Below, one piece after another: positions 1 through 64,000 of a DNA stretch of 64,000 bases (the stretch's first letter is position 1; every line of letters starts with the position of its first letter). A program made the translations under genes and the position numbers. Under the pieces are notes generated by a model. It saw only the letters and a program-made list of their open reading frames with translations. It was not told the origin of the DNA and did not search any database. Origin of the DNA: Mesorhizobium sp. SARCC-RB16n (GTDB taxonomy: Bacteria > Pseudomonadota > Alphaproteobacteria > Rhizobiales > Rhizobiaceae); the NCBI RefSeq assembly GCF_008520305.1, contig NZ_ML703258.1:176099-240098 (forward strand), written 5' to 3'.

Positions 1-654
1 CGCGTCTCGACGCTCCGCCTCCAGCCCTTCGTAAGTCGAAGCCAGAGTGTCGATATCATCCTTCCGCGACTTCAGCTCAGCCAGGCGCTTTTTTAGCAGC
101 GCGATGTCCGTGCCTTGGGCCTGCTTGCGATGCAGCGCGTCGGCCTCTGCTTCCAAGGCATTGAGCGTATCGCTTGCATGGCCAAGGCCCGCGCTGGCAG
201 TGAACAACAGCTTGCCGAGATCACCGCGTGACTCCAGGATCGCCTTTCCACCAGCTTCCAGCGTCTCGTCATCCAACGAAAACATTGTCGTGTAGGCGTC
301 GCGAGATAGGCCCGCCAGGTGTGCCGTGATCGCCATCTCGCTGACCGGCTTGCCAGTCGCGTCAAGGAGCGAATTGTTCCGCTGTTTAGTGCGCGTGAAA
401 GCGTGTTCCACGCCCGCCAACTCGAGCACACCGCCTAGCCGCATGGCGCTGTATTCGTGAATGAAGTTGTATTTGCTGCGCTCCTCAATGCCGAACAAGA
501 GGTCGAGAAAGCCAGAAAGAGCGGTCGATTTGCCGGCCTCATTGAGGCCGAACACGATATGCAGATCCGGCCCGGAGGTGGGCTTCGGTCCGAAGTCGAC
601 TGTCCGATCGGTGAACTTCCCATACCGAACAAGATCAAGACGTCGCAATCTCAT
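1..654 (-). CDS. YhaN-like AAA ATPase, N-terminal part (cut by window edge)
   Basis: An open minus-strand frame of 218 codons starts at the ATG at 654 and runs off the left edge. The N-terminus has the fold of SMC/Rad50-type ATPases: an initial beta strand, then a P-loop GLNEAGKST at about residue 35, a YNFIHEYSAMR segment, and by residue 190 a coiled-coil-like stretch rich in Leu, Lys and Glu. YhaN-family proteins pair with a YhaO phosphoesterase as an SbcC/SbcD-like DNA end-processing pair. The ATG overlaps the TGA of the upstream yhaO-like gene by four bases, which indicates translational coupling. The C-terminal half, with Walker B and signature motifs, lies outside the window, so family assignment rests on the N-terminus and context. 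Confidence 0.75.
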   Translation of the reverse strand, partial: MRLRRLDLVRYGKFTDRTVDFGPKPTSGPDLHIVFGLNEAGKSTALSGFLDLLFGIEERSKYNFIHEYSAMRLGGVLELAGVEHAFTRTKQRNNSLLDATGKPVSEMAITAHLAGLSRDAYTTMFSLDDETLEAGGKAILESRGDLGKLLFTASAGLGHASDTLNALEAEADALHRKQAQGTDIALLKKRLAELKSRKDDIDTLASTYEGLEAERRDA

Positions 655-1913
655 GAAGAGGCACCAGCCTTGAGACGCGCGGTGACCTGATCAATGCCCC
701 TGGCGAGGGCTCTATCAAGGAAAAGGTCGAGGTCAGCTTCGCTCTTGCCAGCAAAGTCGCGGCCTTCCGCCGGAAGTTCGGCAACCGTCTTCTGAATGAA
801 AGCTCTCGCCTCGGCGCGGAACGCCTCCGACCTGGCGTCGCTGCGCATCGACGCGGCGAGTTCATAAATCGGATCAGCTGCATCCTCGACCGTTTCGGCC
901 ATAGGCGAAACGACGCCAAGATCGAGCTTTTCGATCCACGTGCCCCCCAGTTGCCCGGCCACCTGTTGAGCTTCGGCAAGGAGGAGGTCCCTGTCACGAA
1001 TGAGTTGCCATGACAACGTTGACGCACCGGTCAAATTGACTCGAGCCAGAACGTGCCTCGATCGAACATTGGATCGCAGCTGTTCAAGTGCGACGCGGAC
1101 GCGCGTGACAACCTCGGACCATTCAACTGTTTCCGTAAGATCGACGCTGAGCCGTTCGAATTGCGCGACGCTGGTCAGCCTCTCCTCGATCTCGATCGAA
1201 CCGTCATCACCTATCGTCACAAGCGTTGCCGACTTCTCACCGGCCTCATTGATATCCCTGCCCTGCGGAATACCCGGCATCACGACAGTGGCGCGTGTCC
1301 CTGGATAGACTTGGCGGACATGGATGTGCCCGAGCGCCCAGTAGTCGAAACTATGACTGTGCAAGTCGGCCACGCTGCAGGGAGCGTACACGTCGTGACC
1401 GGGCGAGCCGGCTAGGCTGGTGTGCATGATACCGACATTGACCGCGCCTTCACGAGCTATTGGGTACTTCGGCAACAGGCTGTCTGGCGCTTTGGAATGG
1501 GTAAAACTCAGGCCATGAAACACGACATCCCGACCAACCGAGGTCTGCAATACCGATTGGGCGCGGCCGCCGAAAATGGTCACGCTATCCGGAAACACCA
1601 GCTGTTTAGAGATGCGCGAGAGGGCATCATGGTTGCCGCGGATCTTGAAGACTCTAATTCCTGCTTGGTGTAGCCGGCCGATCTGTGTCGCGACGAACCG
1701 GGCAGTCTTCATCGAAGTTTGATCGCCATCATAAAGGTCGCCAGCAATGACCAGCGCATCCACGCGTTCCTCGAGACACAAATCCACTATGGAAACGAAG
1801 GCTTGGCGGCTGGCATCACCCACGAGCTCCGCGAGCTCGAGATTTCGCAGCGCAAGCGACCGCAGCGGTGAATCCAGATGGATGTCGGCGGTGTGAACAA
1901 ATCGAAACGCCAT
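651..1913 (-). CDS. YhaO/SbcD-like metallophosphoesterase (DNA exonuclease)
   Basis: The 420-residue protein carries the calcineurin-like phosphoesterase motifs in order: HTADIHLDSP at residues 7-16, GDLYDGD near 58, GNHD near 95, and a GHIH metal-binding motif near 195. This is the layout of the Mre11/SbcD nuclease family, and YhaO in particular matches in length. Family members cut DNA ends or hairpins with a Rad50-like ATPase partner. The partner here is the YhaN-like gene that begins four bases inside this gene's end. The C-terminal third, residues 300-420, is a helical capping region with no catalytic motif. Role in repair or in phage defence cannot be decided from sequence. Confidence 0.85.
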   Translation of the reverse strand: MAFRFVHTADIHLDSPLRSLALRNLELAELVGDASRQAFVSIVDLCLEERVDALVIAGDLYDGDQTSMKTARFVATQIGRLHQAGIRVFKIRGNHDALSRISKQLVFPDSVTIFGGRAQSVLQTSVGRDVVFHGLSFTHSKAPDSLLPKYPIAREGAVNVGIMHTSLAGSPGHDVYAPCSVADLHSHSFDYWALGHIHVRQVYPGTRATVVMPGIPQGRDINEAGEKSATLVTIGDDGSIEIEERLTSVAQFERLSVDLTETVEWSEVVTRVRVALEQLRSNVRSRHVLARVNLTGASTLSWQLIRDRDLLLAEAQQVAGQLGGTWIEKLDLGVVSPMAETVEDAADPIYELAASMRSDARSEAFRAEARAFIQKTVAELPAEGRDFAGKSEADLDLFLDRALARGIDQVTARLKAGASS

Positions 1914-1995
1914 TCAGCCTCCAACCAAGGACAGACCTCGTCCCAGGTTCGTCAGATCTAGCGAGGGCAGCCGCCCCCGCCTTGTCGGTGACGTC

Positions 1996-4900
1996 TCACT
2001 GACCGTATGCGCCGTCGATCAGCAATCCGTCTTGGTTTCGCAACAATCCGTTCGCGACGGCACCGGCAACCGCCGTCGAAATCAATTGCCTCAATTGAGC
2101 GCTTGTGGCTTTGAAGCCCAACATCCTCGAAACGCTCGTTGCGATTTCGTCCTCCGTCGCGCCGAGATTGGATCTCACCACGTCGATTGCTCCTTCAGCA
2201 ACTTCCTCCGACGAGATCATTTCAGGCTTGCGCAATCCAGGGGACATCACACCACTACGGTCTCGCAGCCGGATAGAGGCGCCAGGCTTGAAGCAGAAGG
2301 CGCCTCGCCTTGAAACTGCGCCCCGGCTTTCAGCGATTGTGAGGCCACGTTCGATTGCGCTTTGGATCCTCCCACCGGCCCGCTGCAAACCCCATGCATC
2401 ACGGATACGCGACACTACCTCGTCGACATGGATCGGTGCCTCCGCAGCCACAACTTGCTCGATTAGCCCCGCTAAGATCGCGGTGGGCGTCTCATGAAGC
2501 TCAACTTGCGCAGGTCTCTGAACTATGGCTTCCGCGTAGGCTCGATCAGGTGCAGCGGCTCCGTTCGTCGTTTCCAAGCCAATTTCAGTGACGTTACCGC
2601 GGTCAACCGTCACGACCTGGACGGCTGCGGCTCGGGTTCTCTGGTTTCCCAACTCCGCACGTTCAGCGAGGTCTCTCGTTGCGGCCTCGATCGCAGCCAC
2701 AGTCCGCTCAAGCTGTTCTCGTGGACGCTGGAACCAGTCAGCGCTCCAGATGCGATGAATGATCCAGCCATGGTCTTCGAGCACAGCCTGGCGCAGCCGA
2801 TCCCGATCCCTGGCGGAGCGCGAGGAATGATACTCAGCACCGTCGCATTCGATGCCCAGCAGATAGCGCCCTGGCCGCTCCGGATCAGCGACGGCCAGAT
2901 CGATGAAGAAGCCTGCGATGCCCACCTGTGCATGGACCTGAAAGCCTCGCTCAATCAATGCATTGGCTACCTGTTCTTCAAAGATTGAATCCATCTCCCG
3001 GGTCGTCGTCTGCGCGAGCGAGATGCGTCCAGTCCTCGCGTAGTGCAAAAAGAGCTTGAAGGCGAAAACCCCCTTCCCCTTTCCGCGCTCGAGGTCGATA
3101 TCCTCATCTGTTATCGACGCGTAAACCTCACAGGCACGCTTGGCCCGGCTTATGAGGACGTTGAGGCGACGCTCGCCGCCTTCCGAACCGAGTGGGCCGA
3201 AGCGCATGGCCATGTAGCCCTGGGCGTTCTTGGCATACCCCACCGAGATCATGATCACGTCCCGCTCGTCGCCTTGAACGTTCTCCAGGTTCTTGACGAA
3301 AAACGGCTCACTCGGATGGGCGTGGAAGAAGTCTTCCGTATCGGGATTCAGCCGCCGCAAGGCTTCGAGCTCATCTTGGATGGCACGACGCTGGCTAACG
3401 GAAAAAGTGGCAACGCCCAGAGTCTCTTGCGGATTCGACTTCGCGTGACGGATGATCGCTTCCGCTACGGCCCGCGCCTCGATGGGGTTCGTTCCGGTAC
3501 CACCTGAATCGAACACTCCGTCAGGCACATGATGGAACCGCAGCCCCATGCCGGCCTCCTGGGTATAAGGGCTCGGCACGATGAACAGCCGGTTCTCGTA
3601 GAACTGGCTGTTCGATACGGCGATCAGCGATTGATGTCGGCTGCGGTAGTGCCAGCGAAGCATGCGCTGCGGCAAGCCACGGGCCGTGAAAAGCCCGAGG
3701 ATACTTTCGATGTCAGCGACCTGCGCACCCTCGCCGTCGTCATCTTCAGATTGCGAGCCGGTCATCTTCGCGAAGAATGTCGTCGGGGGCAGTTGGCGTT
3801 CATCGCCAACGACGACCACCTGGTTCGCCCTGGCAATTGCGCCGAGCGCATCCACCGGCTGAATCTGAGACGCTTCGTCCATAACCAGGAGGTCGAACGA
3901 CATACGACCGGGCGACAAGAACTGCGCCACCGAAAGTGGGCTCATCATGAACACTGGCTTGAGCGCTTGGACAGCAGGCCCTGCCCTCAGCATCAACTGC
4001 CGAATAGGCATATGGCCTCGTCTGCGCGCCATCTCAGATCGAAGCAATCCGACTGGCCCCGCTCCGCCATCTCTTGAAGGGATCTTGCGATGATGCGCGG
4101 TCACGACCTCGATGGCGCTAGCCTTGATCCTTTGTCGGTCCAAATCAGCAAAGTCGCGAACAGCTCTGGAATGGAGCTCACCGTCAAACCTCCCGAGCTC
4201 TGGCTCCATATTGGCCATCGCCGTCAGCATTCTCTCGTAATAGGCCATGTCGAAGACCGATCGCGCCGATGCGGTCGGAACTTGGCCGTTGGCCAGGCCG
4301 TCTATCAACTGCCCTAGTCCGGCCTTTCGAGCATTGTCCGATCGTTCTTCGTAGGCGACCCATTTCGAGAGCTGTTCCTGATGCCCGACCCAGCCCTCCA
4401 ATCGAGCAATCAACTCGGCAATCATGATATCCGAGAAATCGCCTACTCCGAAAAGAGACGAAGCATCTGCTTTCAAATCCTCCGCAAGCGCCTTCAATTG
4501 CAGTGCCGCGGCCTGCGTCGCTTCTCGAGTAGAACGAGCTGAGTTCGCGATCTCGACTCTGTCAGGCAAACGGGCGACTAGATGTCGGAGTGCGCTATTG
4601 CTTTTCAACCAAAGCTCGGCCTGCGTAAGCGCGGCCCAGTTGGATCCTCGCCCGAGCCATGACGAACCGAATGCGGAAATGCCAAGACCTTGAGCGGCAT
4701 CGATCTCTTGAGCGAGCTTTTGTAACGCGCCCAGTCGCCGGACGAGCTCCACCCGGTCGGATAACTGATCAGGCACGCTGGCCAGAACGTCTCGAGACGC
4801 TTCGTCCGCTTGTGCCACGGAACGCGCCTTCACTTCCATCAGCTTCAGTGAAGCCCTTTCGGCGGAAGCCACATCACCCAGCATGGACGGCGCAAGGTGG

Positions 4901-7563
4901 CCGAGATCGTTCCAGAAACCCTCGATCAGCGGTCGGCCGATATCGATCACCTTGCGAACTCGTAGCGCCCGCGCCCCCGCTTCGGAGCGTTCTGCCATCC
5001 GTCCGGCAATAATTCGAGGTTCCGAGCCAAGTCCCCTCAGCGTGCGCATCCATTCCACTAGCGCTAAGAGCGGTGCCGAAGATGATCTCTCCCCCCGCCA
5101 ATCTGCTCCGAAGGCGGAACGACCAAAGGCGTCGCCATCACGAACCCTTGCGGCCGCGCCCTGCCCCTTCATCAGCAGGTCCAGGAGACGCACTATCTCT
5201 GTCGACGGCGCGTTAGGATCGACCAGAAGGGATCGCACAAGTGCTTTGGCGCGACGGTAGTCGCCGCTCAATGCCTTCAACAGCCCGGTATGAGTGGCGA
5301 GGGCCTGCCTTGTCGGGGCTGCGTCCGTCTTCCAGGCAGCATCGACAACCCTCCCTTTCAGTTCCGCTTGGATCGCTTCAAGGGCCGCGACGCTCTCGGC
5401 AAGCTCAGCCGCTTGTTCGAGTCCGGAGTCCCAGACGGTCGCAGCAAACGCTTGGGGGCTTGCGTCGGGAGCAGCCGCAACTCTCTCCCCCGTCACGATT
5501 AGTCTAACGAGCCCTGCCAGCGTGTCCGGCACAGCCGCCGACCCCAGCTCTTGGTTCAACCGCTCCGCTTCATCCCGCAATCGTGGGAGCAGAACGGTCA
5601 AGTGGTGTGCGCGAACAAAGCCGTCTTTCGCAAATTCCGATGGCAGCTTTGCAAGCTCTGTCTCAAGATCTTCAATTGGGGTGTCGATCGCCGTCGCCGC
5701 CAAATGCTGCGAAACGTCCTCGAATTTGCGGGCGAAATCCGATCCTGTCCAAAGAAGCGACGAGATCTGCTTAGGCTGGTCATCCCATACCGGCGAGACC
5801 AACGCCTCGGCGGGAAGCTCTGGTGCGGACGCGAGAAGTTCCGCGCGATCTTCAATGTCGCCGCTGTCGCTGAGAATTTGCGGGGGCTCGGCTTCTATCC
5901 GCGCGGCGATGTCGATCAGTTTGGCCTGCACGGCCTTCGCTTGATGCAGCAACGACCCGATGCGCGGGACGAGCCGCTCGACGGTGGTTGGCAGAACGAC
6001 ATCCAAGCCAACACCTCTCCAGGGATGGTGGATCGGCAATCCGATTTCGTTGATGCGTTGAGAAACCTCGTCAAGCAGCTTCCGGCGTGCCGAAACGCCA
6101 TCACTCGTCCAATCGGTGGCACCTTCAAGTTCGATATCTACGGGTTTTTGCCCGTTCTGCCTGAGGCGGGTCATCTGGCCGAAAACTTGGTAGGGCGTCA
6201 GGGCGGATGCACCTAAAGGGACATGCATCCGGTCGGCATGAGCATTGAGCTTATTGCGCGCCTGCAACAGTTGGTCGGGGAGCGCAGACGGGAATTGTCC
6301 TTGAGGCGACCCAAGCTGCCAAGTACGACGCAGCTCCTCCAGCATCATGCGCTTGTTCGCCTTGTTGCTATGGAGCTCCAGGCAGGCATCCCCTACCCCG
6401 GCATTGTCGAGGCGACGCTTCACGACCTCCAGCGCGGCCATTTTTTCGGCCACGAAAAGCACGGTCTTTCCGTCCGCAACGGCTGACGCGATAACATTTG
6501 CAATCGTCTGCGATTTTCCTGTGCCGGGCGGACCTTGGATCACAAGGTCGCGACCCCTCCTGACATCATGGATCGCGAGCGTCTGGGAACTGTCGCTGTC
6601 GACGATATGCAACATCTCCGCAGGCGCAATGTGCGGATCAATCGCGATATCGTCAGACATCAGCGGTTCGCGTGCTTCAAAACCATCCGAAAGAAGCGAG
6701 CGGACCTTCGCTTGTTCGATGATTTTGGAACCCTCGGGCCAGATCTCGGGATCAAGATCTCGGTACATTAAGAACTTCGCGAACGAGAAGAAGCCTAGCA
6801 CCATGTCGTCCCGGAGCACTTCCCAACCCTCTTTTGTTGAGACTGCCTCGGCTACGGCATCGAGATACTTTGCGGCGTCGAAGTCATCTCCCGCATCGAA
6901 GGTCGGCATCGCGAGCTTGTGCATGCGATCGAGATAGAGCTCGAGAGAGAGGTTTGCGCTCTGATCCTCCGGTCTGCCGCGTAGCCGGAACTTTTCCCCA
7001 GCCGTACCCCGATCGAGGCGGACCGGCACCAAAATGAGCGGAGCTTGACGGATGTTTTCCTTGTTATTCGGGTCAATCCACTTCAGCATCCCAAGAGCCA
7101 GAAAGAGGATGTTGACGCCCTGCTCCTCTTCTAGCGTTCTCGCATCATGGTAGAGATCGAGCAGCCTGCGTTGCAAACCGGTTGGGGTCATGCGAGTCTG
7201 AAGCTTGGTGTCGGAATGTCGGGAGGACACACCCCTATCATCCACCTCGTCGTCTTCGGGCTGAGCAAGGGAAATCGGAGAGTAGTCGATCTCGTCATCC
7301 GCAGTGGCACTCTCTTGACCAGCCTTTGGTCTATCCGGCTTACCGGCGAGGAAGGTAAAGGCCTTACCTTCGTTTACCAGCAACCGATAAATCTCGGATG
7401 ACCGCTCATCGACGACGTCGATCGTTTTAGCGCTTTTGGAAAAACGCGGCACGTTTAAGAGTCGGTTGCGCGCGGAAAGGTCGAGCAGCTCCATCCTGGC
7501 GCGCTCGAGCTTCTCCCTTAGCGGTATATCGCTTTGGAAGACTGACTTTTCGGATTCTGACAA
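1996..7563 (-). CDS. DUF4011 / SF1 helicase / REase-like / DUF3320 protein, 1855 aa
   Basis: A very long single protein. Residues 15-150 look like DUF4011 (LDLSARNRLLNVPR). A P-loop GPPGTGKSQT lies near residue 345. After a long helical insertion, Walker B (MDEASQIQP) is near 1228 and the helicase motif GDERQLPPT near 1255, as in the AAA_11/AAA_12 (UvrD/Dna2-like) superfamily. A nuclease domain of the Vsr/MTES_1575 type follows near 1530-1620, with FIDLAV and GIECDGAEYH carrying the acidic residues. The C-terminus (about 1700-1850) fits DUF3320. As I recall, a DUF4011-helicase-Vsr architecture was reported as a single-gene antiphage system (Hhe); that link is by domain order only. The 82-base gap to the yhaO-like gene allows one transcript. 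Stand-alone defence or repair factor is inference. Confidence 0.8.
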   Translation of the reverse strand: MSESEKSVFQSDIPLREKLERARMELLDLSARNRLLNVPRFSKSAKTIDVVDERSSEIYRLLVNEGKAFTFLAGKPDRPKAGQESATADDEIDYSPISLAQPEDDEVDDRGVSSRHSDTKLQTRMTPTGLQRRLLDLYHDARTLEEEQGVNILFLALGMLKWIDPNNKENIRQAPLILVPVRLDRGTAGEKFRLRGRPEDQSANLSLELYLDRMHKLAMPTFDAGDDFDAAKYLDAVAEAVSTKEGWEVLRDDMVLGFFSFAKFLMYRDLDPEIWPEGSKIIEQAKVRSLLSDGFEAREPLMSDDIAIDPHIAPAEMLHIVDSDSSQTLAIHDVRRGRDLVIQGPPGTGKSQTIANVIASAVADGKTVLFVAEKMAALEVVKRRLDNAGVGDACLELHSNKANKRMMLEELRRTWQLGSPQGQFPSALPDQLLQARNKLNAHADRMHVPLGASALTPYQVFGQMTRLRQNGQKPVDIELEGATDWTSDGVSARRKLLDEVSQRINEIGLPIHHPWRGVGLDVVLPTTVERLVPRIGSLLHQAKAVQAKLIDIAARIEAEPPQILSDSGDIEDRAELLASAPELPAEALVSPVWDDQPKQISSLLWTGSDFARKFEDVSQHLAATAIDTPIEDLETELAKLPSEFAKDGFVRAHHLTVLLPRLRDEAERLNQELGSAAVPDTLAGLVRLIVTGERVAAAPDASPQAFAATVWDSGLEQAAELAESVAALEAIQAELKGRVVDAAWKTDAAPTRQALATHTGLLKALSGDYRRAKALVRSLLVDPNAPSTEIVRLLDLLMKGQGAAARVRDGDAFGRSAFGADWRGERSSSAPLLALVEWMRTLRGLGSEPRIIAGRMAERSEAGARALRVRKVIDIGRPLIEGFWNDLGHLAPSMLGDVASAERASLKLMEVKARSVAQADEASRDVLASVPDQLSDRVELVRRLGALQKLAQEIDAAQGLGISAFGSSWLGRGSNWAALTQAELWLKSNSALRHLVARLPDRVEIANSARSTREATQAAALQLKALAEDLKADASSLFGVGDFSDIMIAELIARLEGWVGHQEQLSKWVAYEERSDNARKAGLGQLIDGLANGQVPTASARSVFDMAYYERMLTAMANMEPELGRFDGELHSRAVRDFADLDRQRIKASAIEVVTAHHRKIPSRDGGAGPVGLLRSEMARRRGHMPIRQLMLRAGPAVQALKPVFMMSPLSVAQFLSPGRMSFDLLVMDEASQIQPVDALGAIARANQVVVVGDERQLPPTTFFAKMTGSQSEDDDGEGAQVADIESILGLFTARGLPQRMLRWHYRSRHQSLIAVSNSQFYENRLFIVPSPYTQEAGMGLRFHHVPDGVFDSGGTGTNPIEARAVAEAIIRHAKSNPQETLGVATFSVSQRRAIQDELEALRRLNPDTEDFFHAHPSEPFFVKNLENVQGDERDVIMISVGYAKNAQGYMAMRFGPLGSEGGERRLNVLISRAKRACEVYASITDEDIDLERGKGKGVFAFKLFLHYARTGRISLAQTTTREMDSIFEEQVANALIERGFQVHAQVGIAGFFIDLAVADPERPGRYLLGIECDGAEYHSSRSARDRDRLRQAVLEDHGWIIHRIWSADWFQRPREQLERTVAAIEAATRDLAERAELGNQRTRAAAVQVVTVDRGNVTEIGLETTNGAAAPDRAYAEAIVQRPAQVELHETPTAILAGLIEQVVAAEAPIHVDEVVSRIRDAWGLQRAGGRIQSAIERGLTIAESRGAVSRRGAFCFKPGASIRLRDRSGVMSPGLRKPEMISSEEVAEGAIDVVRSNLGATEDEIATSVSRMLGFKATSAQLRQLISTAVAGAVANGLLRNQDGLLIDGAYGQ

Positions 7564-8034
7564 TTATGCCCCCTCGCCCAAAGCCGACCTTAGATCCTGC
7601 GCAACGGCAGCCGCAACAAAAAAAGCTATCCGGATTTCGATAATACTGTTGGCGCGGACGGGTCCGCAGCATTGTGAAATGGGATACGTCGGTTACTTGA
7701 TTTGAGCCATGCCTCAACTCTGTGGCCAGAAGGCCGCGCCGCCCTGAGGCGACGTGCGCCGCTGAAGCCAGGCAGATCTTGTCACAGCGATCGCGATCTC
7801 ACCCGCCATTTTCGGAATGTCGGCTCCTGGGAACGACCCAAAATGGCCACGAAGACCGATACCAAGCGCAAAGCTGCCATGTCATAGAAGACAAATGCGT
7901 TTGGCGAGTGGCTTGACCGGCGAACCGCCTCTTTAACGGTCGACAGAGGCATGGACGCGACCACGACGCGTCATGCGGTCCAAGTGTAGTTGCGCCGCGG
8001 GACAAACATGCGGATTCAGCCGCTTGGATGGCTT
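7564..8034. other. Intergenic stretch without a recognisable gene
   Basis: No frame here looks like a real protein. It holds one copy (7866-7879) of a 14-base sequence that recurs exactly at 15597 and 22729. The neighbourhood suggests old rearrangement breakpoints. No terminator with a T-run was seen. Confidence 0.4.
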
Positions 8035-8824
8035 TCATGGCGCCTTCTTCCCGACTTCGTTCTTACGCACTTTTCCGTCTTCGTAGGAAACCACAGCTCC
8101 CGTTGGCGGCCCCAGCACTTCATATCGGAGAGGTTTGCCGAGCACGCTCGGGACCCAATCCAGGAGTTTCATAAGATTGGTAGCGTAGGAACACTTCCGC
8201 TCGGCCTGGGCCTCGCCGATATAGATTGCGAAAACACCTGGAAGCTGTGCAATCGTGGTAAGTGGTGCGCCTGAGCAGCAAGCGCCTCCAATTTCACTGA
8301 CTTCGTAGAAATTATCGCCTACATATATGCTGAGGTTGGGATTAGGCGAATAGTGAAGTTTTCTGCGAACATATCCACGAGAGTACACTGGAGAGGGATT
8401 GAACGGCAAACCGCCTTCCAACGGACCGTGGTGTACGACCTCCTTTGCAATAACATCAGGATAAGCCCACATATTGTACTCAGAGCCTGGAAATGGCTCC
8501 TGGGGCGCAAATATAATGGGCGAGGTCACTTTCTCAGGAAGGTCGACCTTAATGATGCCGACATCTTCCGTAGGGTGAATTTCCACTTCGGTGATAGCAC
8601 AAGCGTCCCATCCTTCCGGGTCTGGGTAAAAACACTCTGCCTTTCGTCCCCCCGATCTGCTGAATGACATGCGCAGCCGTGAGCGCGTAGCCCTTACTTC
8701 CAATCAGAAAACAGGTACCGTTTAGCTCGGCTGTTTTATAGTCAGGTTCGCCCTCTGGCGTGACATTTAGCGTGCAGACTGGCAAGACAAATTGTCTTGT
8801 ATTGTTACTTGCTTGGAACATCAT
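8035..8824 (-). pseudogene. Trypsin-like serine protease, split by a one-base frameshift
   Basis: The upstream frame starts at the ATG at 8824, with a GAGGAG ribosome-binding site seven bases ahead, and contains the histidine motif ALTAAHVI. The downstream frame contains the aspartate region HPTEDVGIIKVD and the serine motif GGACCSGAPL. Together they make a chymotrypsin-fold catalytic triad in the right order and spacing for a protein of about 260 residues. The two frames meet at a run of six G (8648-8653 on the complementary strand); five G would restore one continuous frame. No signal peptide is evident, so it may be an intracellular peptidase. It may be a real pseudogene, a sequencing error, or slippage-regulated. 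Confidence 0.7.
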
Positions 8825-9255
8825 GTTATACTCCTCGACGCGACGAGAGGTTCGCGATTCTCGATGGATGGTCGGACGTGACGGACTCAAGTTTAGCGTT
8901 GTCGTATTGATGTCCGCTTACCAGAAGGCACATAATGTTGCTCTACGACCGATATGCTTAAGGGTTTCGGGTGCCGTCAGGCGTACGAAAGTCTCCTCAT
9001 GCAGGAACCCGCGGGCCGCAACGATTGCCTATGGGGATTTGTGCCTCGGGGTGTGCCAGCGCCTATCGCGAACTTCCGCATAGGATGCGGTGGGGATGTC
9101 GTGGGAGCCGCTTCCAGGCCAGATCGCAGAGCCTGTAGCGTTGATTCCAGCGGCATTGGTATGCGTGACGACCGGCGCCACGGCAACGTGCACATAACAT
9201 CCCGTTGACCGGCGCCGGCGTGGCGCGGTCGTACGAGCAACTTGGCCATGCCGGG

Positions 9256-10410
9256 TCATGGGGCGTTCTCCCGGTTCGGCGCTCTTGAGGCAGGCGGTGC
9301 ACGAGGCTGGCACCACCGTTCGAACCTCTCGATGACGACCATGCGCCCGCCGCAGCAAGGGCAAGGCGGGCGGACGTCAGCCGGCTCTTCCGGAGTGTCG
9401 TCTTCGGGTGGCGGAGCGACGTCCAGCAGTTCGCGCGCGACTGCGAGGCTAGCCTTGCGGGCGGAGCTGGCGAGCAGCCCATAGTGACGGATGCGGTGGA
9501 ACCCACGCGGCAGGACATGGAGCAGGAAGCGGCGGATGAACTCGTCGGCTGCAAGCGTCATGGCGCGCTGGCGCTCGGCACCATCGCGGCGATAGTCCTT
9601 GTAGCGGAAGGTGACTCCAGCCTCGTCGAAGGCGATCAGGTAGGCGAGCACCGCTTGGGGTCCGGCGAAGGGCGGCTTGGCATAGACCACCCAGCGCTTG
9701 CTGTGAACACGCTTCAGATGACGCAGGAAGGCCCGACGACCGATCAGGTGCGCCGCCGATCCGAAGAAGGTAAGCCGACCGGCGTCGTGCAGCGCGTCCA
9801 GCCGGGTCAGGAACAGGCGGCGGAACAGCTTGCCCAATACTCTGACGGGGAGAAGGAAGGCCGGCCGCGACGATATCCAGCGTGACCCGTCCGGCGCGAT
9901 GCCGCCGCCCGGCACGATCATGTGGACATGGGGATGGTGGGTCATTGCCGAGCCCCATGTGTGGAGCACGGCGGTGATGCCGATGCGCGCGCCGAGGTGC
10001 TTGGGATCCGCCGCGATCGTCAGCATCGTCTCCGATGCCGCCTTGAACAGCAGTTCATAGACCAGCGCCTTGTTGTGGAACGCGATGACGGCGACCTCGG
10101 CAGGCAGCGTGAACACGACGTGGAAGTATCCGACTGGCAGCAGGTCGGCTTCGCGCTCGGCGAGCCATCTACGGGCGGCCGCGCCCTGACACCTGGGACA
10201 GTGCCGGTTGCGACAGCTGCTGTTGTAGGCGATCCGCCATTGGCCGCAGTCCTCACAGGCTTCGACATGACCACCCAACGCAGCGGTGCGGCAGTGTTCG
10301 ATCGCCGACATGACCTTGAGCTGCTGCAGGCTCAGATGCCCTGCATGGGTCGCCCGGTAGGCAGGCCCCGCAGCACGGAAGATATCGGCGACCTCCAGGT
10401 CCGCGCGCAC
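9256..10410 (-). CDS. IS91-like Y2 transposase with catalytic-region deletion
   Basis: The 384-residue product has an N-terminal zinc-binding domain (HCRTAALGGHVEACEDCG, then CRNRHCPRCQG near 70), the HUH motif HPHVHMIVPGG near residue 155, and a C-terminal CPCCGG zinc motif. Compared with copy 2 it lacks 13 residues (39 bases) after AVLAYL, at about 9640. That stretch in copy 2, YLSRYTHRVAISNSR, contains the paired tyrosines YxxxY used in rolling-circle cleavage; copy 1 keeps only the first. The deletion is flanked by CAGG repeats in the intact copy, so slippage is likely, and it keeps the frame. The protein is probably catalytically dead. The start is a GTG, three bases after the recombinase stop. 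Confidence 0.85.
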   Translation of the reverse strand: MRADLEVADIFRAAGPAYRATHAGHLSLQQLKVMSAIEHCRTAALGGHVEACEDCGQWRIAYNSSCRNRHCPRCQGAAARRWLAEREADLLPVGYFHVVFTLPAEVAVIAFHNKALVYELLFKAASETMLTIAADPKHLGARIGITAVLHTWGSAMTHHPHVHMIVPGGGIAPDGSRWISSRPAFLLPVRVLGKLFRRLFLTRLDALHDAGRLTFFGSAAHLIGRRAFLRHLKRVHSKRWVVYAKPPFAGPQAVLAYLIAFDEAGVTFRYKDYRRDGAERQRAMTLAADEFIRRFLLHVLPRGFHRIRHYGLLASSARKASLAVARELLDVAPPPEDDTPEEPADVRPPCPCCGGRMVVIERFERWCQPRAPPASRAPNRENAP

Positions 10411-10413
10411 CGT

Positions 10414-11319
10414 TCAGCCGGGAGGCGTCTTGCCTTCCATCAGCGCCATCAGCCGGTCGAGCGGCCCTGCGACCGCGTGGATCGTCCGGGTCGAGACCTT
10501 GGTGTAGAGCGCGGTGGTATCGAGCTTGCTGTGCCCGAGCAGCACCTGGATGGCACGGATGTCGACATCCTGCTCAAGTAGGTGGGTGGCGAAGCTGTGA
10601 CGCAGCGTGTGCGGACTGACGCGCTTGCGGATGCCGGCGACTTCGGCTGCTTCCTGGACCGCGCGATGCAGTTGCCGCGACGAGATCGGCGCCGTGCAGC
10701 CGCGCCCCGGGAACAGCCAGCCATGGGGGAGCATCACCCCCAGCCGCTTGCCTTCGTGCCACCACAGCCGCAGCAGTTCCAGTAGCTGCGGCGAGAGCAT
10801 GGCGTTGCGGTCCCTGCGTCCCTTGCCCTGTTCGACGCGGATCAGCATGCGTGTCGAGTCGATGTCGTCGACCTTGAGGTGCGCGACCTCGGACACGCGC
10901 AGGCCCGCGCCATAGGCGACACCGAGCGCGGCCTTGTACTTGATGCCTGGCGCTGCCTCGAGCAGCCGCGCCGCTTCCTCAACGCTCAGCACATCGGGCA
11001 GCTTGTGCGGATAGCGCATGATCACCAGCACACGTGCCAGATCCCGCCGCTTCAGCGTCACCAGGAACAGGAACCGCAACGCCGAGACCGCGCCGTTGAT
11101 GGTCGCAGGCCCAACGCCGTTCTCATGCTGATACAACTGGAAGCGACGGATGTCCTCGGGCGTCGCAGTATCGGGAGAGCGTCTGAGAAAGGCTGCGAAG
11201 CGTCGGATATGACGAACGTAGTCCTGCTGCGTATGTGCTCCCAGGTCCCGCATCAGCATGTCTTGCTGCATGCGCTGGCGAAGCGGTGTGATCGGAGCGT
11301 CGGTCGACAGGGTAGCCAT
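10414..11319 (-). CDS. Tyrosine recombinase of IS91-like element, copy 1
   Basis: A 301-residue phage-integrase-family recombinase. Residues 10-95 form the SAM-like core-binding domain. The catalytic domain shows Arg in GAGLRVSEV, the HTLRHSFATHLL box (HxxR), a conserved His in LLGHSKLDTT and the nucleophilic Tyr in ALYTKVS. All catalytic residues are present. It differs from the copy 2 protein at roughly 25 of 301 positions. In this element family the recombinase gene sits immediately upstream of the Y2 transposase, and its role in transposition is not well defined. Confidence 0.9.
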   Translation of the reverse strand: MATLSTDAPITPLRQRMQQDMLMRDLGAHTQQDYVRHIRRFAAFLRRSPDTATPEDIRRFQLYQHENGVGPATINGAVSALRFLFLVTLKRRDLARVLVIMRYPHKLPDVLSVEEAARLLEAAPGIKYKAALGVAYGAGLRVSEVAHLKVDDIDSTRMLIRVEQGKGRRDRNAMLSPQLLELLRLWWHEGKRLGVMLPHGWLFPGRGCTAPISSRQLHRAVQEAAEVAGIRKRVSPHTLRHSFATHLLEQDVDIRAIQVLLGHSKLDTTALYTKVSTRTIHAVAGPLDRLMALMEGKTPPG

Positions 11320-12745
11320 GGCAAGTTCCTCTCGTTGAAGGGAACTCCATGGTCGGATCGCGGGCTCTACCCGCTCAAGGCCTATGAATACCGCGCCATC
11401 TCAGAACCAGGCGACCCTCCCGCGAAGCCGGTTCGTGCATTGGGAAGGGTTTCGGGTGCCGTCAGGCGTACGAAAGCCTCTCATGCAGGAACCCGCGGGC
11501 TACAGTCGATGTCTATGGGGATTTCGATTTGCGGCTGATGTCGGCGATAGCGCGACCGTCGCCGGGAAGCGCCGGGATGGATGCGGACAGGCGGCTTCGT
11601 TGCGCCTCCGCGCGATGTTGTCGGCACGGTAAGCGGCTGAAGGCGGCCCCGTCGGCGTCGACGATCACCATGGACGCGTTTGGGTCCGTTACCGGAGGCT
11701 GAGGGCCTGCGGTTGAAGTCTCGACGACTATTCCATGCCGGGTCATAGAGCGGTCTCCCGGTTCGTCGCGGTAGCGTCCGGCGGTCCGCGTGGCTGCCTC
11801 CAGCGTTCGAGTACCTCGACGACGATCATGCGTCCGCCGCAGCACGGGCATGACGGGCGGAAGTCCTCCGGTTCGCCTGGTGTGTCGTCATCGGGTGGCG
11901 CAGCGACGCTCAGCAGTTCGCGGGCGAGCGCGAGGCTGGCCTTGCGGGCGGAGCCGGCGAGCAGGCCGTAGTGGCGGATGCGGTGAAAGCCTCGCGGCAA
12001 CACGTGGAGCAGGAAGCGGCGGATGAACTCGTCTGTGGCGAGCGTCATGACCTGCTGGCGGTCGGCGCCGTCGCGGCGGTAGTTCTTGTAGCGGAAGGTG
12101 ACGCCGCTCTCGTCGAAGGCGATCAGGCGGCTGTTCGATATCGCGACCCGGTGAGTATAACGCGACAGGTATGCGAGCACCGCCTCCGGTCCCGCGAACG
12201 GTGCCTTGGCATAGACCACCCAGCGCTTCTTCCGGACTGGCGACAGGTGCCGCAGGAAGGCTCGCCGCCCGGTGAGGTACGCCATTGATCCGAAGAAGCT
12301 GAGCCGTCCGGCGTCGTGCAGCGCCATCAATCGGGTGAGGAAGAGCCGGCGGAACAGCTTGCCGAGCACGCGCACCGGAAGCAGGAAGGCCGGCCGCGAC
12401 GAGACCCAGCGCTTCCCGCCGGGCGCGATGCCGCCCCCCGGTACGATCATGTGCACGTGCGGATGGTGAGTCATCGCAGAGCCCCAGGTGTGGAGCACGG
12501 CGGTGATGCCGATCCTGGCTCCAAGGTGCTTCGCATCGGCCGCAATGGTCAGCATCGTCTCCGACGCTGCCTTGAACAGCAGGTCGTAGGCGAGCGCCTT
12601 GTTGTGGAAGGCGATGTCGGCGACCTCGGCGGGCAGCGTGAACACGACATGGAAGTAGCCGACCGGCAGCAGGTCGGCCTGGCGCTCGGCCAACCATGTC
12701 CGCGCCGCTGCGCCTTGGCACTTCGGACAGTGCCGGTTGCGGCAG

Positions 12746-14375
12746 AAGCTATGGGGAGAGCGGCGTGGGCGTGAAATGGTGCCTCCGTTGTTCAATGAAA
12801 CGGATGGATATGCCCCATGAACCAAGTAAGTGACCTGAGCCGTTCCCTTGCTCCCTTTGATCAAAATGCCACTCTGACGGTGGTCGTTGAACTGAGCGAG
12901 GCCAGCTGGCTCGTAGCTGGGTTGATTCCCGGAATTGAGCGCCAACCCGTAAAGAAGCAGGGGCCGGATCCGATCGCGCTGCTGCGGCTGCTGGAGCGCT
13001 GGCGGTTGGAGGCAATGAAGGCAGGCAAGACGATTGGGCAGATTGCCCTCGCCTTTGAGGCGGGACGGGACGGCTTTTGGCTGGCGCGATGGCTGCAGGC
13101 TCGCGACATCGCAGTGCATGTCGTCCATTCGACGAGCGTCGCCGTGTCACGCGAGCATCGTCGAGCGAAGACCGATCGACTGGACACGGCGATGCTTATG
13201 CGTGTGTTCGTGGGATGGCTGCGTGGCGAGCGCGGACACTGCCGGATGGTCGCTATCCCAACGCTCGAGCAAGAGGATGCCAAGCGTCCGAGCCGTGAAC
13301 GGGAAGGCCTGGTCGGCGAGCGCACTCGGATCATCAACCGAATGAAGGCCACTTTGGCCCGGCTCGGCATCCGCGGGTTCAAACCGGCGTTGCGCAAGGC
13401 GCCGCAACGGCTCGCCGCTTTACGCACACCTGAGGATGTGCCGATTCCACCGAACACGCTTGACGAGATCCGACGTGACATGGATCGGCTCGCTGTAGTG
13501 CGCGAACAGATCAATGCGATCGAAATGGCCCGCCTCGCGCGCCTGGAAAAAGCGCCGGCGGCAGGGCCACACGCTATGGTGCGCCTGTTGGCCCGCATCG
13601 TCGGCGTGGGAATGGAAACTGCAGACATGTTGGTTCAGGAGGTGTTGTCCCGAAACCTTCGAGACCGGCGAGCCGTGGCCCGTTACGTTGGCCTCACGGG
13701 TTCGCCCGACGAGAGTGGCAAGAAACGACGGGAGAGAGGATTGGCCAAGGCGGGCAATGCCCGCGCGCGTCGCGGGCTGATCCAACTTGCCTGGCGGTTC
13801 TTGAGATTCCAGAGCGACAGCGCGCTTGCGCAATGGTACCGATCGCGGACTGGTGGCCCGAAGGGTGCGCGCAAGACAACAATGATCGTCGCACTCGCCC
13901 GCAAGCTGCTCATCGCGCTTTGGCGCATGGTCACCATCGGCGAAATCCCGGCGGGCGTCGCGCTGCGGCAGACGATCTGAATACGCGACATGGTCGTCGT
14001 GCGACGGATCGACTGTCGCGACGAGTCGACGCGTAGCGATTCGAGGTGGCGGTGACCCGAACAACTCCATGGCTCCAATGCCGTCGGCAGAATGGGCCCG
14101 CCGCCTCGGAGCCTTGCTGCCGAAGCCATTGACTGCTTCATGGTCGGGATCCCCTGCGGATCCAACCGAATACAAGGTCGCGGCGCGATGCTTTGCGCCC
14201 CACGGCAGGCTCCCCTCGAATTGCTCGTCCTGTTCCTGATCCGGGTTCACGCCCGCCTCACTCTCGTGGTCGACCGCCCCGCTTTTTGGCCCAGGCGCCG
14301 GCTGTCGAGAAACTCAAGGAAAAGATTGCTGAGAGCCGCACTAAGGACTTGACAGAAAAATCCCCATACAAGGAG
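12746..14375 (+). mobile_element. IS110-family element inserted in IS91-like transposase
   Basis: Boundaries come from alignment of the interrupted transposase with copy 1. The insert holds one transposase gene, about 70 bases before it and about 395 bases after it. No terminal inverted repeats or target duplication were seen, which fits IS110 elements. The long 3' flank could hold the structured noncoding RNA that IS110-family recombinases use. Confidence 0.7.
12817..13980 (+). CDS. IS110-family transposase
   Basis: 387 residues. The N-terminal RuvC-like half has VVVELSEASW at about residue 23, AFEAGRDGFWLARWL near 80, and HRRAKTDRLDTAML near 118. The C-terminal transposase_20 domain has LLARIVGVGMETADMLVQEV near 250, YVGLTGSPDESG near 290 and the G-N-ARARRGLIQ segment with the conserved Ser/Gly environment near 313. 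The first acidic residue is Glu rather than the usual Asp, which I believe is normal in this subgroup. The frame is complete and appears functional. It lies on the strand opposite to the gene it interrupts. Confidence 0.92.
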   Translation: MNQVSDLSRSLAPFDQNATLTVVVELSEASWLVAGLIPGIERQPVKKQGPDPIALLRLLERWRLEAMKAGKTIGQIALAFEAGRDGFWLARWLQARDIAVHVVHSTSVAVSREHRRAKTDRLDTAMLMRVFVGWLRGERGHCRMVAIPTLEQEDAKRPSREREGLVGERTRIINRMKATLARLGIRGFKPALRKAPQRLAALRTPEDVPIPPNTLDEIRRDMDRLAVVREQINAIEMARLARLEKAPAAGPHAMVRLLARIVGVGMETADMLVQEVLSRNLRDRRAVARYVGLTGSPDESGKKRRERGLAKAGNARARRGLIQLAWRFLRFQSDSALAQWYRSRTGGPKGARKTTMIVALARKLLIALWRMVTIGEIPAGVALRQTI

Positions 14376-14566
14376 TTGTAGGCGATCCGCCATTGGCCGC
14401 AGTCCTCGCAGGCCTCGACGTGACCGCCAAGGGCCGCGGTGCGGCAGTGCTCGATCGCCGACATGACCTTGATCTGGCCAAGGCTCAGATGACCTGCATG
14501 GGCGGCCCGGTAGGGTGGCCCAGCAGCACGGAAGATGTCGGCGACCTCGATCGAGGTGCGCACGGC

Positions 14567-15472
14567 TCAACCGGGCGGCGTCTTGCCTTCCATCAGCGCC
14601 ATCAACCGATCGAGCGGCCCGGCGACCGCATGGATCGTCCGGGTCGAGACCTTGGTGTAGAGCGCGGTCGTATCGAGCTTGCTGTGCCCGAGCAGCACCT
14701 GGATGACGCGGATGTCGACATCCTGTTCGAGTAAGTGGGTGGCGAAGCTGTGACGCAGAGTGTGCGGACTGACGCGCTTGCGGATGCCGGCGACTTCGGC
14801 CGCCTCCTGGACGGCGCGGTGCAGTTGCCGCGACGAGATCGGCGCCGTGCAACTGCGGCCCGGGAACAGCCAGCCATGCGGAAGCATCACCCCGCGCCGC
14901 CTGCCTTCGCGCCACCACAGCCGCAGGAGTTCCAGAAGCTGCGGCGAGAGCATCGCGTTGCGGTCCCTGCGGCCCTTGCCCTGCTCGACGCGGAGCAGCA
15001 TGCGCGTGCTATCGACATCGTCGACCTTGAGATGCGCGACCTCGGACACGCGCAGGCCCGCGCCATAGGCGACGCCGAGCGCGGCCTTGTACTTGATGCC
15101 AGGTGCGGCTTCGAGCAGCCGCGCCGCTTCCTCCACGCTCAGCACGTCGGGAAGCTTGCGCTGATACCGCATGACCACCAGCGCACGCGCCAGATCCCGC
15201 CGCTTCAGCGTCACCAGGAACAGGAACCGCAACGCCGAGACCGCGCCGTTGATCGTCGCAGGTCCGGCGCCACTCTCATGCTGATGAAGCTGGAAGCGGC
15301 GGATGTCCTCAGACGACGCCGCATCGGGCGAGCGGCCGAGGAACGCGGCGAAGCGCCGGACGTGACGAACGTAATCCTGCTGGGTATGCGAGCCCAGGCC
15401 CCGCATCAGCATGTCGTGCTGCATGCGCTGGCGAAGCGGGCTAATAGGTGCATCGGTCGATGGGGTAGCCAT
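14567..15472 (-). CDS. Tyrosine recombinase of IS91-like element, copy 2
   Basis: A 301-residue paralogue of the recombinase at 10414-11319, with the same catalytic set (Arg in GLRVSEV, HTLRHSF, LGHSKLDTT, Tyr in ALYTKVS). The C-terminal 100 residues are almost identical between the copies, while changes cluster in the N-terminal DNA-binding part (residues 4-104). It lies immediately upstream of the disrupted transposase. Confidence 0.9.
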   Translation of the reverse strand: MATPSTDAPISPLRQRMQHDMLMRGLGSHTQQDYVRHVRRFAAFLGRSPDAASSEDIRRFQLHQHESGAGPATINGAVSALRFLFLVTLKRRDLARALVVMRYQRKLPDVLSVEEAARLLEAAPGIKYKAALGVAYGAGLRVSEVAHLKVDDVDSTRMLLRVEQGKGRRDRNAMLSPQLLELLRLWWREGRRRGVMLPHGWLFPGRSCTAPISSRQLHRAVQEAAEVAGIRKRVSPHTLRHSFATHLLEQDVDIRVIQVLLGHSKLDTTALYTKVSTRTIHAVAGPLDRLMALMEGKTPPG

Positions 15473-15593
15473 GGCGAGTTCCTCTCGTTGAAGGGAACTC
15501 CATCGTCAGATCGACGCCTCTACCCGCTCAAGGCCTATGACATGCACGCCATCTCAGAAGGAGGCGGCCCTCCCGCGCAGCGGGTTCGTGCAT

Positions 15594-16039
15594 GAGGCGC
15601 AAAGCTGCCAATCGGTTGATAGGTGCGGTCAGCGAGCGGCTGGATCAGCTTCTTGAATCAATTTGGGCGAAGCGCTTCGTAACCCATTGAACAAGATTAT
15701 GTTAGTCGCTGAGGGTGTGAGTCTTTCAAACAAATTCAATCCCGGATTGTTAGCCAATTCCTATCCTCGTATGGTCTGGCGAACCTTGGGACCAGGAGAA
15801 GAGGTAGTCTTCAATGCGAGGCGTGTCTCTAGCTTATCCCGCAAAAAGAGTCGAAAATGCCTGTTGCCGCGGATATGAGCTCGGCTGGTTTTGGGCCCGC
15901 TACCTGTCGGCTGCTTCGGGTTGGTCGACCGCCAAGGCGGACATTGCGTTCATTCGGCCTTGGTCGGTAGCCATCTGCCGCCGAACGGCAACCCCGGACC
16001 GCACATGTTTGAGGAATGATCCGCGAAACGTCCGCAGTG
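15594..16039. other. Intergenic stretch between IS91 copy 2 and the ATPase operon
   Basis: No convincing gene. It begins with the 14-base repeat (15597-15610) also found at 7866 and 22729. The short frames here have no family resemblance. No strong terminator was seen. Confidence 0.4.
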
Positions 16040-19000
16040 TTACGCCAGCTTGGCCTCGGGCTCGACCAGAAGGCGACGTGCCGCCGGATTGTGCCGCGGC
16101 GGCTCGACCCGGACGCCGTCCTTCGACGCCCCGACCAGCTCAACGACAGTGCAGGGTAGCCCGGCAGCATCGAACTTGCGCGCGATGAATTCGCCTTCGT
16201 CGCGCTTATGGCTCGACATCAGCAACTGGTAGCCCTCAAGCTCGACAAGATTGCGCATCACATCGACAAAGGCAGCTGCGTGGATAATGTCATTGTGTTG
16301 TAGCGGGTCGTCAAGCAGCAATGCGCGCCACCGCGACCAGCGATAGGCAGTACTTGCTGCGCAGAGAATGCTGAAGCCGTTCGCAGCCATTTGTCCCTCG
16401 CTCAATACAAGCTGCGGTGGCAAAGCGGTCTTGTATTGGGCATCCTCGATCGGATCCGCATAGCGTAGCTGCATCGCGAGTGACGTGCGCTCGACGGTAT
16501 GTTCGGCATTAAACTGCACGGTCTCACCAGGGGTGCTTAGCAGTGCACAATTGAACGCATCTATCAGATCGTTGAGCGGCAACAAAAACTGGGTCGAGAA
16601 GCTCTCGGCCTCTGCCTTAAGCTGTTCGCCATAAGCCACCAGCGCATCACGGGTGGCAGTTGTGAGCTGCAGCGCCCCACGCGCCGCCTGCAGCTGCTGC
16701 TGTAGTTCTTGTTCCCGGAAGACGGGATTGTCTGCGGCCCCTGGTCCGCCTTGATCGTTCATCAGAGAGCGCAAAGTATGCAGCTCGCCCTGGGCAAGCC
16801 AGGCTTCATAGCCACGTGACAGTGCATTAGCTTCCTCGAAATGCGCAGCAAGGGCCAACGCTCGAACGCCGAGCGCGGCTTCCCGAATATCGATTGCCTG
16901 CGCCCCGGGCTCGCCGCCCATCCCTGCCTGCTGCCACGCGGTGACCGCCGCCGAGCGGACGCCCTCGGCGTCGCGAATTCCCGCGGCGATACGGTCGCGC
17001 TCGGCCTGGGCAGCGGTCAGCCGCTCGCGTGCCGCCGTTTCGGCATTGCCGGCGACAGCACGCTTTACAGTCAAATCCTCCAAGGTCGCGCGCGCCGCAT
17101 CGAGTAGCTCGCTCTGCGTGTCGACGGCGGCGTCAGCGGTCTCGACGCTCCACGGCCGGGCGTAGATGGCAAGGCTGTCCTCAATTGCACGCAACGCTGT
17201 CTCGCACCGCGCGCGTCGCTGCGTCGCGGCCGCCAGACGCTCGTCGAGCGACGCCAGCGTTGCGGTCAGTGCATCAACGCGCGCTTGCGCGGTGCTTACA
17301 TCGGTGGGGCTACCGCCCACATCACGGATATGCGCCGCGCGAATTCGCGCCGCTTGGGCCAGTCGGTCTGCAATCAGTGACACGAAGTCGCTATCGGCGC
17401 TCACACCTAGGGCTTCGGCGATACCACTACGTTCGGCCGCAGCGGCTGCCTCGGCAGCCTCGGCAGCACTGGTCGCAGCCGCCGCCGCGAAGATCGCGGC
17501 TTGCGCTTGGGCCAGCACCTGGCTCGCCGCCGTCGCGCGATCGCGCAGCCCGTCAAGCTCGCGCACTTGGTCGGCAAGTTCGACATCCTGAACGGCGAGC
17601 GCATTGTGCGCGCGCGTCTGGAGTTCGCCCGGCAGAAACTTGCTCGTGCAGACCGGGCAATTGGTATCGTCGTGCCCGATATGCGCGGCGAGGCCGGACA
17701 AGAGTTCAGCGATCAGAGACGCGTCGCGCCGCCGTGCCGCAAGCTTGGCCTCGGCCGCGCCTTCGGCGTTGCGCGCTTCTTGGGCGGCGCGCTCAAATTC
17801 CGGCAACTGACCGCGCGCGCGGTCTGCAGCCGCACCGAACGCGGTGGCGGCAGAGCGCCCATCGCGTGCGGCGATATCCTGCGCCTGCAACGCCGCGACA
17901 CGCGAGGACCAGAGCTGGAGCGTTGCCTGCTCGTTGTCCAACCGGCTGAGCGTCACTTGTGCCTCATGCGCGCGGGCAAGGTCACCCTGCGCCGTGGCGA
18001 CGTCCTGGCGGCAAGCGTCGCGTTCGGCTTGGAGCGCCGCCTCGGACGCTTGGGCGTTTTGTCGCTCGGCATAGAGCATCGCAAATTCGGCGATCGCAGC
18101 TCGTACCCGGATCTGCTCGCCACGGTCGGATTCGGCGCGGGCGACAGACTGAGCCTGCATGGCCGCAGCCTGTTCTGCAGCACTCGCTGCAAGCATCGCT
18201 GCGCTCAGCTGGCTGGTCGCCGTTGTGACGGCTTCACTGGTGGCCGCTGCGCGCGCGCCGTCGTTATCCGTCAGTGCCGATGCCTCGCTGAAGCGCGCGA
18301 GAATACCGCGCAAGCCGTCGAGCGCGGAGCGGTCCTGCGCGACCTGCCGTTGTTCTGTCGCAACCGCTAGGCGGACGCGCGACAGCCGCTCGGCAAAGCC
18401 TTGGGCCTGGTGATCGCTCGCCGGTAGCCCACGTTCGACAATCGCAAGGCGTGCATCGAGCGTCGCCTCTGACTCAGCACCTGCCGCCGAGCCGCGGGTG
18501 CGGAGCTCGGTCAGCCTTGCGACATGTCCCTGCCATTCCTCCAGCGCCTGTGCCGCGATATCGACCGCCGCCTGTTCGCGCTCGGCGCGCCGCCGAAAGG
18601 CAAGCGTGGTGCTCCGGCCCCGCAAGGCGGTCCGGATCGATTCTAACCGGTCGATGCCGCTCGGCCCCTTTAGCGCCTGCCATTGGTCGGTATGGTCACG
18701 ACTTGTGAAGCGTTGCTGTGAGGCTTGTCCAAGAAAATGGGTGAAGCCGAGGTAGGCGGCGATGTCCTTAATCTCGGTCCACTGGGGACTCTTGAGCAAG
18801 CCGAACAGCGCGGCCGCGGCGGGTTTTTCGCGCAACGCGCGGGTCAAAGGCTCGCCCTCCGAAAAGGTCAAGCTTACCCGGTGCGTACCCGGCTTCGCAT
18901 CTCGCCGCGTAAGGTAATCGCTCTCCTTGAATCGGCCGACATAATCCTGGAAGCGCCGAATCCTCCCTGTCAGGCACCATTCGATCCCGTCGAAGAAGTT

Positions 19001-19126
19001 GCTCTTGCCAAGTCCATTGGTCCCGACGAGCAAGGTGAGCCCCGGACCCGGCGGCACTGGCAGCGTGAACGTGCCAAACGTCCTGAAGTTATGAAGATGA
19101 ACCTGGCGAAGGAAGGTGTAGCTCAT
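16040..19126 (-). CDS. Rad50/SMC-like ABC ATPase, candidate ABC-3C ATPase component
   Basis: 1028 residues from the ATG at 19126. The N-terminus has HLHNFRTFGTF and the P-loop LVGTNGLGKSNFF near residue 32. A long Ala/Glu/Arg-rich coiled coil (about 190-830) is broken near residue 485 by DDTNCPVCTSKF, a CxxC of the zinc-hook type seen in Rad50/SbcC. The C-terminal head has the signature LSEGQMAANGF and Walker B LLLDDPLQHND near 955. The architecture is that of a DNA-end-sensing ATPase. It is the last gene of a coupled three-gene operon and overlaps the middle gene by four bases. Partnering with a small middle protein and a large enzymatic protein suggests an ABC-three-component conflict system. 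Confidence 0.85.
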   Translation of the reverse strand: MSYTFLRQVHLHNFRTFGTFTLPVPPGPGLTLLVGTNGLGKSNFFDGIEWCLTGRIRRFQDYVGRFKESDYLTRRDAKPGTHRVSLTFSEGEPLTRALREKPAAAALFGLLKSPQWTEIKDIAAYLGFTHFLGQASQQRFTSRDHTDQWQALKGPSGIDRLESIRTALRGRSTTLAFRRRAEREQAAVDIAAQALEEWQGHVARLTELRTRGSAAGAESEATLDARLAIVERGLPASDHQAQGFAERLSRVRLAVATEQRQVAQDRSALDGLRGILARFSEASALTDNDGARAAATSEAVTTATSQLSAAMLAASAAEQAAAMQAQSVARAESDRGEQIRVRAAIAEFAMLYAERQNAQASEAALQAERDACRQDVATAQGDLARAHEAQVTLSRLDNEQATLQLWSSRVAALQAQDIAARDGRSAATAFGAAADRARGQLPEFERAAQEARNAEGAAEAKLAARRRDASLIAELLSGLAAHIGHDDTNCPVCTSKFLPGELQTRAHNALAVQDVELADQVRELDGLRDRATAASQVLAQAQAAIFAAAAATSAAEAAEAAAAAERSGIAEALGVSADSDFVSLIADRLAQAARIRAAHIRDVGGSPTDVSTAQARVDALTATLASLDERLAAATQRRARCETALRAIEDSLAIYARPWSVETADAAVDTQSELLDAARATLEDLTVKRAVAGNAETAARERLTAAQAERDRIAAGIRDAEGVRSAAVTAWQQAGMGGEPGAQAIDIREAALGVRALALAAHFEEANALSRGYEAWLAQGELHTLRSLMNDQGGPGAADNPVFREQELQQQLQAARGALQLTTATRDALVAYGEQLKAEAESFSTQFLLPLNDLIDAFNCALLSTPGETVQFNAEHTVERTSLAMQLRYADPIEDAQYKTALPPQLVLSEGQMAANGFSILCAASTAYRWSRWRALLLDDPLQHNDIIHAAAFVDVMRNLVELEGYQLLMSSHKRDEGEFIARKFDAAGLPCTVVELVGASKDGVRVEPPRHNPAARRLLVEPEAKLA

Positions 19127-19824
19127 CGTGCGCTCCGCCGGTGCCAAGAGGCCACCAGTTGCTCCACCAGGAGGTCGGGATCGATTTCGGATTCGCTCGC
19201 CAGGCGGATCCACTCGCCGGCCGTGTCGCGGGGGACGTCGCCGAACGCTGCCGCGCGACTCACATTGTCGAGGGGTGCCATCGAAAAGATATCGTCGGTG
19301 AGCCATGGCCGGGCCAGGAAGCTGCGCTTGACGAAGTCGGCGAAGCTATCCTCGTCGGCGCTCGCGTCGAGCGGACGCAACCATACGAGCTTGCGGGCTA
19401 CGCGTTCGTCGCGTTCAGCGATGAGCGCCAGCGCGCGCCATCGGTCGACGCCTTCGCTGCCCCGCGGGCCGAGAAGAATGGCATGCAGGTCGAGCGCCGC
19501 TGGCGCGCTTAGGTAGGAGCGGGCCACGACGCATTGATTTCGGACGCGGCGCACGAGGTCGCTCATGCCCTCCTCGTTGGGAGCTTCGGGCAGCAGGGTC
19601 AACAACACGGCGTAGCGGCCGATCTGCAGCCCCCGCACATGATTGGGTAAGTCGCTCGGTTCGAGCCGCGCCGATGGCGTGTCACTCCCGCCGGCAAAGG
19701 TTCGGCCGGCATAGTTGGGTTTGGATCCAACTGACAGGCCAAGTTCGCTCGCACGGCGAATAAGCAGCCGCTCCCCCGCTTCGAGGGCAACTTGTGCAGG
19801 CGAGGCTGACGGGGTCTCGCTCAT
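19123..19824 (-). CDS. Hypothetical middle protein of ATPase operon
   Basis: 233 residues from the ATG at 19824, which shares one base with the TAA of the upstream gene. I do not recognise the family. The N-terminus is Ser/Pro-rich, the centre has SARLEPSDLPNHVRGL and GRYAVLLTLLPEAP, and the C-terminus is acidic and helical, ending in the basic WHRRSAR. No membrane segment or signal peptide. Its size and position between an ATPase and a large effector-like protein match the 'middle component' described for ABC-three-component systems. A metabolic role is not suggested by any motif. Confidence 0.7.
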   Translation of the reverse strand: MSETPSASPAQVALEAGERLLIRRASELGLSVGSKPNYAGRTFAGGSDTPSARLEPSDLPNHVRGLQIGRYAVLLTLLPEAPNEEGMSDLVRRVRNQCVVARSYLSAPAALDLHAILLGPRGSEGVDRWRALALIAERDERVARKLVWLRPLDASADEDSFADFVKRSFLARPWLTDDIFSMAPLDNVSRAAAFGDVPRDTAGEWIRLASESEIDPDLLVEQLVASWHRRSAR

Positions 19825-22334
19825 TATGCTGGGGCTCCTGCGGTTTCGATTGCAACTTTTAACCGGGCAAAATGATCCTCCTCGATGCCGAGCAGCAATG
19901 TGGTCAGCGCTGCCGCGCTGGTTTGGGCTGCCGCGCGAAATTGCGCATCGACCGTTAGCATCAGCTTTGCATCCGCGCCTGGCTGGCCGAGAAGGAATAT
20001 CCCATCGCTGGTCTTGCTTAGCGAGCTGTTGGCGCCTGCAATCAATGCTGCTGGGACCGACTGCATCGGCAACAGGACGAATTCCGTCGTCCAAGCGTGG
20101 CGCAGCGCAACCAGCGCCATTTCCTCGCTGTCGATCAAGGCTGCCGCGCATGTGTGGCCGGTGCGCTCAGTCCCATCAGCGTGCCGGCCGAGATTGCCCG
20201 GAGGAGCGCCGCGTGGCGCTGTGACCTGCCAGGCGGTTGCGACGGCCAGGGCAACCGCGCAGGCTCGGATCACCGGCGACAGCAACCGCCGCCCGGCCAG
20301 CACCGAGGCCTCTCCGGCCACAGCCGCATCGTCTTTCGCGCAAACCGCAAGCCCGAGGAAGCGCGCCAGCAAAGTTGGCTCCGCGCGAAAATGCTCGACC
20401 CAGCTTTGCCAGATCGGCTGCATTTGATGCCGAAGGTCAGCGGCTGCCACGAACGACACCGCGTGTCCCGGATCCTCGCCCTGTCCCACATAGCGAGTGA
20501 TGTGGTGATCGACGGCGTCGAGCAGCCAGTGATCGAGTCGTCTGTTGATTGTCGCTGCGAGGACGTCAGGCGCCATTGTCACCGGATTAAGGATCGAAGG
20601 ATTACCGCTCAGCGCTTTGAGTGGCGGCAGCCGCAGACCACCCGCGCTGGGCGATTCGCTCGACAGCGCGGCGAGGAGGGGGCGCCAACGCGCCACGTTC
20701 ACGAGCAGATCGACGCGCAAGGCGTGTATAGCCAGACGCGCGATCGCAAATGCGAGGCCGGTGCCAAGTTGGTCGGGCGCGTCGATAACCGTGAGCTCGA
20801 GCGGTGACGTGTCATCGGACCAAAGCGTGGCGACGTCCGCGAGCGCGATATCCCCACTCCACCGGGCGTCGCCTCCGATTAGCCACAGCTTGACGCTCCG
20901 CGGCATCGCGGCAAGCAGCGCGTCGAGATGATACCGCGGTGGCGGCAGTTTCGCTTGTCCGGCAAGCCGCTTGAAATGAGCAAAAGTCGCGGGATGGAGT
21001 TTGGGCGCGATACTATCGATTGGGAAAGTGTGCACCCATGCAGCATGCTCGGCTTCATATCCGGCGAGCAGGTTTGCGAAGGGATGCCGAATGGTGTCGC
21101 GCCCGGGACCGCGCCGGGCGATCACCCAATCGGCGACGACGATCGTGCCGCCGCACGCGAAGCGTCGCGACCCCTCCGCGTCGCCTGGCTCGGATGCAGT
21201 CTGTTGCACGTTGTCACAGACAATGTGCGAAAAGGACTCTGCCCCTTGCCGTCTGGAAGCCTTAACCACCAGATAGACCGCGAGACGATTCAGGCGCGCG
21301 GTCCTGATCGAAAGGAGCTCCGGCTCACGCGTCTGTAGGATGAGTTGAACGCCGTGGCGTAATTGCCCCTGCATTTGGTCGACTAAGCCAAGTGCTTCGA
21401 CCTGGTCACCAATTGCGTCGTCGTAGGCCGAGATGAAATCAAATCCTTGTCCGAGCGCTTCGGCGGCGAGCGCAGCGGTGTCGATTGCCAACAACGTATC
21501 GCGAAGGGCTTGCACGCCCGGACGTTGAGCGATGCCACGAACTAGATCGTTGTGCCGAAAGGTTGCGCTGGCGGCCGCAATCAGATCGATCAAGCCGCCA
21601 TCGCCATTGCCGCTTACGAGAAAGGTAGGTCGCGCGTTACCGGCAATCTCCGCCCCTGGCACGCCTGCATCGTGCCAATAGCTCGGCGTTTCGGCCCCTT
21701 GGAGCGCGAAGCGATTCTCGATTCCGAAGCCGACTGCGAGCACGATTATATCGAACTCCTGGCTCGCGGCTTCGCGGCCGCCGGCAACGGCCTCGCGCTC
21801 AAAATGCACCATAAAGCGGCCGGCTTGGGGGGTGACTCCAGTGATCTGGTGTCGTTCGCGCACCGTGAGCCGGCCCTCGGTCGCCGATAGGACTTCCCCG
21901 AACTCGCGGAGCACCGCGTCCCGGACGTCTTTGGCCGGCCCCGAGCGCCAGTCGAGCAACGGGAGCTCTGCGAGTTCGTGATCGGCATCAGGATTAGGCC
22001 AATCATAAATGTGCGGATCGAGACGGCGCCGTTGCGAATCGCCTTGCAGCGGCAGCAGACGCTCCGCCTTTTCGAACAGGTGGACGTCGGTCCCACCTTG
22101 CAGGGCCAGGCCGGCAGCTAGTGTGATGCCAGCGGCGCCGCCGCCGATCACCGCGACGCGGGCATTTCCCGGCAGCAGGTGCTCGTGCCACAGCGCATGG
22201 GCCAATTCGAGCGCGCGGACCTGCTGCGAATAGAAGGTGATGCGCGTATCGTAGAATCCGAGCACATAAACGCCCGGATGTGCGGCGATGCGTGCGCCAG
22301 CAATGATGTCCGCCGGGCTCAGCACGACGCGCAC
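19824..22334 (-). CDS. FAD/NAD(P)-binding protein, candidate effector component
   Basis: 836 residues. A Rossmann dinucleotide-binding motif VAVIGGGAAGITLAAG at about residue 60 is followed by an acidic strand end (LFEKAE), and a second site VLAVGFGIENRF near 200 resembles the ATG motif of flavin oxidoreductases. The N-terminal half (to about 450) is an FAD-dependent oxidoreductase-like domain. The C-terminal half has no motif I recognise and, by analogy with ABC-three-component systems, may be the segment that contacts the middle protein. It is the first gene of the operon. A flavin-dependent effector, for example one that changes NAD(P) state or modifies a target, is inference. The start at 22334 was chosen as the first ATG giving an uninterrupted domain. 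Confidence 0.7.
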   Translation of the reverse strand: MRVVLSPADIIAGARIAAHPGVYVLGFYDTRITFYSQQVRALELAHALWHEHLLPGNARVAVIGGGAAGITLAAGLALQGGTDVHLFEKAERLLPLQGDSQRRRLDPHIYDWPNPDADHELAELPLLDWRSGPAKDVRDAVLREFGEVLSATEGRLTVRERHQITGVTPQAGRFMVHFEREAVAGGREAASQEFDIIVLAVGFGIENRFALQGAETPSYWHDAGVPGAEIAGNARPTFLVSGNGDGGLIDLIAAASATFRHNDLVRGIAQRPGVQALRDTLLAIDTAALAAEALGQGFDFISAYDDAIGDQVEALGLVDQMQGQLRHGVQLILQTREPELLSIRTARLNRLAVYLVVKASRRQGAESFSHIVCDNVQQTASEPGDAEGSRRFACGGTIVVADWVIARRGPGRDTIRHPFANLLAGYEAEHAAWVHTFPIDSIAPKLHPATFAHFKRLAGQAKLPPPRYHLDALLAAMPRSVKLWLIGGDARWSGDIALADVATLWSDDTSPLELTVIDAPDQLGTGLAFAIARLAIHALRVDLLVNVARWRPLLAALSSESPSAGGLRLPPLKALSGNPSILNPVTMAPDVLAATINRRLDHWLLDAVDHHITRYVGQGEDPGHAVSFVAAADLRHQMQPIWQSWVEHFRAEPTLLARFLGLAVCAKDDAAVAGEASVLAGRRLLSPVIRACAVALAVATAWQVTAPRGAPPGNLGRHADGTERTGHTCAAALIDSEEMALVALRHAWTTEFVLLPMQSVPAALIAGANSSLSKTSDGIFLLGQPGADAKLMLTVDAQFRAAAQTSAAALTTLLLGIEEDHFARLKVAIETAGAPA

Positions 22335-23948
22335 TCCACCCGAGTGGCGGTAGCGGCTCGGACGCGCGGGGAACCGCTGCGCTTGTGCGGGCCGAGATAA
22401 ACGATACTATCCAGCATTATGTCCATAATGGACGCAATCAGCGGCTAGCGCGTGCCTGATCGGCGCATGGCACCGTCATCGAATAGCAGAGTTCCCTGCA
22501 CAATCCCCTCCCGACACGGCATTTGATCGCTTGGGTAATTGCACGGCGCGACGTGTATTGCCAGCATTGAATATGTGCATGGCGGATGGCGTCATTATTC
22601 ATACGCCGTGCTCTATTGATCTCAAGGCCTGGCGGCAAATGCAGATGCTCTGAAGGCGCGAGATGAACCGTACGCGTGAACTAATGGCGGCTTTGGTGCA
22701 ATCCAGGCGGGGCGTGAATGGCCTAGTGGCGCAAAGCTGCCATTCTGAAGGGCGCCCGCCCCTCCCGGCTTCAGCCAATTCGCGAACGCCGAGATGGAGG
22801 GCGGCGCACACTTGGTGATGCATCGCTCCGAGGTGAATCGGCCGGCGCTCATCGGGGCCTTGGGGTTTTAAATGAGCGCCGGCCGGGGCGGTTCGCTCGG
22901 ATTCGCCGCGGCCGGACTGATAGCAGAGTCGGCTCCCGTGGGATTGGCGCGATCGCGTAACCCGTTGCGTTCATGCTCGTATGCACTAGCCTCCGTTGGA
23001 TGATGACCGATCGCTAAGACGCCCGCTGGGAGGAAGACGGTTCCTGGACCGTGTTCGACGTGTTCACCGGCCCGCCCTACGAACGCGGTGGTTTGGTGCT
23101 GATCGGCATGCCCTTCTTGCAAGCGGACGACCTAACCCGCTTTTTGAATGCGGCAGATAGAGGGCGGACGCGTCGTCCGATGGGCGGATCGGGCCGAAGA
23201 GGCGGTAGTGGCCAGCGCTGCATTATTTATTAGACATCGAGGAACCTTACCACCGAGGGGCGTTGGACCTTGGGAGTCCAAATCCAGAAAATCATTGCGC
23301 TGTGGACGTGTGACCTGCACACCTATCTGCCGGCGCATGAGGGTTCGCAATCCGCAGGCCGGTCGTTCAGCAATTTGTCGACCCCAGCTTTGTCGGCTCG
23401 GGCAAGCTCCAGCCAACCGCCGCGTATGCCAAGAGTGGAGGGCGGCGGTGACGGGCATGGCGGCAACTCCGGGTCCGGCAGCGGTGGAGACCACGACGGC
23501 AACTCAGGGTCTGGCGGCAACTCTGGGCCCGAGGGCGGCGACGGTGGCAGTGAGCTCGCGCTCTCGCCCGCAGCAGTTTCCAACGGCTTCTCTCGCGGGT
23601 GGTCAATGTATCGCCATCTACGACGAAGGCCGGAGAGCCGAAAATGCCATAGCTGCGAGGCGCGCCGGTCTCCGCCTTGAGACGTTCATTGGCGCGGGCG
23701 CCGTCGCCTTGGCAATCACATCGTCGACGTCCTGACCGAGGGGAGCCAGTACATGCCCCAGGATGGGCACGGCTGCCCGGCCGGAATTACCGCGTAATAT
23801 AAAGGGGATTCCACAAGGACAGGCTTTCGTTTTTTGGCACCCAGGTCATTGTCGACATATTGCTGGAGTGCGGCGCCTGAGAACTGCACCCCTTGAATAT
23901 GATTCAACGATAGGATTTTAGTCTTGGCAAGAAGATTTGGAGGGAGCG
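22335..23948. other. 1.6-kb gene-poor stretch with repeats and gene scraps
   Basis: No complete gene. The 14-base repeat recurs at 22729-22742. At about 23010-23165 (+) a frame reads WTVFDVFTGPPYERGG and then DDLTRFLNAADR, which resembles small rhizobial hypothetical proteins of about 80 residues, but the upstream start is blocked by a stop, so it is probably a fragment. At 23435-23550 there is a Gly-rich imperfect repeat based on GGCGGCAACTC. No promoter was assigned. Confidence 0.4.
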
Positions 23949-24656
23949 ATGCCGGACATTTGGAACATTGATCGCTCTTTACGTGGTAGCTTCATCGTGG
24001 ATGCGGCAGTGCTGAAGCGCATCTACAGCCACATCGAAAAAGCTACCGGCAAGCCTCCTAGTGTCGACGTGACGTTTGCCAATCAGCGAACGGTCTCGGC
24101 AGACGGCCTCGACTCCATTCTTGCCGACAGTACTGTCTCATCGGTTCCTATCGTCAGCATATTAATAACGAGCAATCTGCTTGAAAAACCCATGATTAGT
24201 TTCCGGACCTCAAATTACGATGTAGGACCGATCAACATCCGCATAGGCGGTGATCGCGACAAAGCCGTTGCCGCCGAGGAGACGTTAGTCAACGAAATCC
24301 AGTCGAGCAGGGCCTGGTACAGCGGCTTGAATTTGATAGGCTACGGTGCCGGGATAGCCTTCTTCTCGATCATCCTACTGATCACGTTCGCACTTATCGT
24401 CGCGGCTGTATTTGCGTTTCCGGGGCTGTTCAATCGCAACCCAAGCGTAGCTCTCATCGTCGTGCTGTTGGCGATGTTTGGCGTGCCACTACTGTCGCGG
24501 ATGTTCTTCCCAGCAATCGTCTATCATTTTGGAGTTGGTGAGCGCCGTTTCACTCGTTTGAAGGCGCTTTACGGGTTACTCTTCGGAGCCATTATTCTGG
24601 GCATAGTCATAAACCTGGCGTCCGGCTACATCGCCAGCCGTTTTCATCTTCAGTAG
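23949..24656 (+). CDS. Hypothetical membrane protein, three predicted TM helices
   Basis: 235 residues from the ATG at 23949, chosen because a GGAGGG ribosome-binding site ends four bases upstream. Residues 1-125 are soluble and mixed alpha/beta (TFANQRTVSADGLDSIL). Three hydrophobic segments follow: IAFFSIILLITFALIVAA, SVALIVVLLAMFGVPLL and ALYGLLFGAIILGIVIN. The soluble part probably faces the cytoplasm. I do not recognise the family. It stands alone between a gene-poor stretch and an IS3 remnant. Confidence 0.7.
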   Translation: MPDIWNIDRSLRGSFIVDAAVLKRIYSHIEKATGKPPSVDVTFANQRTVSADGLDSILADSTVSSVPIVSILITSNLLEKPMISFRTSNYDVGPINIRIGGDRDKAVAAEETLVNEIQSSRAWYSGLNLIGYGAGIAFFSIILLITFALIVAAVFAFPGLFNRNPSVALIVVLLAMFGVPLLSRMFFPAIVYHFGVGERRFTRLKALYGLLFGAIILGIVINLASGYIASRFHLQ

Positions 24657-24703
24657 GCTAGTATCGGTCAGCGACCGTCCGCTCCGGCGCCTCGTTACCG
24701 GGC

Positions 24704-24832
24704 CTAGACGCCGTGTGGCGCGGGTTGAGCAACGGGTGATCGGCGGAGCTGGTCGGGGTTGAACAGCCGATCGCCCGTTGCAATGAGATTAGCTGCGGGC
24801 GCGGTGTAGCCGAGCGCCGAATGGGGGCGCGG
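24704..24832 (-). pseudogene. IS3-family transposase (OrfB) C-terminal remnant
   Basis: On the minus strand about 43 codons end in TAG at 24706-24704 and begin with RPHSALGYTAPAANL, the conserved C-terminal motif of the IS3-family integrase-type transposase. A stop codon precedes it immediately, so only the tail survives. It marks a past IS insertion next to the ABC transporter locus. Confidence 0.75.
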
Positions 24833-24963
24833 TCAGCTCAGTCTGCAGCCCGGGCGGCATGCTTTGCCGAATGACGCTACCTCCATTCAGGCCAACCTGC
24901 TCTCCACGATGGCGTTTGCGCTTCGAGCTCGCTAGTTTCGCGCAAATACCGTGAGAGGGAAGA

Positions 24964-25740
24964 ATGTCACTTAGCCACAATCGCCACAAGAAGCTCATCG
25001 AAATGATCCAAACGGATGGCGAAGTCCGTATCCGAGATGTGATAGCGCAATTCAACATTTCTGAGGAGACCGCGCGGCGGGATATCAAACAGCTCGAGCA
25101 GGACGGCTTGGTCGTGCGCGTCCATGGTGGGGCCGTCGCCACGCAGCAGCCTAAGTTATTGGCCGTCTCGTCGCGCGCGATTTCTCAGCGCGCGGGAAAG
25201 AACGCTATTGCCGAGATAGCGCTCGGTCTTCTCAAGCCCGGGCAGAACCTCTTCTTGGGGGGCGGCAGTACGGTGCTGGCATTGGCTCGTCGCATCTCGG
25301 CTTTGCCGGAGATGCGCATCGTCACCAACATGGTCGATATAGCGATCGCAGCTGCCGACGGACGTCGGCATCGCGTGGTCATGCTGGGCGGTGAATTCAA
25401 TCCCGACTTCCGGACCGTGACAGGATTTCTTGGTCTGCGCACGCTTCGCGAACAGCAGATCGATGTTGCTTTCATCGGGGTCAACGCTGTGCATCCCACT
25501 CTAGGCGTCTTCGACCATGAACAGGTCGGGCAGGACCTCGCCGCGACACTTTGCGAACAGACGCGGAACATCATCGTTCTCGCCGATCACACCAAATTCG
25601 GCTTGTCGGTGCGTTACCGCATCCTGCCCCATTCAGCGATTTCCTCGATCATCACCGACCGGAAGCCGGCACTGGACGTGCTGAAGCAGATCGAAGCCGC
25701 TGGTGCCCAAGTCCTATATCCGCAGCAAAAGCCGTCGTAA
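24964..25740 (+). CDS. DeoR/GlpR-family transcriptional regulator
   Basis: 258 residues. An N-terminal winged helix (RHKKLIEMIQTDGEVRIRD, then EETARRDIKQLEQDG with the DeoR recognition helix signature) is followed by the DeoR C-terminal sensor domain with LFLGGGSTVLALARRI near 100, VMLGGEFNPDFRTVTG near 150 and the metabolite-binding DHTKFG near 220. Members usually repress catabolic operons and respond to sugar phosphates. The divergence-free arrangement, with an ABC importer starting 220 bases downstream and an inverted repeat between, suggests it controls that importer. Confidence 0.9.
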   Translation: MSLSHNRHKKLIEMIQTDGEVRIRDVIAQFNISEETARRDIKQLEQDGLVVRVHGGAVATQQPKLLAVSSRAISQRAGKNAIAEIALGLLKPGQNLFLGGGSTVLALARRISALPEMRIVTNMVDIAIAAADGRRHRVVMLGGEFNPDFRTVTGFLGLRTLREQQIDVAFIGVNAVHPTLGVFDHEQVGQDLAATLCEQTRNIIVLADHTKFGLSVRYRILPHSAISSIITDRKPALDVLKQIEAAGAQVLYPQQKPS

Positions 25741-25796
25741 CCCGGCATAAATGACCTTGACTCTGCTGCGGCATGTGCCTCACAGGAACGCGGTCG

Positions 25797-25816
25797 TTTC
25801 ACGACTGTTTGTGAAA
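25797..25816. promoter_or_regulatory. Inverted repeat, candidate regulator operator
   Basis: TTTCAC and GTGAAA are separated by eight bases, a perfect 6-base dyad in the 222-base gap between the DeoR-type gene and the ABC importer operon. Placement fits an operator for the DeoR-type protein; this is not shown by sequence alone. Confidence 0.4.
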
Positions 25817-25962
25817 TGCCTTTGCGCCTCCATTACAAACCCGCCACAATCCGTCTTAAAGCCACATAAAACCTTCACATAACTGCGCTATGTCTCTGCC
25901 CGTCTCGGGAAGAAGCGGAGTTCGGCCGGCTTGCCGTCCCGACAACAGGAGAAGGTTTTGAT

Positions 25963-27519
25963 ATGCAAACGACACGTCGCACATTTCTAGGCATGACGGC
26001 CCTTGCGGCTGGCGCGATGGCGTTGCCGCGCATGGCCGCAGGCGGCCAGCGACCGAGCCTCAAGATCGCCGTCCAGGATCTGCGCACCATTCTGGAACCG
26101 GTGGATAGCGCTTCCATCGCCAATGTTTCCTGGCGAGTGCAGTACAGCATTTTCGACCAGCTTCTGCGGACAGATTACAACGACAACTTTCGTCTCAATT
26201 TCGCACTCGCAAAATCCTTGAGGCAGATCGACGTGAGAACGTATGAGATCGGTTTGCGCGATAATGTGAAGTTTCATGACGGCTCCACAATGAGCGCGGA
26301 TGATGTTGTCTTGTCGCTCGGGCCGGATCGGCTGCGCGGCGAAAAGGCACCGGGTGCGGCCGTGCTTGCCAATTTCCTTTCCTCACTTGCCGATGTGCAG
26401 AAGGTCGATGACCGCACTGTCCGTCTGTTGACCACGACAGAGGACCCGGTTTTCACCAACCGGCTTGGAGCTTGGGGCACTCAAATCATCAGTGCCAAGG
26501 CTTGGCATGCTGCAAAGAATTACGATGCATGGGCTGCAAAGCCGATCGGCACCGGTCCATACAAGATTGGCGACGTGCGTAGCGGCGACGAGATCACGCT
26601 GGTCGCGCATGATGAGTATTGGGGCGGCCAACCGCCGTTTGCGTCGATCCGTTTCAAGCGGGTGCCGGAGATCGCCGCACGCATCGCTGGGCTGCAGGCG
26701 GGCGATTACGATATCGTCACCGACATCACCCCGGATCACATTGCGGAGATCGAAGGCGTCAAGGGCCTTTCGGTCACCGGCGTCGAAACCACATGGTTCC
26801 GCTTCCTCACATTCTCGCCACTCAAGACGCCCATTTTGAAGGACGTCAACCTGCGTCGCGCGCTTGCCTGCGCGATTGATCGAGATGCACTGGCCGACGG
26901 CCTTTGGAATGGCCGGGCGAAGGCGCTCAATGGCTGGCAGTTGCCGATTTTCGGCGCCATCAATGATCCCGGGCGCAAGGGCGTGTCTTACGATCCGGCG
27001 CTGGTGAAGGAACTCCTCGCCAAGTCGTCGTACAAAGGCGAGGAAATCCCCTACCCTTCCGTCGGCACCTACTATCCGATGCAGCTTGCCGATAACCAGG
27101 CACTGGTCGAAATGTGGAAAGCCGCTGGGCTCAACGTCAAGCTGATCATGTGCGAGAACTGGACGCAGGTCGACAATCTCGGCGGCATCGCGGATACGTC
27201 GGGAGGTGCCTTCTACGCCGATCCCGTCTCCATGCTTTGGCAGATTATCGGCCCGACCAATGACCTGCAGGCGGGCGGCGGCTGGACCAATGCCGAATTC
27301 AACACGCTCGGCCATGAGCTTGAAACGACGACCGATCTCGCCAAGCGCAAGGCGGCCTTCAAACGGATGCAGGACATTGTCGAGATTGAGGACCCCTGCA
27401 TCACACCACTGCACTCCATGCCCTTTATCTATGGGCAGAAGTCGAATGTCAGTTGGCAGCCGAACCCATTGCCGCAAATGTATCTTGGCCCGAAGATGTC
27501 GCCTGAGCCGGTGGCCTGA
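25963..27519 (+). CDS. ABC transporter substrate-binding protein (SBP_bac_5), Tat-exported
   Basis: 518 residues. The N-terminus QTTRRTFLGMTALAAGAMA is a twin-arginine signal with hydrophobic core and a likely cleavage near AGG. The mature part has the dipeptide/oligopeptide/nickel-binding family layout: YSIFDQLLRTDYN near 63, RDNVKFHDGSTMSADDVV near 100, KPIGTGPYKIGDVRSGDEI near 192, and DVNLRRALACAIDRDALAD near 295. It binds a peptide-like or opine-like solute in the periplasm and delivers it to the permeases encoded downstream. It is the first of six co-directional genes. The ligand cannot be named from sequence. Confidence 0.9.
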   Translation: MQTTRRTFLGMTALAAGAMALPRMAAGGQRPSLKIAVQDLRTILEPVDSASIANVSWRVQYSIFDQLLRTDYNDNFRLNFALAKSLRQIDVRTYEIGLRDNVKFHDGSTMSADDVVLSLGPDRLRGEKAPGAAVLANFLSSLADVQKVDDRTVRLLTTTEDPVFTNRLGAWGTQIISAKAWHAAKNYDAWAAKPIGTGPYKIGDVRSGDEITLVAHDEYWGGQPPFASIRFKRVPEIAARIAGLQAGDYDIVTDITPDHIAEIEGVKGLSVTGVETTWFRFLTFSPLKTPILKDVNLRRALACAIDRDALADGLWNGRAKALNGWQLPIFGAINDPGRKGVSYDPALVKELLAKSSYKGEEIPYPSVGTYYPMQLADNQALVEMWKAAGLNVKLIMCENWTQVDNLGGIADTSGGAFYADPVSMLWQIIGPTNDLQAGGGWTNAEFNTLGHELETTTDLAKRKAAFKRMQDIVEIEDPCITPLHSMPFIYGQKSNVSWQPNPLPQMYLGPKMSPEPVA

Positions 27520-27524
27520 GCTCT

Positions 27525-28550
27525 ATGCTGAACAAGTCTTACAAGAACAGCGCGAGTCTCGCGCTGTTGCCGGCTCATGGCGTTCCGCCATCCTGTGCCA
27601 ACCCTGCAATCAAGATTGCTGACCTGACGGTCGCTTTCGGGGGTGTGCCTGTACTACACGGTGTCGATCTCATTGTAGGCAAAGGCGAGGCCGTTGGTGT
27701 CGTCGGCGAATCCGGCTGCGGCAAGTCCGTGACCTGGCGGGCGGTGCTGGATCTGTTGCCACGATCCGCCGAGGTTTCGGGCGAAGCGTGGCTTGGCGAC
27801 TTCGATTTGGTTGGCGCCCGGTCATCAGTTTTGGATCGCGTGCGTGGCGGGCGTATTGCCATGATCTTCCAGGATCCGGCCGGCGCCCTGAATCCGGTGC
27901 ATCGCATAGGCGCGCAAATTGCTGAAGCACTTCGCCTGCATCGCGGCTTGACCGGTCCCGCCGCTCGGGCTGAGACCCGTCGACTGCTCGACCAAGTCGG
28001 CATCGCGGATGCTGCAAGTAGGGTCAATGCCTATCCGCACGAGTTGTCGGGCGGCCAGAACCAACGCGTAATGATCGCCATTGCGCTTGCCGGCCGGCCC
28101 GAACTGCTGGTTGCCGACGAGCCGACGACTGCGCTCGATGCCACTGTGCAGGCGCAGATCCTGTTGCTGCTCAAGAAGATCCAGCAAGACACCGGCATGG
28201 CCTTGGTGATGATAAGCCACGATCTAGCGGCAGTAGCGGCCATCTGTGATCGGGTTTGCGTCATGTATGCCGGACGGATCGTCGAGGCCGGATCGACACA
28301 CACGCTTTTGACAGCGCCGGAGCACCCCTACACGCGCGACCTGATCGGAGCCATTCCGCCATCGTGTGGACCGCGCATACGGTTGACCGCAATAGCGGGC
28401 GCGCCACCGCAGCGACACCTGCCGCCTGGATGTGCCTACTCACCGCGATGTAGGGACGCCGTCGCTGCATGCGCCGTAGCCCGACCGCAAGCGCGGCAGG
28501 TTTCTGCCGGGCATTCCGTGCACTGCCTGAAGGCTGCAGCCGAGCGATGA
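27525..28550 (+). CDS. ABC transporter ATP-binding protein, DppD/OppD-like
   Basis: 341 residues starting five bases after the binding-protein stop. Walker [11 protein letters not shown] near residue 64, signature [12 protein letters not shown] near 173, Walker [15 protein letters not shown] near 195, and the switch His in MISHDLAAV. The C-terminal extension [19 protein letters not shown] is the oligo_HPY motif characteristic of peptide/nickel importers and may bind an Fe-S cluster. It pairs with the next ATPase as a heterodimer under the two permeases. Confidence 0.92.
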
Positions 28551-29509
28551 CCTTGCTGCGTCTCGAAAGCGTTTCCCGCCGCTTCCCGGTCGGCTCCTCA
28601 ATTCTCGGATCGCGGAAATATCTCGCTGCCGTCGATGGCGTGTCGCTGAACGTCGAGGCGGGGCAAACGACCGGCATTGTTGGCGAATCCGGTTGCGGCA
28701 AATCCACCACCGGCCGGATCGCGCTCGGCTTGGATTCGCCGGACAGCGGCCGGGTGCTATTTCAAGGCTCCTTGCTGCCGCGGATCGGCAGCAAGGAGTG
28801 GCGGTCACAGCGGCGGCAGATGCAACTGGTCTTTCAGGACACGCTAGGGGCGCTCGACCGCCGCATGACGGTTGACGCCCTCATCGCCGAGCCACTGGAG
28901 ATTCACGCAGTTGGCGATGCCGCGAGCCGGCGGCAGCGGGTATGGGAGCTGCTCCAAGCCGTGGGACTTGGCGACGACCAACACATGCTGTACCCCCATC
29001 AGCTTTCCGGCGGCCAGCGCCAGCGCGTCGTGCTGGCGCGTGCCCTAGCACCAAAACCGTCGCTTTTGGTTTGCGACGAACCGGTCTCAGCGCTCGACGT
29101 CTCTGTACAAGCACAAATCATCAACCTGCTGGTGGATCTTCAGCGGGAGCTTGGGCTCGGCATATTGTTCATCAGCCATGACTTGCGGATCGTGCGTCAT
29201 GTGAGCGATCGCATTGTCGTTATGTATCTGGGCCGCGTCGTCGAGCAGGGGCGCGCCGACGTCATCATCGACCACCCCGCACATCCCTATACGCAGGCGC
29301 TCGTGTCGGCCATGCCGAGGTTACCGGGCGGCTTCGACCAATATGTGCCGCTCTCGGGCGAGCCGCCGAGCGCCACCGATCGGCCTTCCGGATGTCCGTT
29401 CAATTCACGCTGCCCAGTAGCGCAGGACATATGCCGACAAAGCCTGCCCGAACTCCTGCCACTGGATTCAAAACGGGAGGTCGCCTGCCATCGTGTGAGG
29501 GATCGATGA
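28547..29509 (+). CDS. ABC transporter ATP-binding protein, DppF/OppF-like
   Basis: 320 residues from the ATG at 28547, which overlaps the preceding gene's stop by four bases (ATGA). Walker [18 protein letters not shown] near residue 45, signature LSGGQRQRVVLARAL near 150, Walker B LLVCDEPVSALDVS near 170, switch His in ISHDLRIV, and an oligo_HPY C-terminus (SGCPFNSRCPVAQDIC). It is the second nucleotide-binding subunit. Translational coupling keeps the two ATPases stoichiometric. Confidence 0.92.
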   Translation: MTLLRLESVSRRFPVGSSILGSRKYLAAVDGVSLNVEAGQTTGIVGESGCGKSTTGRIALGLDSPDSGRVLFQGSLLPRIGSKEWRSQRRQMQLVFQDTLGALDRRMTVDALIAEPLEIHAVGDAASRRQRVWELLQAVGLGDDQHMLYPHQLSGGQRQRVVLARALAPKPSLLVCDEPVSALDVSVQAQIINLLVDLQRELGLGILFISHDLRIVRHVSDRIVVMYLGRVVEQGRADVIIDHPAHPYTQALVSAMPRLPGGFDQYVPLSGEPPSATDRPSGCPFNSRCPVAQDICRQSLPELLPLDSKREVACHRVRDR

Positions 29510-30450
29510 CCGCAACAATCATTGGTTTTGTTGGCCCGAAAGTCTTGCGTGCCGCACTTTCGATCCTTGTTGTGGTGACCCTTACCTTCGTGGTGTTACG
29601 CGCGTCCGGAGATCCAGCCTTGCAAATTCTCGGTCCCAGCGCTCGTGCCGCCGACCTCGAAGCCTTTCGCCGGCATTGGGGTCTCGACCAGCCGCTTTCT
29701 TTACAATATCTGCGCTACATCCAGGCGGCGTTTCATGGCGATTTCGGCAATTCCATGCTGGGTGGAAAGCCCGCCCTGGACATTGTGCTCGAGCGCGTGC
29801 CGTTGACATTGGCGCTGATGATCCCGTCGCTGATACTCACAATGCTGATCGGGATTCCCGTCGGCGCCTATGCCGCCATGCATCGCGACAGCTGGGTCGA
29901 TCGATCGGTTATGATGCTGACCGTTCTCGGCTTCACTGTACCGAGCTTCGTGCTCGGGCTGCTCCTGATCCTGATCTTTTCGGTCACACTCGGCCTGTTC
30001 CCGTCAGGCGGCGCAGACCGGGCTGCCGGTTTTGTACTGCCGGTTCTGACGCTCGGCATTGGCGGGGCGGCCATTATCGCGCGTTTCACGCGCAGTGCCA
30101 TGATCGAGGTTCTGTCACAGCTATACGTCGTCGCGGCCAGCGCCAAGGGCGTGACCTGGCGGCAGGTGGTTCGCCAACATGCTCTCCCGAACGCGATCAT
30201 TCCTGTGCTGACGCTGTTCGGCCTGATGCTAGGGGGACAAGTTGCAGGCGCGGTCCTGGTGGAGAATGTATTCGGCTGGCCCGGCATCGGCCAGTTGCTG
30301 GTGGTCTCGGTCGCCAACCGAGACCACGCCGTGGTTCAGGTCATCCTTCTGCTTGTGACACTAACCATGACATCGGCCAACCTCCTGATGGACCTGCTTT
30401 ATGGCGTATTTGATCCGCGCTTGCGGGCATCGTCCGCTGGATCGCATTGA
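29506..30450 (+). CDS. ABC transporter permease, DppB/OppB-like
   Basis: 314 residues from the ATG at 29506, overlapping the ATPase stop by four bases. An N-terminal transmembrane segment (LRAALSILVVVTLTFVVL) and a periplasmic loop with RRHWGLDQPLSLQYL precede the BPD_transp_1 domain. The EAA loop that contacts the ATPases reads VVAASAKGVTWRQVVRQHAL near 205, and LVENVFGWPGIGQLL near 253 is typical of DppB. Six membrane segments are predicted. Confidence 0.92.
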   Translation: MTATIIGFVGPKVLRAALSILVVVTLTFVVLRASGDPALQILGPSARAADLEAFRRHWGLDQPLSLQYLRYIQAAFHGDFGNSMLGGKPALDIVLERVPLTLALMIPSLILTMLIGIPVGAYAAMHRDSWVDRSVMMLTVLGFTVPSFVLGLLLILIFSVTLGLFPSGGADRAAGFVLPVLTLGIGGAAIIARFTRSAMIEVLSQLYVVAASAKGVTWRQVVRQHALPNAIIPVLTLFGLMLGGQVAGAVLVENVFGWPGIGQLLVVSVANRDHAVVQVILLLVTLTMTSANLLMDLLYGVFDPRLRASSAGSH

Positions 30451-30451
30451 G

Positions 30452-31306
30452 ATGCCGGTCATGATGCCTAGGCTTAAGACGACATCCTGGATGGACTTGC
30501 CGACACGCGCCGCAGCGGGCTGGGTTCTGCTCATGGTCGTGGCCGCACTCGTAGCAGCGCACATTGCCCCCTACGACATTACTGCCATCGACCTGCGCCA
30601 TCGTCTGGCGCCGCCTGTGGGGTTCGGCGGGACGATGCTGCATATCCTTGGAACTGACGATCTCGGCCGTGACGTTGCCTCGCGTCTTATCTACTCGATC
30701 CGCACCAGCTTGCTGGTCGCCTTCGGCGCGACCGCGATCAGCGTGTTCGTCGGCACGGCGATCGGCTTCACCGCCGCTTATTTCGGTCGGCTCGTCGAGC
30801 ACGTTCTGCTCCTGATGATCGACGTCCAGGCTTCGTTACCATTTCTCATCGTGGCGCTGGCGATGCTCGCCTTTTTGGGCAATTCGCTGCCGCTGTTCGT
30901 CACGCTGATGGGGCTATACGGTTGGGAGCGGAATGCGCGGCTGGCGCGGGGGCTGGCAATAGCCGCCGGCGCACAGGGCTATGCGAGTGCAACCCGCCAG
31001 CTCGGCGCCCATCCATTGCGCGTCTATGTTCGGCATATCCTGCCCAACAGTGTTGCAACGCTTCTTGTGGCGGCAACAGTGACATTTCCCGAAATCGTTC
31101 TCGTCGAAAGCGGGTTGTCCTTTCTCGGCCTTGGCGTCCAGCCGCCAATGAGCAGCCTCGGCGTCATGGTCGCCGCCGGCCGCGAGTATATCACCCGCGC
31201 CCCCTGGATGCTGCTCGCTCCCAGCCTCGTCATCGTGTTGACCGCCGTCGCAGTGAGCGTCCTCGGCGACTGGTTGCGCGATCAACTCGACCCGACCCTA
31301 AAATGA
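30452..31306 (+). CDS. ABC transporter permease, DppC/OppC-like
   Basis: 284 residues from the ATG at 30452, one base after the previous stop. The N-terminus has the OppC-type short hydrophobic helix and the motif HILGTDDLGRDVASRLIY near residue 68. The EAA-type loop GYASATRQLGAHPLRVYVRH near 175 and ESGLSFLGLGVQPP near 220 are family hallmarks. Together with the preceding gene it forms the membrane channel of the importer. Confidence 0.92.
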   Translation: MPVMMPRLKTTSWMDLPTRAAAGWVLLMVVAALVAAHIAPYDITAIDLRHRLAPPVGFGGTMLHILGTDDLGRDVASRLIYSIRTSLLVAFGATAISVFVGTAIGFTAAYFGRLVEHVLLLMIDVQASLPFLIVALAMLAFLGNSLPLFVTLMGLYGWERNARLARGLAIAAGAQGYASATRQLGAHPLRVYVRHILPNSVATLLVAATVTFPEIVLVESGLSFLGLGVQPPMSSLGVMVAAGREYITRAPWMLLAPSLVIVLTAVAVSVLGDWLRDQLDPTLK

Positions 31307-31315
31307 CGGACCTTC

Positions 31316-32563
31316 ATGCAAAGAAAGCTGATCTCCATACTCGTCGACGGCGTCAGCGCCGACACGTTCGAAGCCTATGCGCACCGCCTCCCGAACATGA
31401 GCCGTCTCGCGGCTTCTGGCCTGCGCGTTCGCCGGCTTAAATCGGCCGTGCCGGCCACCTCTGTCCCCGGCCGCGCAACGATGTTGACGGGCGTTGGACC
31501 CGAGGTGCACGGTGTCTACGGCAATCATATCTTCCGCGGTGACATCTTCATGGCGCCGCTAGCTGAGGATTTGCGGGCACCGACTCTTGCCACCCATGCC
31601 AAGGCCGCCGGCCTGGATGTCGCGGCGATCGGCCATGCGTTGATCGCTTTGGACGATACTTCCATCTATGTCCCGCCCTGGTGGTTGCGTAGTTTCGTGA
31701 CCGGTCATCGCTTCGGAAAGATGTGTACTCCCGAAGCATTGGCGGCCTCGCGCGCTATCCACGATCCCGAAGATCGGCTCGCGCGCGCCGGCCTGACCGA
31801 AATGGATTGGTTCCGAGAGTCAGTTGATGACGGCGCACCGCAGCTGCTGGCCGGCCTCGCACTCGATCAGTTTCTTAATCGCGCCGTCGTGGCTCTGCTC
31901 GGCTCCGATCGGCCGCCGGATCTCGTGCTGACGGAGATCGAGGTGCCGGATGCATTCCAGCATTATCTCGGCTACGACAGCCCAACTGCTATCTGGTCGA
32001 TGCAGTTCGCCGACATGCTGCTGGGTAACGTCTTGGCAGTTCTCGAGCGGAACGGACGGCTCGGCGACTATGTGGTCGCGATCGCCAGCGACCACGGTCA
32101 CGGTCCGGTCGATACGGCGATTTTTCCAGAGGCCATTATCCCTGACATGCACTGGATGACCGAAGGCGCCAGCCTCTACGTCTCCCTCAAAACGCCCGGC
32201 GATGTTGACAGAGCCACCGCGCGATTGTCGCCCTACGGCGTCGAGCTCTGGAACGATCTGCATCTACCGGAGCCACTCCGCGGGGCTGTAGCGATGTTCG
32301 TCGCGCCGCCTCGGCATTCCTTCGAGGAGCGAGCGACGCATGCGTCCGCGCCGCTCTCTGCGACGGGCAGGCCGCGCGCCATCTCAACTCACGGTTTTCG
32401 GCCGGGCAGCCGTGAGGACGACCGTATGTTCATCCTGTCCGGCATCGGCGTGGCCCAGCGGACCGTCGATGAGGCAAATGCGGACCAGTTTGCGCCGACG
32501 CTGGCGCGTGTTCTCGGCTTGCCCCAGGCGCCGTATGCCGGGCGCTCTCTGATCGAGGATTAG
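31316..32563 (+). CDS. Nucleotide pyrophosphatase/phosphodiesterase-family hydrolase
   Basis: 415 residues of the alkaline phosphatase superfamily. Metal and nucleophile motifs are in order: ILVDGVSADTF (Asp near 10), VPGRATMLTGVGPEVHG (Thr nucleophile near 51), TEIEVPDAFQHYLG (Asp and His near 210), ASDHGHGP (Asp-His near 260) and STHGFRPGSR (His near 360). These enzymes cut phosphodiesters, nucleotide pyrophosphates or phosphonoacetate-type substrates. No signal peptide is seen, so it acts in the cytoplasm, downstream of the importer. Its place as last gene of the operon suggests it processes the imported solute, which may therefore be a phosphodiester or phosphonate compound. Substrate is inference. 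Confidence 0.85.
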   Translation: MQRKLISILVDGVSADTFEAYAHRLPNMSRLAASGLRVRRLKSAVPATSVPGRATMLTGVGPEVHGVYGNHIFRGDIFMAPLAEDLRAPTLATHAKAAGLDVAAIGHALIALDDTSIYVPPWWLRSFVTGHRFGKMCTPEALAASRAIHDPEDRLARAGLTEMDWFRESVDDGAPQLLAGLALDQFLNRAVVALLGSDRPPDLVLTEIEVPDAFQHYLGYDSPTAIWSMQFADMLLGNVLAVLERNGRLGDYVVAIASDHGHGPVDTAIFPEAIIPDMHWMTEGASLYVSLKTPGDVDRATARLSPYGVELWNDLHLPEPLRGAVAMFVAPPRHSFEERATHASAPLSATGRPRAISTHGFRPGSREDDRMFILSGIGVAQRTVDEANADQFAPTLARVLGLPQAPYAGRSLIED

Positions 32564-32755
32564 ATCTGTCTATGATTTCGGAAATTATGTTCAGCCCTGT
32601 CGCCACCTTCTCTTTCGGCCAGTACTGAACATCGAGTAGCCATTCCGCCTCTGGGCACCATCAACCTATTAAGGTGTTGACGCAGCTGAAAACTAGCAAA
32701 ATAGGTGCTTAGGGCTGCCCGAGTCATACACACGGGTGCTACATATGGTCCTTGT

Positions 32756-32992
32756 ATGAGCCGTCCCGTCAAACATCCCAAGACCGGCGTCTATTGGTTC
32801 CGGAAGCGGGTGCCAGCTGTCACCCCAGCCATCAAGCGCCAGATGCGCCGCCGCTCCGCCATCGAACCCGTCATCGGCCACATCAAGGCCGAGCACCGGA
32901 TGGGCCGCAACTACCTCGCCGGCCAGCAGAGTGACGCCCTCAATGCCATCCTGGCCGCCGCCGGCTACAACTTCTCCCTCCTGCTCAACTGA
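32756..32992 (+). pseudogene. Chimeric scrap: integrase N-terminus joined to IS5-type transposase tail
   Basis: The first 20 residues (MSRPVKHPKTGVYWFRKRV) match the start of DUF6538-type tyrosine integrases. From about 32816 the same frame continues as TPAIKRQMRRRSAIEPVIGH and HRMGRNYLAGQQ, then AAGYNFSLLL, the conserved C-terminus of IS5/IS1182-type transposases. Neither part is complete. The in-frame join suggests an IS5-type element landed in, or recombined with, an integrase gene and most of both was lost. Confidence 0.7.
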
Positions 32993-33286
32993 TTCAGGCA
33001 GCTTTTTTGGCTTCTCATCGCAGCCTCCAAGGTCAGCCAAACGAGATCGAAGCCTGACCAATCTCATTGTTCATGGTCGACTAAAACGGCCCGACCAGAC
33101 ATAGAGGAGAGGCATCCCCGTTGCCCCGCCTCGCCAAAGGCGCACGAGGGCGGACGTGCACACTGGCGCGAGCCCACCGGGGGTATCGCGCTGCTGAAAC
33201 TATCCAGTTCGACCCCTCGATTTTTACCGCTTTTTCGAATCGCTGTAGACTGATATCCACAAAAATCAAATGGAGGCTTGGGAAAA

Positions 33287-33745
33287 ATGACGACCGATCA
33301 GGATTCACCAAACAGTGAACGGCCGGTACCAGTAGTGCGGGAAGATTGGTTCCTTCAAAGTCTGGTAAATCTTGTAAATCGCACAGGAGCCCAGATCGGG
33401 ATTACGCTTACGGTCGGCGGAACGCAAGTGAGCGGGCACCTTTCATCCGGAAAGGCATATTTCGAAGAATTCGCCTCGGTCTTCGCTCAAAGTTTTGAGC
33501 GGAGTGCTCCCGAATTCGCTGCGGCGATGAAGGAAGTCTTCGAGGAATACGGCCAGCTTTATGATGACGATAAGAAGGCCGACCAACCTCGCGATCCGCC
33601 CAACTATATTCACCTGAAGAATGTGCATATCTTTACAGGCCCGAATTCGCCCATCCCGAAAAACGATGGCTCTTGGTGGCGAGGCCGAATTAGGGAAGTA
33701 GAGGGATTTATCCTTGGCACCCTCGGTGTCGACGAAGACGACTAA
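33287..33745 (+). CDS. GvpU-like small protein
   Basis: 152 residues from the ATG at 33287, ten bases after a GGAGG site. The segment WFLQSLVNLVNRTGAQIGIT, then LTVGGTQVSGHLSSGKAYFE, resembles proteins annotated as gas-vesicle accessory GvpU. The C-terminus contains NYIHLKNVHIFTG. No gas vesicle structural genes are nearby, so a buoyancy role is unlikely here and the name marks family resemblance only. It begins a run of four co-directional small genes. Confidence 0.55.
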   Translation: MTTDQDSPNSERPVPVVREDWFLQSLVNLVNRTGAQIGITLTVGGTQVSGHLSSGKAYFEEFASVFAQSFERSAPEFAAAMKEVFEEYGQLYDDDKKADQPRDPPNYIHLKNVHIFTGPNSPIPKNDGSWWRGRIREVEGFILGTLGVDEDD

Positions 33746-33804
33746 AGCACCGTGCGGGCATGGGAGGCTCTCCTTGCTTTCGCAGGTCAATTTTAGGACA
33801 TGGA

Positions 33805-34167
33805 ATGGCTAACTCAAAACGCACCCCTATCGATGGGTTCTACACCGCTTACTTTTCAGGAATGGCAGGAAACTCGATAGGTATGTTCGTCTTCAAAGAG
33901 GGCGTTGTCGTTGGGGCAGACGCGGGGGGTGGCCGCTACGACGGCGAGTACGCCTTGACGGACGACGGCAAGTATATCGAGGCCAAAATTCACTTCACGC
34001 TCACGATGGGCAGCCAATCGATCACCGGCCTGTCTGCCGATGTCGAACCATTGGGGGTAGACGTTCCCTTGCGGCTCCCCGTGGAGTTCAACCGCACAGA
34101 CGTACATCGGATTGAGACGCCCCTCGGGCCTATCAATGCCAAGTTTGACAAGATCAGGAGCGCCTAA
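33805..34167 (+). CDS. GrlR-family-like small regulatory protein
   Basis: 120 residues from the ATG at 33805, chosen for the AGGA site just upstream. The N-terminal pattern DGFYTAYFSGMAGNSIGMFV, followed by GVVVGADAGGGRYDGEYAL, matches GrlR-type lipocalin-like fold proteins, originally known as a negative regulator of type III secretion in enteric pathogens. Rhizobial relatives are common and their targets unknown. It lies 60 bases after the GvpU-like gene and immediately before the DUF6680-like gene. Confidence 0.65.
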   Translation: MANSKRTPIDGFYTAYFSGMAGNSIGMFVFKEGVVVGADAGGGRYDGEYALTDDGKYIEAKIHFTLTMGSQSITGLSADVEPLGVDVPLRLPVEFNRTDVHRIETPLGPINAKFDKIRSA

Positions 34168-34168
34168 C

Positions 34169-34753
34169 GTGGATGCCGTTGTGTTCCTGGGAATGCGGTG
34201 GATCGATATAGCGACGATCACCGCGATTGTCGTGGGGCCAATTCTCGCCGTTGCGGTCGACCGATTTCAGCAGCGGTGGACTGAGCGGAAACGCCGCCGA
34301 CTGCCGATTTTCCGTGATCTAATGGGGACGCGTAAAGCTAGGCTTGATCCCGTCCACGTCGGTGCCCTCAATCTTATCGACCTAGAGTTCTACCAGGTCG
34401 AAAGGGTCATGGTGCCATTTCGTGCGTACATGGACAGCCTTTACGTGCCCATGCCGATGCCGGAAGCGCAAGAACGGTTTTTCGATCACCGAAATGATCT
34501 GTTTGTGGGGCTCCTCCATGCCATAGGCAGAGAACTAGGCTACGCCTACGACAAACACGATCTCGAAAAGTTGGCATACGGTCCCACCGGCTGGAACAAC
34601 GATCAGAACATGCAGCGTCAGAACATGACGCTCGTGAATGAGCTACTTTCGGGAGTAAGGGCATTGCCGGTAACCGCTATGCAGCCGACCTCGCAAAACC
34701 CGTTCCCGCCTGCTCCGACTGTTGCGAAGCCTGAACCGGGGCCGGCCAAATGA
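34169..34753 (+). CDS. DUF6680-like membrane-anchored protein
   Basis: 194 residues from a GTG at 34169, preferred because GGAG lies eight bases upstream and the longer ATG frame runs deep into the previous gene. One N-terminal transmembrane helix (ATITAIVVGPILAVAVD) is followed by a basic stretch QQRWTERKRRR and a soluble domain with FRDLMGTRKARLDPVHVGAL. This resembles DUF6680 proteins, which have no known function. The C-terminus is Pro-rich. It overlaps the next gene by four bases (ATGA). Confidence 0.6.
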   Translation: MDAVVFLGMRWIDIATITAIVVGPILAVAVDRFQQRWTERKRRRLPIFRDLMGTRKARLDPVHVGALNLIDLEFYQVERVMVPFRAYMDSLYVPMPMPEAQERFFDHRNDLFVGLLHAIGRELGYAYDKHDLEKLAYGPTGWNNDQNMQRQNMTLVNELLSGVRALPVTAMQPTSQNPFPPAPTVAKPEPGPAK

Positions 34754-35274
34754 CAAAGGAGGACGGCGAACTTCCGGAGGTATACTTCGAGGGCCTGCTG
34801 AAGCACCGAGAAGCCATGGTAGAGCTTCGGTCTGACCAACTCACAACGTTGGACAAGTCGCTGTTGAGCGTGTCGAGCGGTGCCCTCGGCATATCAATCG
34901 TTTTCATGGACAAGATCGGAGGAGGCAGCGCCCCCGTAAGCGGCTATCTTCTCACCTCATGGATCTGTTTCGGTGCCGCCATATCGGCAAACATCACCTC
35001 CTACTTCACAGGCGGGGAGGACGCGCAGAGAGAAATCCAGAAGATCGATAGATGCATCATCACCTCCACGGGCTACGAAAGCGGTGGAAACCCGTTCCGA
35101 GGACTAACGCAGGCCCTCAATGTCGCGGCGCTTGTGTTATTTATCCTTGGTGTAATTTCTCTGGCGCTTCATGCCTACTCCAGCACTAGGATGGCTCCCA
35201 ATGGCACGACCACCACCTCCCAGCTACGAACAACGGGGAACCCCCAGCCCACGACCAGCCCCAATGGTCCCTAG
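34750..35274 (+). CDS. Hypothetical protein with two transmembrane helices
   Basis: 174 residues, coupled to the preceding gene by an ATGA overlap. A charged N-terminal helix (FEGLLKHREAMVELRSDQL) precedes two hydrophobic segments near residues 65-85 (GYLLTSWICFGAAISANIT) and 120-140 (LNVAALVLFILGVISLAL). The tail is Thr/Pro-rich and low in complexity. The family is not recognised. The helix-TM-TM layout resembles membrane partners seen beside small signalling or effector proteins. Confidence 0.6.
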   Translation: MTKEDGELPEVYFEGLLKHREAMVELRSDQLTTLDKSLLSVSSGALGISIVFMDKIGGGSAPVSGYLLTSWICFGAAISANITSYFTGGEDAQREIQKIDRCIITSTGYESGGNPFRGLTQALNVAALVLFILGVISLALHAYSSTRMAPNGTTTTSQLRTTGNPQPTTSPNGP

Positions 35275-35664
35275 CGGCGTCGGTAAGCCGGATGCTGGCA
35301 AGCCGTCATCTACTCCCGCACCAACTCGGCCTACGAAGAAGTAGGGATCGCGCGGCCCCTCCTCGGGCGCACCCTCTCCCCTGCCGCCTTCAGCGGCGGG
35401 CTTGCGCTGCTTTGGGTATTCACCATGATCGCCAGCGCAGTACAGATTTCGCACCGCAAGAGGTCCACAACAGCGGAATTTGGCCGCAACGTCGGTTCAG
35501 GCTAAGTACCTGTACAATCACAGAGCTGGCTGGCGCAGAGCCGCCGCTAATCTCTCCCTTGGCATGGTCGGAAGTTTTTCATGTGACCTAGCTCTGGATA
35601 CTACCGGCCAATCTAGAACCCTGTCATACAGGCTTCTTTCAAATCCAGGCGAGAGTCGAAATCA
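35275..35664. other. Intergenic stretch, nothing recognised
   Basis: No frame here has a family resemblance. A GC-rich inverted stretch (CCGCCTTCAGCGGCGG near 35385) could be a weak hairpin but lacks a T-run. Confidence 0.3.
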
Positions 35665-37094
35665 ATGAACAGCATCATCTCTCAAAGCTCCGGTAGCCTC
35701 GTTGACCCGCAGGCCCAACGTCTCGTTGATTTTCTACGAGATGTTGGCTTGCCACACGAGAACATTATAGCTGATCCCTCCGAACGAGCCATCATTGCCA
35801 GCAACCTTCCGGCATACCTGAGTACTCTACCGGCTGAGGTTAAGCGCGATGCGCGTTACCTTTCCAAATTTGTTATTGGTGCGGGCACCGGACTATTCGA
35901 CTATGCTCTGAATGCGATCTGGAATGAAGTGGTCATTGATCTTCGGAAGAAAGCGTCGCTTTACGGATTGGACATATTTTTCGACGCTGCAGTTGGTGGT
36001 AGCAAGACAAGGGAATTTTATAAGGTAGAAGATGACATTGCCTCGCTTAAAGATTCGGTTCTGCTGGATACGTGCAGAAAGCTTGAGCTTATATCAGACA
36101 CAACATATAAGAAATTGAAGCATATCCTCGATATGCGCAACGATATTGGAATATCTCACCCGACTGTCTACACTATCAACGCGTTCGAGTTGCTGGGTTG
36201 GCTCCAGACGTGCGTCCAGGACGTGCTGAATGACCGTCCGACAGAAGCAGCGCTTCAGATTCAGGTCTTTATCTCAAATTTGAAGGGACACACCGTCCCA
36301 CTAGATACTACGACGCGGCAAACCCTTGAACGTCGTTTCGCCGAGCTTCCCAGCCATCTGTGCGGAAATCTCCTTCGGACGGTTTTTGGTATCTACGTCG
36401 CACCCGACACAGATCAGGCGGTAAGAAAAAATATTGCACTCCTGGCGCCAGCTCTTTGGGCAAAGTGCTTAGACGAGCCAAGATATAAACTCGGTATTGT
36501 ACTTGAAGGTTATAACTCTAATCTGTACAAAGACAAATACCAGCTGGGAGAACAATTTTTCGCAGTCGTTGGCGGAAACGCATATCGGTCAGCCAACGAA
36601 CGGATCATCATCGTTGATAATCTTATTACGAGTTACTCGACAAACACAATGGTTGGGACAATTTCCATCACGAGGCCCCGGTAGCAGCGAATCTATGGTC
36701 CTACGCACCGGATCACAATTCCATTTTTGAGAACCTTGCAGCTAGGCTTTTCAAGACGGTTCTTCTTTGCCGGATCGGTCGTGGCATTCCATACAACAAT
36801 GGCGTTTCGCCGGGCGGCAAGCGTTACTATGATGCCATTTTGGCGCTCGGAGGCGACAAATACGCACCCCACATTATGGCATCGTTCACGCACTACGAAA
36901 TCCTGGGACAGCTGGGCCGCTCAATCTGCCGCACCCAAGCCAAACAAGCGCTGGAAGCTGCTCGATCAAATGTTATTAATCCACGGCTAATCGAATGCAT
37001 GACTTATCTCATCAATCACATAGAGGCGAACCCACAGTGCTCCACAAGCGCCGAGTTCAAGAGGCTCTCGGCCGATTATATCCGGTGGCAATGA
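35665..37094 (+). pseudogene. Hypothetical gene with HEPN-like motif, broken by a frameshift
   Basis: The first frame (35665-36684) encodes 339 residues. A second frame picks up at about 36630 and runs to the stop at 37094, encoding YYELLDKHNGWDNFHHEAPV, then WSYAPDHNSIFENLAARLF and FTHYEILGQLGRSICRTQAK, so the intact gene would encode about 475 residues. The switch falls within 36615-36640. Residues 145-165 read KLKHILDMRNDIGISHPTVY, where R-x6-H in a helical context resembles the HEPN nuclease motif of Abi and toxin proteins. The composition is less GC-rich than the flanking operons. A defence or toxin role is inference; a sequencing error could also explain the shift. Confidence 0.6.
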
Positions 37095-37196
37095 GCGTGG
37101 TGTTCATCCGAGGCCTAATCGCATTGTTTTTGTCCAATCCTCGGATTTGAGACGCATCAAGATCAAGCAATAGCTCATATGCTGGTTCTTCCATTA

Positions 37197-39086
37197 TCAT
37201 GAGAACGCCTCCCTGAAAAAGATCGCAAGGTTGGCCAGAAGCCAAAACTTCCGCCCGAATGAATCAGAAGGTTTTTCTCGTCCGACCTCAAACCAACGCC
37301 TCAAGGCAGGAGGGTCGAATAAATTTCCTAGGGGAGAGTCCTCGTGAAACAGCAGCCTTCGATATTGCGCTGCTCCCTCGCCCACCGCCCATTGGCCCAG
37401 CGGAAGCGGAAATCCCATCTTTTTCCGAGATAAAACGGACTTGGGCAAGACGCTCCGGTATTCGCTTCGTAAGGGATATTTTGAGACGTCAAGACGTTCG
37501 CTGAAGGAAGCGACCGGCTGCCAAAGTGCCTGGACGGAAGCGATTGGTGACCTCCACCTTAACCGCTGGGAGCCGGGTATTGCCATTGCGGCGGTTACAA
37601 GCTGGTGATCGGTGAAAGGAACGCGAGCTTCAATCCCAGCTGCCATCGTGGTGTTGTCGACCATCTCCAGCAGCGCTGGCAGATGCGTAGAGACGAAGAC
37701 ACGTGATATTTTGCTAAAGAAGTCTCCTTCGGCCTCCGCAAATTGAGCCGCAAAATGATCGACGAGTTCCATCTCGTACTCCGTTCCCATCTGGCCATCG
37801 ATAGCAAGCGAGCGGATCTCATCAGCTGGAAAGTACGTATAACGGTCCAAGAAAAACTGCAGCTGATTGCCATGGGCCCCAAGGCCAAGGCGCCGGCGTG
37901 CGATCTGGGCCAAGGAAGAAGGCAATGCGGCGATGAATTTGCTTCGATTGTAATCATACGGCGTCCGAAACAAGCGGCTATAGCCCGCGAAAATTTCGTC
38001 AGCACCCTCGCCCGTGAGTACGACTTTATGCTCCTTCGAAATTGCCTTTGCGAGCGTATACATGGCGGTTTCGTTATGCATTCCAAGTGGATGTCCACGC
38101 AAACGGACCAGCTCTGCCACAGCCTCAATATCGGACGGTTCTGGAATTGGGACGACGCGGTGAGTGAGCCCGAACTCAGCGGCAACCTCCATGGCATAGC
38201 CCGTCTCGTCATATTCGGAGGGCTCGACCCTGCCGGTATAGCAGATGGGATGAATTTGTGAGCGAGCGGAGGCCTCATAGGCAAGGATGCTGGAATCAAG
38301 CCCGCCGGACAACAATACGGCCACCGGGACATCAGCTACCAGCTGGCGTTGAACAGCGTTTCCGAGCAATTCCTTAATGTCGGAGTCCGGCTTCGAGCGT
38401 GAGATGCCCTCAGACAAATCCCACCAACGTTCGGACCTGTAGCGCCCGCTTTTTATCTCGAGGAGATAGCCGGGCTCTAATTTGGAAATGCCAGCGTACA
38501 GCGTGCGGGATCCTACAACGGCGCGATAGGATAGAAAGCTGAGCGCGCCGATCATGTCCGGTCCGCGCATGACCCCTGGCCAGCGAATAAGAGCATTCGG
38601 CTGCGATCCAAATACGAGTCCAGTATCGCAAATCGTGTAGTAAAGTGGCTTTACGCCTAACCGGTCCCGGGCGATGAGAACAAGGCAATTTCGAGGATCG
38701 AACAGCGCAAAGGAAAATATCCCGTCTAAGCGATCCAAGAATGCTCGTCCCCACGCGATATAACCGACAATCAAGACTTCTGTATCTGACGTCGTCGAAA
38801 AACAGTAACCCAATTGCTGCAATTCTTTTTTCAACTTACGATAGTTGTATATCTCTCCATTGTACGTAATTACCACTCCGGTCTCGTTATCGCGAAGAGG
38901 TTGATTGGCTCGAGAATTAAGATCGATAACGGATAGCCGTCGATGTGCGAACGCAACCGAACGATCAATGTATAGACCTCTGGCATCTGGTCCGCGATGA
39001 GCAAGAGCGTCCGCGCAATGCTCTACCGCCTCCGCGGAGACCGGCATACCTTCCTCTTTAAGGACTATCCCGAAGATTCCGCACAT
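37197..39086 (-). CDS. Asparagine-synthase-type glutamine amidotransferase
   Basis: 629 residues, started at the ATG at 39086 so that Cys2 becomes the N-terminal nucleophile (MCGIFGIV). The class II glutaminase domain (1-200) has AHRGPDARG and TYNGEIYNY. The synthetase domain has the ATP-pyrophosphatase loop LLSGGLDSS near 255 and GEGADEIFAGY near 365. These enzymes make an amide from a carboxylate with ATP and glutamine. As the last gene of the PEP mutase operon, with 31 bases to the methyltransferase, it probably amidates an intermediate of that pathway rather than serving asparagine supply. A housekeeping asnB role cannot be excluded. Confidence 0.9.
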   Translation of the reverse strand: MCGIFGIVLKEEGMPVSAEAVEHCADALAHRGPDARGLYIDRSVAFAHRRLSVIDLNSRANQPLRDNETGVVITYNGEIYNYRKLKKELQQLGYCFSTTSDTEVLIVGYIAWGRAFLDRLDGIFSFALFDPRNCLVLIARDRLGVKPLYYTICDTGLVFGSQPNALIRWPGVMRGPDMIGALSFLSYRAVVGSRTLYAGISKLEPGYLLEIKSGRYRSERWWDLSEGISRSKPDSDIKELLGNAVQRQLVADVPVAVLLSGGLDSSILAYEASARSQIHPICYTGRVEPSEYDETGYAMEVAAEFGLTHRVVPIPEPSDIEAVAELVRLRGHPLGMHNETAMYTLAKAISKEHKVVLTGEGADEIFAGYSRLFRTPYDYNRSKFIAALPSSLAQIARRRLGLGAHGNQLQFFLDRYTYFPADEIRSLAIDGQMGTEYEMELVDHFAAQFAEAEGDFFSKISRVFVSTHLPALLEMVDNTTMAAGIEARVPFTDHQLVTAAMAIPGSQRLRWRSPIASVQALWQPVASFSERLDVSKYPLRSEYRSVLPKSVLSRKKMGFPLPLGQWAVGEGAAQYRRLLFHEDSPLGNLFDPPALRRWFEVGREKPSDSFGRKFWLLANLAIFFREAFS

Positions 39087-39117
39087 TGATGTCGCTCTCA
39101 TATACGAGTGATGCCGA

Positions 39118-40032
39118 CTACGTGCTTGGCTTGTTGCCGATCATCTGGATGCAGCCATCGCCGAACCAGAACCGAGCAAGCGGATGGTCGTAATGACGGT
39201 ACATTGGCGCGAGAAAGCGCCGAAGGTTGTGGAAATTTCTCGTATACCTTGAGATCCTGCGAATGTTGTCGAAGCCGCACTCGACAAACCAGTCTCGGAT
39301 TTGCTCCTCTGTAAATGAGAACTCGTGGTAGGTTGGCGCCTGGAAACGATCCCGAATCGTCACAAACAAATCATCGTCGAAAAGACTTCGGAAGAATGCG
39401 TTTTCGCCCGGCATATGTTCTTCTTCTTCACTCTCCTTTGTTTTCAACAGCCAGTCGATGGCTTCACGTGCGGTGGATCCATTCAGATTGTCGATCGCGC
39501 TGCGAAATTGTGCATCGTTTTGATAGAGCTCTCGCAAATGGTTGATGCATCGATAGATGACGCCGTTTGCGGTGCCCATGATCGTCAGGAAGAAGCTGCC
39601 CCCGGGACGAGTTACGCGGGCAAGTTCCTCGAAGCCTTTTTTCGGATCGCTGGTGTGCGGCAGAACCCCGGCGCAATGGACAAAATCGAACCTCTTTTCG
39701 TCGAACGGGAGATCGAGCACACTGCCGGCGACCAATTGCGAGCGCGGCCCGAAGCGGCTAAGCCGTTTGCGCGCGCAATCCATCCAATCGTTGCCCAGTT
39801 CAAGTGAGACAACGCTATGCGCTCCCTTTTCAAGAAACGCATAAGACGCATTCGCATTCGAGCCGCAGCCCGCGTCTAAGACGTCAAGGCCACGGAAGCT
39901 ACCGACTGCGAGGCCGAAATATTCCTCCTCAATGAGGGAGACCAATCTGTCAAATATGTGAGGATCATTCTCCTGGTCGCGCTGATACTGATCGAAGACA
40001 GTGCGCGTGCGGATTTCGAAAGAGCTTTCCAT
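39118..40032 (-). CDS. SAM-dependent methyltransferase
   Basis: 304 residues from the ATG at 40032, eight bases after GAGGG. The class I methyltransferase fold shows motif I LDVLDAGCGSNAN near residue 50, an acidic post-I residue in VVSLELGNDW, motif II FDFVHCAGVLPH near 118 and motif III RVTRPGGSFF near 143. Residues 160-300 form a helical, aromatic-rich C-terminal extension. The substrate is not given by sequence; its place in the PEP mutase operon suggests N- or O-methylation of an aminophosphonate head group or its amide. Confidence 0.88.
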   Translation of the reverse strand: MESSFEIRTRTVFDQYQRDQENDPHIFDRLVSLIEEEYFGLAVGSFRGLDVLDAGCGSNANASYAFLEKGAHSVVSLELGNDWMDCARKRLSRFGPRSQLVAGSVLDLPFDEKRFDFVHCAGVLPHTSDPKKGFEELARVTRPGGSFFLTIMGTANGVIYRCINHLRELYQNDAQFRSAIDNLNGSTAREAIDWLLKTKESEEEEHMPGENAFFRSLFDDDLFVTIRDRFQAPTYHEFSFTEEQIRDWFVECGFDNIRRISRYTRNFHNLRRFLAPMYRHYDHPLARFWFGDGCIQMIGNKPST

Positions 40033-40048
40033 GCTTTTTCCCTCACTT

Positions 40049-40660
40049 TTACGATGCAAGTGGATTTGCGAGCAGGGCGTAGGATCCGGCAGCAACCAGT
40101 GTAAGGTTGGCCAGGCGCAACCAGTTGCCGGTACCAGGAAATTTGAAATTTGAGAGATGTAGCAGGGACAGAAGAAGCGCCGCGCCTATCAGGAGACCGC
40201 CAAAGTGAGGGATTGCCACATAACGGTTTGTGGCAAAGAGAGCGGCCAACACGAAGAGGTCATTGTTCAACGGCAATCCTCTGCCGAATCCGTCATCGTC
40301 GAGCCCGAACGCTGAAAAATAGCTGAGGCGGAGGGCCCCTGACAGGACAAGGCAAACCGCAGCTAACAGCGACGGAACAGAGAACGCGTTGAAAGACAAG
40401 ATGAGAACTGCCGGAAAAACAGCCGCATAGACCAAATCCGCTAACCCATCGAATGCGGCTCCCACCTGGGCCGTCAAAGCGGAGCGGCTCCGGGAATGCT
40501 TTGCGACCATGCCATCGGCATCATCCGCCAGAAGCGCCCATAAGGCGAAACAAATGCCAAGCTCGAAGCGTCCGACCAAGGCAAAATAGATCGCGGTCGT
40601 GGCGAAGATCAGCCCAAGTGCGGTAATGGCATTTGCAGCATCGAAGAGATAGCGGATCAT
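40049..40660 (-). CDS. CDP-alcohol phosphatidyltransferase-family membrane enzyme
   Basis: 203 residues from the ATG at 40660, four bases after the stop of the fusion gene. The signature DxxDGxxA(R/K)...GxxxDxxxD is present as DDADGMVAKHSRSRS then GAAFDGLADLVYAAVF at about residues 44-78, with Lys in place of the usual Arg. Membrane helices include ALGLIFATTAIYFALV, SVPSLLAAVCLVLSGAL and LLIGAALLLSLLHL. The family joins a CMP-activated group to an alcohol, and the second half of the motif resembles phosphatidylserine synthase. Here the donor is probably the nucleotide-activated phosphonate made by the preceding enzyme, and the acceptor a lipid alcohol at the inner membrane. Confidence 0.85.
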   Translation of the reverse strand: MIRYLFDAANAITALGLIFATTAIYFALVGRFELGICFALWALLADDADGMVAKHSRSRSALTAQVGAAFDGLADLVYAAVFPAVLILSFNAFSVPSLLAAVCLVLSGALRLSYFSAFGLDDDGFGRGLPLNNDLFVLAALFATNRYVAIPHFGGLLIGAALLLSLLHLSNFKFPGTGNWLRLANLTLVAAGSYALLANPLAS

Positions 40661-40664
40661 CCTG

Positions 40665-42701
40665 CTACTCTCCGGCGGCGGCTGCGACGGGGCCGGAGCC
40701 GTATCTCGCGGATCGCTCGACTGTGAAAATCCTCTCGGCCACGCGCAGGTCTTCTTCGCTGTCGATCTCATACCATCTCAGATCGTCGCATCGCGCCGCC
40801 GCAAGCTGCAGTCCGTTGCGCTCGATAAGGATACCGAGCAGTTCCTCGGTATAAACTTTGGTCGCACCCGAGCCGATGATGTCGCAAAGGACCGGGACGA
40901 TCTTTGTTCGGAGTTCGGCGCCAGAGAACCGGATAAGGTTCATCATTTTGAAGAGTGGCGGGCCGCCTAAGGCCAGGCTGGCTGCCGTCTGCTTTAACCG
41001 GACCTCGGATATGAAGCCGTCGCTGGAAAGGATGGCTGCGGACCCTTCCATAGAAGGATCGAACGGCGCAACGGCAGCGGTATTGGCCGCGTCTTCCATC
41101 ATCAGATAGCGCAGAGCATCTTCTTCGAAGAAGACGTCAGCTTCGAGGAGGTAGCAGTCTCCGGAAAGGAGCGCATCACGCGCCAACCAGAGCGAGTAGG
41201 CACTGCCGGTCCGGTCGAAAACCACCGACTCGACATAATTGATCTTCACGCCACCGAAGAGACTGCCGCATGCATATTGGATGGCGTCCTTGCGATAGCC
41301 TACGACGATAGTCGCCTCTTCAACGCCAACCGCTTCCAGGTTTCCAAGCGCGTTGTGTAGTATGGGCGTGCCATTGACCTCCACCAGGGGCTTCGGCCGC
41401 AGATCGGTTAGTGGACGCAGACGAGAGCCGAAACCCGCGGCTAGAATGACGGCCTTTTTGGGGGGGTTGATCGTCGCAGGTGTTCCCCTTCTGTGTTCCG
41501 CGATTTTGCCGGGTTTTTCCCAACCGTTGAGCACCTCGACGATGCGGCTCAGCCCGGCTTCGAGTTTTTCTGGCGGAGTTCCATAGGAGAGGCGTATGGC
41601 AGCGGGATCGCCGAAGGCGGTGCCGGGGACCGTTGCCACGCCGGCTTTGGTCAGCGAATGCACTATCTTTTCAGCGTCGTCGGTGGTCACATTCCACGGC
41701 TCGCGCGCTAGCAGGTTCGTTAAATCGAGATAGAAGTAGAACCCGCCCTGCGCCTTCGGCACTGGTACCCGCGTTAGCGATGAGAGCACGTTGAGACCGA
41801 TTTCCCTGGCACTGGTCAACTGCGATCGCAGTTGACGCTCATAGCTGCCGTCTCCTCGCTCTAGATGCGCCAACACGGCATGCTGGGCGATGACATTCGG
41901 ATTTGATGTGGTGTGCGACTGCAACGCCTTCACGGCGTTGATGATCTCCTTTGGACCGGCGAGGTAGCCAATTCGCCATCCGGTCAGTGCCAAAGCCTTG
42001 CTGAAGCTGTTGACGATGAGCGCCCGAGGCCGAACCTCCGGAACAACGGAGACGATCGCGTGATGGGTATGATGCTCGTGGACGAACTCGCCATAGCACT
42101 CATCGAAAATGATCCACAAGTCGCGATAAATCGCGAGCTGGGCAATCGCCATCAGCGTCTGGGCGTCATAAACGGCACCGGTGGGATTACCAGGCGTGTT
42201 GATGATGATTGCCCGGGTCCGGGTGGTGACCGCAGCCTCGATGTCTTCCACCCGCGCGACATAGCCATTGGAGCGAGTTTCGACGAAGACCGGCTTGCCG
42301 CCGGCGATCAGCACCTGCGCCGGGAAAGTCGTCCAGTAAGGCATCGGGATGATGACTTCGTCGCCTGGGTTGAGCAACACCATAGCCGCGCTGAAGAGCG
42401 CCTGTTTGGCCCCTGTCGTGGTGATGACCTCTTCGGCATTCCACATCTGTCCGGTATCGATACACACCTTTTTCGCCAGCGCCTCGCGCAGATCCATCAT
42501 GCCAGCGGTATCGGTATAGCGATTGACACCTTTGCGGATGGCCTCGAACGCACCGTCGCGAATTGTTGGAGCGAGGTCACTCCAGATTTCACCCGCGGCC
42601 AGATCAATGATGTCATCGCCAGCATCGGCAGATGCCCTCGCCGCTGCCCGCGCGGCGGCGGTCCCCGATGAACGGAACAAGGTTGTCCGTTTCGCAAGCA
42701 T
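40665..42701 (-). CDS. Aminotransferase-nucleotidyltransferase fusion
   Basis: 678 residues. Residues 1-395 are a fold-type I aminotransferase of the aspartate aminotransferase subgroup: NRYTDTAGMMDLREAL, TTTGAKQALFSAA, NTPGNPTGAVY and the PLP lysine in NSFSKALALTGWRIGYLAG near 235. Residues 415-665 are a nucleotidyltransferase of the LicC type: VILAAGFGSRLRPLTDLRPK, and SAYSLWLARDALL near 530. The Treponema enzyme PntC joins the same activities in the opposite order, so far as I recall. Following PEP mutase, the likely job is amination of phosphonopyruvate and activation of the product as a CMP ester. An excellent GGAGG site lies seven bases before the ATG at 42701; the gap to pepM is 41 bases. 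Confidence 0.88.
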   Translation of the reverse strand: MLAKRTTLFRSSGTAAARAAARASADAGDDIIDLAAGEIWSDLAPTIRDGAFEAIRKGVNRYTDTAGMMDLREALAKKVCIDTGQMWNAEEVITTTGAKQALFSAAMVLLNPGDEVIIPMPYWTTFPAQVLIAGGKPVFVETRSNGYVARVEDIEAAVTTRTRAIIINTPGNPTGAVYDAQTLMAIAQLAIYRDLWIIFDECYGEFVHEHHTHHAIVSVVPEVRPRALIVNSFSKALALTGWRIGYLAGPKEIINAVKALQSHTTSNPNVIAQHAVLAHLERGDGSYERQLRSQLTSAREIGLNVLSSLTRVPVPKAQGGFYFYLDLTNLLAREPWNVTTDDAEKIVHSLTKAGVATVPGTAFGDPAAIRLSYGTPPEKLEAGLSRIVEVLNGWEKPGKIAEHRRGTPATINPPKKAVILAAGFGSRLRPLTDLRPKPLVEVNGTPILHNALGNLEAVGVEEATIVVGYRKDAIQYACGSLFGGVKINYVESVVFDRTGSAYSLWLARDALLSGDCYLLEADVFFEEDALRYLMMEDAANTAAVAPFDPSMEGSAAILSSDGFISEVRLKQTAASLALGGPPLFKMMNLIRFSGAELRTKIVPVLCDIIGSGATKVYTEELLGILIERNGLQLAAARCDDLRWYEIDSEEDLRVAERIFTVERSARYGSGPVAAAAGE

Positions 42702-42742
42702 GTTGCGCCTCCTCGTCTCGTTTGCTTTCAGAAAAGGGTGGT

Positions 42743-43693
42743 CTAAACCGGCTGACGGACGCCGCTCGCCTTCTGTGGTAGATATTTCTCTTCGGCCGCA
42801 GCCAGTTCCTGGTATTTGAGCAAGTCGAACACTTCGTCCAGCGTTGCCACCTCATTCTCGATACCAGCGATTGTTTCCTCCCGAACGATTCGACCGCAAA
42901 TATGGCGCATGGCAGCAGTGGCGGCGCGCAAGTTGTGGTTGGCCCAGATCACCATGGAGATCCCAGCGGCGCGATATGCGGAGACCGGCGTGCGGTAATA
43001 CTTCGTCGGTACGATGACGACTGGAAGTCGGTTCTGCCAGGCGCGAGTGAAGGCCAAGATCTCCTCCGCGTCGAACCTGCGGGAATGGATGAGGATGGCA
43101 TCAGCGCCCGCCTCGGCGTAGGCATAGGCGCGCGCCAGCGCCTCATCCATTCCGCGGCCGGCGATCAGCGCCTCGGTACGGGCAACCAGCACGAATTCCG
43201 GATCCGGAATTCGGTCCTTGATCGCCTTGAGCCGTCCACAAAACTCCACGGTTTCGGCGAGGAGGTGTCGGTCCCCCACGAACGAATTCATCTTTGGAAA
43301 CACCTTATCTTCGAGGCAAACGCCGCTTGCGCCATATCGGCGTAGTTTGCTGGCCATGAGGCGGGCATTGTTGAAATTTCCAAATCCGCTGTCGCCGTCG
43401 ACCAGGATCGGAATCCGCACAGCATCTGCCATACGCTCTACAACATTGACAAGCTCGGACCAGGAGGCTTCATTCGCATCGCGATAGCCGAGACTTGATG
43501 AGATCGACAGGCCTGACGCCCAAAGCACCTTGAAGCCCGCGCGCTCCACGATCGCGGCCGAGAGACCGTCGTGCCCTTCCATTGCAAAAGTAAGCTCGCT
43601 GGCTGCGATCAGTTGAAGCAAGCTTTCGGCCGTCCGACCGGCGGAAATCATATTTTGTGTAGGCCGTTTTGGTACATCGCTGTGCATCTTCAT
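42743..43693 (-). CDS. pepM: Phosphoenolpyruvate mutase
   Basis: 316 residues from the ATG at 43693, with GGAAAAGG about six bases upstream; a TTG start 39 bases further out is possible. The isocitrate lyase/PEP mutase superfamily barrel is clear, and CLEDKVFPKMNSF near residue 135 is the EDKx5NS signature that separates true PEP mutases from lyases. Other active-site segments are WASGLSISSSLGYRD near 60 and VDGDSGFGNFNNA near 100. The enzyme converts PEP to phosphonopyruvate, the entry to nearly all natural phosphonates. It heads a tight five-gene operon. Phosphonopyruvate decarboxylase, the usual next enzyme that pulls the unfavourable equilibrium, is absent. Confidence 0.93.
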   Translation of the reverse strand: MKMHSDVPKRPTQNMISAGRTAESLLQLIAASELTFAMEGHDGLSAAIVERAGFKVLWASGLSISSSLGYRDANEASWSELVNVVERMADAVRIPILVDGDSGFGNFNNARLMASKLRRYGASGVCLEDKVFPKMNSFVGDRHLLAETVEFCGRLKAIKDRIPDPEFVLVARTEALIAGRGMDEALARAYAYAEAGADAILIHSRRFDAEEILAFTRAWQNRLPVVIVPTKYYRTPVSAYRAAGISMVIWANHNLRAATAAMRHICGRIVREETIAGIENEVATLDEVFDLLKYQELAAAEEKYLPQKASGVRQPV

Positions 43694-44298
43694 ACATGCC
43701 TTTTCCAAATCGTCATAATGGCGGTTCACCAATATTCTTCAAGTTAAGATAACGTTTCTGTTTGTAACGCTTTCGCACTCTCGATTTAACGAAAATTTGT
43801 ATTATGCTTCACATTTGTTCATATTTCGCACCGCTCGCGGTGGAAGCGGGCAAAGGAAACGGCGCGTCCGCCGTCGGCCGAGAGAGCGGATTGGCGAAAC
43901 TCCTGAGCCGTTCGAGATTGTTGTGTTGTCACCCACACCATGATGGGCCATGCCTTCAGATGCTCGCAACCAAGCGCTTTGACGCTGGTGTACTGACCAA
44001 TCCTGGACGATCTGTCAGCGCCGCGATCGCGCTCTACGGCAGTAAGCTGCGACTGCTGCAGCGTATTGCGCGTTGGAAGCGAATTTTGCTGGTCGGGACA
44101 GGCCTTCCGTTTTTGGTGCGCAGTGTTTCGACAATTGGCCGCTAAAGAGACCATTCAATAATGGACAAGTCGCCAAGCGAGTGAGCGAGGTCGTGCCCGC
44201 CGTGGCCATAGATGGTGCCGACCTCCATCCCGCAATGGGTCGCCACAGCGCAACTAAGGACTCTAGGCACCCGCCGCCACGTGCGGGCGACGCCGGCA
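43694..44298. other. Spacer between the gibberellin and PEP mutase operons
   Basis: No whole gene. An AT-rich stretch at 43733-43830 (GTTTGTAACG, TTTAACGAAAATTTGTATTA) is a plausible promoter region for pepM. On the minus strand at about 44150-44240 a frame ends THCGMEVGTIYGHGGHDLAH then SLGDLSIIEWSL; it looks protein-like but its upstream part is absent, so it may be the tail of a lost gene. Confidence 0.35.
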
Positions 44299-47882
<3,584 letters not shown>

Positions 47883-48095
47883 GCGGGACGTTCCTTCTGC
47901 AGACGGTTGACGAGAACCAAGATCGGCAGACGCCGGTCCGCCGCACAGGCTTGCGCGTAGCGCACCGCGGGCACCGTGGCCGGGCCGGCCAACTGTTGCA
48001 ATCGGCGCCGCGCATTCAGACATAGGCAGCATTCACCGCTGCCGCCGGCTGCTCGCAGCGGAACAGGGGCGACTCCATTCCGACGGGCGCGCCGC

Positions 48096-49094
48096 TCATG
48101 CGCATGGCGCGTGCTTGAACAGATACGCGTTGGCTCGCTGCAGCATCTGCGCCAACCGTTCCGCACGCGGCCCCAGCGGGGCGATGGCCTCCCCGGCGTC
48201 GTGCAACAGATCCAGCGCGAACTGGCGCGCCGCCTGCAGCCCCATGATCGACGCGCAGGTCGGCTTCTGCGCCGCCGCGTCCTTGCCGGGGGTCTTGCCC
48301 AGCGTCGCGATATCTGCTGTCGAGTCGAGAATATCGTCGACCACCTGCAACGCCAGGCCGAAACAGGTGCTGTAGCGATCGAGCGCCCGGTACAGCGCAG
48401 CGTGCGCGGCACCCTCCGCGATGGCGCATAGCGCGCCCATGCGAACGGACGCGCGCACGAGAGCTCCGCTCTTCATCCGGTGCATCGCCACGATTCTGTC
48501 CAGCTCAACGTGCTTTCCGACCAGCGCCAGATCCATGGCCTGCCCGCCCGCGGCGCCCTCGACCGACACCGCCTGCGCCAGTTCGCGCACGAGCGCGATA
48601 CGGTTGTCGCCCGGCGCATCCAGGCTCGCCAGGGTCAGGAAGGCGTGCGCCTGCAGCGCATCGCCGACCAGGATCGCAGTGGCTTCGCCGAACTTGACGT
48701 GCACGGTTGGAAGGCCGCGGCGAAGAACGTCGTCGTCCATTGCCGGCAGATCGTCGTGGACCAGGGTACAGGCGTGCATCATCTCGATGGCGGCACCGAC
48801 GGCGTCAAGCATGTGCGCAGGTGTGTCGGCCAGTGCGCCAGCAGCCAGACAGAGCAAGGCGCGGGTGCGCTTCCCGCCCTGCAAGGTGGCGTAGCGCATC
48901 GCCGGCATCAGCTCAGTCTCACCGTCGTTTTCGGCGCAGAGAAGACGAACCAGCGCCTGTTCGACCCGCTTTGCGCCGTCCTGCATCCAGATCTCCGGCA
49001 GCAGCCCGCCGGATGCGCCGCGCGCCTGTGCACCCAATCCGCCTGGCGCGGAAACGGCAGTTCGGTTGTCGTGTAGCGTGGAACCGGTCTGCAT
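48096..49094 (-). CDS. ggps: Geranylgeranyl diphosphate synthase of gibberellin operon
   Basis: 332 residues from the ATG at 49094, ten bases after AAAGGA; another ATG nine bases upstream sits too close to that site. The aspartate-rich motifs are HDDLPAMDDDVLRRG near 115 and VVDDILDSTADI near 255, with GGKRTRALLCLAAG near 80, as in class I polyprenyl synthases. Met and Ala residues before the first motif (IEMMHACTLVHDD) fit a C20 product. It supplies GGPP for CPS. Co-transcription with the P450 genes and the isomerase domain makes the operon self-sufficient from IPP and DMAPP. Confidence 0.92.
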   Translation of the reverse strand: MQTGSTLHDNRTAVSAPGGLGAQARGASGGLLPEIWMQDGAKRVEQALVRLLCAENDGETELMPAMRYATLQGGKRTRALLCLAAGALADTPAHMLDAVGAAIEMMHACTLVHDDLPAMDDDVLRRGLPTVHVKFGEATAILVGDALQAHAFLTLASLDAPGDNRIALVRELAQAVSVEGAAGGQAMDLALVGKHVELDRIVAMHRMKSGALVRASVRMGALCAIAEGAAHAALYRALDRYSTCFGLALQVVDDILDSTADIATLGKTPGKDAAAQKPTCASIMGLQAARQFALDLLHDAGEAIAPLGPRAERLAQMLQRANAYLFKHAPCA

Positions 49095-49248
49095 GTTGTT
49101 CATGTCCTTTGTACCTGACAGGAGACGGCCGCGGCGAGCGGCGAGCCGCCACGGTGTTGCCGGCTTCGCACCGGGCACGCGCGCCGAGTGCAGCAATGCC
49201 GGGTCGCCGGCGCCGCCGCCTCGCCACCCGGGGGCATGCGATGCCAGC

Positions 49249-50592
49249 TCATGAGAATTCCACGCGGATTGTCATGGACGGATGTGCGGTCGGGTAATAG
49301 CGCTGGCCTTTTTCTACGCCGCTCAGCAACCGCGGCCGCACCCCGGTCTTCTGCATCGCCAGCGCCAAGGCGATGCAGAACTGCACCATTTCCAGCCATA
49401 CCAGGTGATAGCCGATACAGACGTGTGGGCCCGTACCGAACTGCAGCATGTCCACCGGCCGGATCGGCTCCGTGCGTTGCAGCCACCGCTCCAGGCGAAA
49501 CTGATCAGGCGCCTCGTGCAGCAGCGCCGAGGTCGAGAAATGCAGCAGCGGGATGCACAGATGGGTGCCCGCCGGAATGCGCCGTTGGCCGAGTTGCAAT
49601 TCCTGCAGCGCGCGACGCGGCAGGAGCGTGGTCGCCGGATGCATGCGCAGCGTCTCGCGGAACAGCGCCTCGGCGACCGGACACTGCGCAAGGTCCGTGT
49701 GCCGGGTCGGCACCGAGCCCACGCGTTGCGCCTCCTCGACCAGGGCGTCCCACAGTACAGGCTGCCGCGCTAGCTCGATCACCATCCAGGCCATCGTCGA
49801 GGCGGTGGTCTCGTGACCGCCAAGCAGCAGCAAGCGGATATTGGCGACCAGGACGTCATCGGAGAGCGCATCGCCGCTGCGATCGAAGGCGCTCACCATG
49901 TCGTTGATCAACCCGGTCCGCGCGGCATGCGCGCGCGCGTCGCGCACGAACTGGCGCAAGCGCGCGTCGATCCAGTCGCGGGCGGCGCGGCCCCGCTGCA
50001 AGGGCAGTCCGGGGAGGTCGACCCGGGGCGCGACGATCAACTGCAGCAGTTGCCGGTACTTGCGATGCCATTCCGGCAGGTCCTGCGCTGGGATTCCCAT
50101 GAGGCTGAAGATGAGCTTGAGCATCAGGTCGCCGGTTTCAGGTAGGATGGTTACGTCGCCGCGGTCGCGCCACGCCTGCACCCGCGCCCGGATGACGCGC
50201 GCGAACAGGGCGCCGATGCCGGCCTGGGTCAGCCCCTTGGGCAGGAACGCCGCCTTGATCGCATCGCGCGCCTGCCGATGCGCGGCGCCGTCCTGGGCGA
50301 CCAACGTTCCGCCAAGCAATTCGGGCGCGATCTCTTCGATCAGCGCCGAGGACACGTCCTTACTCCGGAGCATTGCGAACGCATCCAGATCCACGCAGGT
50401 CATCAGGTGTCCGGCAGGGCCGAAATCCAGCCAGAAGTGGCTGCCCAGCGTCCGTTCCGCGCGCTGCAGCAGCCGCGGCAGGTCACAGACGATGGCGGGA
50501 AGATGCCCGACCAGGGGGAAAGCGCCGGGCATGACCGGGATGTCGTCCCGCAGCCGGTGCCGACGGTTCAGCGGGTTGAGCAGCATGGCCAT
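49249..50592 (-). CDS. cyp117: Cytochrome P450 CYP117 (ent-kaurene oxidase)
   Basis: 447 residues from the ATG at 50592, whose A is also the last base of the SDR stop codon (TGATG). P450 hallmarks are the I-helix LLLGGHETTASTMAWM near 250, ExxR in EALFRETLRMHP near 298 and the haem loop FGTGPHVCIGYHLVW near 390, with Cys as thiolate ligand. In rhizobial gibberellin operons CYP117 oxidises ent-kaurene to ent-kaurenoic acid. It is a soluble P450 that needs ferredoxin, probably the operon's own. Confidence 0.93.
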   Translation of the reverse strand: MAMLLNPLNRRHRLRDDIPVMPGAFPLVGHLPAIVCDLPRLLQRAERTLGSHFWLDFGPAGHLMTCVDLDAFAMLRSKDVSSALIEEIAPELLGGTLVAQDGAAHRQARDAIKAAFLPKGLTQAGIGALFARVIRARVQAWRDRGDVTILPETGDLMLKLIFSLMGIPAQDLPEWHRKYRQLLQLIVAPRVDLPGLPLQRGRAARDWIDARLRQFVRDARAHAARTGLINDMVSAFDRSGDALSDDVLVANIRLLLLGGHETTASTMAWMVIELARQPVLWDALVEEAQRVGSVPTRHTDLAQCPVAEALFRETLRMHPATTLLPRRALQELQLGQRRIPAGTHLCIPLLHFSTSALLHEAPDQFRLERWLQRTEPIRPVDMLQFGTGPHVCIGYHLVWLEMVQFCIALALAMQKTGVRPRLLSGVEKGQRYYPTAHPSMTIRVEFS

Positions 50593-51428
50593 CAGCAGCG
50601 CGCCGCTTCGGCGGTGTCGGCGGCGGTCCGTGCGGCGCGGCTGTTGCCACCGTCGGCGTATGTCGGCACATGCGCCAGCATGCCGCCGTCGATGCACATG
50701 ACCTGGCCGGTGATCAACGCAGCATCGTCGGAGAGCAGGAAGGCCACCAGCGCGGCCACGTCCTCGGGGCGGCCGACGCGCGGCAGGAGTTGGTGCCGGC
50801 GCAGATGCCGTTGCATGCACTCGTCCAGCTTGGCGACGAGACGCTCCGTCATGATAAGACCCGGCGCAACGGCGTTGCAGCGGATCTGCGCATGACCGTA
50901 CTGGGTGGCGAGCGAGGCCGACAGCATGTTCATCGCCGCCTTCGACGCGGCGTAGGACGTCTGCCCAGTGTCACCGCTGAGCCCCTGGCAAGACGACATG
51001 TTGACGATGGCACCACCGCCGCGGGCGATCATCCGTGGGATGGCCTGCCGGCAGCAGAGCAGCGTGCCGCGCAGATTGGTCGCCATGGTCTGATCCCAGA
51101 CCACCAGGTCCAGATCGAGGATCGCGCTGTCGCGCGGGGTCAGATGCATGGCGCTCGCGTTGTTCACCAGCAGGTCGACCCCACCGAAGTGCCCCTGCGC
51201 CATCTCGAACAGCGCTGCCACCGCCGACGCATCGGCGATGTCCGTGGCCAGGGCCAGCGCGTGGCCGGCTTCGGCCGCGATCTGCTCGGTGCAGGCGATG
51301 GCCGCCGAGCCATCAATGTCGGCCACCACCACTTTGCCGCCCTCGCGCGCGATGGCGAGGGCGCACGCCTTGCCGATGCCGGCGCCGGCGCCGGTCACCA
51401 CGGCCACCTTGCCTTCAAACCGCCCCAT
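50592..51428 (-). CDS. Short-chain dehydrogenase/reductase of gibberellin operon
   Basis: 278 residues from the ATG at 51428, six bases after AGGAGG; the start lies 14 bases inside the ferredoxin gene. Classical SDR motifs are VTGAGAGIGKACALAI near 12, NNASAM near 90, catalytic Ser in VNMSSCQGLSG and YAASKAAMN with Tyr and Lys near 157, and PGLIMTERL near 190. In the known pathway this enzyme oxidises GA12-aldehyde to GA12 using NAD(P). Confidence 0.93.
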   Translation of the reverse strand: MGRFEGKVAVVTGAGAGIGKACALAIAREGGKVVVADIDGSAAIACTEQIAAEAGHALALATDIADASAVAALFEMAQGHFGGVDLLVNNASAMHLTPRDSAILDLDLVVWDQTMATNLRGTLLCCRQAIPRMIARGGGAIVNMSSCQGLSGDTGQTSYAASKAAMNMLSASLATQYGHAQIRCNAVAPGLIMTERLVAKLDECMQRHLRRHQLLPRVGRPEDVAALVAFLLSDDAALITGQVMCIDGGMLAHVPTYADGGNSRAARTAADTAEAARC

Positions 51429-51723
51429 CGTGTCCTCCTGGATTGCGTTGGTCGTTCGCAGCATGCCGCTCGACCTCCGCCGGAGAAGGCCCAGGGTCGA
51501 GGCTGGCGCGCCCGTCATCGGCAGCGTCGCTTTCGATGACCCGAATGGCGGCGACCGGGCACTGGCTGGCCGCGAGCCGCACGGCGGCGTGCAGCGCCTG
51601 CGGGACAGTCGCCGCGCACACTTCGGCCACGCCGTCCGGTTGGCGCTGACGAAAGGTGCCCGGCAGCGTCAGCACGCACTGCCCGGTGGTTCCGCACAGA
51701 TCCTGGTCGACCACGACGCGCAT
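51415..51723 (-). CDS. Ferredoxin of gibberellin operon
   Basis: 102 residues from the ATG at 51723, one base after the CYP114 stop. Cysteines in DLCGTTGQC near 10-16 and ASQCPVAAI near 55 fit a single-cluster [3Fe-4S] type ferredoxin like those serving soluble P450s. An acidic tail of about 40 residues follows the cluster domain. It probably donates electrons to the three P450s; in characterised operons it is needed for full CYP114 activity. It overlaps the SDR gene by 14 bases. Confidence 0.88.
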   Translation of the reverse strand: MRVVVDQDLCGTTGQCVLTLPGTFRQRQPDGVAEVCAATVPQALHAAVRLAASQCPVAAIRVIESDAADDGRASLDPGPSPAEVERHAANDQRNPGGHDGAV

Positions 51724-51724
51724 T

Positions 51725-53014
51725 TCAGCCCTCCTGCGCATGCAGCCGCACCGGCAGCGCGCGGAACGTCCGAAGGAACGCGGAGGGCTCCCGGGTCGGT
51801 TGCTCGGCCAATGCCAGCGTGGGGAAGCGCGCCTGAATCCGCGGCAGGCTCTCGGCCAACTCCACCCGGGCCAGTTGCGCACCGAGGCAGAAGTGAATGC
51901 CGTGGCCGAAGCTCAGCATGATCTTCCCGTCGGTCGACATGCCAGGGCTGGTGCCGTAGAACCGCGCGGGATCGAAGCGATCGGGATCGGCGAATGCGTC
52001 CGAGTCGCGATTGCCGGCCGCGATCAGCACGCGCACGTCCGCGTTCTTCGGGATCACCACGCCGCTCAGTTCGATGTCGCGCTGGGCGATACGCGGGATG
52101 GAGCTGAACATGGCGGGCGCGTCGCAACGCAGGACCTCTTCGACGAATGCCTCCACCCCCACGGCGTCTCCCTGCAGCCAGTGCCGTTGTTCGGGATATG
52201 CCAGCATCGCCAGGACCGCATGGTCGATAGTCGCAGCCGTGGTGGCGAAGCCGCCCAGCAGCATGCCCCACAGCATGCTGATCAACTCCGCATCCGACAG
52301 CGTGTCGGCATCGTCGTCGTGTGCGCCGATCAGCATCGACACGATGTCGTGGCGGGGATCGGCGCGCTTGCGCGGTATGAGGTCGCCGAAGTAGGCCTGC
52401 ACCCTGGCGCTGGCCGCGTCCGCCGCCGCGAGTTGGGGATCGCTAGCGTGCGGGCTCAGGCCTTCCAGAATGACGCCGATCCCGCCGGCCAGCCCGAACA
52501 TGTCGTCCTGGGGCATGCCGAACAGTTCGGCGAAGACCAGCACGGGTATGGCCAGCGCGAAATCCCGATGCAGGTCCACCGCCTCCCCGCGTTCCAGCGC
52601 GGGCGCCATGCCGTCCAGGCATGCTGCGGCGATGCGCGCGATGCTCGGCCGCAGATTGTCGATCTGGTGCATGGTGAAATCGCGCGAAATCAGCCGGCGC
52701 AGACGTGTATGCGCCGGTGGGTCCTTCATCGCTAGCGTGGACTCCAGCAGATTGAGTGACAGGCTGGTCGCCGCGCGCGTGAAATAGCGCGCCAGTTCGC
52801 CCGGCGCCGGTCCGCGAAACGCATCGCCCGTGGCCTTGAGCGCCCAGAGGATGTCGGCATGGCGGCTCAACAGAAAGAGCCCCGACGCCGCGCGATGCAC
52901 CGGATCGTGCTCGCGCAACCACCGCATGAACGGATACGGGTCGTGGATGCACGCTGGCGACGCCAGTTCGGCGAAGGCGTCCCGGCATGCCGCCGTGGTT
53001 TCTTGCACGTCCAT
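51725..53014 (-). CDS. cyp114: Cytochrome P450 CYP114
   Basis: 429 residues. The N-terminal proline-rich hinge ([18 protein letters not shown]), the I-helix [16 protein letters not shown] near 243, ExxR in [10 protein letters not shown] near 280 and the haem loop [15 protein letters not shown] near 365 are present. In this pathway CYP114, with the adjacent ferredoxin, converts ent-kaurenoic acid to GA12-aldehyde through ring contraction. It lies 94 bases after CYP112, the largest gap among the four P450-side genes. Confidence 0.92.
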
Positions 53015-53108
53015 CTTGATTACCTGTCAGCTGGCTGATCTGGCCGGCGCGCGCCAGGCGCGCCGACAAATTGCGGAGAAGATCGCGGTACGCGGCGGCG
53101 TCCGCGCA

Positions 53109-54311
53109 TCACCAGAGCACCGGCAATTCCTCGAACCCGCCAGTGATGATCTCCTTGCGCAACTTCAGGTCTTCGGGCGCTACGGCTAGGCGCAGTGCGG
53201 GAAAGCGCTGGAAGATCGAACCGAACACCGCCTTGAGTTCAAGCCTGGCCAGCGCCACGCCGATGCAGTGGTGCGGCCCGTAGGAAAACGCCAGGTGCGG
53301 GTTTTCCTCGCGTCCGATGTCGAAGGTTTCCGGGTCGTCGAAATGGCGCCGATCGAACGACGTCGCCGGCAGGCCGACGAGCACCTTGCTTTCCGCGGGA
53401 ATATGCACGCCCGCGATGGTGACGTCGGTCCTCGGATAGCGCATGATGCCGTCCCAGCCCGCGCCCGGCGGATACATGCGCAGGATTTCCTCTACCGCGT
53501 TGTCCACCAGGGATGGATCGCCGATCAGGCGTTCGCGCTGTTGCGGATGGCGGAACATGGCCAGCAGGCCGAATTCGATCTGCGCGACGGTGCTCTCGTG
53601 CCCCGCCACCAGCATGCCCCCCGCCAGGCCGACCGCCTCTTCCTCGGTCGCCTTGCCCTGGTCGACCGCCGCGAGCAAATCCGTCAGCAGGTTGTCGCCC
53701 GGATCCTGGCGCTTGTCGCGCATCTTGCCGCGAATGTAGGCGCGCAGTTCTTCCCAAGCCAGGCGCGACGCGCTGCGCGGGCCGCTTTCATGCTGGTGCG
53801 TCATCACCTCGTCGGACAGCCCGGCGAAAAAGGTGTGATCCTCGTAGGGCACGCCCATCAGCGCGCTGATGACCATGGCCGGAAGCGGAAAGGAGAGGTG
53901 GCGCCGTAGGTCGGCGGGCTGGGGCTGGGCTGCCAGCGTCTCGAACAACTGCGCGGCGATCGCCTCGACTTGCTGCGCGAGCAGCTTCGCCCTGCGGTCG
54001 CTGAAGGCCGGCGCCACGATCGCGCGTAGCCGGGCGTGCTCGCCCCCCTCGTGCGAGACCAGCCACCCCGGCGAACCGAGAATCACCGAATCCGGGGTGA
54101 ATGCCGCTGGCGGCATTCCCGCGGGCCGGAACGCCGCGTCGGACAGCACTGCCTTGGCCTCGTCGTAGCCTGTCACCCACCAGCCTTCGTGCCCAGACGG
54201 GAAGCGCACGCGGTGGATCGGACCGTTGGCGCATAGCGCCAACATCTCGGGCGAGGGTTCGATGTGATCGACGCGCCACATCGGCAGCATCGGCAAGTGT
54301 TGTTCGGACAT
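53109..54311 (-). CDS. cyp112: Cytochrome P450 CYP112
   Basis: 400 residues. Hallmarks are the I-helix LAGGMLVAGHESTVAQIEF near 228, ExxR in VEEILRMYPPG near 270 and the haem loop FSYGPHHCIGVALARL near 345. CYP112 performs the multistep oxidation of GA12 that removes C-20 and gives GA9. It is the first gene of the operon here; CYP115, which hydroxylates GA9 to GA4 in some strains, is not present upstream. Confidence 0.92.
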   Translation of the reverse strand: MSEQHLPMLPMWRVDHIEPSPEMLALCANGPIHRVRFPSGHEGWWVTGYDEAKAVLSDAAFRPAGMPPAAFTPDSVILGSPGWLVSHEGGEHARLRAIVAPAFSDRRAKLLAQQVEAIAAQLFETLAAQPQPADLRRHLSFPLPAMVISALMGVPYEDHTFFAGLSDEVMTHQHESGPRSASRLAWEELRAYIRGKMRDKRQDPGDNLLTDLLAAVDQGKATEEEAVGLAGGMLVAGHESTVAQIEFGLLAMFRHPQQRERLIGDPSLVDNAVEEILRMYPPGAGWDGIMRYPRTDVTIAGVHIPAESKVLVGLPATSFDRRHFDDPETFDIGREENPHLAFSYGPHHCIGVALARLELKAVFGSIFQRFPALRLAVAPEDLKLRKEIITGGFEELPVLW

Positions 54312-55441
54312 GGTGGCGCTTCATTCTCTAGCGATGGAAGGGCGGAAGGTTACCGGCCCGCGCGGCGGGCAGCGAAAAGGCATTGGCCGCCGTAGCGGCT
54401 CGCAACAGGGGCTGGCAGGCTGGATCACACCGATCGGCTCGGCACCGCGGCTCGCGAAAAGGCGTGGAATCGCGGGCGGGATGGGGGAAGGCTGAAGATT
54501 ATGGGGCGTGCTATTAATCGCGGCGTAACGCGAGACAAAGTTCCCCGGCTTAGCATTCGCTAGTCTCCACGACGGCGTTCCGCCGCCTGGCCAGTCATCC
54601 CTTCGGCGACTACATTTTCGGCAGAGTGATCACGGTATGATTTCTCCTTCGTTCCTGACGCGCTTTGTAGATAACGCAGCATTTATCGTGCCAAGCGGAG
54701 AACCATTCGAACGATATGCTAGCTCTGGCTATCGCGGTGCCAATAATCCAACATCGTGTCGGATATCGAACAATGACATCGAACAGCGTGTCGGATATCG
54801 GACAAGGGTGAACACGGTTTGGAGTGAAGTGTGAATTCCTGCCGCGCCAGCCGGGTCCTGGTGCGAGTCAGCAGATCGCGCGACCACAATAATTACCGGT
54901 CTCTATCGCGATGACCCGACAGGGTCCGAATTCCTGAGCGCCGCGCGGCTGAAGCGTGGAACGCCTTGTTGGCGACCCCGAGGCCAGTTCACTGCTCGTT
55001 CGTGCGGGCTTGTCCGCCTGGAAGGGTTGAGCCGGCCGGGTCTTGGACTGGCCGTGTTACAGCCACGGCGCGTGTGCAAAGCAGCAGGTGAACGGGGAAG
55101 CGGCGAAGGTCGGCATTCGGGCCGGCAAGTTTCAGGCGCCTTGGGAGTGGCGGGCGGCGCATGCAGATGGCGCGGCGTCGGGCCCACCACGAGGCTTCTC
55201 GCGCTACTCGTGCGAGCCGCGGCGGAGAATGTCCTCAAATCAGCTCATGCGGTGAAGCCAACTGGTATCTCTCAAAGTGCTCATGGGGAGGCAAGTTGGA
55301 ACGAGACAAGGACGGTATTCCCGCGACTTGGCGACCGGCTCGCGGCGGCCGCGCTTTTTGGACTCGCGGTAAAGGCGACGTGGACAGCCGGTCGCGGAGG
55401 CAAACGGCAGCTGGCAATCAGCCCATCACCACCCCATGCGA
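54312..55441. other. 1.1-kb stretch upstream of the gibberellin operon
   Basis: No gene was recognised; in particular no trace of a P450 is seen next to CYP112. It contains an IS21-like repeat pair (54755-54804). From about 54840 to 55440 the sequence is G-rich and lacks a credible protein; short frames on the plus strand have no family resemblance. Operon promoter elements are expected at 54312-54650 but none was identified with confidence. Confidence 0.4.
54755..54804. repeat. Direct repeats resembling an IS21-family end
   Basis: CGTGTCGGATATCGAACA (54755-54772) and CGTGTCGGATATCGGACA (54787-54804) differ at one base and start 32 bases apart, with CATCGAACA between them. Multiple TGTCsGATA...GACA repeats are typical of IS21 transposase-binding ends. 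No istA or istB gene is present in the window, so this is probably a remnant. Confidence 0.55.
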
Positions 55442-56485
55442 TCACGGCGTTGGTCGAGGTGTCGTCGCGACACTCGGCGGCAGGGTGGGGTAAGTTACCT
55501 GCGGCTGGTCGCCGGTTAGCGTTCGCAAGAAGGTGACGATACTGGAGACTTCCTCAGGGGCCAAGCGGATGCCAAGCTGGGCAGTGCCCATCACCGCTAC
55601 CGCCTCGTCCAGGTCCCACGCACGGCCACTGTGGAAGTACGGGGCAGTGAGTTCGACGTTTCTTAAGCTGGGGACTTTGAAGACATATTGGTCGTCCATC
55701 CGCCCGGTCACCCGTTTGCGACCTTCGTCGTCGGGCGGCAGGAAGTCCCGGCCCGGCTTCTCGACCGCGCCAAAAGCAGCGTACATGCCGCCGCCGACAT
55801 TTATGCCGTTATGGCAAGAGGAGCATCCCTTGTCGATGAAGAGCCTGAGGCCTTTCTTCTCTTGCATGGTGAGCGCTTTTTCGTCACCCTTGAGATACAT
55901 ATCGAACGGTCCGTCGGGTGTGGTCAGCGTTGCCTCGAACACGGCGATCGCCTTCTTGAGGTTGACGAAGTCGAGAGGATCGATTTCATCTGGGAAGGCT
56001 TTGCGGAATGCCTCCACGTAGCCGGGAATACCCTTGAGCTGTTCGACAGCGTGCTCAGGGGTGCTGCCCATCTCGATTGGGCCGGATATAGGCCCACCGG
56101 CCTGCTCGGTCAGGTCGGCGGCCCGACCATCCCAAAACTGAGCAATGTTGAACACTGAATTGAGCACAGTTGGCGCATTTCGGCCACCGTGCTGCCAATT
56201 GTGGCCAATTGAAGTGGTGCGGCCATCTGCCCCGCCGAGCCCGATTTGATGGCAGGTGTTGCAGCTGATGTTGTGCGACTCCGACAGCCTCGGCTCGAAA
56301 AACAGCATCTTGCCCAGTTCGACCTTCGCTGACGTCGCCGGATTGCCGTCCAGGACCGGCGGATCCTTGGGAATGGGGTCAAACAGCGATTTCGCGTCAT
56401 CACGCAGATTGTCCTGCCCCATCGCCATTGAGGTGAGCAGGCAACATCCGAGTGCAGCATACCGAAAATTCCACTTAATCGCCAA
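55442..56485 (-). CDS. Dihaem cytochrome c peroxidase
   Basis: 347 residues from a TTG at 56485, with GAAGGAGAGG just upstream; a longer TTG frame begins at 56521. A signal peptide (FRYAALGCCLLTSMAMGQ) sends it to the periplasm. Two haem-binding CxxCH motifs, SCNTCHQIG near 80 and CSSCHNG near 228, and the segments LGKMLFFEPRLS near 58 and APYFHSGRAWDLDEAV near 300 are those of bacterial CcpA/MauG. It reduces hydrogen peroxide with electrons from small c-type cytochromes. In rhizobia such genes are often in microaerobic regulons; no FNR/FixK box was found here. Confidence 0.9.
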   Translation of the reverse strand: MAIKWNFRYAALGCCLLTSMAMGQDNLRDDAKSLFDPIPKDPPVLDGNPATSAKVELGKMLFFEPRLSESHNISCNTCHQIGLGGADGRTTSIGHNWQHGGRNAPTVLNSVFNIAQFWDGRAADLTEQAGGPISGPIEMGSTPEHAVEQLKGIPGYVEAFRKAFPDEIDPLDFVNLKKAIAVFEATLTTPDGPFDMYLKGDEKALTMQEKKGLRLFIDKGCSSCHNGINVGGGMYAAFGAVEKPGRDFLPPDDEGRKRVTGRMDDQYVFKVPSLRNVELTAPYFHSGRAWDLDEAVAVMGTAQLGIRLAPEEVSSIVTFLRTLTGDQPQVTYPTLPPSVATTPRPTP

Positions 56486-56942
56486 ACAGCCTCTCCTTCG
56501 AACCCCGAGACTGTGCGCCAAATGAGCGGCTTCCCATTACAAGGGGTTAGTGCGCATCCTCGGCAGCATCTGCAGCGTCGCGAGGCAGAGGAGCAAAAAA
56601 CGAGCCAAAGCCGTGGGAAGGACTCGAAGACGGATTTCCAAAGCTTTTGGCCCGAGTCAGGTGCAAATCGACCACGGCGGCGTCGTGGGCCTGACAAACC
56701 CGACAATGGCCGTTGGCCAGCGCATACCTGCACCGGCCCCAATGATCTATGTCCGCGGCTGCTAGATGGTGGCCTGCAAGCATCGGTTGACGCTTCTAAT
56801 TGGTGCCCCTGCGGCAGTGCTTATCGGTGTCGATCGCCCGCAAAGCCGGCCAGGCAGACACCATAGTCGCTTCCCCGGTAACCCTGATTGAGTGAACCCC
56901 ATACGATCGGCGAAACACTGACTACAAAGCAAGGTCGCCGCC
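56486..56942. other. Intergenic stretch, nothing recognised
   Basis: No protein-like frame was found between the cytochrome c peroxidase and response-regulator genes, which are both on the minus strand. The first 36 bases may be coding if the longer peroxidase start is used. Confidence 0.3.
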
Positions 56943-57653
56943 TTAGCGGCGCGTCCTCAGTTCCTCGACGTCCACGGCGCTCTCGAAAACATATCCGGCG
57001 CCGCGCTCGGTGCGGATATATTGGATGGTCGAGCGGTGTGCCAGCTTACGGCGAAGGCGCAGGATCAGCACGTCGATGCTGCGGTCATAGACCTCTTGAT
57101 CATAGACTCTGGTCGCCTTCAGAAGCTGCTCACGCGAAAGCACCCGGCCTGGGTTCTTGAGGAAGGCCATAAGCAGGTTGAACTCACCCGCAGTTAGCTT
57201 CACTTCGAGATCCGTCCCTCGACGCAAGCGGCGACGTTTCGTGCTGACTTGCCAGTCATCAAAATTAAAGATTGCATTTCGCTCACGCCCCAGCCGCTGG
57301 CGCATGGCGGCCCGCACGCGAGCCAGCAACTCCTGATGGCCGAAGGGCTTAGTGATGTAATCGCGGGCGCCGGTTTCGAGACCGACTACCTTGTCGGACT
57401 CGTCCAGGTAGTCGGCGCTGATGATAATGATCGGAAGGTCCCTGTTGGCGCCAAAATCCCGAACGAATTGCAAACCGTCCTCTCGGCCGAGGCTCAGATC
57501 GACAATCGCCAGATCAAGGGCTTCAGAAACCATCTTACTGGCGGCCTGTTGGCCGCTTTCGACCGCACTGACCCTAAACTCATGCTTGGACAAAAGGTCC
57601 ACGAGCAGTTCTCTGGTTGAAGCGTCGTGACTCAAAACGAGAACGTTCTTCAT
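56943..57653 (-). CDS. VirG-like response regulator (OmpR family)
   Basis: 236 residues from the ATG at 57653, preceded by GGAG. The receiver domain has a phosphoacceptor Asp in LAIVDLSLGREDGLQFVRD near 52, Ser in IIIISADYLDE and Lys in ARDYITKPFGHQE. The C-terminal winged helix has KLTAGEFNLLMAFLKNPGRV, LSREQLLKATR and YDRSIDVLILRLRRKL. LGREDGL, the TAGEFNLL block and the YDRSIDVLILRLRRK block match VirG closely. The receiver starts MKNVLVLSHDAS, so one of the usual acidic pair near residue 8 is replaced (SHD instead of DDD). No VirA sensor is nearby. In some mesorhizobia VirG controls a type IV secretion system; that role here is inference. Confidence 0.85.
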   Translation of the reverse strand: MKNVLVLSHDASTRELLVDLLSKHEFRVSAVESGQQAASKMVSEALDLAIVDLSLGREDGLQFVRDFGANRDLPIIIISADYLDESDKVVGLETGARDYITKPFGHQELLARVRAAMRQRLGRERNAIFNFDDWQVSTKRRRLRRGTDLEVKLTAGEFNLLMAFLKNPGRVLSREQLLKATRVYDQEVYDRSIDVLILRLRRKLAHRSTIQYIRTERGAGYVFESAVDVEELRTRR

Positions 57654-58193
57654 GGTTACTCCTGCAGCTTTGGCTTCGCGACGATGAGCCAAATTATGCA
57701 GGGTCCACAGGTGGGACAATCTTCGTTGGGCGCATGACACAATAGCGCACACACATAGTCCTCGGCGGGACCGCCGCTTTGAGCCACCACCCGATCTCCC
57801 AAGCGTGTTCGACCATTTCTCCGATTGAGCTCTGAGTGTTCGTCCTACTGTTTTGGCTGCTCGCCCGCGCCTTGCCGGTCGTTGGCCCTGCCGATCCCCT
57901 CTCCTGCGGCCTTCAGGCCAGAGTCATGAGGCGTTGTGCGCCTGCAGCGCACATCTCCCATTCGGATTCAGCTGCATTTCATCTGAAACTCCGAAAACAT
58001 TGACTTTCTAGGCAACAAGATGGATTTATCACGGTAGTTCGAATGTATAGATCGACTCACCAACCACCCACAAAAATAAAAGTACGTGCTACTACTAAAC
58101 TATTGTTGATCTTCACTTTGAACATAACCCAGTAACATAGAAACAACTTGGGTGCATAGCTCTCGTTGTATCTAAAAAACGCAGGAGGTTAAA
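57654..58193. other. 540-base regulatory spacer between virG-like gene and otsA
   Basis: The two genes diverge, so this stretch should hold both promoters. It becomes AT-rich from about 58000 to 58190. A dyad TTTCATCTGAAA is at 57977-57988. No -35/-10 pair was assigned with confidence, and no nod box or NifA site was found. Confidence 0.4.
57977..57988. promoter_or_regulatory. vir-box-like dyad
   Basis: TTTCATCTGAAA is a near palindrome; the overlapping TTCATCTGAAAC (57978-57989) matches the vir-box form TNCAATTGAAAY, as I remember it, at 10 of 12 positions. It lies between the VirG-like gene and otsA, so it could be a target of that regulator. One short match is weak evidence. Confidence 0.3.
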
Positions 58194-59570
58194 ATGAGCA
58201 GACTGATCGTTGTATCCAACAGGGTCCCACTACCCGATGAAAAAGGGGCCCCGCAGGCAGGCGGGATGGCCATCGCGCTGAAAGCGGTGCTCAAGAAAGA
58301 GCACGGCTTCTGGATGGGCTGGTCGGGGAAGGTGGGAGCCGAGGACGCCCCGCCGCAGCTGACACCGGTGCAAGATGACGGCATCAATTACCAGCTTGTT
58401 GATCTCTCGCAGAGGGATCAGGAGGAATATTACGAGGGCTTCGCGAACAGGGTTCTTTGGCCGATCTTCCACGGCCGTCCTGATCTGGCCGAATATTCCG
58501 AGGCACGAAGGGCCGGATATCATCGTGTCAACAAGAGGTTCGCAGAGCTGTTGAACCCTCTCCTGCGCGACGGGGATGTTATTTGGGTGAACGACTATCA
58601 CTTGATACCGCTCGCCGAAGAGCTGCGTAAGCTCGGCTGCCGCAACAGGATCGGCTTCTTTCTGCACATTCCATGGCCGCCGGCGGACATTTTTTCCACT
58701 GTCCCGCAGTACGATACTTTGCTCCGCGGGCTTTCGTTCTGCAACCTCGTCGGCTTCCATACGGATTACGATCTTAGCAACTTTCTCGAATGTCTGGACC
58801 GCGAAGAGCAAGGGAAACGCATCGAAGAGGGTTTCTACGAAGCCTATCAGAACGAGTTTCGCTGCGGCGTTTTTCCGATCAGCATAGACACGGCGAATTT
58901 CGAAAGCCTCGCCGAGAACGCGGCACACAATGAGCGTCTGCTGGAGACTTATCCGAGGATCGCTGGCTATGACATCGCAATCGGCGTCGATCGCCTTGAT
59001 TACTCGAAGGGTATCGAGAAACGCATCGTCGCCTTTCGTGATTTTCTGCGGAGCCACCGCGAACGTGTCGACAAGACGATGCTGCTGCAGATCACCCCGA
59101 AATCCCGGGCAAGTATCCCGGCATATGGGGTGGTTCAGAAGGACGTCGCTGAACTGGTCGGGCGCGTTAATGGAGAACTCGGAACCGTCGATTCCGTGCC
59201 CGTGCACTACATTAACAAGTCGGTCGGGCAGTCGGAGCTGGCCGGCCTCTACCGCAAGGCGCGCATCGGGTTGGTGACTCCGCTTCGCGACGGGATGAAT
59301 CTGGTGGCGAAGGAATATGTCGCGTCGCAGGATCCAGCGGACCCGGGCGTTCTCATCCTTTCACGCTTTTCCGGCGCCGCCAGGAAGTTGGGCGCAGCGA
59401 TGCTCGTCAATCCCTACGATACGGAGGAGATGGCGCGCACTATGGAACAGGCCCTCGTTCTGCCGCTAGGGGACCGGATTGATCGCTGGAGAGCGATCAT
59501 GACGATTCTGCGCGAGCACGATGTCCACAAGTGGTGCAGCGATTTTCTCTCGTCACTGAATCGACACTGA
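58194..59570 (+). CDS. otsA: Trehalose-6-phosphate synthase
   Basis: 458 residues, the usual OtsA length, with AGGAGG eight bases before the ATG. GT20 family motifs are present: RLIVVSNRVPLP at the N-terminus, WMGWSGKVG near 42, WVNDYHLIPLAEELR near 130, ADIFSTVPQYDTLLRGL near 163, VDRLDYSKGIEKR near 265 and PLRDGMNLVAKEYVA near 362. It joins UDP-glucose and glucose-6-phosphate to give trehalose-6-phosphate. No otsB phosphatase gene lies beside it. Trehalose supports osmotic and desiccation tolerance and is often plasmid- or island-borne in rhizobia. A strong hairpin follows the stop. Confidence 0.95.
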   Translation: MSRLIVVSNRVPLPDEKGAPQAGGMAIALKAVLKKEHGFWMGWSGKVGAEDAPPQLTPVQDDGINYQLVDLSQRDQEEYYEGFANRVLWPIFHGRPDLAEYSEARRAGYHRVNKRFAELLNPLLRDGDVIWVNDYHLIPLAEELRKLGCRNRIGFFLHIPWPPADIFSTVPQYDTLLRGLSFCNLVGFHTDYDLSNFLECLDREEQGKRIEEGFYEAYQNEFRCGVFPISIDTANFESLAENAAHNERLLETYPRIAGYDIAIGVDRLDYSKGIEKRIVAFRDFLRSHRERVDKTMLLQITPKSRASIPAYGVVQKDVAELVGRVNGELGTVDSVPVHYINKSVGQSELAGLYRKARIGLVTPLRDGMNLVAKEYVASQDPADPGVLILSRFSGAARKLGAAMLVNPYDTEEMARTMEQALVLPLGDRIDRWRAIMTILREHDVHKWCSDFLSSLNRH

Positions 59571-59580
59571 GGCATTCCTA

Positions 59581-59625
59581 GGCCCAGCCTCGCGGGCGAC
59601 AGTGTCGCCAGTGTTAGGCTGGGCC
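59581..59625 (+). terminator. Nested hairpin after otsA
   Basis: GGCCCAGCCT (59581-59590) pairs perfectly with AGGCTGGGCC (59616-59625). Inside it GGCGAC (59595-59600) pairs with GTCGCC (59604-59609) around a three-base loop. It begins ten bases after the otsA stop. There is no T-run, so intrinsic termination is not certain; it may be a 3' stabilising structure. Confidence 0.55.
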
Positions 59626-59801
59626 GGGCATACCAATGAGGCAGCACTCCTGCCTTCGCCGAGGGCAGGCGATGTGCCATTGCCGACCAACCGTAGTCAC
59701 GAGGGAGAATTCATCCCTGGTCAGCGCGCCGCGTCCAGGCCCGGCCCGCAACGCCCACCGTGAAGACGTGAGTGCACCGCTACAAAACTAAGGAGAGGGG
59801 C

Positions 59802-60836
59802 ATGGACCTCGTTTACAGTCGGAATCGTAGCAGAAGTGAGCGGTCCGCAGACATGGTCAATGGCGCGCGCGCCACACGGCAACAGCGAATGCTGGAATCG
59901 ATTGACCTGAAATTGCTGTTGTCTCTTGAGGCGCTGCTGGAGCACCGCAACGTCACGCATGCGGCTCGGCACATGGGCGTGAGCCAGCCGTCCATGAGCC
60001 GATCACTGACAAAGCTCCGTGGAATTTTCAATGACGATCTTGTGGTTCGTGGATCAAGCAGTCTGGTTCCGACGCCGCAGGCCGAGTGCCTGGTCAAAAT
60101 CCTCCCGCCGATCTTGAATGCTATCCGCGCGATGATGGACAACAATTGCGCCCAAGGGGGATGGCGATCAAAGGCCACAATGGTGATGCCCGATCACCAA
60201 GCGCTGATCTTGCTGCCGGCTCTACTGCCACTTCTGCGCGAGCACGCGCCTAATCTTGATATCGTCACCGACCCGCTTTTGGCCGGCGCGCTCCGGCGGC
60301 TTGAGCAAGGCGAAATCCATCTGGCCATCGGGCAGATCGATGCTGCACCATTGGGTTACTTACGCCGTACGCTCTATGCCGACCGTTTTGCCTGCCTGCT
60401 TCGCCAGGACCACCCAGCCCTGGCGCGGGAATGGACGATCGATAGCTTCGCGACCTTGCACCACGCTGCCATTGCCTCGGACTCCAAGGACGGGTTTGGC
60501 CGGGTGCATGACGAATTGGTCAAGTTGGATGTTCTGGATCGCGATCCGGTGCTGGTTTCCAACATATTGACGGCAGCCGCGGCAGTCGCGGCGAGCGATC
60601 TGGTGCTGATTGTCCCACGGCGCGTCGCGACGCGGATCGCTGCCTTGCTCCCCCTGGCGATTGTCGATCCGCCCGTGGAACTAACCCCTTACGAGGTCGC
60701 CCTCATTTGGCACGAACGGTGCCATCGCGACCCGGAGCATCGCTGGCTGCGCCACGAGATCACCGCAGCGGCTTCGAAAACAGAACTGATGCAAACATCA
60801 CAAAGTGGCAGGGCCATAGCGCAAGCGCCCTTTTAA
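59802..60836 (+). CDS. LysR-family transcriptional regulator
   Basis: 344 residues from the ATG at 59802, with AAGGAGAG six bases upstream. The helix-turn-helix is at about residues 48-70 (EHRNVTHAARHMGVSQPSMS), later than usual because of a basic N-terminal extension of about 30 residues. The co-inducer domain follows, with RRLEQGEIHLAIGQID near 170 and VSNILTAAAAVAASDLVLIV near 255. The target is unknown; the co-directional gene 108 bases downstream is the nearest candidate. It is not a NodD by its sensor region. Confidence 0.9.
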   Translation: MDLVYSRNRSRSERSADMVNGARATRQQRMLESIDLKLLLSLEALLEHRNVTHAARHMGVSQPSMSRSLTKLRGIFNDDLVVRGSSSLVPTPQAECLVKILPPILNAIRAMMDNNCAQGGWRSKATMVMPDHQALILLPALLPLLREHAPNLDIVTDPLLAGALRRLEQGEIHLAIGQIDAAPLGYLRRTLYADRFACLLRQDHPALAREWTIDSFATLHHAAIASDSKDGFGRVHDELVKLDVLDRDPVLVSNILTAAAAVAASDLVLIVPRRVATRIAALLPLAIVDPPVELTPYEVALIWHERCHRDPEHRWLRHEITAAASKTELMQTSQSGRAIAQAPF

Positions 60837-60944
60837 AGACTCGCGCTGCTTGTCGGCACTTCATTGAGCCAATGCTCAAGTTGGGCGCTTTCCCCAAAGG
60901 GCTCACGACCTAACACTACCCTAACTCTCACACAGGAGAATGAG

Positions 60945-61808
60945 ATGCCAAACGAACGTTCGCTTGACGTGAAGGAACGTGAAAAACAGTACTCTGACGA
61001 CGCCTACAAGGCCGCTCGAGCCTTTTTCCATGGCAGCCCTCGGCCTTTTGCCGCGCCTGGGAAAAACGACCTGATCGCCAACGATGAGGGGACCATACAG
61101 TTTCACCTTATCGGTCAGCAAACAAATATCCCGATGTACAGCGGAATCATGAATGAGAACCAAGACAACCTTCTTGCTATTGGAGGCCTTATTTACGACT
61201 ACATGCATTCCAATTTTCCTGTCATTGACTCAAAAGTGCTAGACCTCACCACCTGGGCTAACGTTCTAAGCAACATTCCCGATCTTGCGATCGGACAGCA
61301 AAAGCAGAAATTTTATTCGCAAAGGGCTGCTGGTACTTCCGTCTCGGCCACCTTCCTTTCCCTGATTGCCCAGGCGATCATTACCGACGGGGCATCGCTG
61401 CTGACGGATTTCGAATCCTTCCTGACGGCGATGGGTGACATCACCTTCAGCGCCAATGCCAAGGCGCAGCAATACAGGGCCCTGACATGCACCTACCAGA
61501 GCTACCTTCTTGATAATGGGGCCGGCGGATATTACGATTACGGAGCGATCGTTCTGCGCCAGATCGAGTTCAAACAGAACTTCCTTGAGCTGAAATCCTG
61601 CTGCTCGTCGACGCGACTGATCGATGTGGACCTGGGCTATACCGAGATCACCAGCGTCGTCCAGGCACGCCGGATCCGAAAAGGGGGGCCCGACCATGAA
61701 AACTTCCAGCAGCTCGTGAATGCGAACTCCACCAGTCAATTCAAGAGGGCAGAGAACTTCTTCAACGGCGGCTCGACCCCGCAACATGATATCAAGCCGC
61801 AGGTCTGA
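60945..61808 (+). CDS. Unrecognised 287-residue protein
   Basis: Start at the ATG at 60945, six bases after AGGAG. I do not recognise the family. The protein has no signal peptide or membrane helix and is rich in Asn, Gln, Ser and Tyr. Segments of note are AYKAARAFFHGSPRPFAAPG near 16, a well-ordered helical centre (TFLSLIAQAIITDGASLLTD), and a vicinal cysteine pair in LELKSCCSSTRLIDVD near 220. The Cys pair could be acylated or bind metal. It stands alone behind the LysR gene. The composition would suit a secreted effector, but no secretion signal can be named. Confidence 0.75.
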   Translation: MPNERSLDVKEREKQYSDDAYKAARAFFHGSPRPFAAPGKNDLIANDEGTIQFHLIGQQTNIPMYSGIMNENQDNLLAIGGLIYDYMHSNFPVIDSKVLDLTTWANVLSNIPDLAIGQQKQKFYSQRAAGTSVSATFLSLIAQAIITDGASLLTDFESFLTAMGDITFSANAKAQQYRALTCTYQSYLLDNGAGGYYDYGAIVLRQIEFKQNFLELKSCCSSTRLIDVDLGYTEITSVVQARRIRKGGPDHENFQQLVNANSTSQFKRAENFFNGGSTPQHDIKPQV

Positions 61809-62587
61809 GTCTCAGCCCTGTGACGCGAAAGCAGCGCACCTAACCAGCACCGAGGGTCCTGCCGTCCTCGCCAGGTTCATGGATGCGGCAAATCGGTCCA
61901 GGACCCTTGCGAACTGCCGACGCTGTTGAGTTCACAGCCGGCGACCCGCATAAGGGCGAGCCACCGATCTCAGCCCCGGAACATGAGCTCTAGAGATGCG
62001 TCCACTGGCCGCGGACTCGATGTAGCTCTCGTCGAAATACCCACATGCCGATGAGAGGGTCGTGCCCTATCAGGTGGTGTAGCTCGGCGATTACGAAGCC
62101 GCTCGCGAGCGCGCCGTTAGTAGCGCTGTAGCGAGTGAGCGGCGTGTTGGTGGTCATCGGCGCTTTCCGGTAGGGTTTGGTTGTTGACGCCAACCCATTT
62201 CGGAAGGACCACCGATGACCGACGACATGATGAACCTGCGCACGCTCGCGGAGAAGACCCGGATGCCGATCTGCTGCGGGAGATGATCAGCTTTGCCGCC
62301 GAGCGGCTGATGGAAACGGAGGTGGGCGCTGCGCATCAAGCTCCCGCTTCATCGCAGTTAGCACGTACGAGATAACACCTCGCCGCGAGTGCCCATCCAA
62401 CGCGTCGGACTTATTAGCGCAAGCCTCCCTGTGTCGCTCGTTCAAAATCGTCATTTTGCCAACGATCGAAAAAATTACAAAACTTAATATTTATGTAACA
62501 CAAAATATACTTGAACTATGAACTTATATCGGCCAATCTCCTTCTTTCTTTCTGTGCGGCTTACGTGTCATTGGAATATACACCCAC
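61809..62587. other. Gap with transposon scraps
   Basis: An inverted pair AGGGTCCTG (61853-61861) and CAGGACCCT (61899-61907) follows the preceding gene. On the minus strand 61990-62155 has a frame NTPLTRYSATNGALASGFVI that I do not recognise. An IS256-type remnant is at 62215-62345. From 62455 onward the base composition turns AT-rich ahead of the acyltransferase gene. Confidence 0.4.
62215..62345 (+). pseudogene. IS256-family transposase N-terminal remnant
   Basis: The frame opens MTDDMMNLRTLAEKT and, after a one-base shift, continues DADLLREMISFAAERLMETE, then VGAAH. This is the conserved N-terminus of Mutator/IS256-type transposases. It ends after about 45 residues. Both the frameshift and the truncation show it is dead. 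Confidence 0.75.
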
Positions 62588-63196
62588 ATGAACCCCATAA
62601 ATAGTTCTGGATCATATGCGCCGCTTGAGCAATCATATTTACGCGAAGAGAAATTGCGTGATGCTGGATTCAGGTTTTTTGGGAATAATGTTAGAATATC
62701 GGATACATGTACGATTGTAGGTGTTGATAATATCAACATCGGTGACGACGTAACAATAGACTCTGGTACCGTATTGAATTGCAACAGTGGATCGATTACG
62801 ATCGGGAATTTTGTTCACATTGCGTCTGCATGTTATCTAAATGGCGCTGGGACGATTGTTCTAGGAGATTTTTGCAACCTCGACTCTGGTACTTGCATCT
62901 ATTCTGCGACGGATGATTATTTGGGAGAGACGTTGACAGACCCGACTAGTCCAGAAGAAGAGCTCGATGGCGTGAAATGTGCGCCGGTGCAACTCGGGAA
63001 GCATGTGATCACTGGAGCAGGTGCCGTCATTCTTCCAGGGTGCCGTATAGGGGAAGGGTCGTCCATCGGAGCAATGTCGTTGGTTACAAAGGATCTGGAC
63101 GGCTGGGGTGTATTCAGCGGTGTTCCAGCGAAGCGCTTGAAGGATAGATCTAGAGCGCTTCTAGAGCTTGAACGACTGCTTCTATGTAGAGAGTAA
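62588..63196 (+). CDS. Hexapeptide-repeat acyltransferase
   Basis: 202 residues of the left-handed beta-helix acetyltransferase family. Imperfect hexapeptides run from about residue 33 to 165 (VRISDTCTIVGVDNINIGDD, then TVLNCNSGSITIGNFVHIAS and ITGAGAVILPGCRIGEGSSI), ending in the characteristic VFSGVPAKRLKD. Such enzymes O-acetylate surface sugars or CDP/UDP-sugars; NodL-type and LPS enzymes share the fold. Its first half is clearly more AT-rich than the rest of the window, a sign of recent transfer. No partner glycosyltransferase genes are near. Confidence 0.85.
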   Translation: MNPINSSGSYAPLEQSYLREEKLRDAGFRFFGNNVRISDTCTIVGVDNINIGDDVTIDSGTVLNCNSGSITIGNFVHIASACYLNGAGTIVLGDFCNLDSGTCIYSATDDYLGETLTDPTSPEEELDGVKCAPVQLGKHVITGAGAVILPGCRIGEGSSIGAMSLVTKDLDGWGVFSGVPAKRLKDRSRALLELERLLLCRE

Positions 63197-63531
63197 TCGG
63201 ATGATGCTCGCGCAAAGATCGGCTCTGGCCGGCATTCAGACGTTCGTGAGCAACCATTACGGGAGGGCTGGACCACCGACCCAGAGGCATCGTGCCCACT
63301 GGCTTCTTCCCTCTATCGTGATCGTCCACTCCCCATTGTCGGACCTCCGAACAAAACGACGGTGGTTGACTGCATGGCCGAAGGTGCGTTTGTGGCGCCT
63401 CGTGCCGGTCCCGCTGACGGCAGCCGCCTCCGTGGCTGATGCAAGAAATGAGCCCATCCTCTTGCTCCTGCTAAAGAAAAATATAGGCCCCCAGGCCATG
63501 TCCTTCGCTCGGTTCCGCCGCTCTCCGCGCC

Positions 63532-63560
63532 TTGACTTGCAGCCGTCAACGGCCTATCCA
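63532..63560 (+). promoter_or_regulatory. Probable promoter of groES
   Basis: TTGACT (63532-63537) and TATCCA (63555-63560) are 17 bases apart and lie just upstream of the CIRCE element, a fit to a housekeeping sigma-factor promoter of the alphaproteobacterial TTGAC type. Confidence 0.5.
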
Positions 63561-63568
63561 CCCCGTTG

Positions 63569-63595
63569 TTAGCACTCTGCCTAGGTGAGTGCCAA
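63569..63595 (+). promoter_or_regulatory. CIRCE operator (HrcA-binding)
   Basis: TTAGCACTC, nine bases, then GAGTGCCAA: the canonical CIRCE inverted repeat with one mismatch in the right arm. It sits about 50 bases before the groES ATG, the normal place, so heat-shock control by HrcA repression is expected. Confidence 0.92.
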
Positions 63596-63643
63596 TCGCT
63601 CCGGCAACGGGAATCGTTCAACATCGCACCAGGGAAATCCATA

Positions 63644-63940
63644 ATGGCAAAGTCGAAATTCCGCCCACTTCATGACCGCGTGGTCGTTCGCCGGGTCGAA
63701 TCCGAATCCAAGACCGCGGGCGGGATCATCATCCCGGACACGGCGAAGGAAAAGCCGCAGGAAGGCGAGATCATCGCCGTCGGCTCCGGCGCCCGTGACG
63801 AAGCTGGCAAGCTGGTCCCGCTGGACGTCAAGGCCGGCGACCGCATCCTGTTCGGCAAATGGTCGGGCACCGAAGTCAAGCTCAATGGCGAAGACCTTCT
63901 GATCATGAAGGAATCCGACATCATGGGCATCATCGGCTGA
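63644..63940 (+). CDS. groES: Co-chaperonin GroES
   Basis: 98 residues, complete. The start [16 protein letters not shown], the mobile loop [19 protein letters not shown] and the C-terminal [19 protein letters not shown] are standard GroES. It caps the GroEL barrel. The groEL gene should begin just beyond the window. Rhizobia carry several groESL copies, and the CIRCE element marks this as an HrcA-regulated one. Confidence 0.97.
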
Positions 63941-64000
63941 TCATCGGCCTCACCTTCAACTTGAATTTTTCAGGCTCTATCCGAGCCCCTGCCAGGAGCT

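Follow-up and report, generated by a model that had tools for sequence, protein, structure and literature searches.

Rhizopines (mos/moc genes, S. meliloti L5-30) are made in nodules under NifA control by few strains, and the producers typically also carry catabolism genes (available parts of PMC6668481 and PMC10107442). The mos and moc genes are closely linked on the Sym plasmid, according to a title cited in these sources (PMC6668481/PMC10107442, in part). For the locus described here, nodule expression under NifA2 has been published for the probable M. loti orthologues, and catabolism-type genes are linked in many relatives. Rhizopines are inositol amines, whereas the product here is predicted to be a phosphonate, and its exudation and use by kin are hypothetical. 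Since the gene set predicts a phosphonate, we do not file the cluster as a rhizopine but only as working like one.

T-DNA genes direct opine synthesis in transformed plant cells. In the agrocinopine (Acc) system AccA, a periplasmic binding protein, serves the uptake of a phosphodiester, which the phosphodiesterase AccF splits (PMC7356202, in part). Such uptake and splitting parallels the route proposed here, and the pepM-aminotransferase-nucleotidyltransferase cassette is itself present on Ti plasmids and on a related A. vitis plasmid. In contrast to agrocinopines, which are sugar phosphodiesters from the infected plant, the synthesis genes here are bacterial and the phosphorus would be carbon-bound.

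Regarding the enzymes, the closest precedent is Tde1415 (PntC/AEPT) of T. denticola, in which an aminotransferase and a LicC-like cytidylyltransferase form one chain, encoded near ppm (PMC6697681, in part). There the cytidylyltransferase is N-terminal and the partner is, by the name of its structure entry, a class V AEP transaminase, whereas the window fusion starts with a class I aspartate-type aminotransferase and its cluster has no Ppd. FrbH of FR-900098 biosynthesis has a PLP domain that is a decarboxylase. It likewise cytidylylates an amino acid phosphonate (PMC6697681, in part), but its substrate is 2-amino-4-phosphonobutyrate. In the phosphonoalamide pathway of Streptomyces (PnaD/PnaA), PepM is pulled by a phosphonopyruvate transaminase described as a member of the aspartate aminotransferase family (PMC11867202, in part). 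There, in contrast, phosphonoalanine passes on to ATP-grasp peptide ligases, and the four essential genes named in the available part of PMC11867202 include neither a cytidylyltransferase nor a phosphotransferase.

Gene set and predicted enzymes of the cassette

We analysed a 64 kb stretch of DNA (the window). Its ORF list confirmed five colinear genes on the minus strand (Table 1) with gaps of 41, 4, 16 and 16 bases in the direction from pepM to the AsnB-like gene, just as a previous sequence-only reading had described them (one strand, gaps of 4 to 41).

Table 1. Features of the window discussed in the text.
Feature	Position	Strand	Evidence
DeoR-family regulator of importer operon	24964..25740	+	DeoRC 1e-35; 80% identical to gene adjoining Mesorhizobium cassette
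Family 5 (Opp/Dpp-type) solute-binding protein	25963..27519	+	SBP_bac_5 1e-66
Importer: two ABC ATPases and two permeases, ORF starts uncertain	27525..31306	+	Pfam match, first permease
Alkaline-phosphatase-superfamily NPP-like hydrolase (AlkP), proposed phosphonate-ester hydrolase	31316..32563	+	Phosphodiest 5e-42
Stretch where C-P lyase genes stand in L008, L092, L093; here short ORFs	32564..33067	.	sequence
AsnB-like glutamine-dependent amidotransferase, putative tailoring	37197..39101 (likely start 39086)	-	Asn_synthase 1e-66, GATase_7 5e-38
SAM-dependent methyltransferase, putative tailoring	39118..40032	-	Methyltransf_11 E 1.7e-18
CDP-alcohol phosphotransferase, proposed phosphonyl transfer from CMP to alcohol	40049..40660	-	NCBIfam 6e-15 (below cut-off) and signature positions
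Fusion, 678 aa	40665..42701	-	Pfam Aminotran_1_2 6e-62 and NTP_transferase 9e-13
Fusion C-terminal domain, LicC/PntC-like cytidylyltransferase, proposed phosphonoalanine cytidylyltransferase	40665..41480	-	1jyk LicC E 2.7e-14
Fusion N-terminal domain, class I aspartate-aminotransferase-like, proposed phosphonopyruvate transaminase	41481..42701	-	1bkg E 5e-72
pepM, phosphoenolpyruvate mutase (EDKVFPKMNS)	42743..43693	-	TIGR02320; PDB 1m1b PEP mutase E 2e-97
TGTGGGTGACAACACA, matches NifA upstream site TGT-N10-ACA	43922..43937	-	without -24/-12 partner; such sites in ~8% of random 700-base stretches

PepM carries the EDKVFPKMNS motif noted before, scores 347.5 in the NCBIfam profile search with TIGR02320 (cut-off 319.55) and is 66-81% identical to six relatives adjoining the same cassette. 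Among 92 PepM matches, 39 have EDS or EDT instead of EDK, with EDT in the M. loti-type and EDS in the Bradyrhizobium-type protein. The activity of such proteins is only putative, which counts against the nutrient reading given below.

No Ppd was found by tblastn in the 64 kb window, in agreement with the cluster having been called Ppd-free. Of 64 units with a cytidylyltransferase, the window included, a single one (L046) contains Ppd. The sequence-only reading had held that PepM needs an irreversible second step, which is too strong, since the reversible PnaA still pulls PepM (PMC11867202, in part). Homology and this precedent support a phosphonate pathway without Ppd, and they favour transamination of phosphonopyruvate to phosphonoalanine, as suggested earlier, as the probable pull step. 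In the window, pepM is adjoined by an aspartate-type aminotransferase domain with putative activity on phosphonopyruvate, as it is in 48 of the 64 cassette units. That the same aminotransferase is coupled to PepM in all relatives was rejected, as 16 of the 64 units had no copy above the cut-offs.

The nearest solved structures of the aminotransferase domain are aspartate aminotransferases, with 1bkg giving the E-value of Table 1. The domain retains a lysine (Ser in 1b5o), the PLP-lysine region and the arginine of IRLSY, where the lysines and the arginine are residues that we take to have functional roles. In 71 near-full-length copies the G[AGS]KQ lysine motif was seen 56 times, the PLP-lysine motif 66 times and the arginine motif 62 times. 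The second domain is related to LicC and, at 7e-8, to the T. denticola PntC fusion (6pd1); with this LicC-like sequence in the same operon as pepM, the linkage is of the PntC type. Such a relationship is consistent with the CMP activation that had been proposed. As the cluster offers no Ppd route to AEP, phosphonoalanine appears the likelier substrate of this domain.

The small membrane protein had no Pfam match at 0.001, and its match to the NCBIfam archaetidylserine synthase lies far under the family cut-off. CDP-alcohol phosphatidyltransferases share the signature Dx2DGx2ARx8Gx3Dx3D. In an alignment of 28 sequences (the window and 27 of 58 listed homologues) D46, D49, G50, A53, G67, D71 and D75 are invariant, while the signature arginine is a lysine in the window. 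A relaxed signature fits all 33 near-full-length matches; a stricter pattern, which required Arg or Lys after Ala and narrower spacing, fitted 24 of 64 matches. Concerning the putative tailoring enzymes, Mesorhizobium sp. 131-3-5 has a gene 86% identical to the methyltransferase at the corresponding position. The AsnB-like protein contains MCGIF near its start and an SGGLDS-type motif. Its translation probably begins with the ATG of position 39086 (MCGIF), which would expose the glutaminase cysteine.

Distribution of the cassette and neighbouring genes for uptake and breakdown

In the window and the 80 closest pepM loci a cytidylyltransferase was found 64 times, in 59 cases together with the phosphotransferase. 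The cassette is widespread in Hyphomicrobiales, and its recurrence in dozens of other genomes shows that it is not a chance assembly. In S. fredii it is rearranged as two divergent operons, i.e. the gene set is kept despite shuffling. The sequence-only reading had called for a search for the same neighbourhood in other genomes. Here the window-type six-gene set was found in 7 of 88 loci (L001, L002, L009-L012, L017). The fusion, however, occurred in 0 of 69 other loci and is peculiar to the window among the loci examined; in relatives the cytidylyltransferase is a separately annotated gene. MFS transporters are annotated in two clusters. In R. gallicum M101 the cytidylyltransferase is unannotated, matches over 63% and looks damaged.

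The region 24945-31351 of the window has 81% DNA identity to the sequence directly downstream of the cassette in Mesorhizobium sp. 131-3-5, where all four ATPase and permease genes are matched. The closest structures to the hydrolase that follows are NPPs (7mw8, 6e-10; 2gsn, 8e-10) and then phosphonoacetate hydrolase (3szy, 2.7e-5). After this hydrolase three relatives (L008, L092, L093) carry phnMGHIJKL. The short ORFs at this place in the window look by eye like what we take to be transposase or recombinase remnants. Neither C-P lyase nor palA was found in the 64 kb searched. In S. fredii and S. meliloti 4H41 importer, AlkP and C-P lyase stand in line with the cassette, in Methylosinus C-P lyase lies 3 kb from pepM, and palA/palB relatives accompany the cassette in R. 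indigoferae, R. gallicum and S. meliloti AK57, in the last of which the palA relative matches in two pieces and looks damaged.

To quantify the linkage we used a plasmid collection, taking only the best place per record with positions transcribed by hand. Relatives of palA (at least 60% identity) occurred in 34 records, 14 with and 20 without the cytidylyltransferase; of 83 records from the palA search, 49 fell under this identity threshold, many being PepM, and were left out. Where both were present, the palA relative lay within 25 kb of the cytidylyltransferase on 13 of 14 plasmids (1.4 expected). The AlkP subfamily occurred in 14 records, 10 with and 4 without the cassette cytidylyltransferase, and lay within 25 kb on 8 of the 10 plasmids with both (1.3 expected); two AlkP genes were more than 150 kb away. 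The strains in these counts are related and thus not independent, and a deduplicated run removed near-duplicates (5 palA pairs, 1 AlkP pair). Some of the linkage may be hitch-hiking, because cassette and consumer genes sit on shared symbiotic islands. In a genus draw (genus of G002), the cytidylyltransferase was present in 17 of 18 genomes with AlkP vs. 25 of 128 without; 3 of its 42 matches were fragments with a stop. Among 297 genomes drawn from the family, AlkP was present in 1 and the cytidylyltransferase in 3 (E 1e-50), too few for a test of co-occurrence.

Within about 10 kb of the cassette the searched permeases were found in only 12 of 64 units and any searched AlkP type in 15 of 64. 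Any of permease, AlkP, phn or palA lay at this distance in 23 of 64 cassette units compared to 1 of 12 Ppd loci. A Microvirga plasmid carries an importer-AlkP-C-P lyase operon and a palA relative without a cassette cytidylyltransferase on that plasmid, a content as expected, for the plasmid, of a consumer-only strain.

Expression of the M. loti counterparts

A 2013 study assayed pepM, aatA and asnB of M. loti R7A using reporter fusions and mutants (PMC3538637). Bacteroids gave 827, 2456 (the top of its Table 4) and 862 Miller units, respectively, whereas 8, 16 and 22 units were obtained without nifA2 and less than 20 units in broth (PMC3538637). The mutants were Fix+, i.e. the genes are dispensable for fixation, and phosphonates are nowhere mentioned in the text (PMC3538637). 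The three genes are probable orthologues of the window genes. L017 and the msi332-msi323 numbering agree in gene order, although the latter has space for one gene less. Contrary to the sequence-only reading, which knew of no described system with this gene set, three probable orthologues had already been mutated and reporter-fused, but not as a phosphonate pathway (PMC3538637). A description of the system itself was not found in the literature, for which coverage of subscription journals was thin.

Upstream of pepM, a NifA site paired with a -24/-12 element was found in 11 of 83 units vs. 0.7% of random stretches. The window is not among these; it holds an unpaired site (Table 1), and no sigma-54 promoter was found before its pepM (nothing scoring at least 7 of 11).

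Proposed product and alternative readings

What is observed is the gene set, its conservation and, in many relatives, its linkage to genes for uptake and degradation; nodule-specific expression dependent on NifA2 has been published for the M. loti genes that are probable orthologues. From these we infer which reactions the enzymes carry out here, what they make, and that the product is exported and serves kin. We hold it about evenly balanced that the operon makes a phosphonate ester in bacteroids, which is exported and then imported and broken down by kin or the same strain in a rhizopine-like manner. PepM would convert PEP to phosphonopyruvate, which the aminotransferase domain, drawing on an abundant amino donor, would trap as phosphonoalanine. 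Its cytidylyltransferase partner in the fusion would form CMP-phosphonoalanine, from which the membrane phosphotransferase would place the phosphonyl group onto a small alcohol, with methyltransferase and amidotransferase tailoring the product. Release of the product from the bacteroid would make it available to free-living kin, or to the same strain, for import via an Opp-type importer; the NPP-like hydrolase would split the ester, and C-P lyase or PalB/PalA would then yield phosphate, carbon and nitrogen. Against a private nutrient speaks that the window has importer and AlkP but no C-P lyase or palA.

The sequence-only reading had instead placed the aminophosphonate on a lipid alcohol to form a C-P analogue of phosphatidylserine; with diacylglycerol as acceptor, this would be a lipid of the bacteroid membrane. 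Of the substrates of CDP-alcohol phosphotransferases, one is usually a lipid, and the closest curated families of the enzyme are lipid enzymes too. Most bacterial phosphonate capacity is predicted to serve the tailoring of cell surfaces, with CMP-aminophosphonates as donors (PMC6697681, in part), which counts against a soluble product. We nevertheless consider such a lipid unlikely, since its genes would not be expected to lie repeatedly near solute importers, NPP-like hydrolase, C-P lyase and palAB, and the wide strain-to-strain variation in tailoring genes would be odd for a structural lipid. Due to these importers, phosphodiesterase-type hydrolases and C-P lyase or palA/palB genes near the cassette in many relatives, a soluble exported compound fits the neighbouring genes better. 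The previous reading is partly supported: homology and precedent speak for the pathway without Ppd, transamination and CMP activation, while the lipid product is less well supported.

A secreted antimetabolite, i.e. a nodule-made phosphonate antibiotic or plant-active compound for which importer, hydrolase and C-P lyase provide detoxification or self-protection, is likewise rather improbable. Phosphonates are called unusually bioactive (PMC6697681, in part), phosphonoalanine tripeptides are antimicrobial (PMC11867202, in part), an opine importer is exploited in the agrocin 84/agrocinopine pair (PMC7356202, in part), and the MFS-annotated genes of two clusters would suit this role. Importer and mineralisation genes would, however, be a costly self-protection; the absent symbiotic phenotype of the R7A mutants is neutral here. 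We give least credence to an internal phosphorus or amino-group store, or another metabolic role in bacteroids without cell-to-cell transfer. It would agree with the bacteroid expression of the probable M. loti orthologues, which depends on NifA2, and with the presence in some strains of breakdown genes on the replicon that carries the cassette. However, a solute-binding protein and an importer form part of the breakdown module, and the Microvirga plasmid carries consumer genes without a cassette cytidylyltransferase on that plasmid.

Extending the preferred reading of an exported nutrient, we tentatively suggest, at somewhat short of even confidence, that phosphonates serve as a family of nutritional mediators in rhizobia and on Ti plasmids. 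In this family, a common core of PepM, phosphonopyruvate transaminase, cytidylyltransferase and phosphotransferase would make an activated aminophosphonate, which strain-specific tailoring would turn into private products with matching consumer genes for kin only. If true, surveys requiring strict EDKX5NS would partly have missed this family (39 of 92 PepM matches have EDS or EDT), and it would represent a rhizopine-like currency that delivers phosphorus. An operon whose counterpart in M. loti ranked among the most highly expressed bacteroid genes of one reporter study, yet showed no phenotype, would thereby gain a function, and the family would add phosphorus to the goods possibly traded around legume nodules. 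The rhizopine idea, hitherto limited to two inositol amines, would be reopened as a broader, diversified strategy in which Ti plasmids share.

The pepM operon of the window and its predicted chemistry

The operon is a real and conserved feature. An ORF check placed its five genes on a single strand with gaps of 41, 4, 16 and 16 bases. As the sequence-only reading had proposed, the first product scored above the TIGR02320 cut-off (NCBIfam) for PEP mutase, and Pfam and NCBIfam searches identified the second as a class I aminotransferase fused to a nucleotidyltransferase and the last two as a methyltransferase and an AsnB-type amidotransferase. A tblastn search across the window found no phosphonopyruvate decarboxylase (Ppd), in agreement with its claimed absence beside pepM. 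The assignment of the remaining gene to a CDP-alcohol membrane enzyme held in part: the signature positions were invariant in an alignment (n = 28), but Pfam gave no match at 0.001 and the NCBIfam matches stayed below cut-off. In its signature the window protein carries Lys where Arg is usual. The fusion of aminotransferase and cytidylyltransferase was the single case among the loci examined and, coming from one contig, may stem either from loss of a stop codon or from an error in sequencing. A second kind of fusion was seen in the same cassette at locus L048 (see table).

The aminotransferase domain of the fusion is nearest to aspartate aminotransferases. Where PDB 1b5o has a serine it retains lysine, and it also keeps the arginine of IRLSY and the region around the PLP lysine, all residues with presumed roles. 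Phosphonopyruvate is an analogue of oxaloacetate. The domain would convert phosphonopyruvate to phosphonoalanine and thereby pull PepM, as described for PnaA of the same superfamily (PMC11867202). The linked PalA and PalB relatives (see below) provide an independent pointer to phosphonoalanine as intermediate. For the cytidylyltransferase domain the nearest match was LicC, and the T. denticola PntC fusion was also matched; the domain would activate phosphonoalanine, and we provisionally class the operon as phosphonate biosynthesis with PntC-like activation. The CDP-alcohol phosphotransferase would then form a phosphonate ester, a step that an NPP-like hydrolase of the alkaline phosphatase superfamily (AlkP) would reverse. 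An alignment of AlkP proteins (n = 10) showed no variation at D11, D212, H216, D259, H260 and H359, with T48 and S49 almost invariant; we assume for these residues the roles known from NPPs.

The sequence-only reading had the aminophosphonate attached to a lipid. The sub-cut-off NCBIfam matches of the 203-residue phosphotransferase are archaetidylserine and phosphatidylserine synthases, which speaks for this proposal. We consider a phosphonate pathway with linked consumer genes (importer, AlkP, C-P lyase phn genes, palA/palB) the more interesting reading.

Features of the window and of related loci with their positions
Locus	Position	Orientation	Feature
Window	1996-7563		DUF4011, helicase, MTES_1575 nuclease and DUF3320 domains in a protein of 1855 residues; presumably akin to large defence helicase-nucleases
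Window	24.9-32.6 kb	convergent to pepM operon	importer block (DeoR, solute-binding protein of family 5, two ATPases and two permeases), then alkaline-phosphatase-superfamily phosphodiesterase (AlkP)
Window	33278-33745		protein above NCBIfam cut-off for gas vesicle GvpU (84.9 vs 70)
Window	37197-43693	minus	pepM operon
Window	40665-42701	minus	aminotransferase-cytidylyltransferase fusion, 678 aa
Window	60864-61808		Pfam Evf match (1e-15), named virulence factor in Pfam; symbiotic region
L001	16018-17724		~570-residue "histidinol-phosphate transaminase" or relative
L017	16576-18285		~570-residue "histidinol-phosphate transaminase" or relative
L048	3092-5269		PepM and aminotransferase in one 725-residue ORF
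L089	14909-29677		cassette region with extra genes (see text)
L101	21288-22499		octopine/nopaline dehydrogenase family annotation within cassette cluster, nodule isolate; only a weak dehydrogenase match in NCBIfam

Distribution and variants of the cassette

Scanning genomes with an alignment of seven PepM proteins gave 254 relatives; the 80 best were retained, which skews the sample to close kin. Among these 80 and the window, 64 units carried the cytidylyltransferase and 12 Ppd, with both present in locus L046 only. The phosphotransferase accompanied the cytidylyltransferase in 59 of the 64 units, and an aminotransferase above cut-offs in 48. In a wider set including plasmid loci, pepM and cytidylyltransferase occurred together in 70/89 units, and in none of the 69 apart from the window did a single ORF encode both the aminotransferase and the cytidylyltransferase. 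At E 1e-40 the cytidylyltransferase was found on 49 of 72,556 plasmid records, Ti plasmids among them, all from Sinorhizobium, Agrobacterium, Rhizobium, Mesorhizobium or Bradyrhizobium.

The gene set of the window, including methyltransferase and AsnB, was found at loci L001, L002, L009-L012 and L017. In S. numidicum a formyltransferase joins this set and the AsnB is more distantly related; S. fredii has the set divided between two divergent operons. Tailoring genes of other strains differ and comprise dehydrogenases, relatives of ornithine cyclodeaminase and cysteine synthase, and second aminotransferases. The large "histidinol-phosphate transaminase" or a relative occurs in 18/64 cassette units; its first 250 residues have no Pfam match and by eye resemble a degenerate nucleotidyltransferase. 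Loci L089, L099 and L100 (Ti and A. vitis plasmids) contain additional ParB-like, ornithine cyclodeaminase, Y4yA/alanine-racemase-type and cysteine-synthase genes, with the importer oriented the same way; we take this group to be reminiscent of the SbnI/B/H/A set for diaminopropionate.

The PepM motif read EDK in 50, EDS in 30 and EDT in 9 of 92 hits, with no match in 3. EDT proteins belong to L001, L009-L015 and L017, EDS proteins, largely from Bradyrhizobium, to loci in the range L041-L088. Surveys filtering for EDKX5NS, as described for example in PMC6697681, would overlook both.

Putative consumer genes beside the cassette

An operon that we take to be gibberellin-type (plasmid matches there include polyprenyl synthetase and fni) lies ~0.6 kb upstream of the window's pepM operon; other genes of the region encode a family 20 glycosyltransferase (trehalose-phosphate synthase type), a LysR regulator and a hexapeptide transferase. 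At the DNA level the importer block shares 81% identity with one immediately downstream of the same pepM cluster on a Mesorhizobium plasmid. The entire set on that plasmid is close to nifHDK, and the AlkP next to the cluster is more distantly related, at 48% identity to that of the window. No C-P lyase genes follow the window AlkP; short ORFs similar to remnants of insertion sequences are found instead.

Elsewhere such genes are present. In S. fredii CCBAU 83666 the phosphotransferase-methyltransferase-asnB half of the cassette continues on one strand into a PhnF regulator, the importer, AlkP, another PhnF and phnGHIJK-M-L. In S. meliloti 4H41, pepM, aminotransferase, cytidylyltransferase, methyltransferase, importer, AlkP, PhnF and phnGHI stand in a row. 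A window-type importer precedes AlkP and phnMGHIJKL in pMLa (74 bases between AlkP and phnM matches), L093 and Microvirga. Methylosinus has phn genes 3 kb upstream of pepM. Importers lie inside the cluster in S. meliloti AK83 and Ti-type plasmids. R. indigoferae, R. gallicum and S. meliloti AK57 instead carry a phosphonopyruvate hydrolase relative with an aspartate-aminotransferase-like partner. Against TIGR02321 the R. indigoferae copy scored above cut-off and the R. gallicum copy 360 (cut-off 374); in the palA search of plasmid records the AK57 relative matched in two pieces. These pairs fit the PalA/PalB route, described in a review as handling phosphonoalanine and phosphonopyruvate (PMC10574752). 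A Microvirga sp. VF16 plasmid (L008) combines importer, AlkP and C-P lyase genes in one operon and also carries another importer and, at a separate place, a palA relative at 85%; the plasmid-record search found no cassette cytidylyltransferase on it, making it a possible consumer-only replicon.

We measured linkage as distance to the cytidylyltransferase over all plasmid records. Relatives of palA (at least 60% identity) occurred on 34 records, 14 with cytidylyltransferase and 20 without the cassette; 13 of the 14 pairs lay within 25 kb, compared to 1.4 expected at random places. For the AlkP subfamily (E 1e-40; 14 records, 10 with cytidylyltransferase, 4 without the cassette) 8/10 pairs lay within 25 kb, with 1.3 expected. 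Upon removal of near-duplicates 8/9 and 7/9 pairs, respectively, lay within 25 kb. Among 146 genomes of one genus the cytidylyltransferase was present in 17/18 with AlkP versus 25/128 without (Fisher P 6e-10, too small a value because symbiotic islands are shared); 3 of the 42 cytidylyltransferase hits were fragments with a stop. Counts within ~10 kb speak against the linkage: cassette units compared with Ppd loci had the searched permeases in only 12/64 versus 0/12, any AlkP type in 15/64 versus 1/12, and any consumer gene in 23/64 versus 1/12. So do the 20/34 palA and 4/14 AlkP records that lack the cassette.

Expression of the probable counterpart genes in M. loti nodules

For M. loti R7A, Sullivan, Brown and Ronson describe lacZ insertions in pepM (msi327), aatA (msi326) and asnB (msi323) (PMC3538637). 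All three fusions gave <20 Miller units in broth and 827, 2456 and 862 in bacteroids, the aatA value being the top of its table; in the nifA2 mutant the values were 7.7, 16.2 and 22.0. All three mutants, strains JS38, JS42 and JS43, were fully effective, and "phosphon" occurs nowhere in the main text of that paper. Based on gene order these genes are probably orthologous to the cassette genes. L017, recorded as M. loti CJ3sym, reads prx-rpoN, P450, ferredoxin, NTF2-like, SDR, LLM, pepM, aminotransferase, cytidylyltransferase, phosphotransferase, methyltransferase, AsnB, which fits msi332 (P450), msi331 (ferredoxin), msi327 and msi326. Between aatA and asnB the published numbering accommodates two genes and L017 has three, so one gene is probably unannotated in R7A.

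The same authors considered direct activation by NifA highly unlikely and listed the genes as lacking NifA/RpoN promoters (PMC3538637). Upstream of pepM, TGT-N10-ACA 40-200 bases before a -24/-12 match was found in 11/83 units, among them L017, versus 0.7% of random stretches. Because the 11 form two Mesorhizobium groups of near relatives, they amount to about two independent cases. The window pepM has the upstream TGT-N10-ACA site; a -24/-12 match was not found there.

Taken from homology and gene order, the cassette appears to encode a phosphonate pathway, frequently linked to genes for uptake and degradation and expressed in nodules in its M. loti counterpart. In its working, such a pathway may resemble that of a rhizopine or opine, though we do not class it as one.
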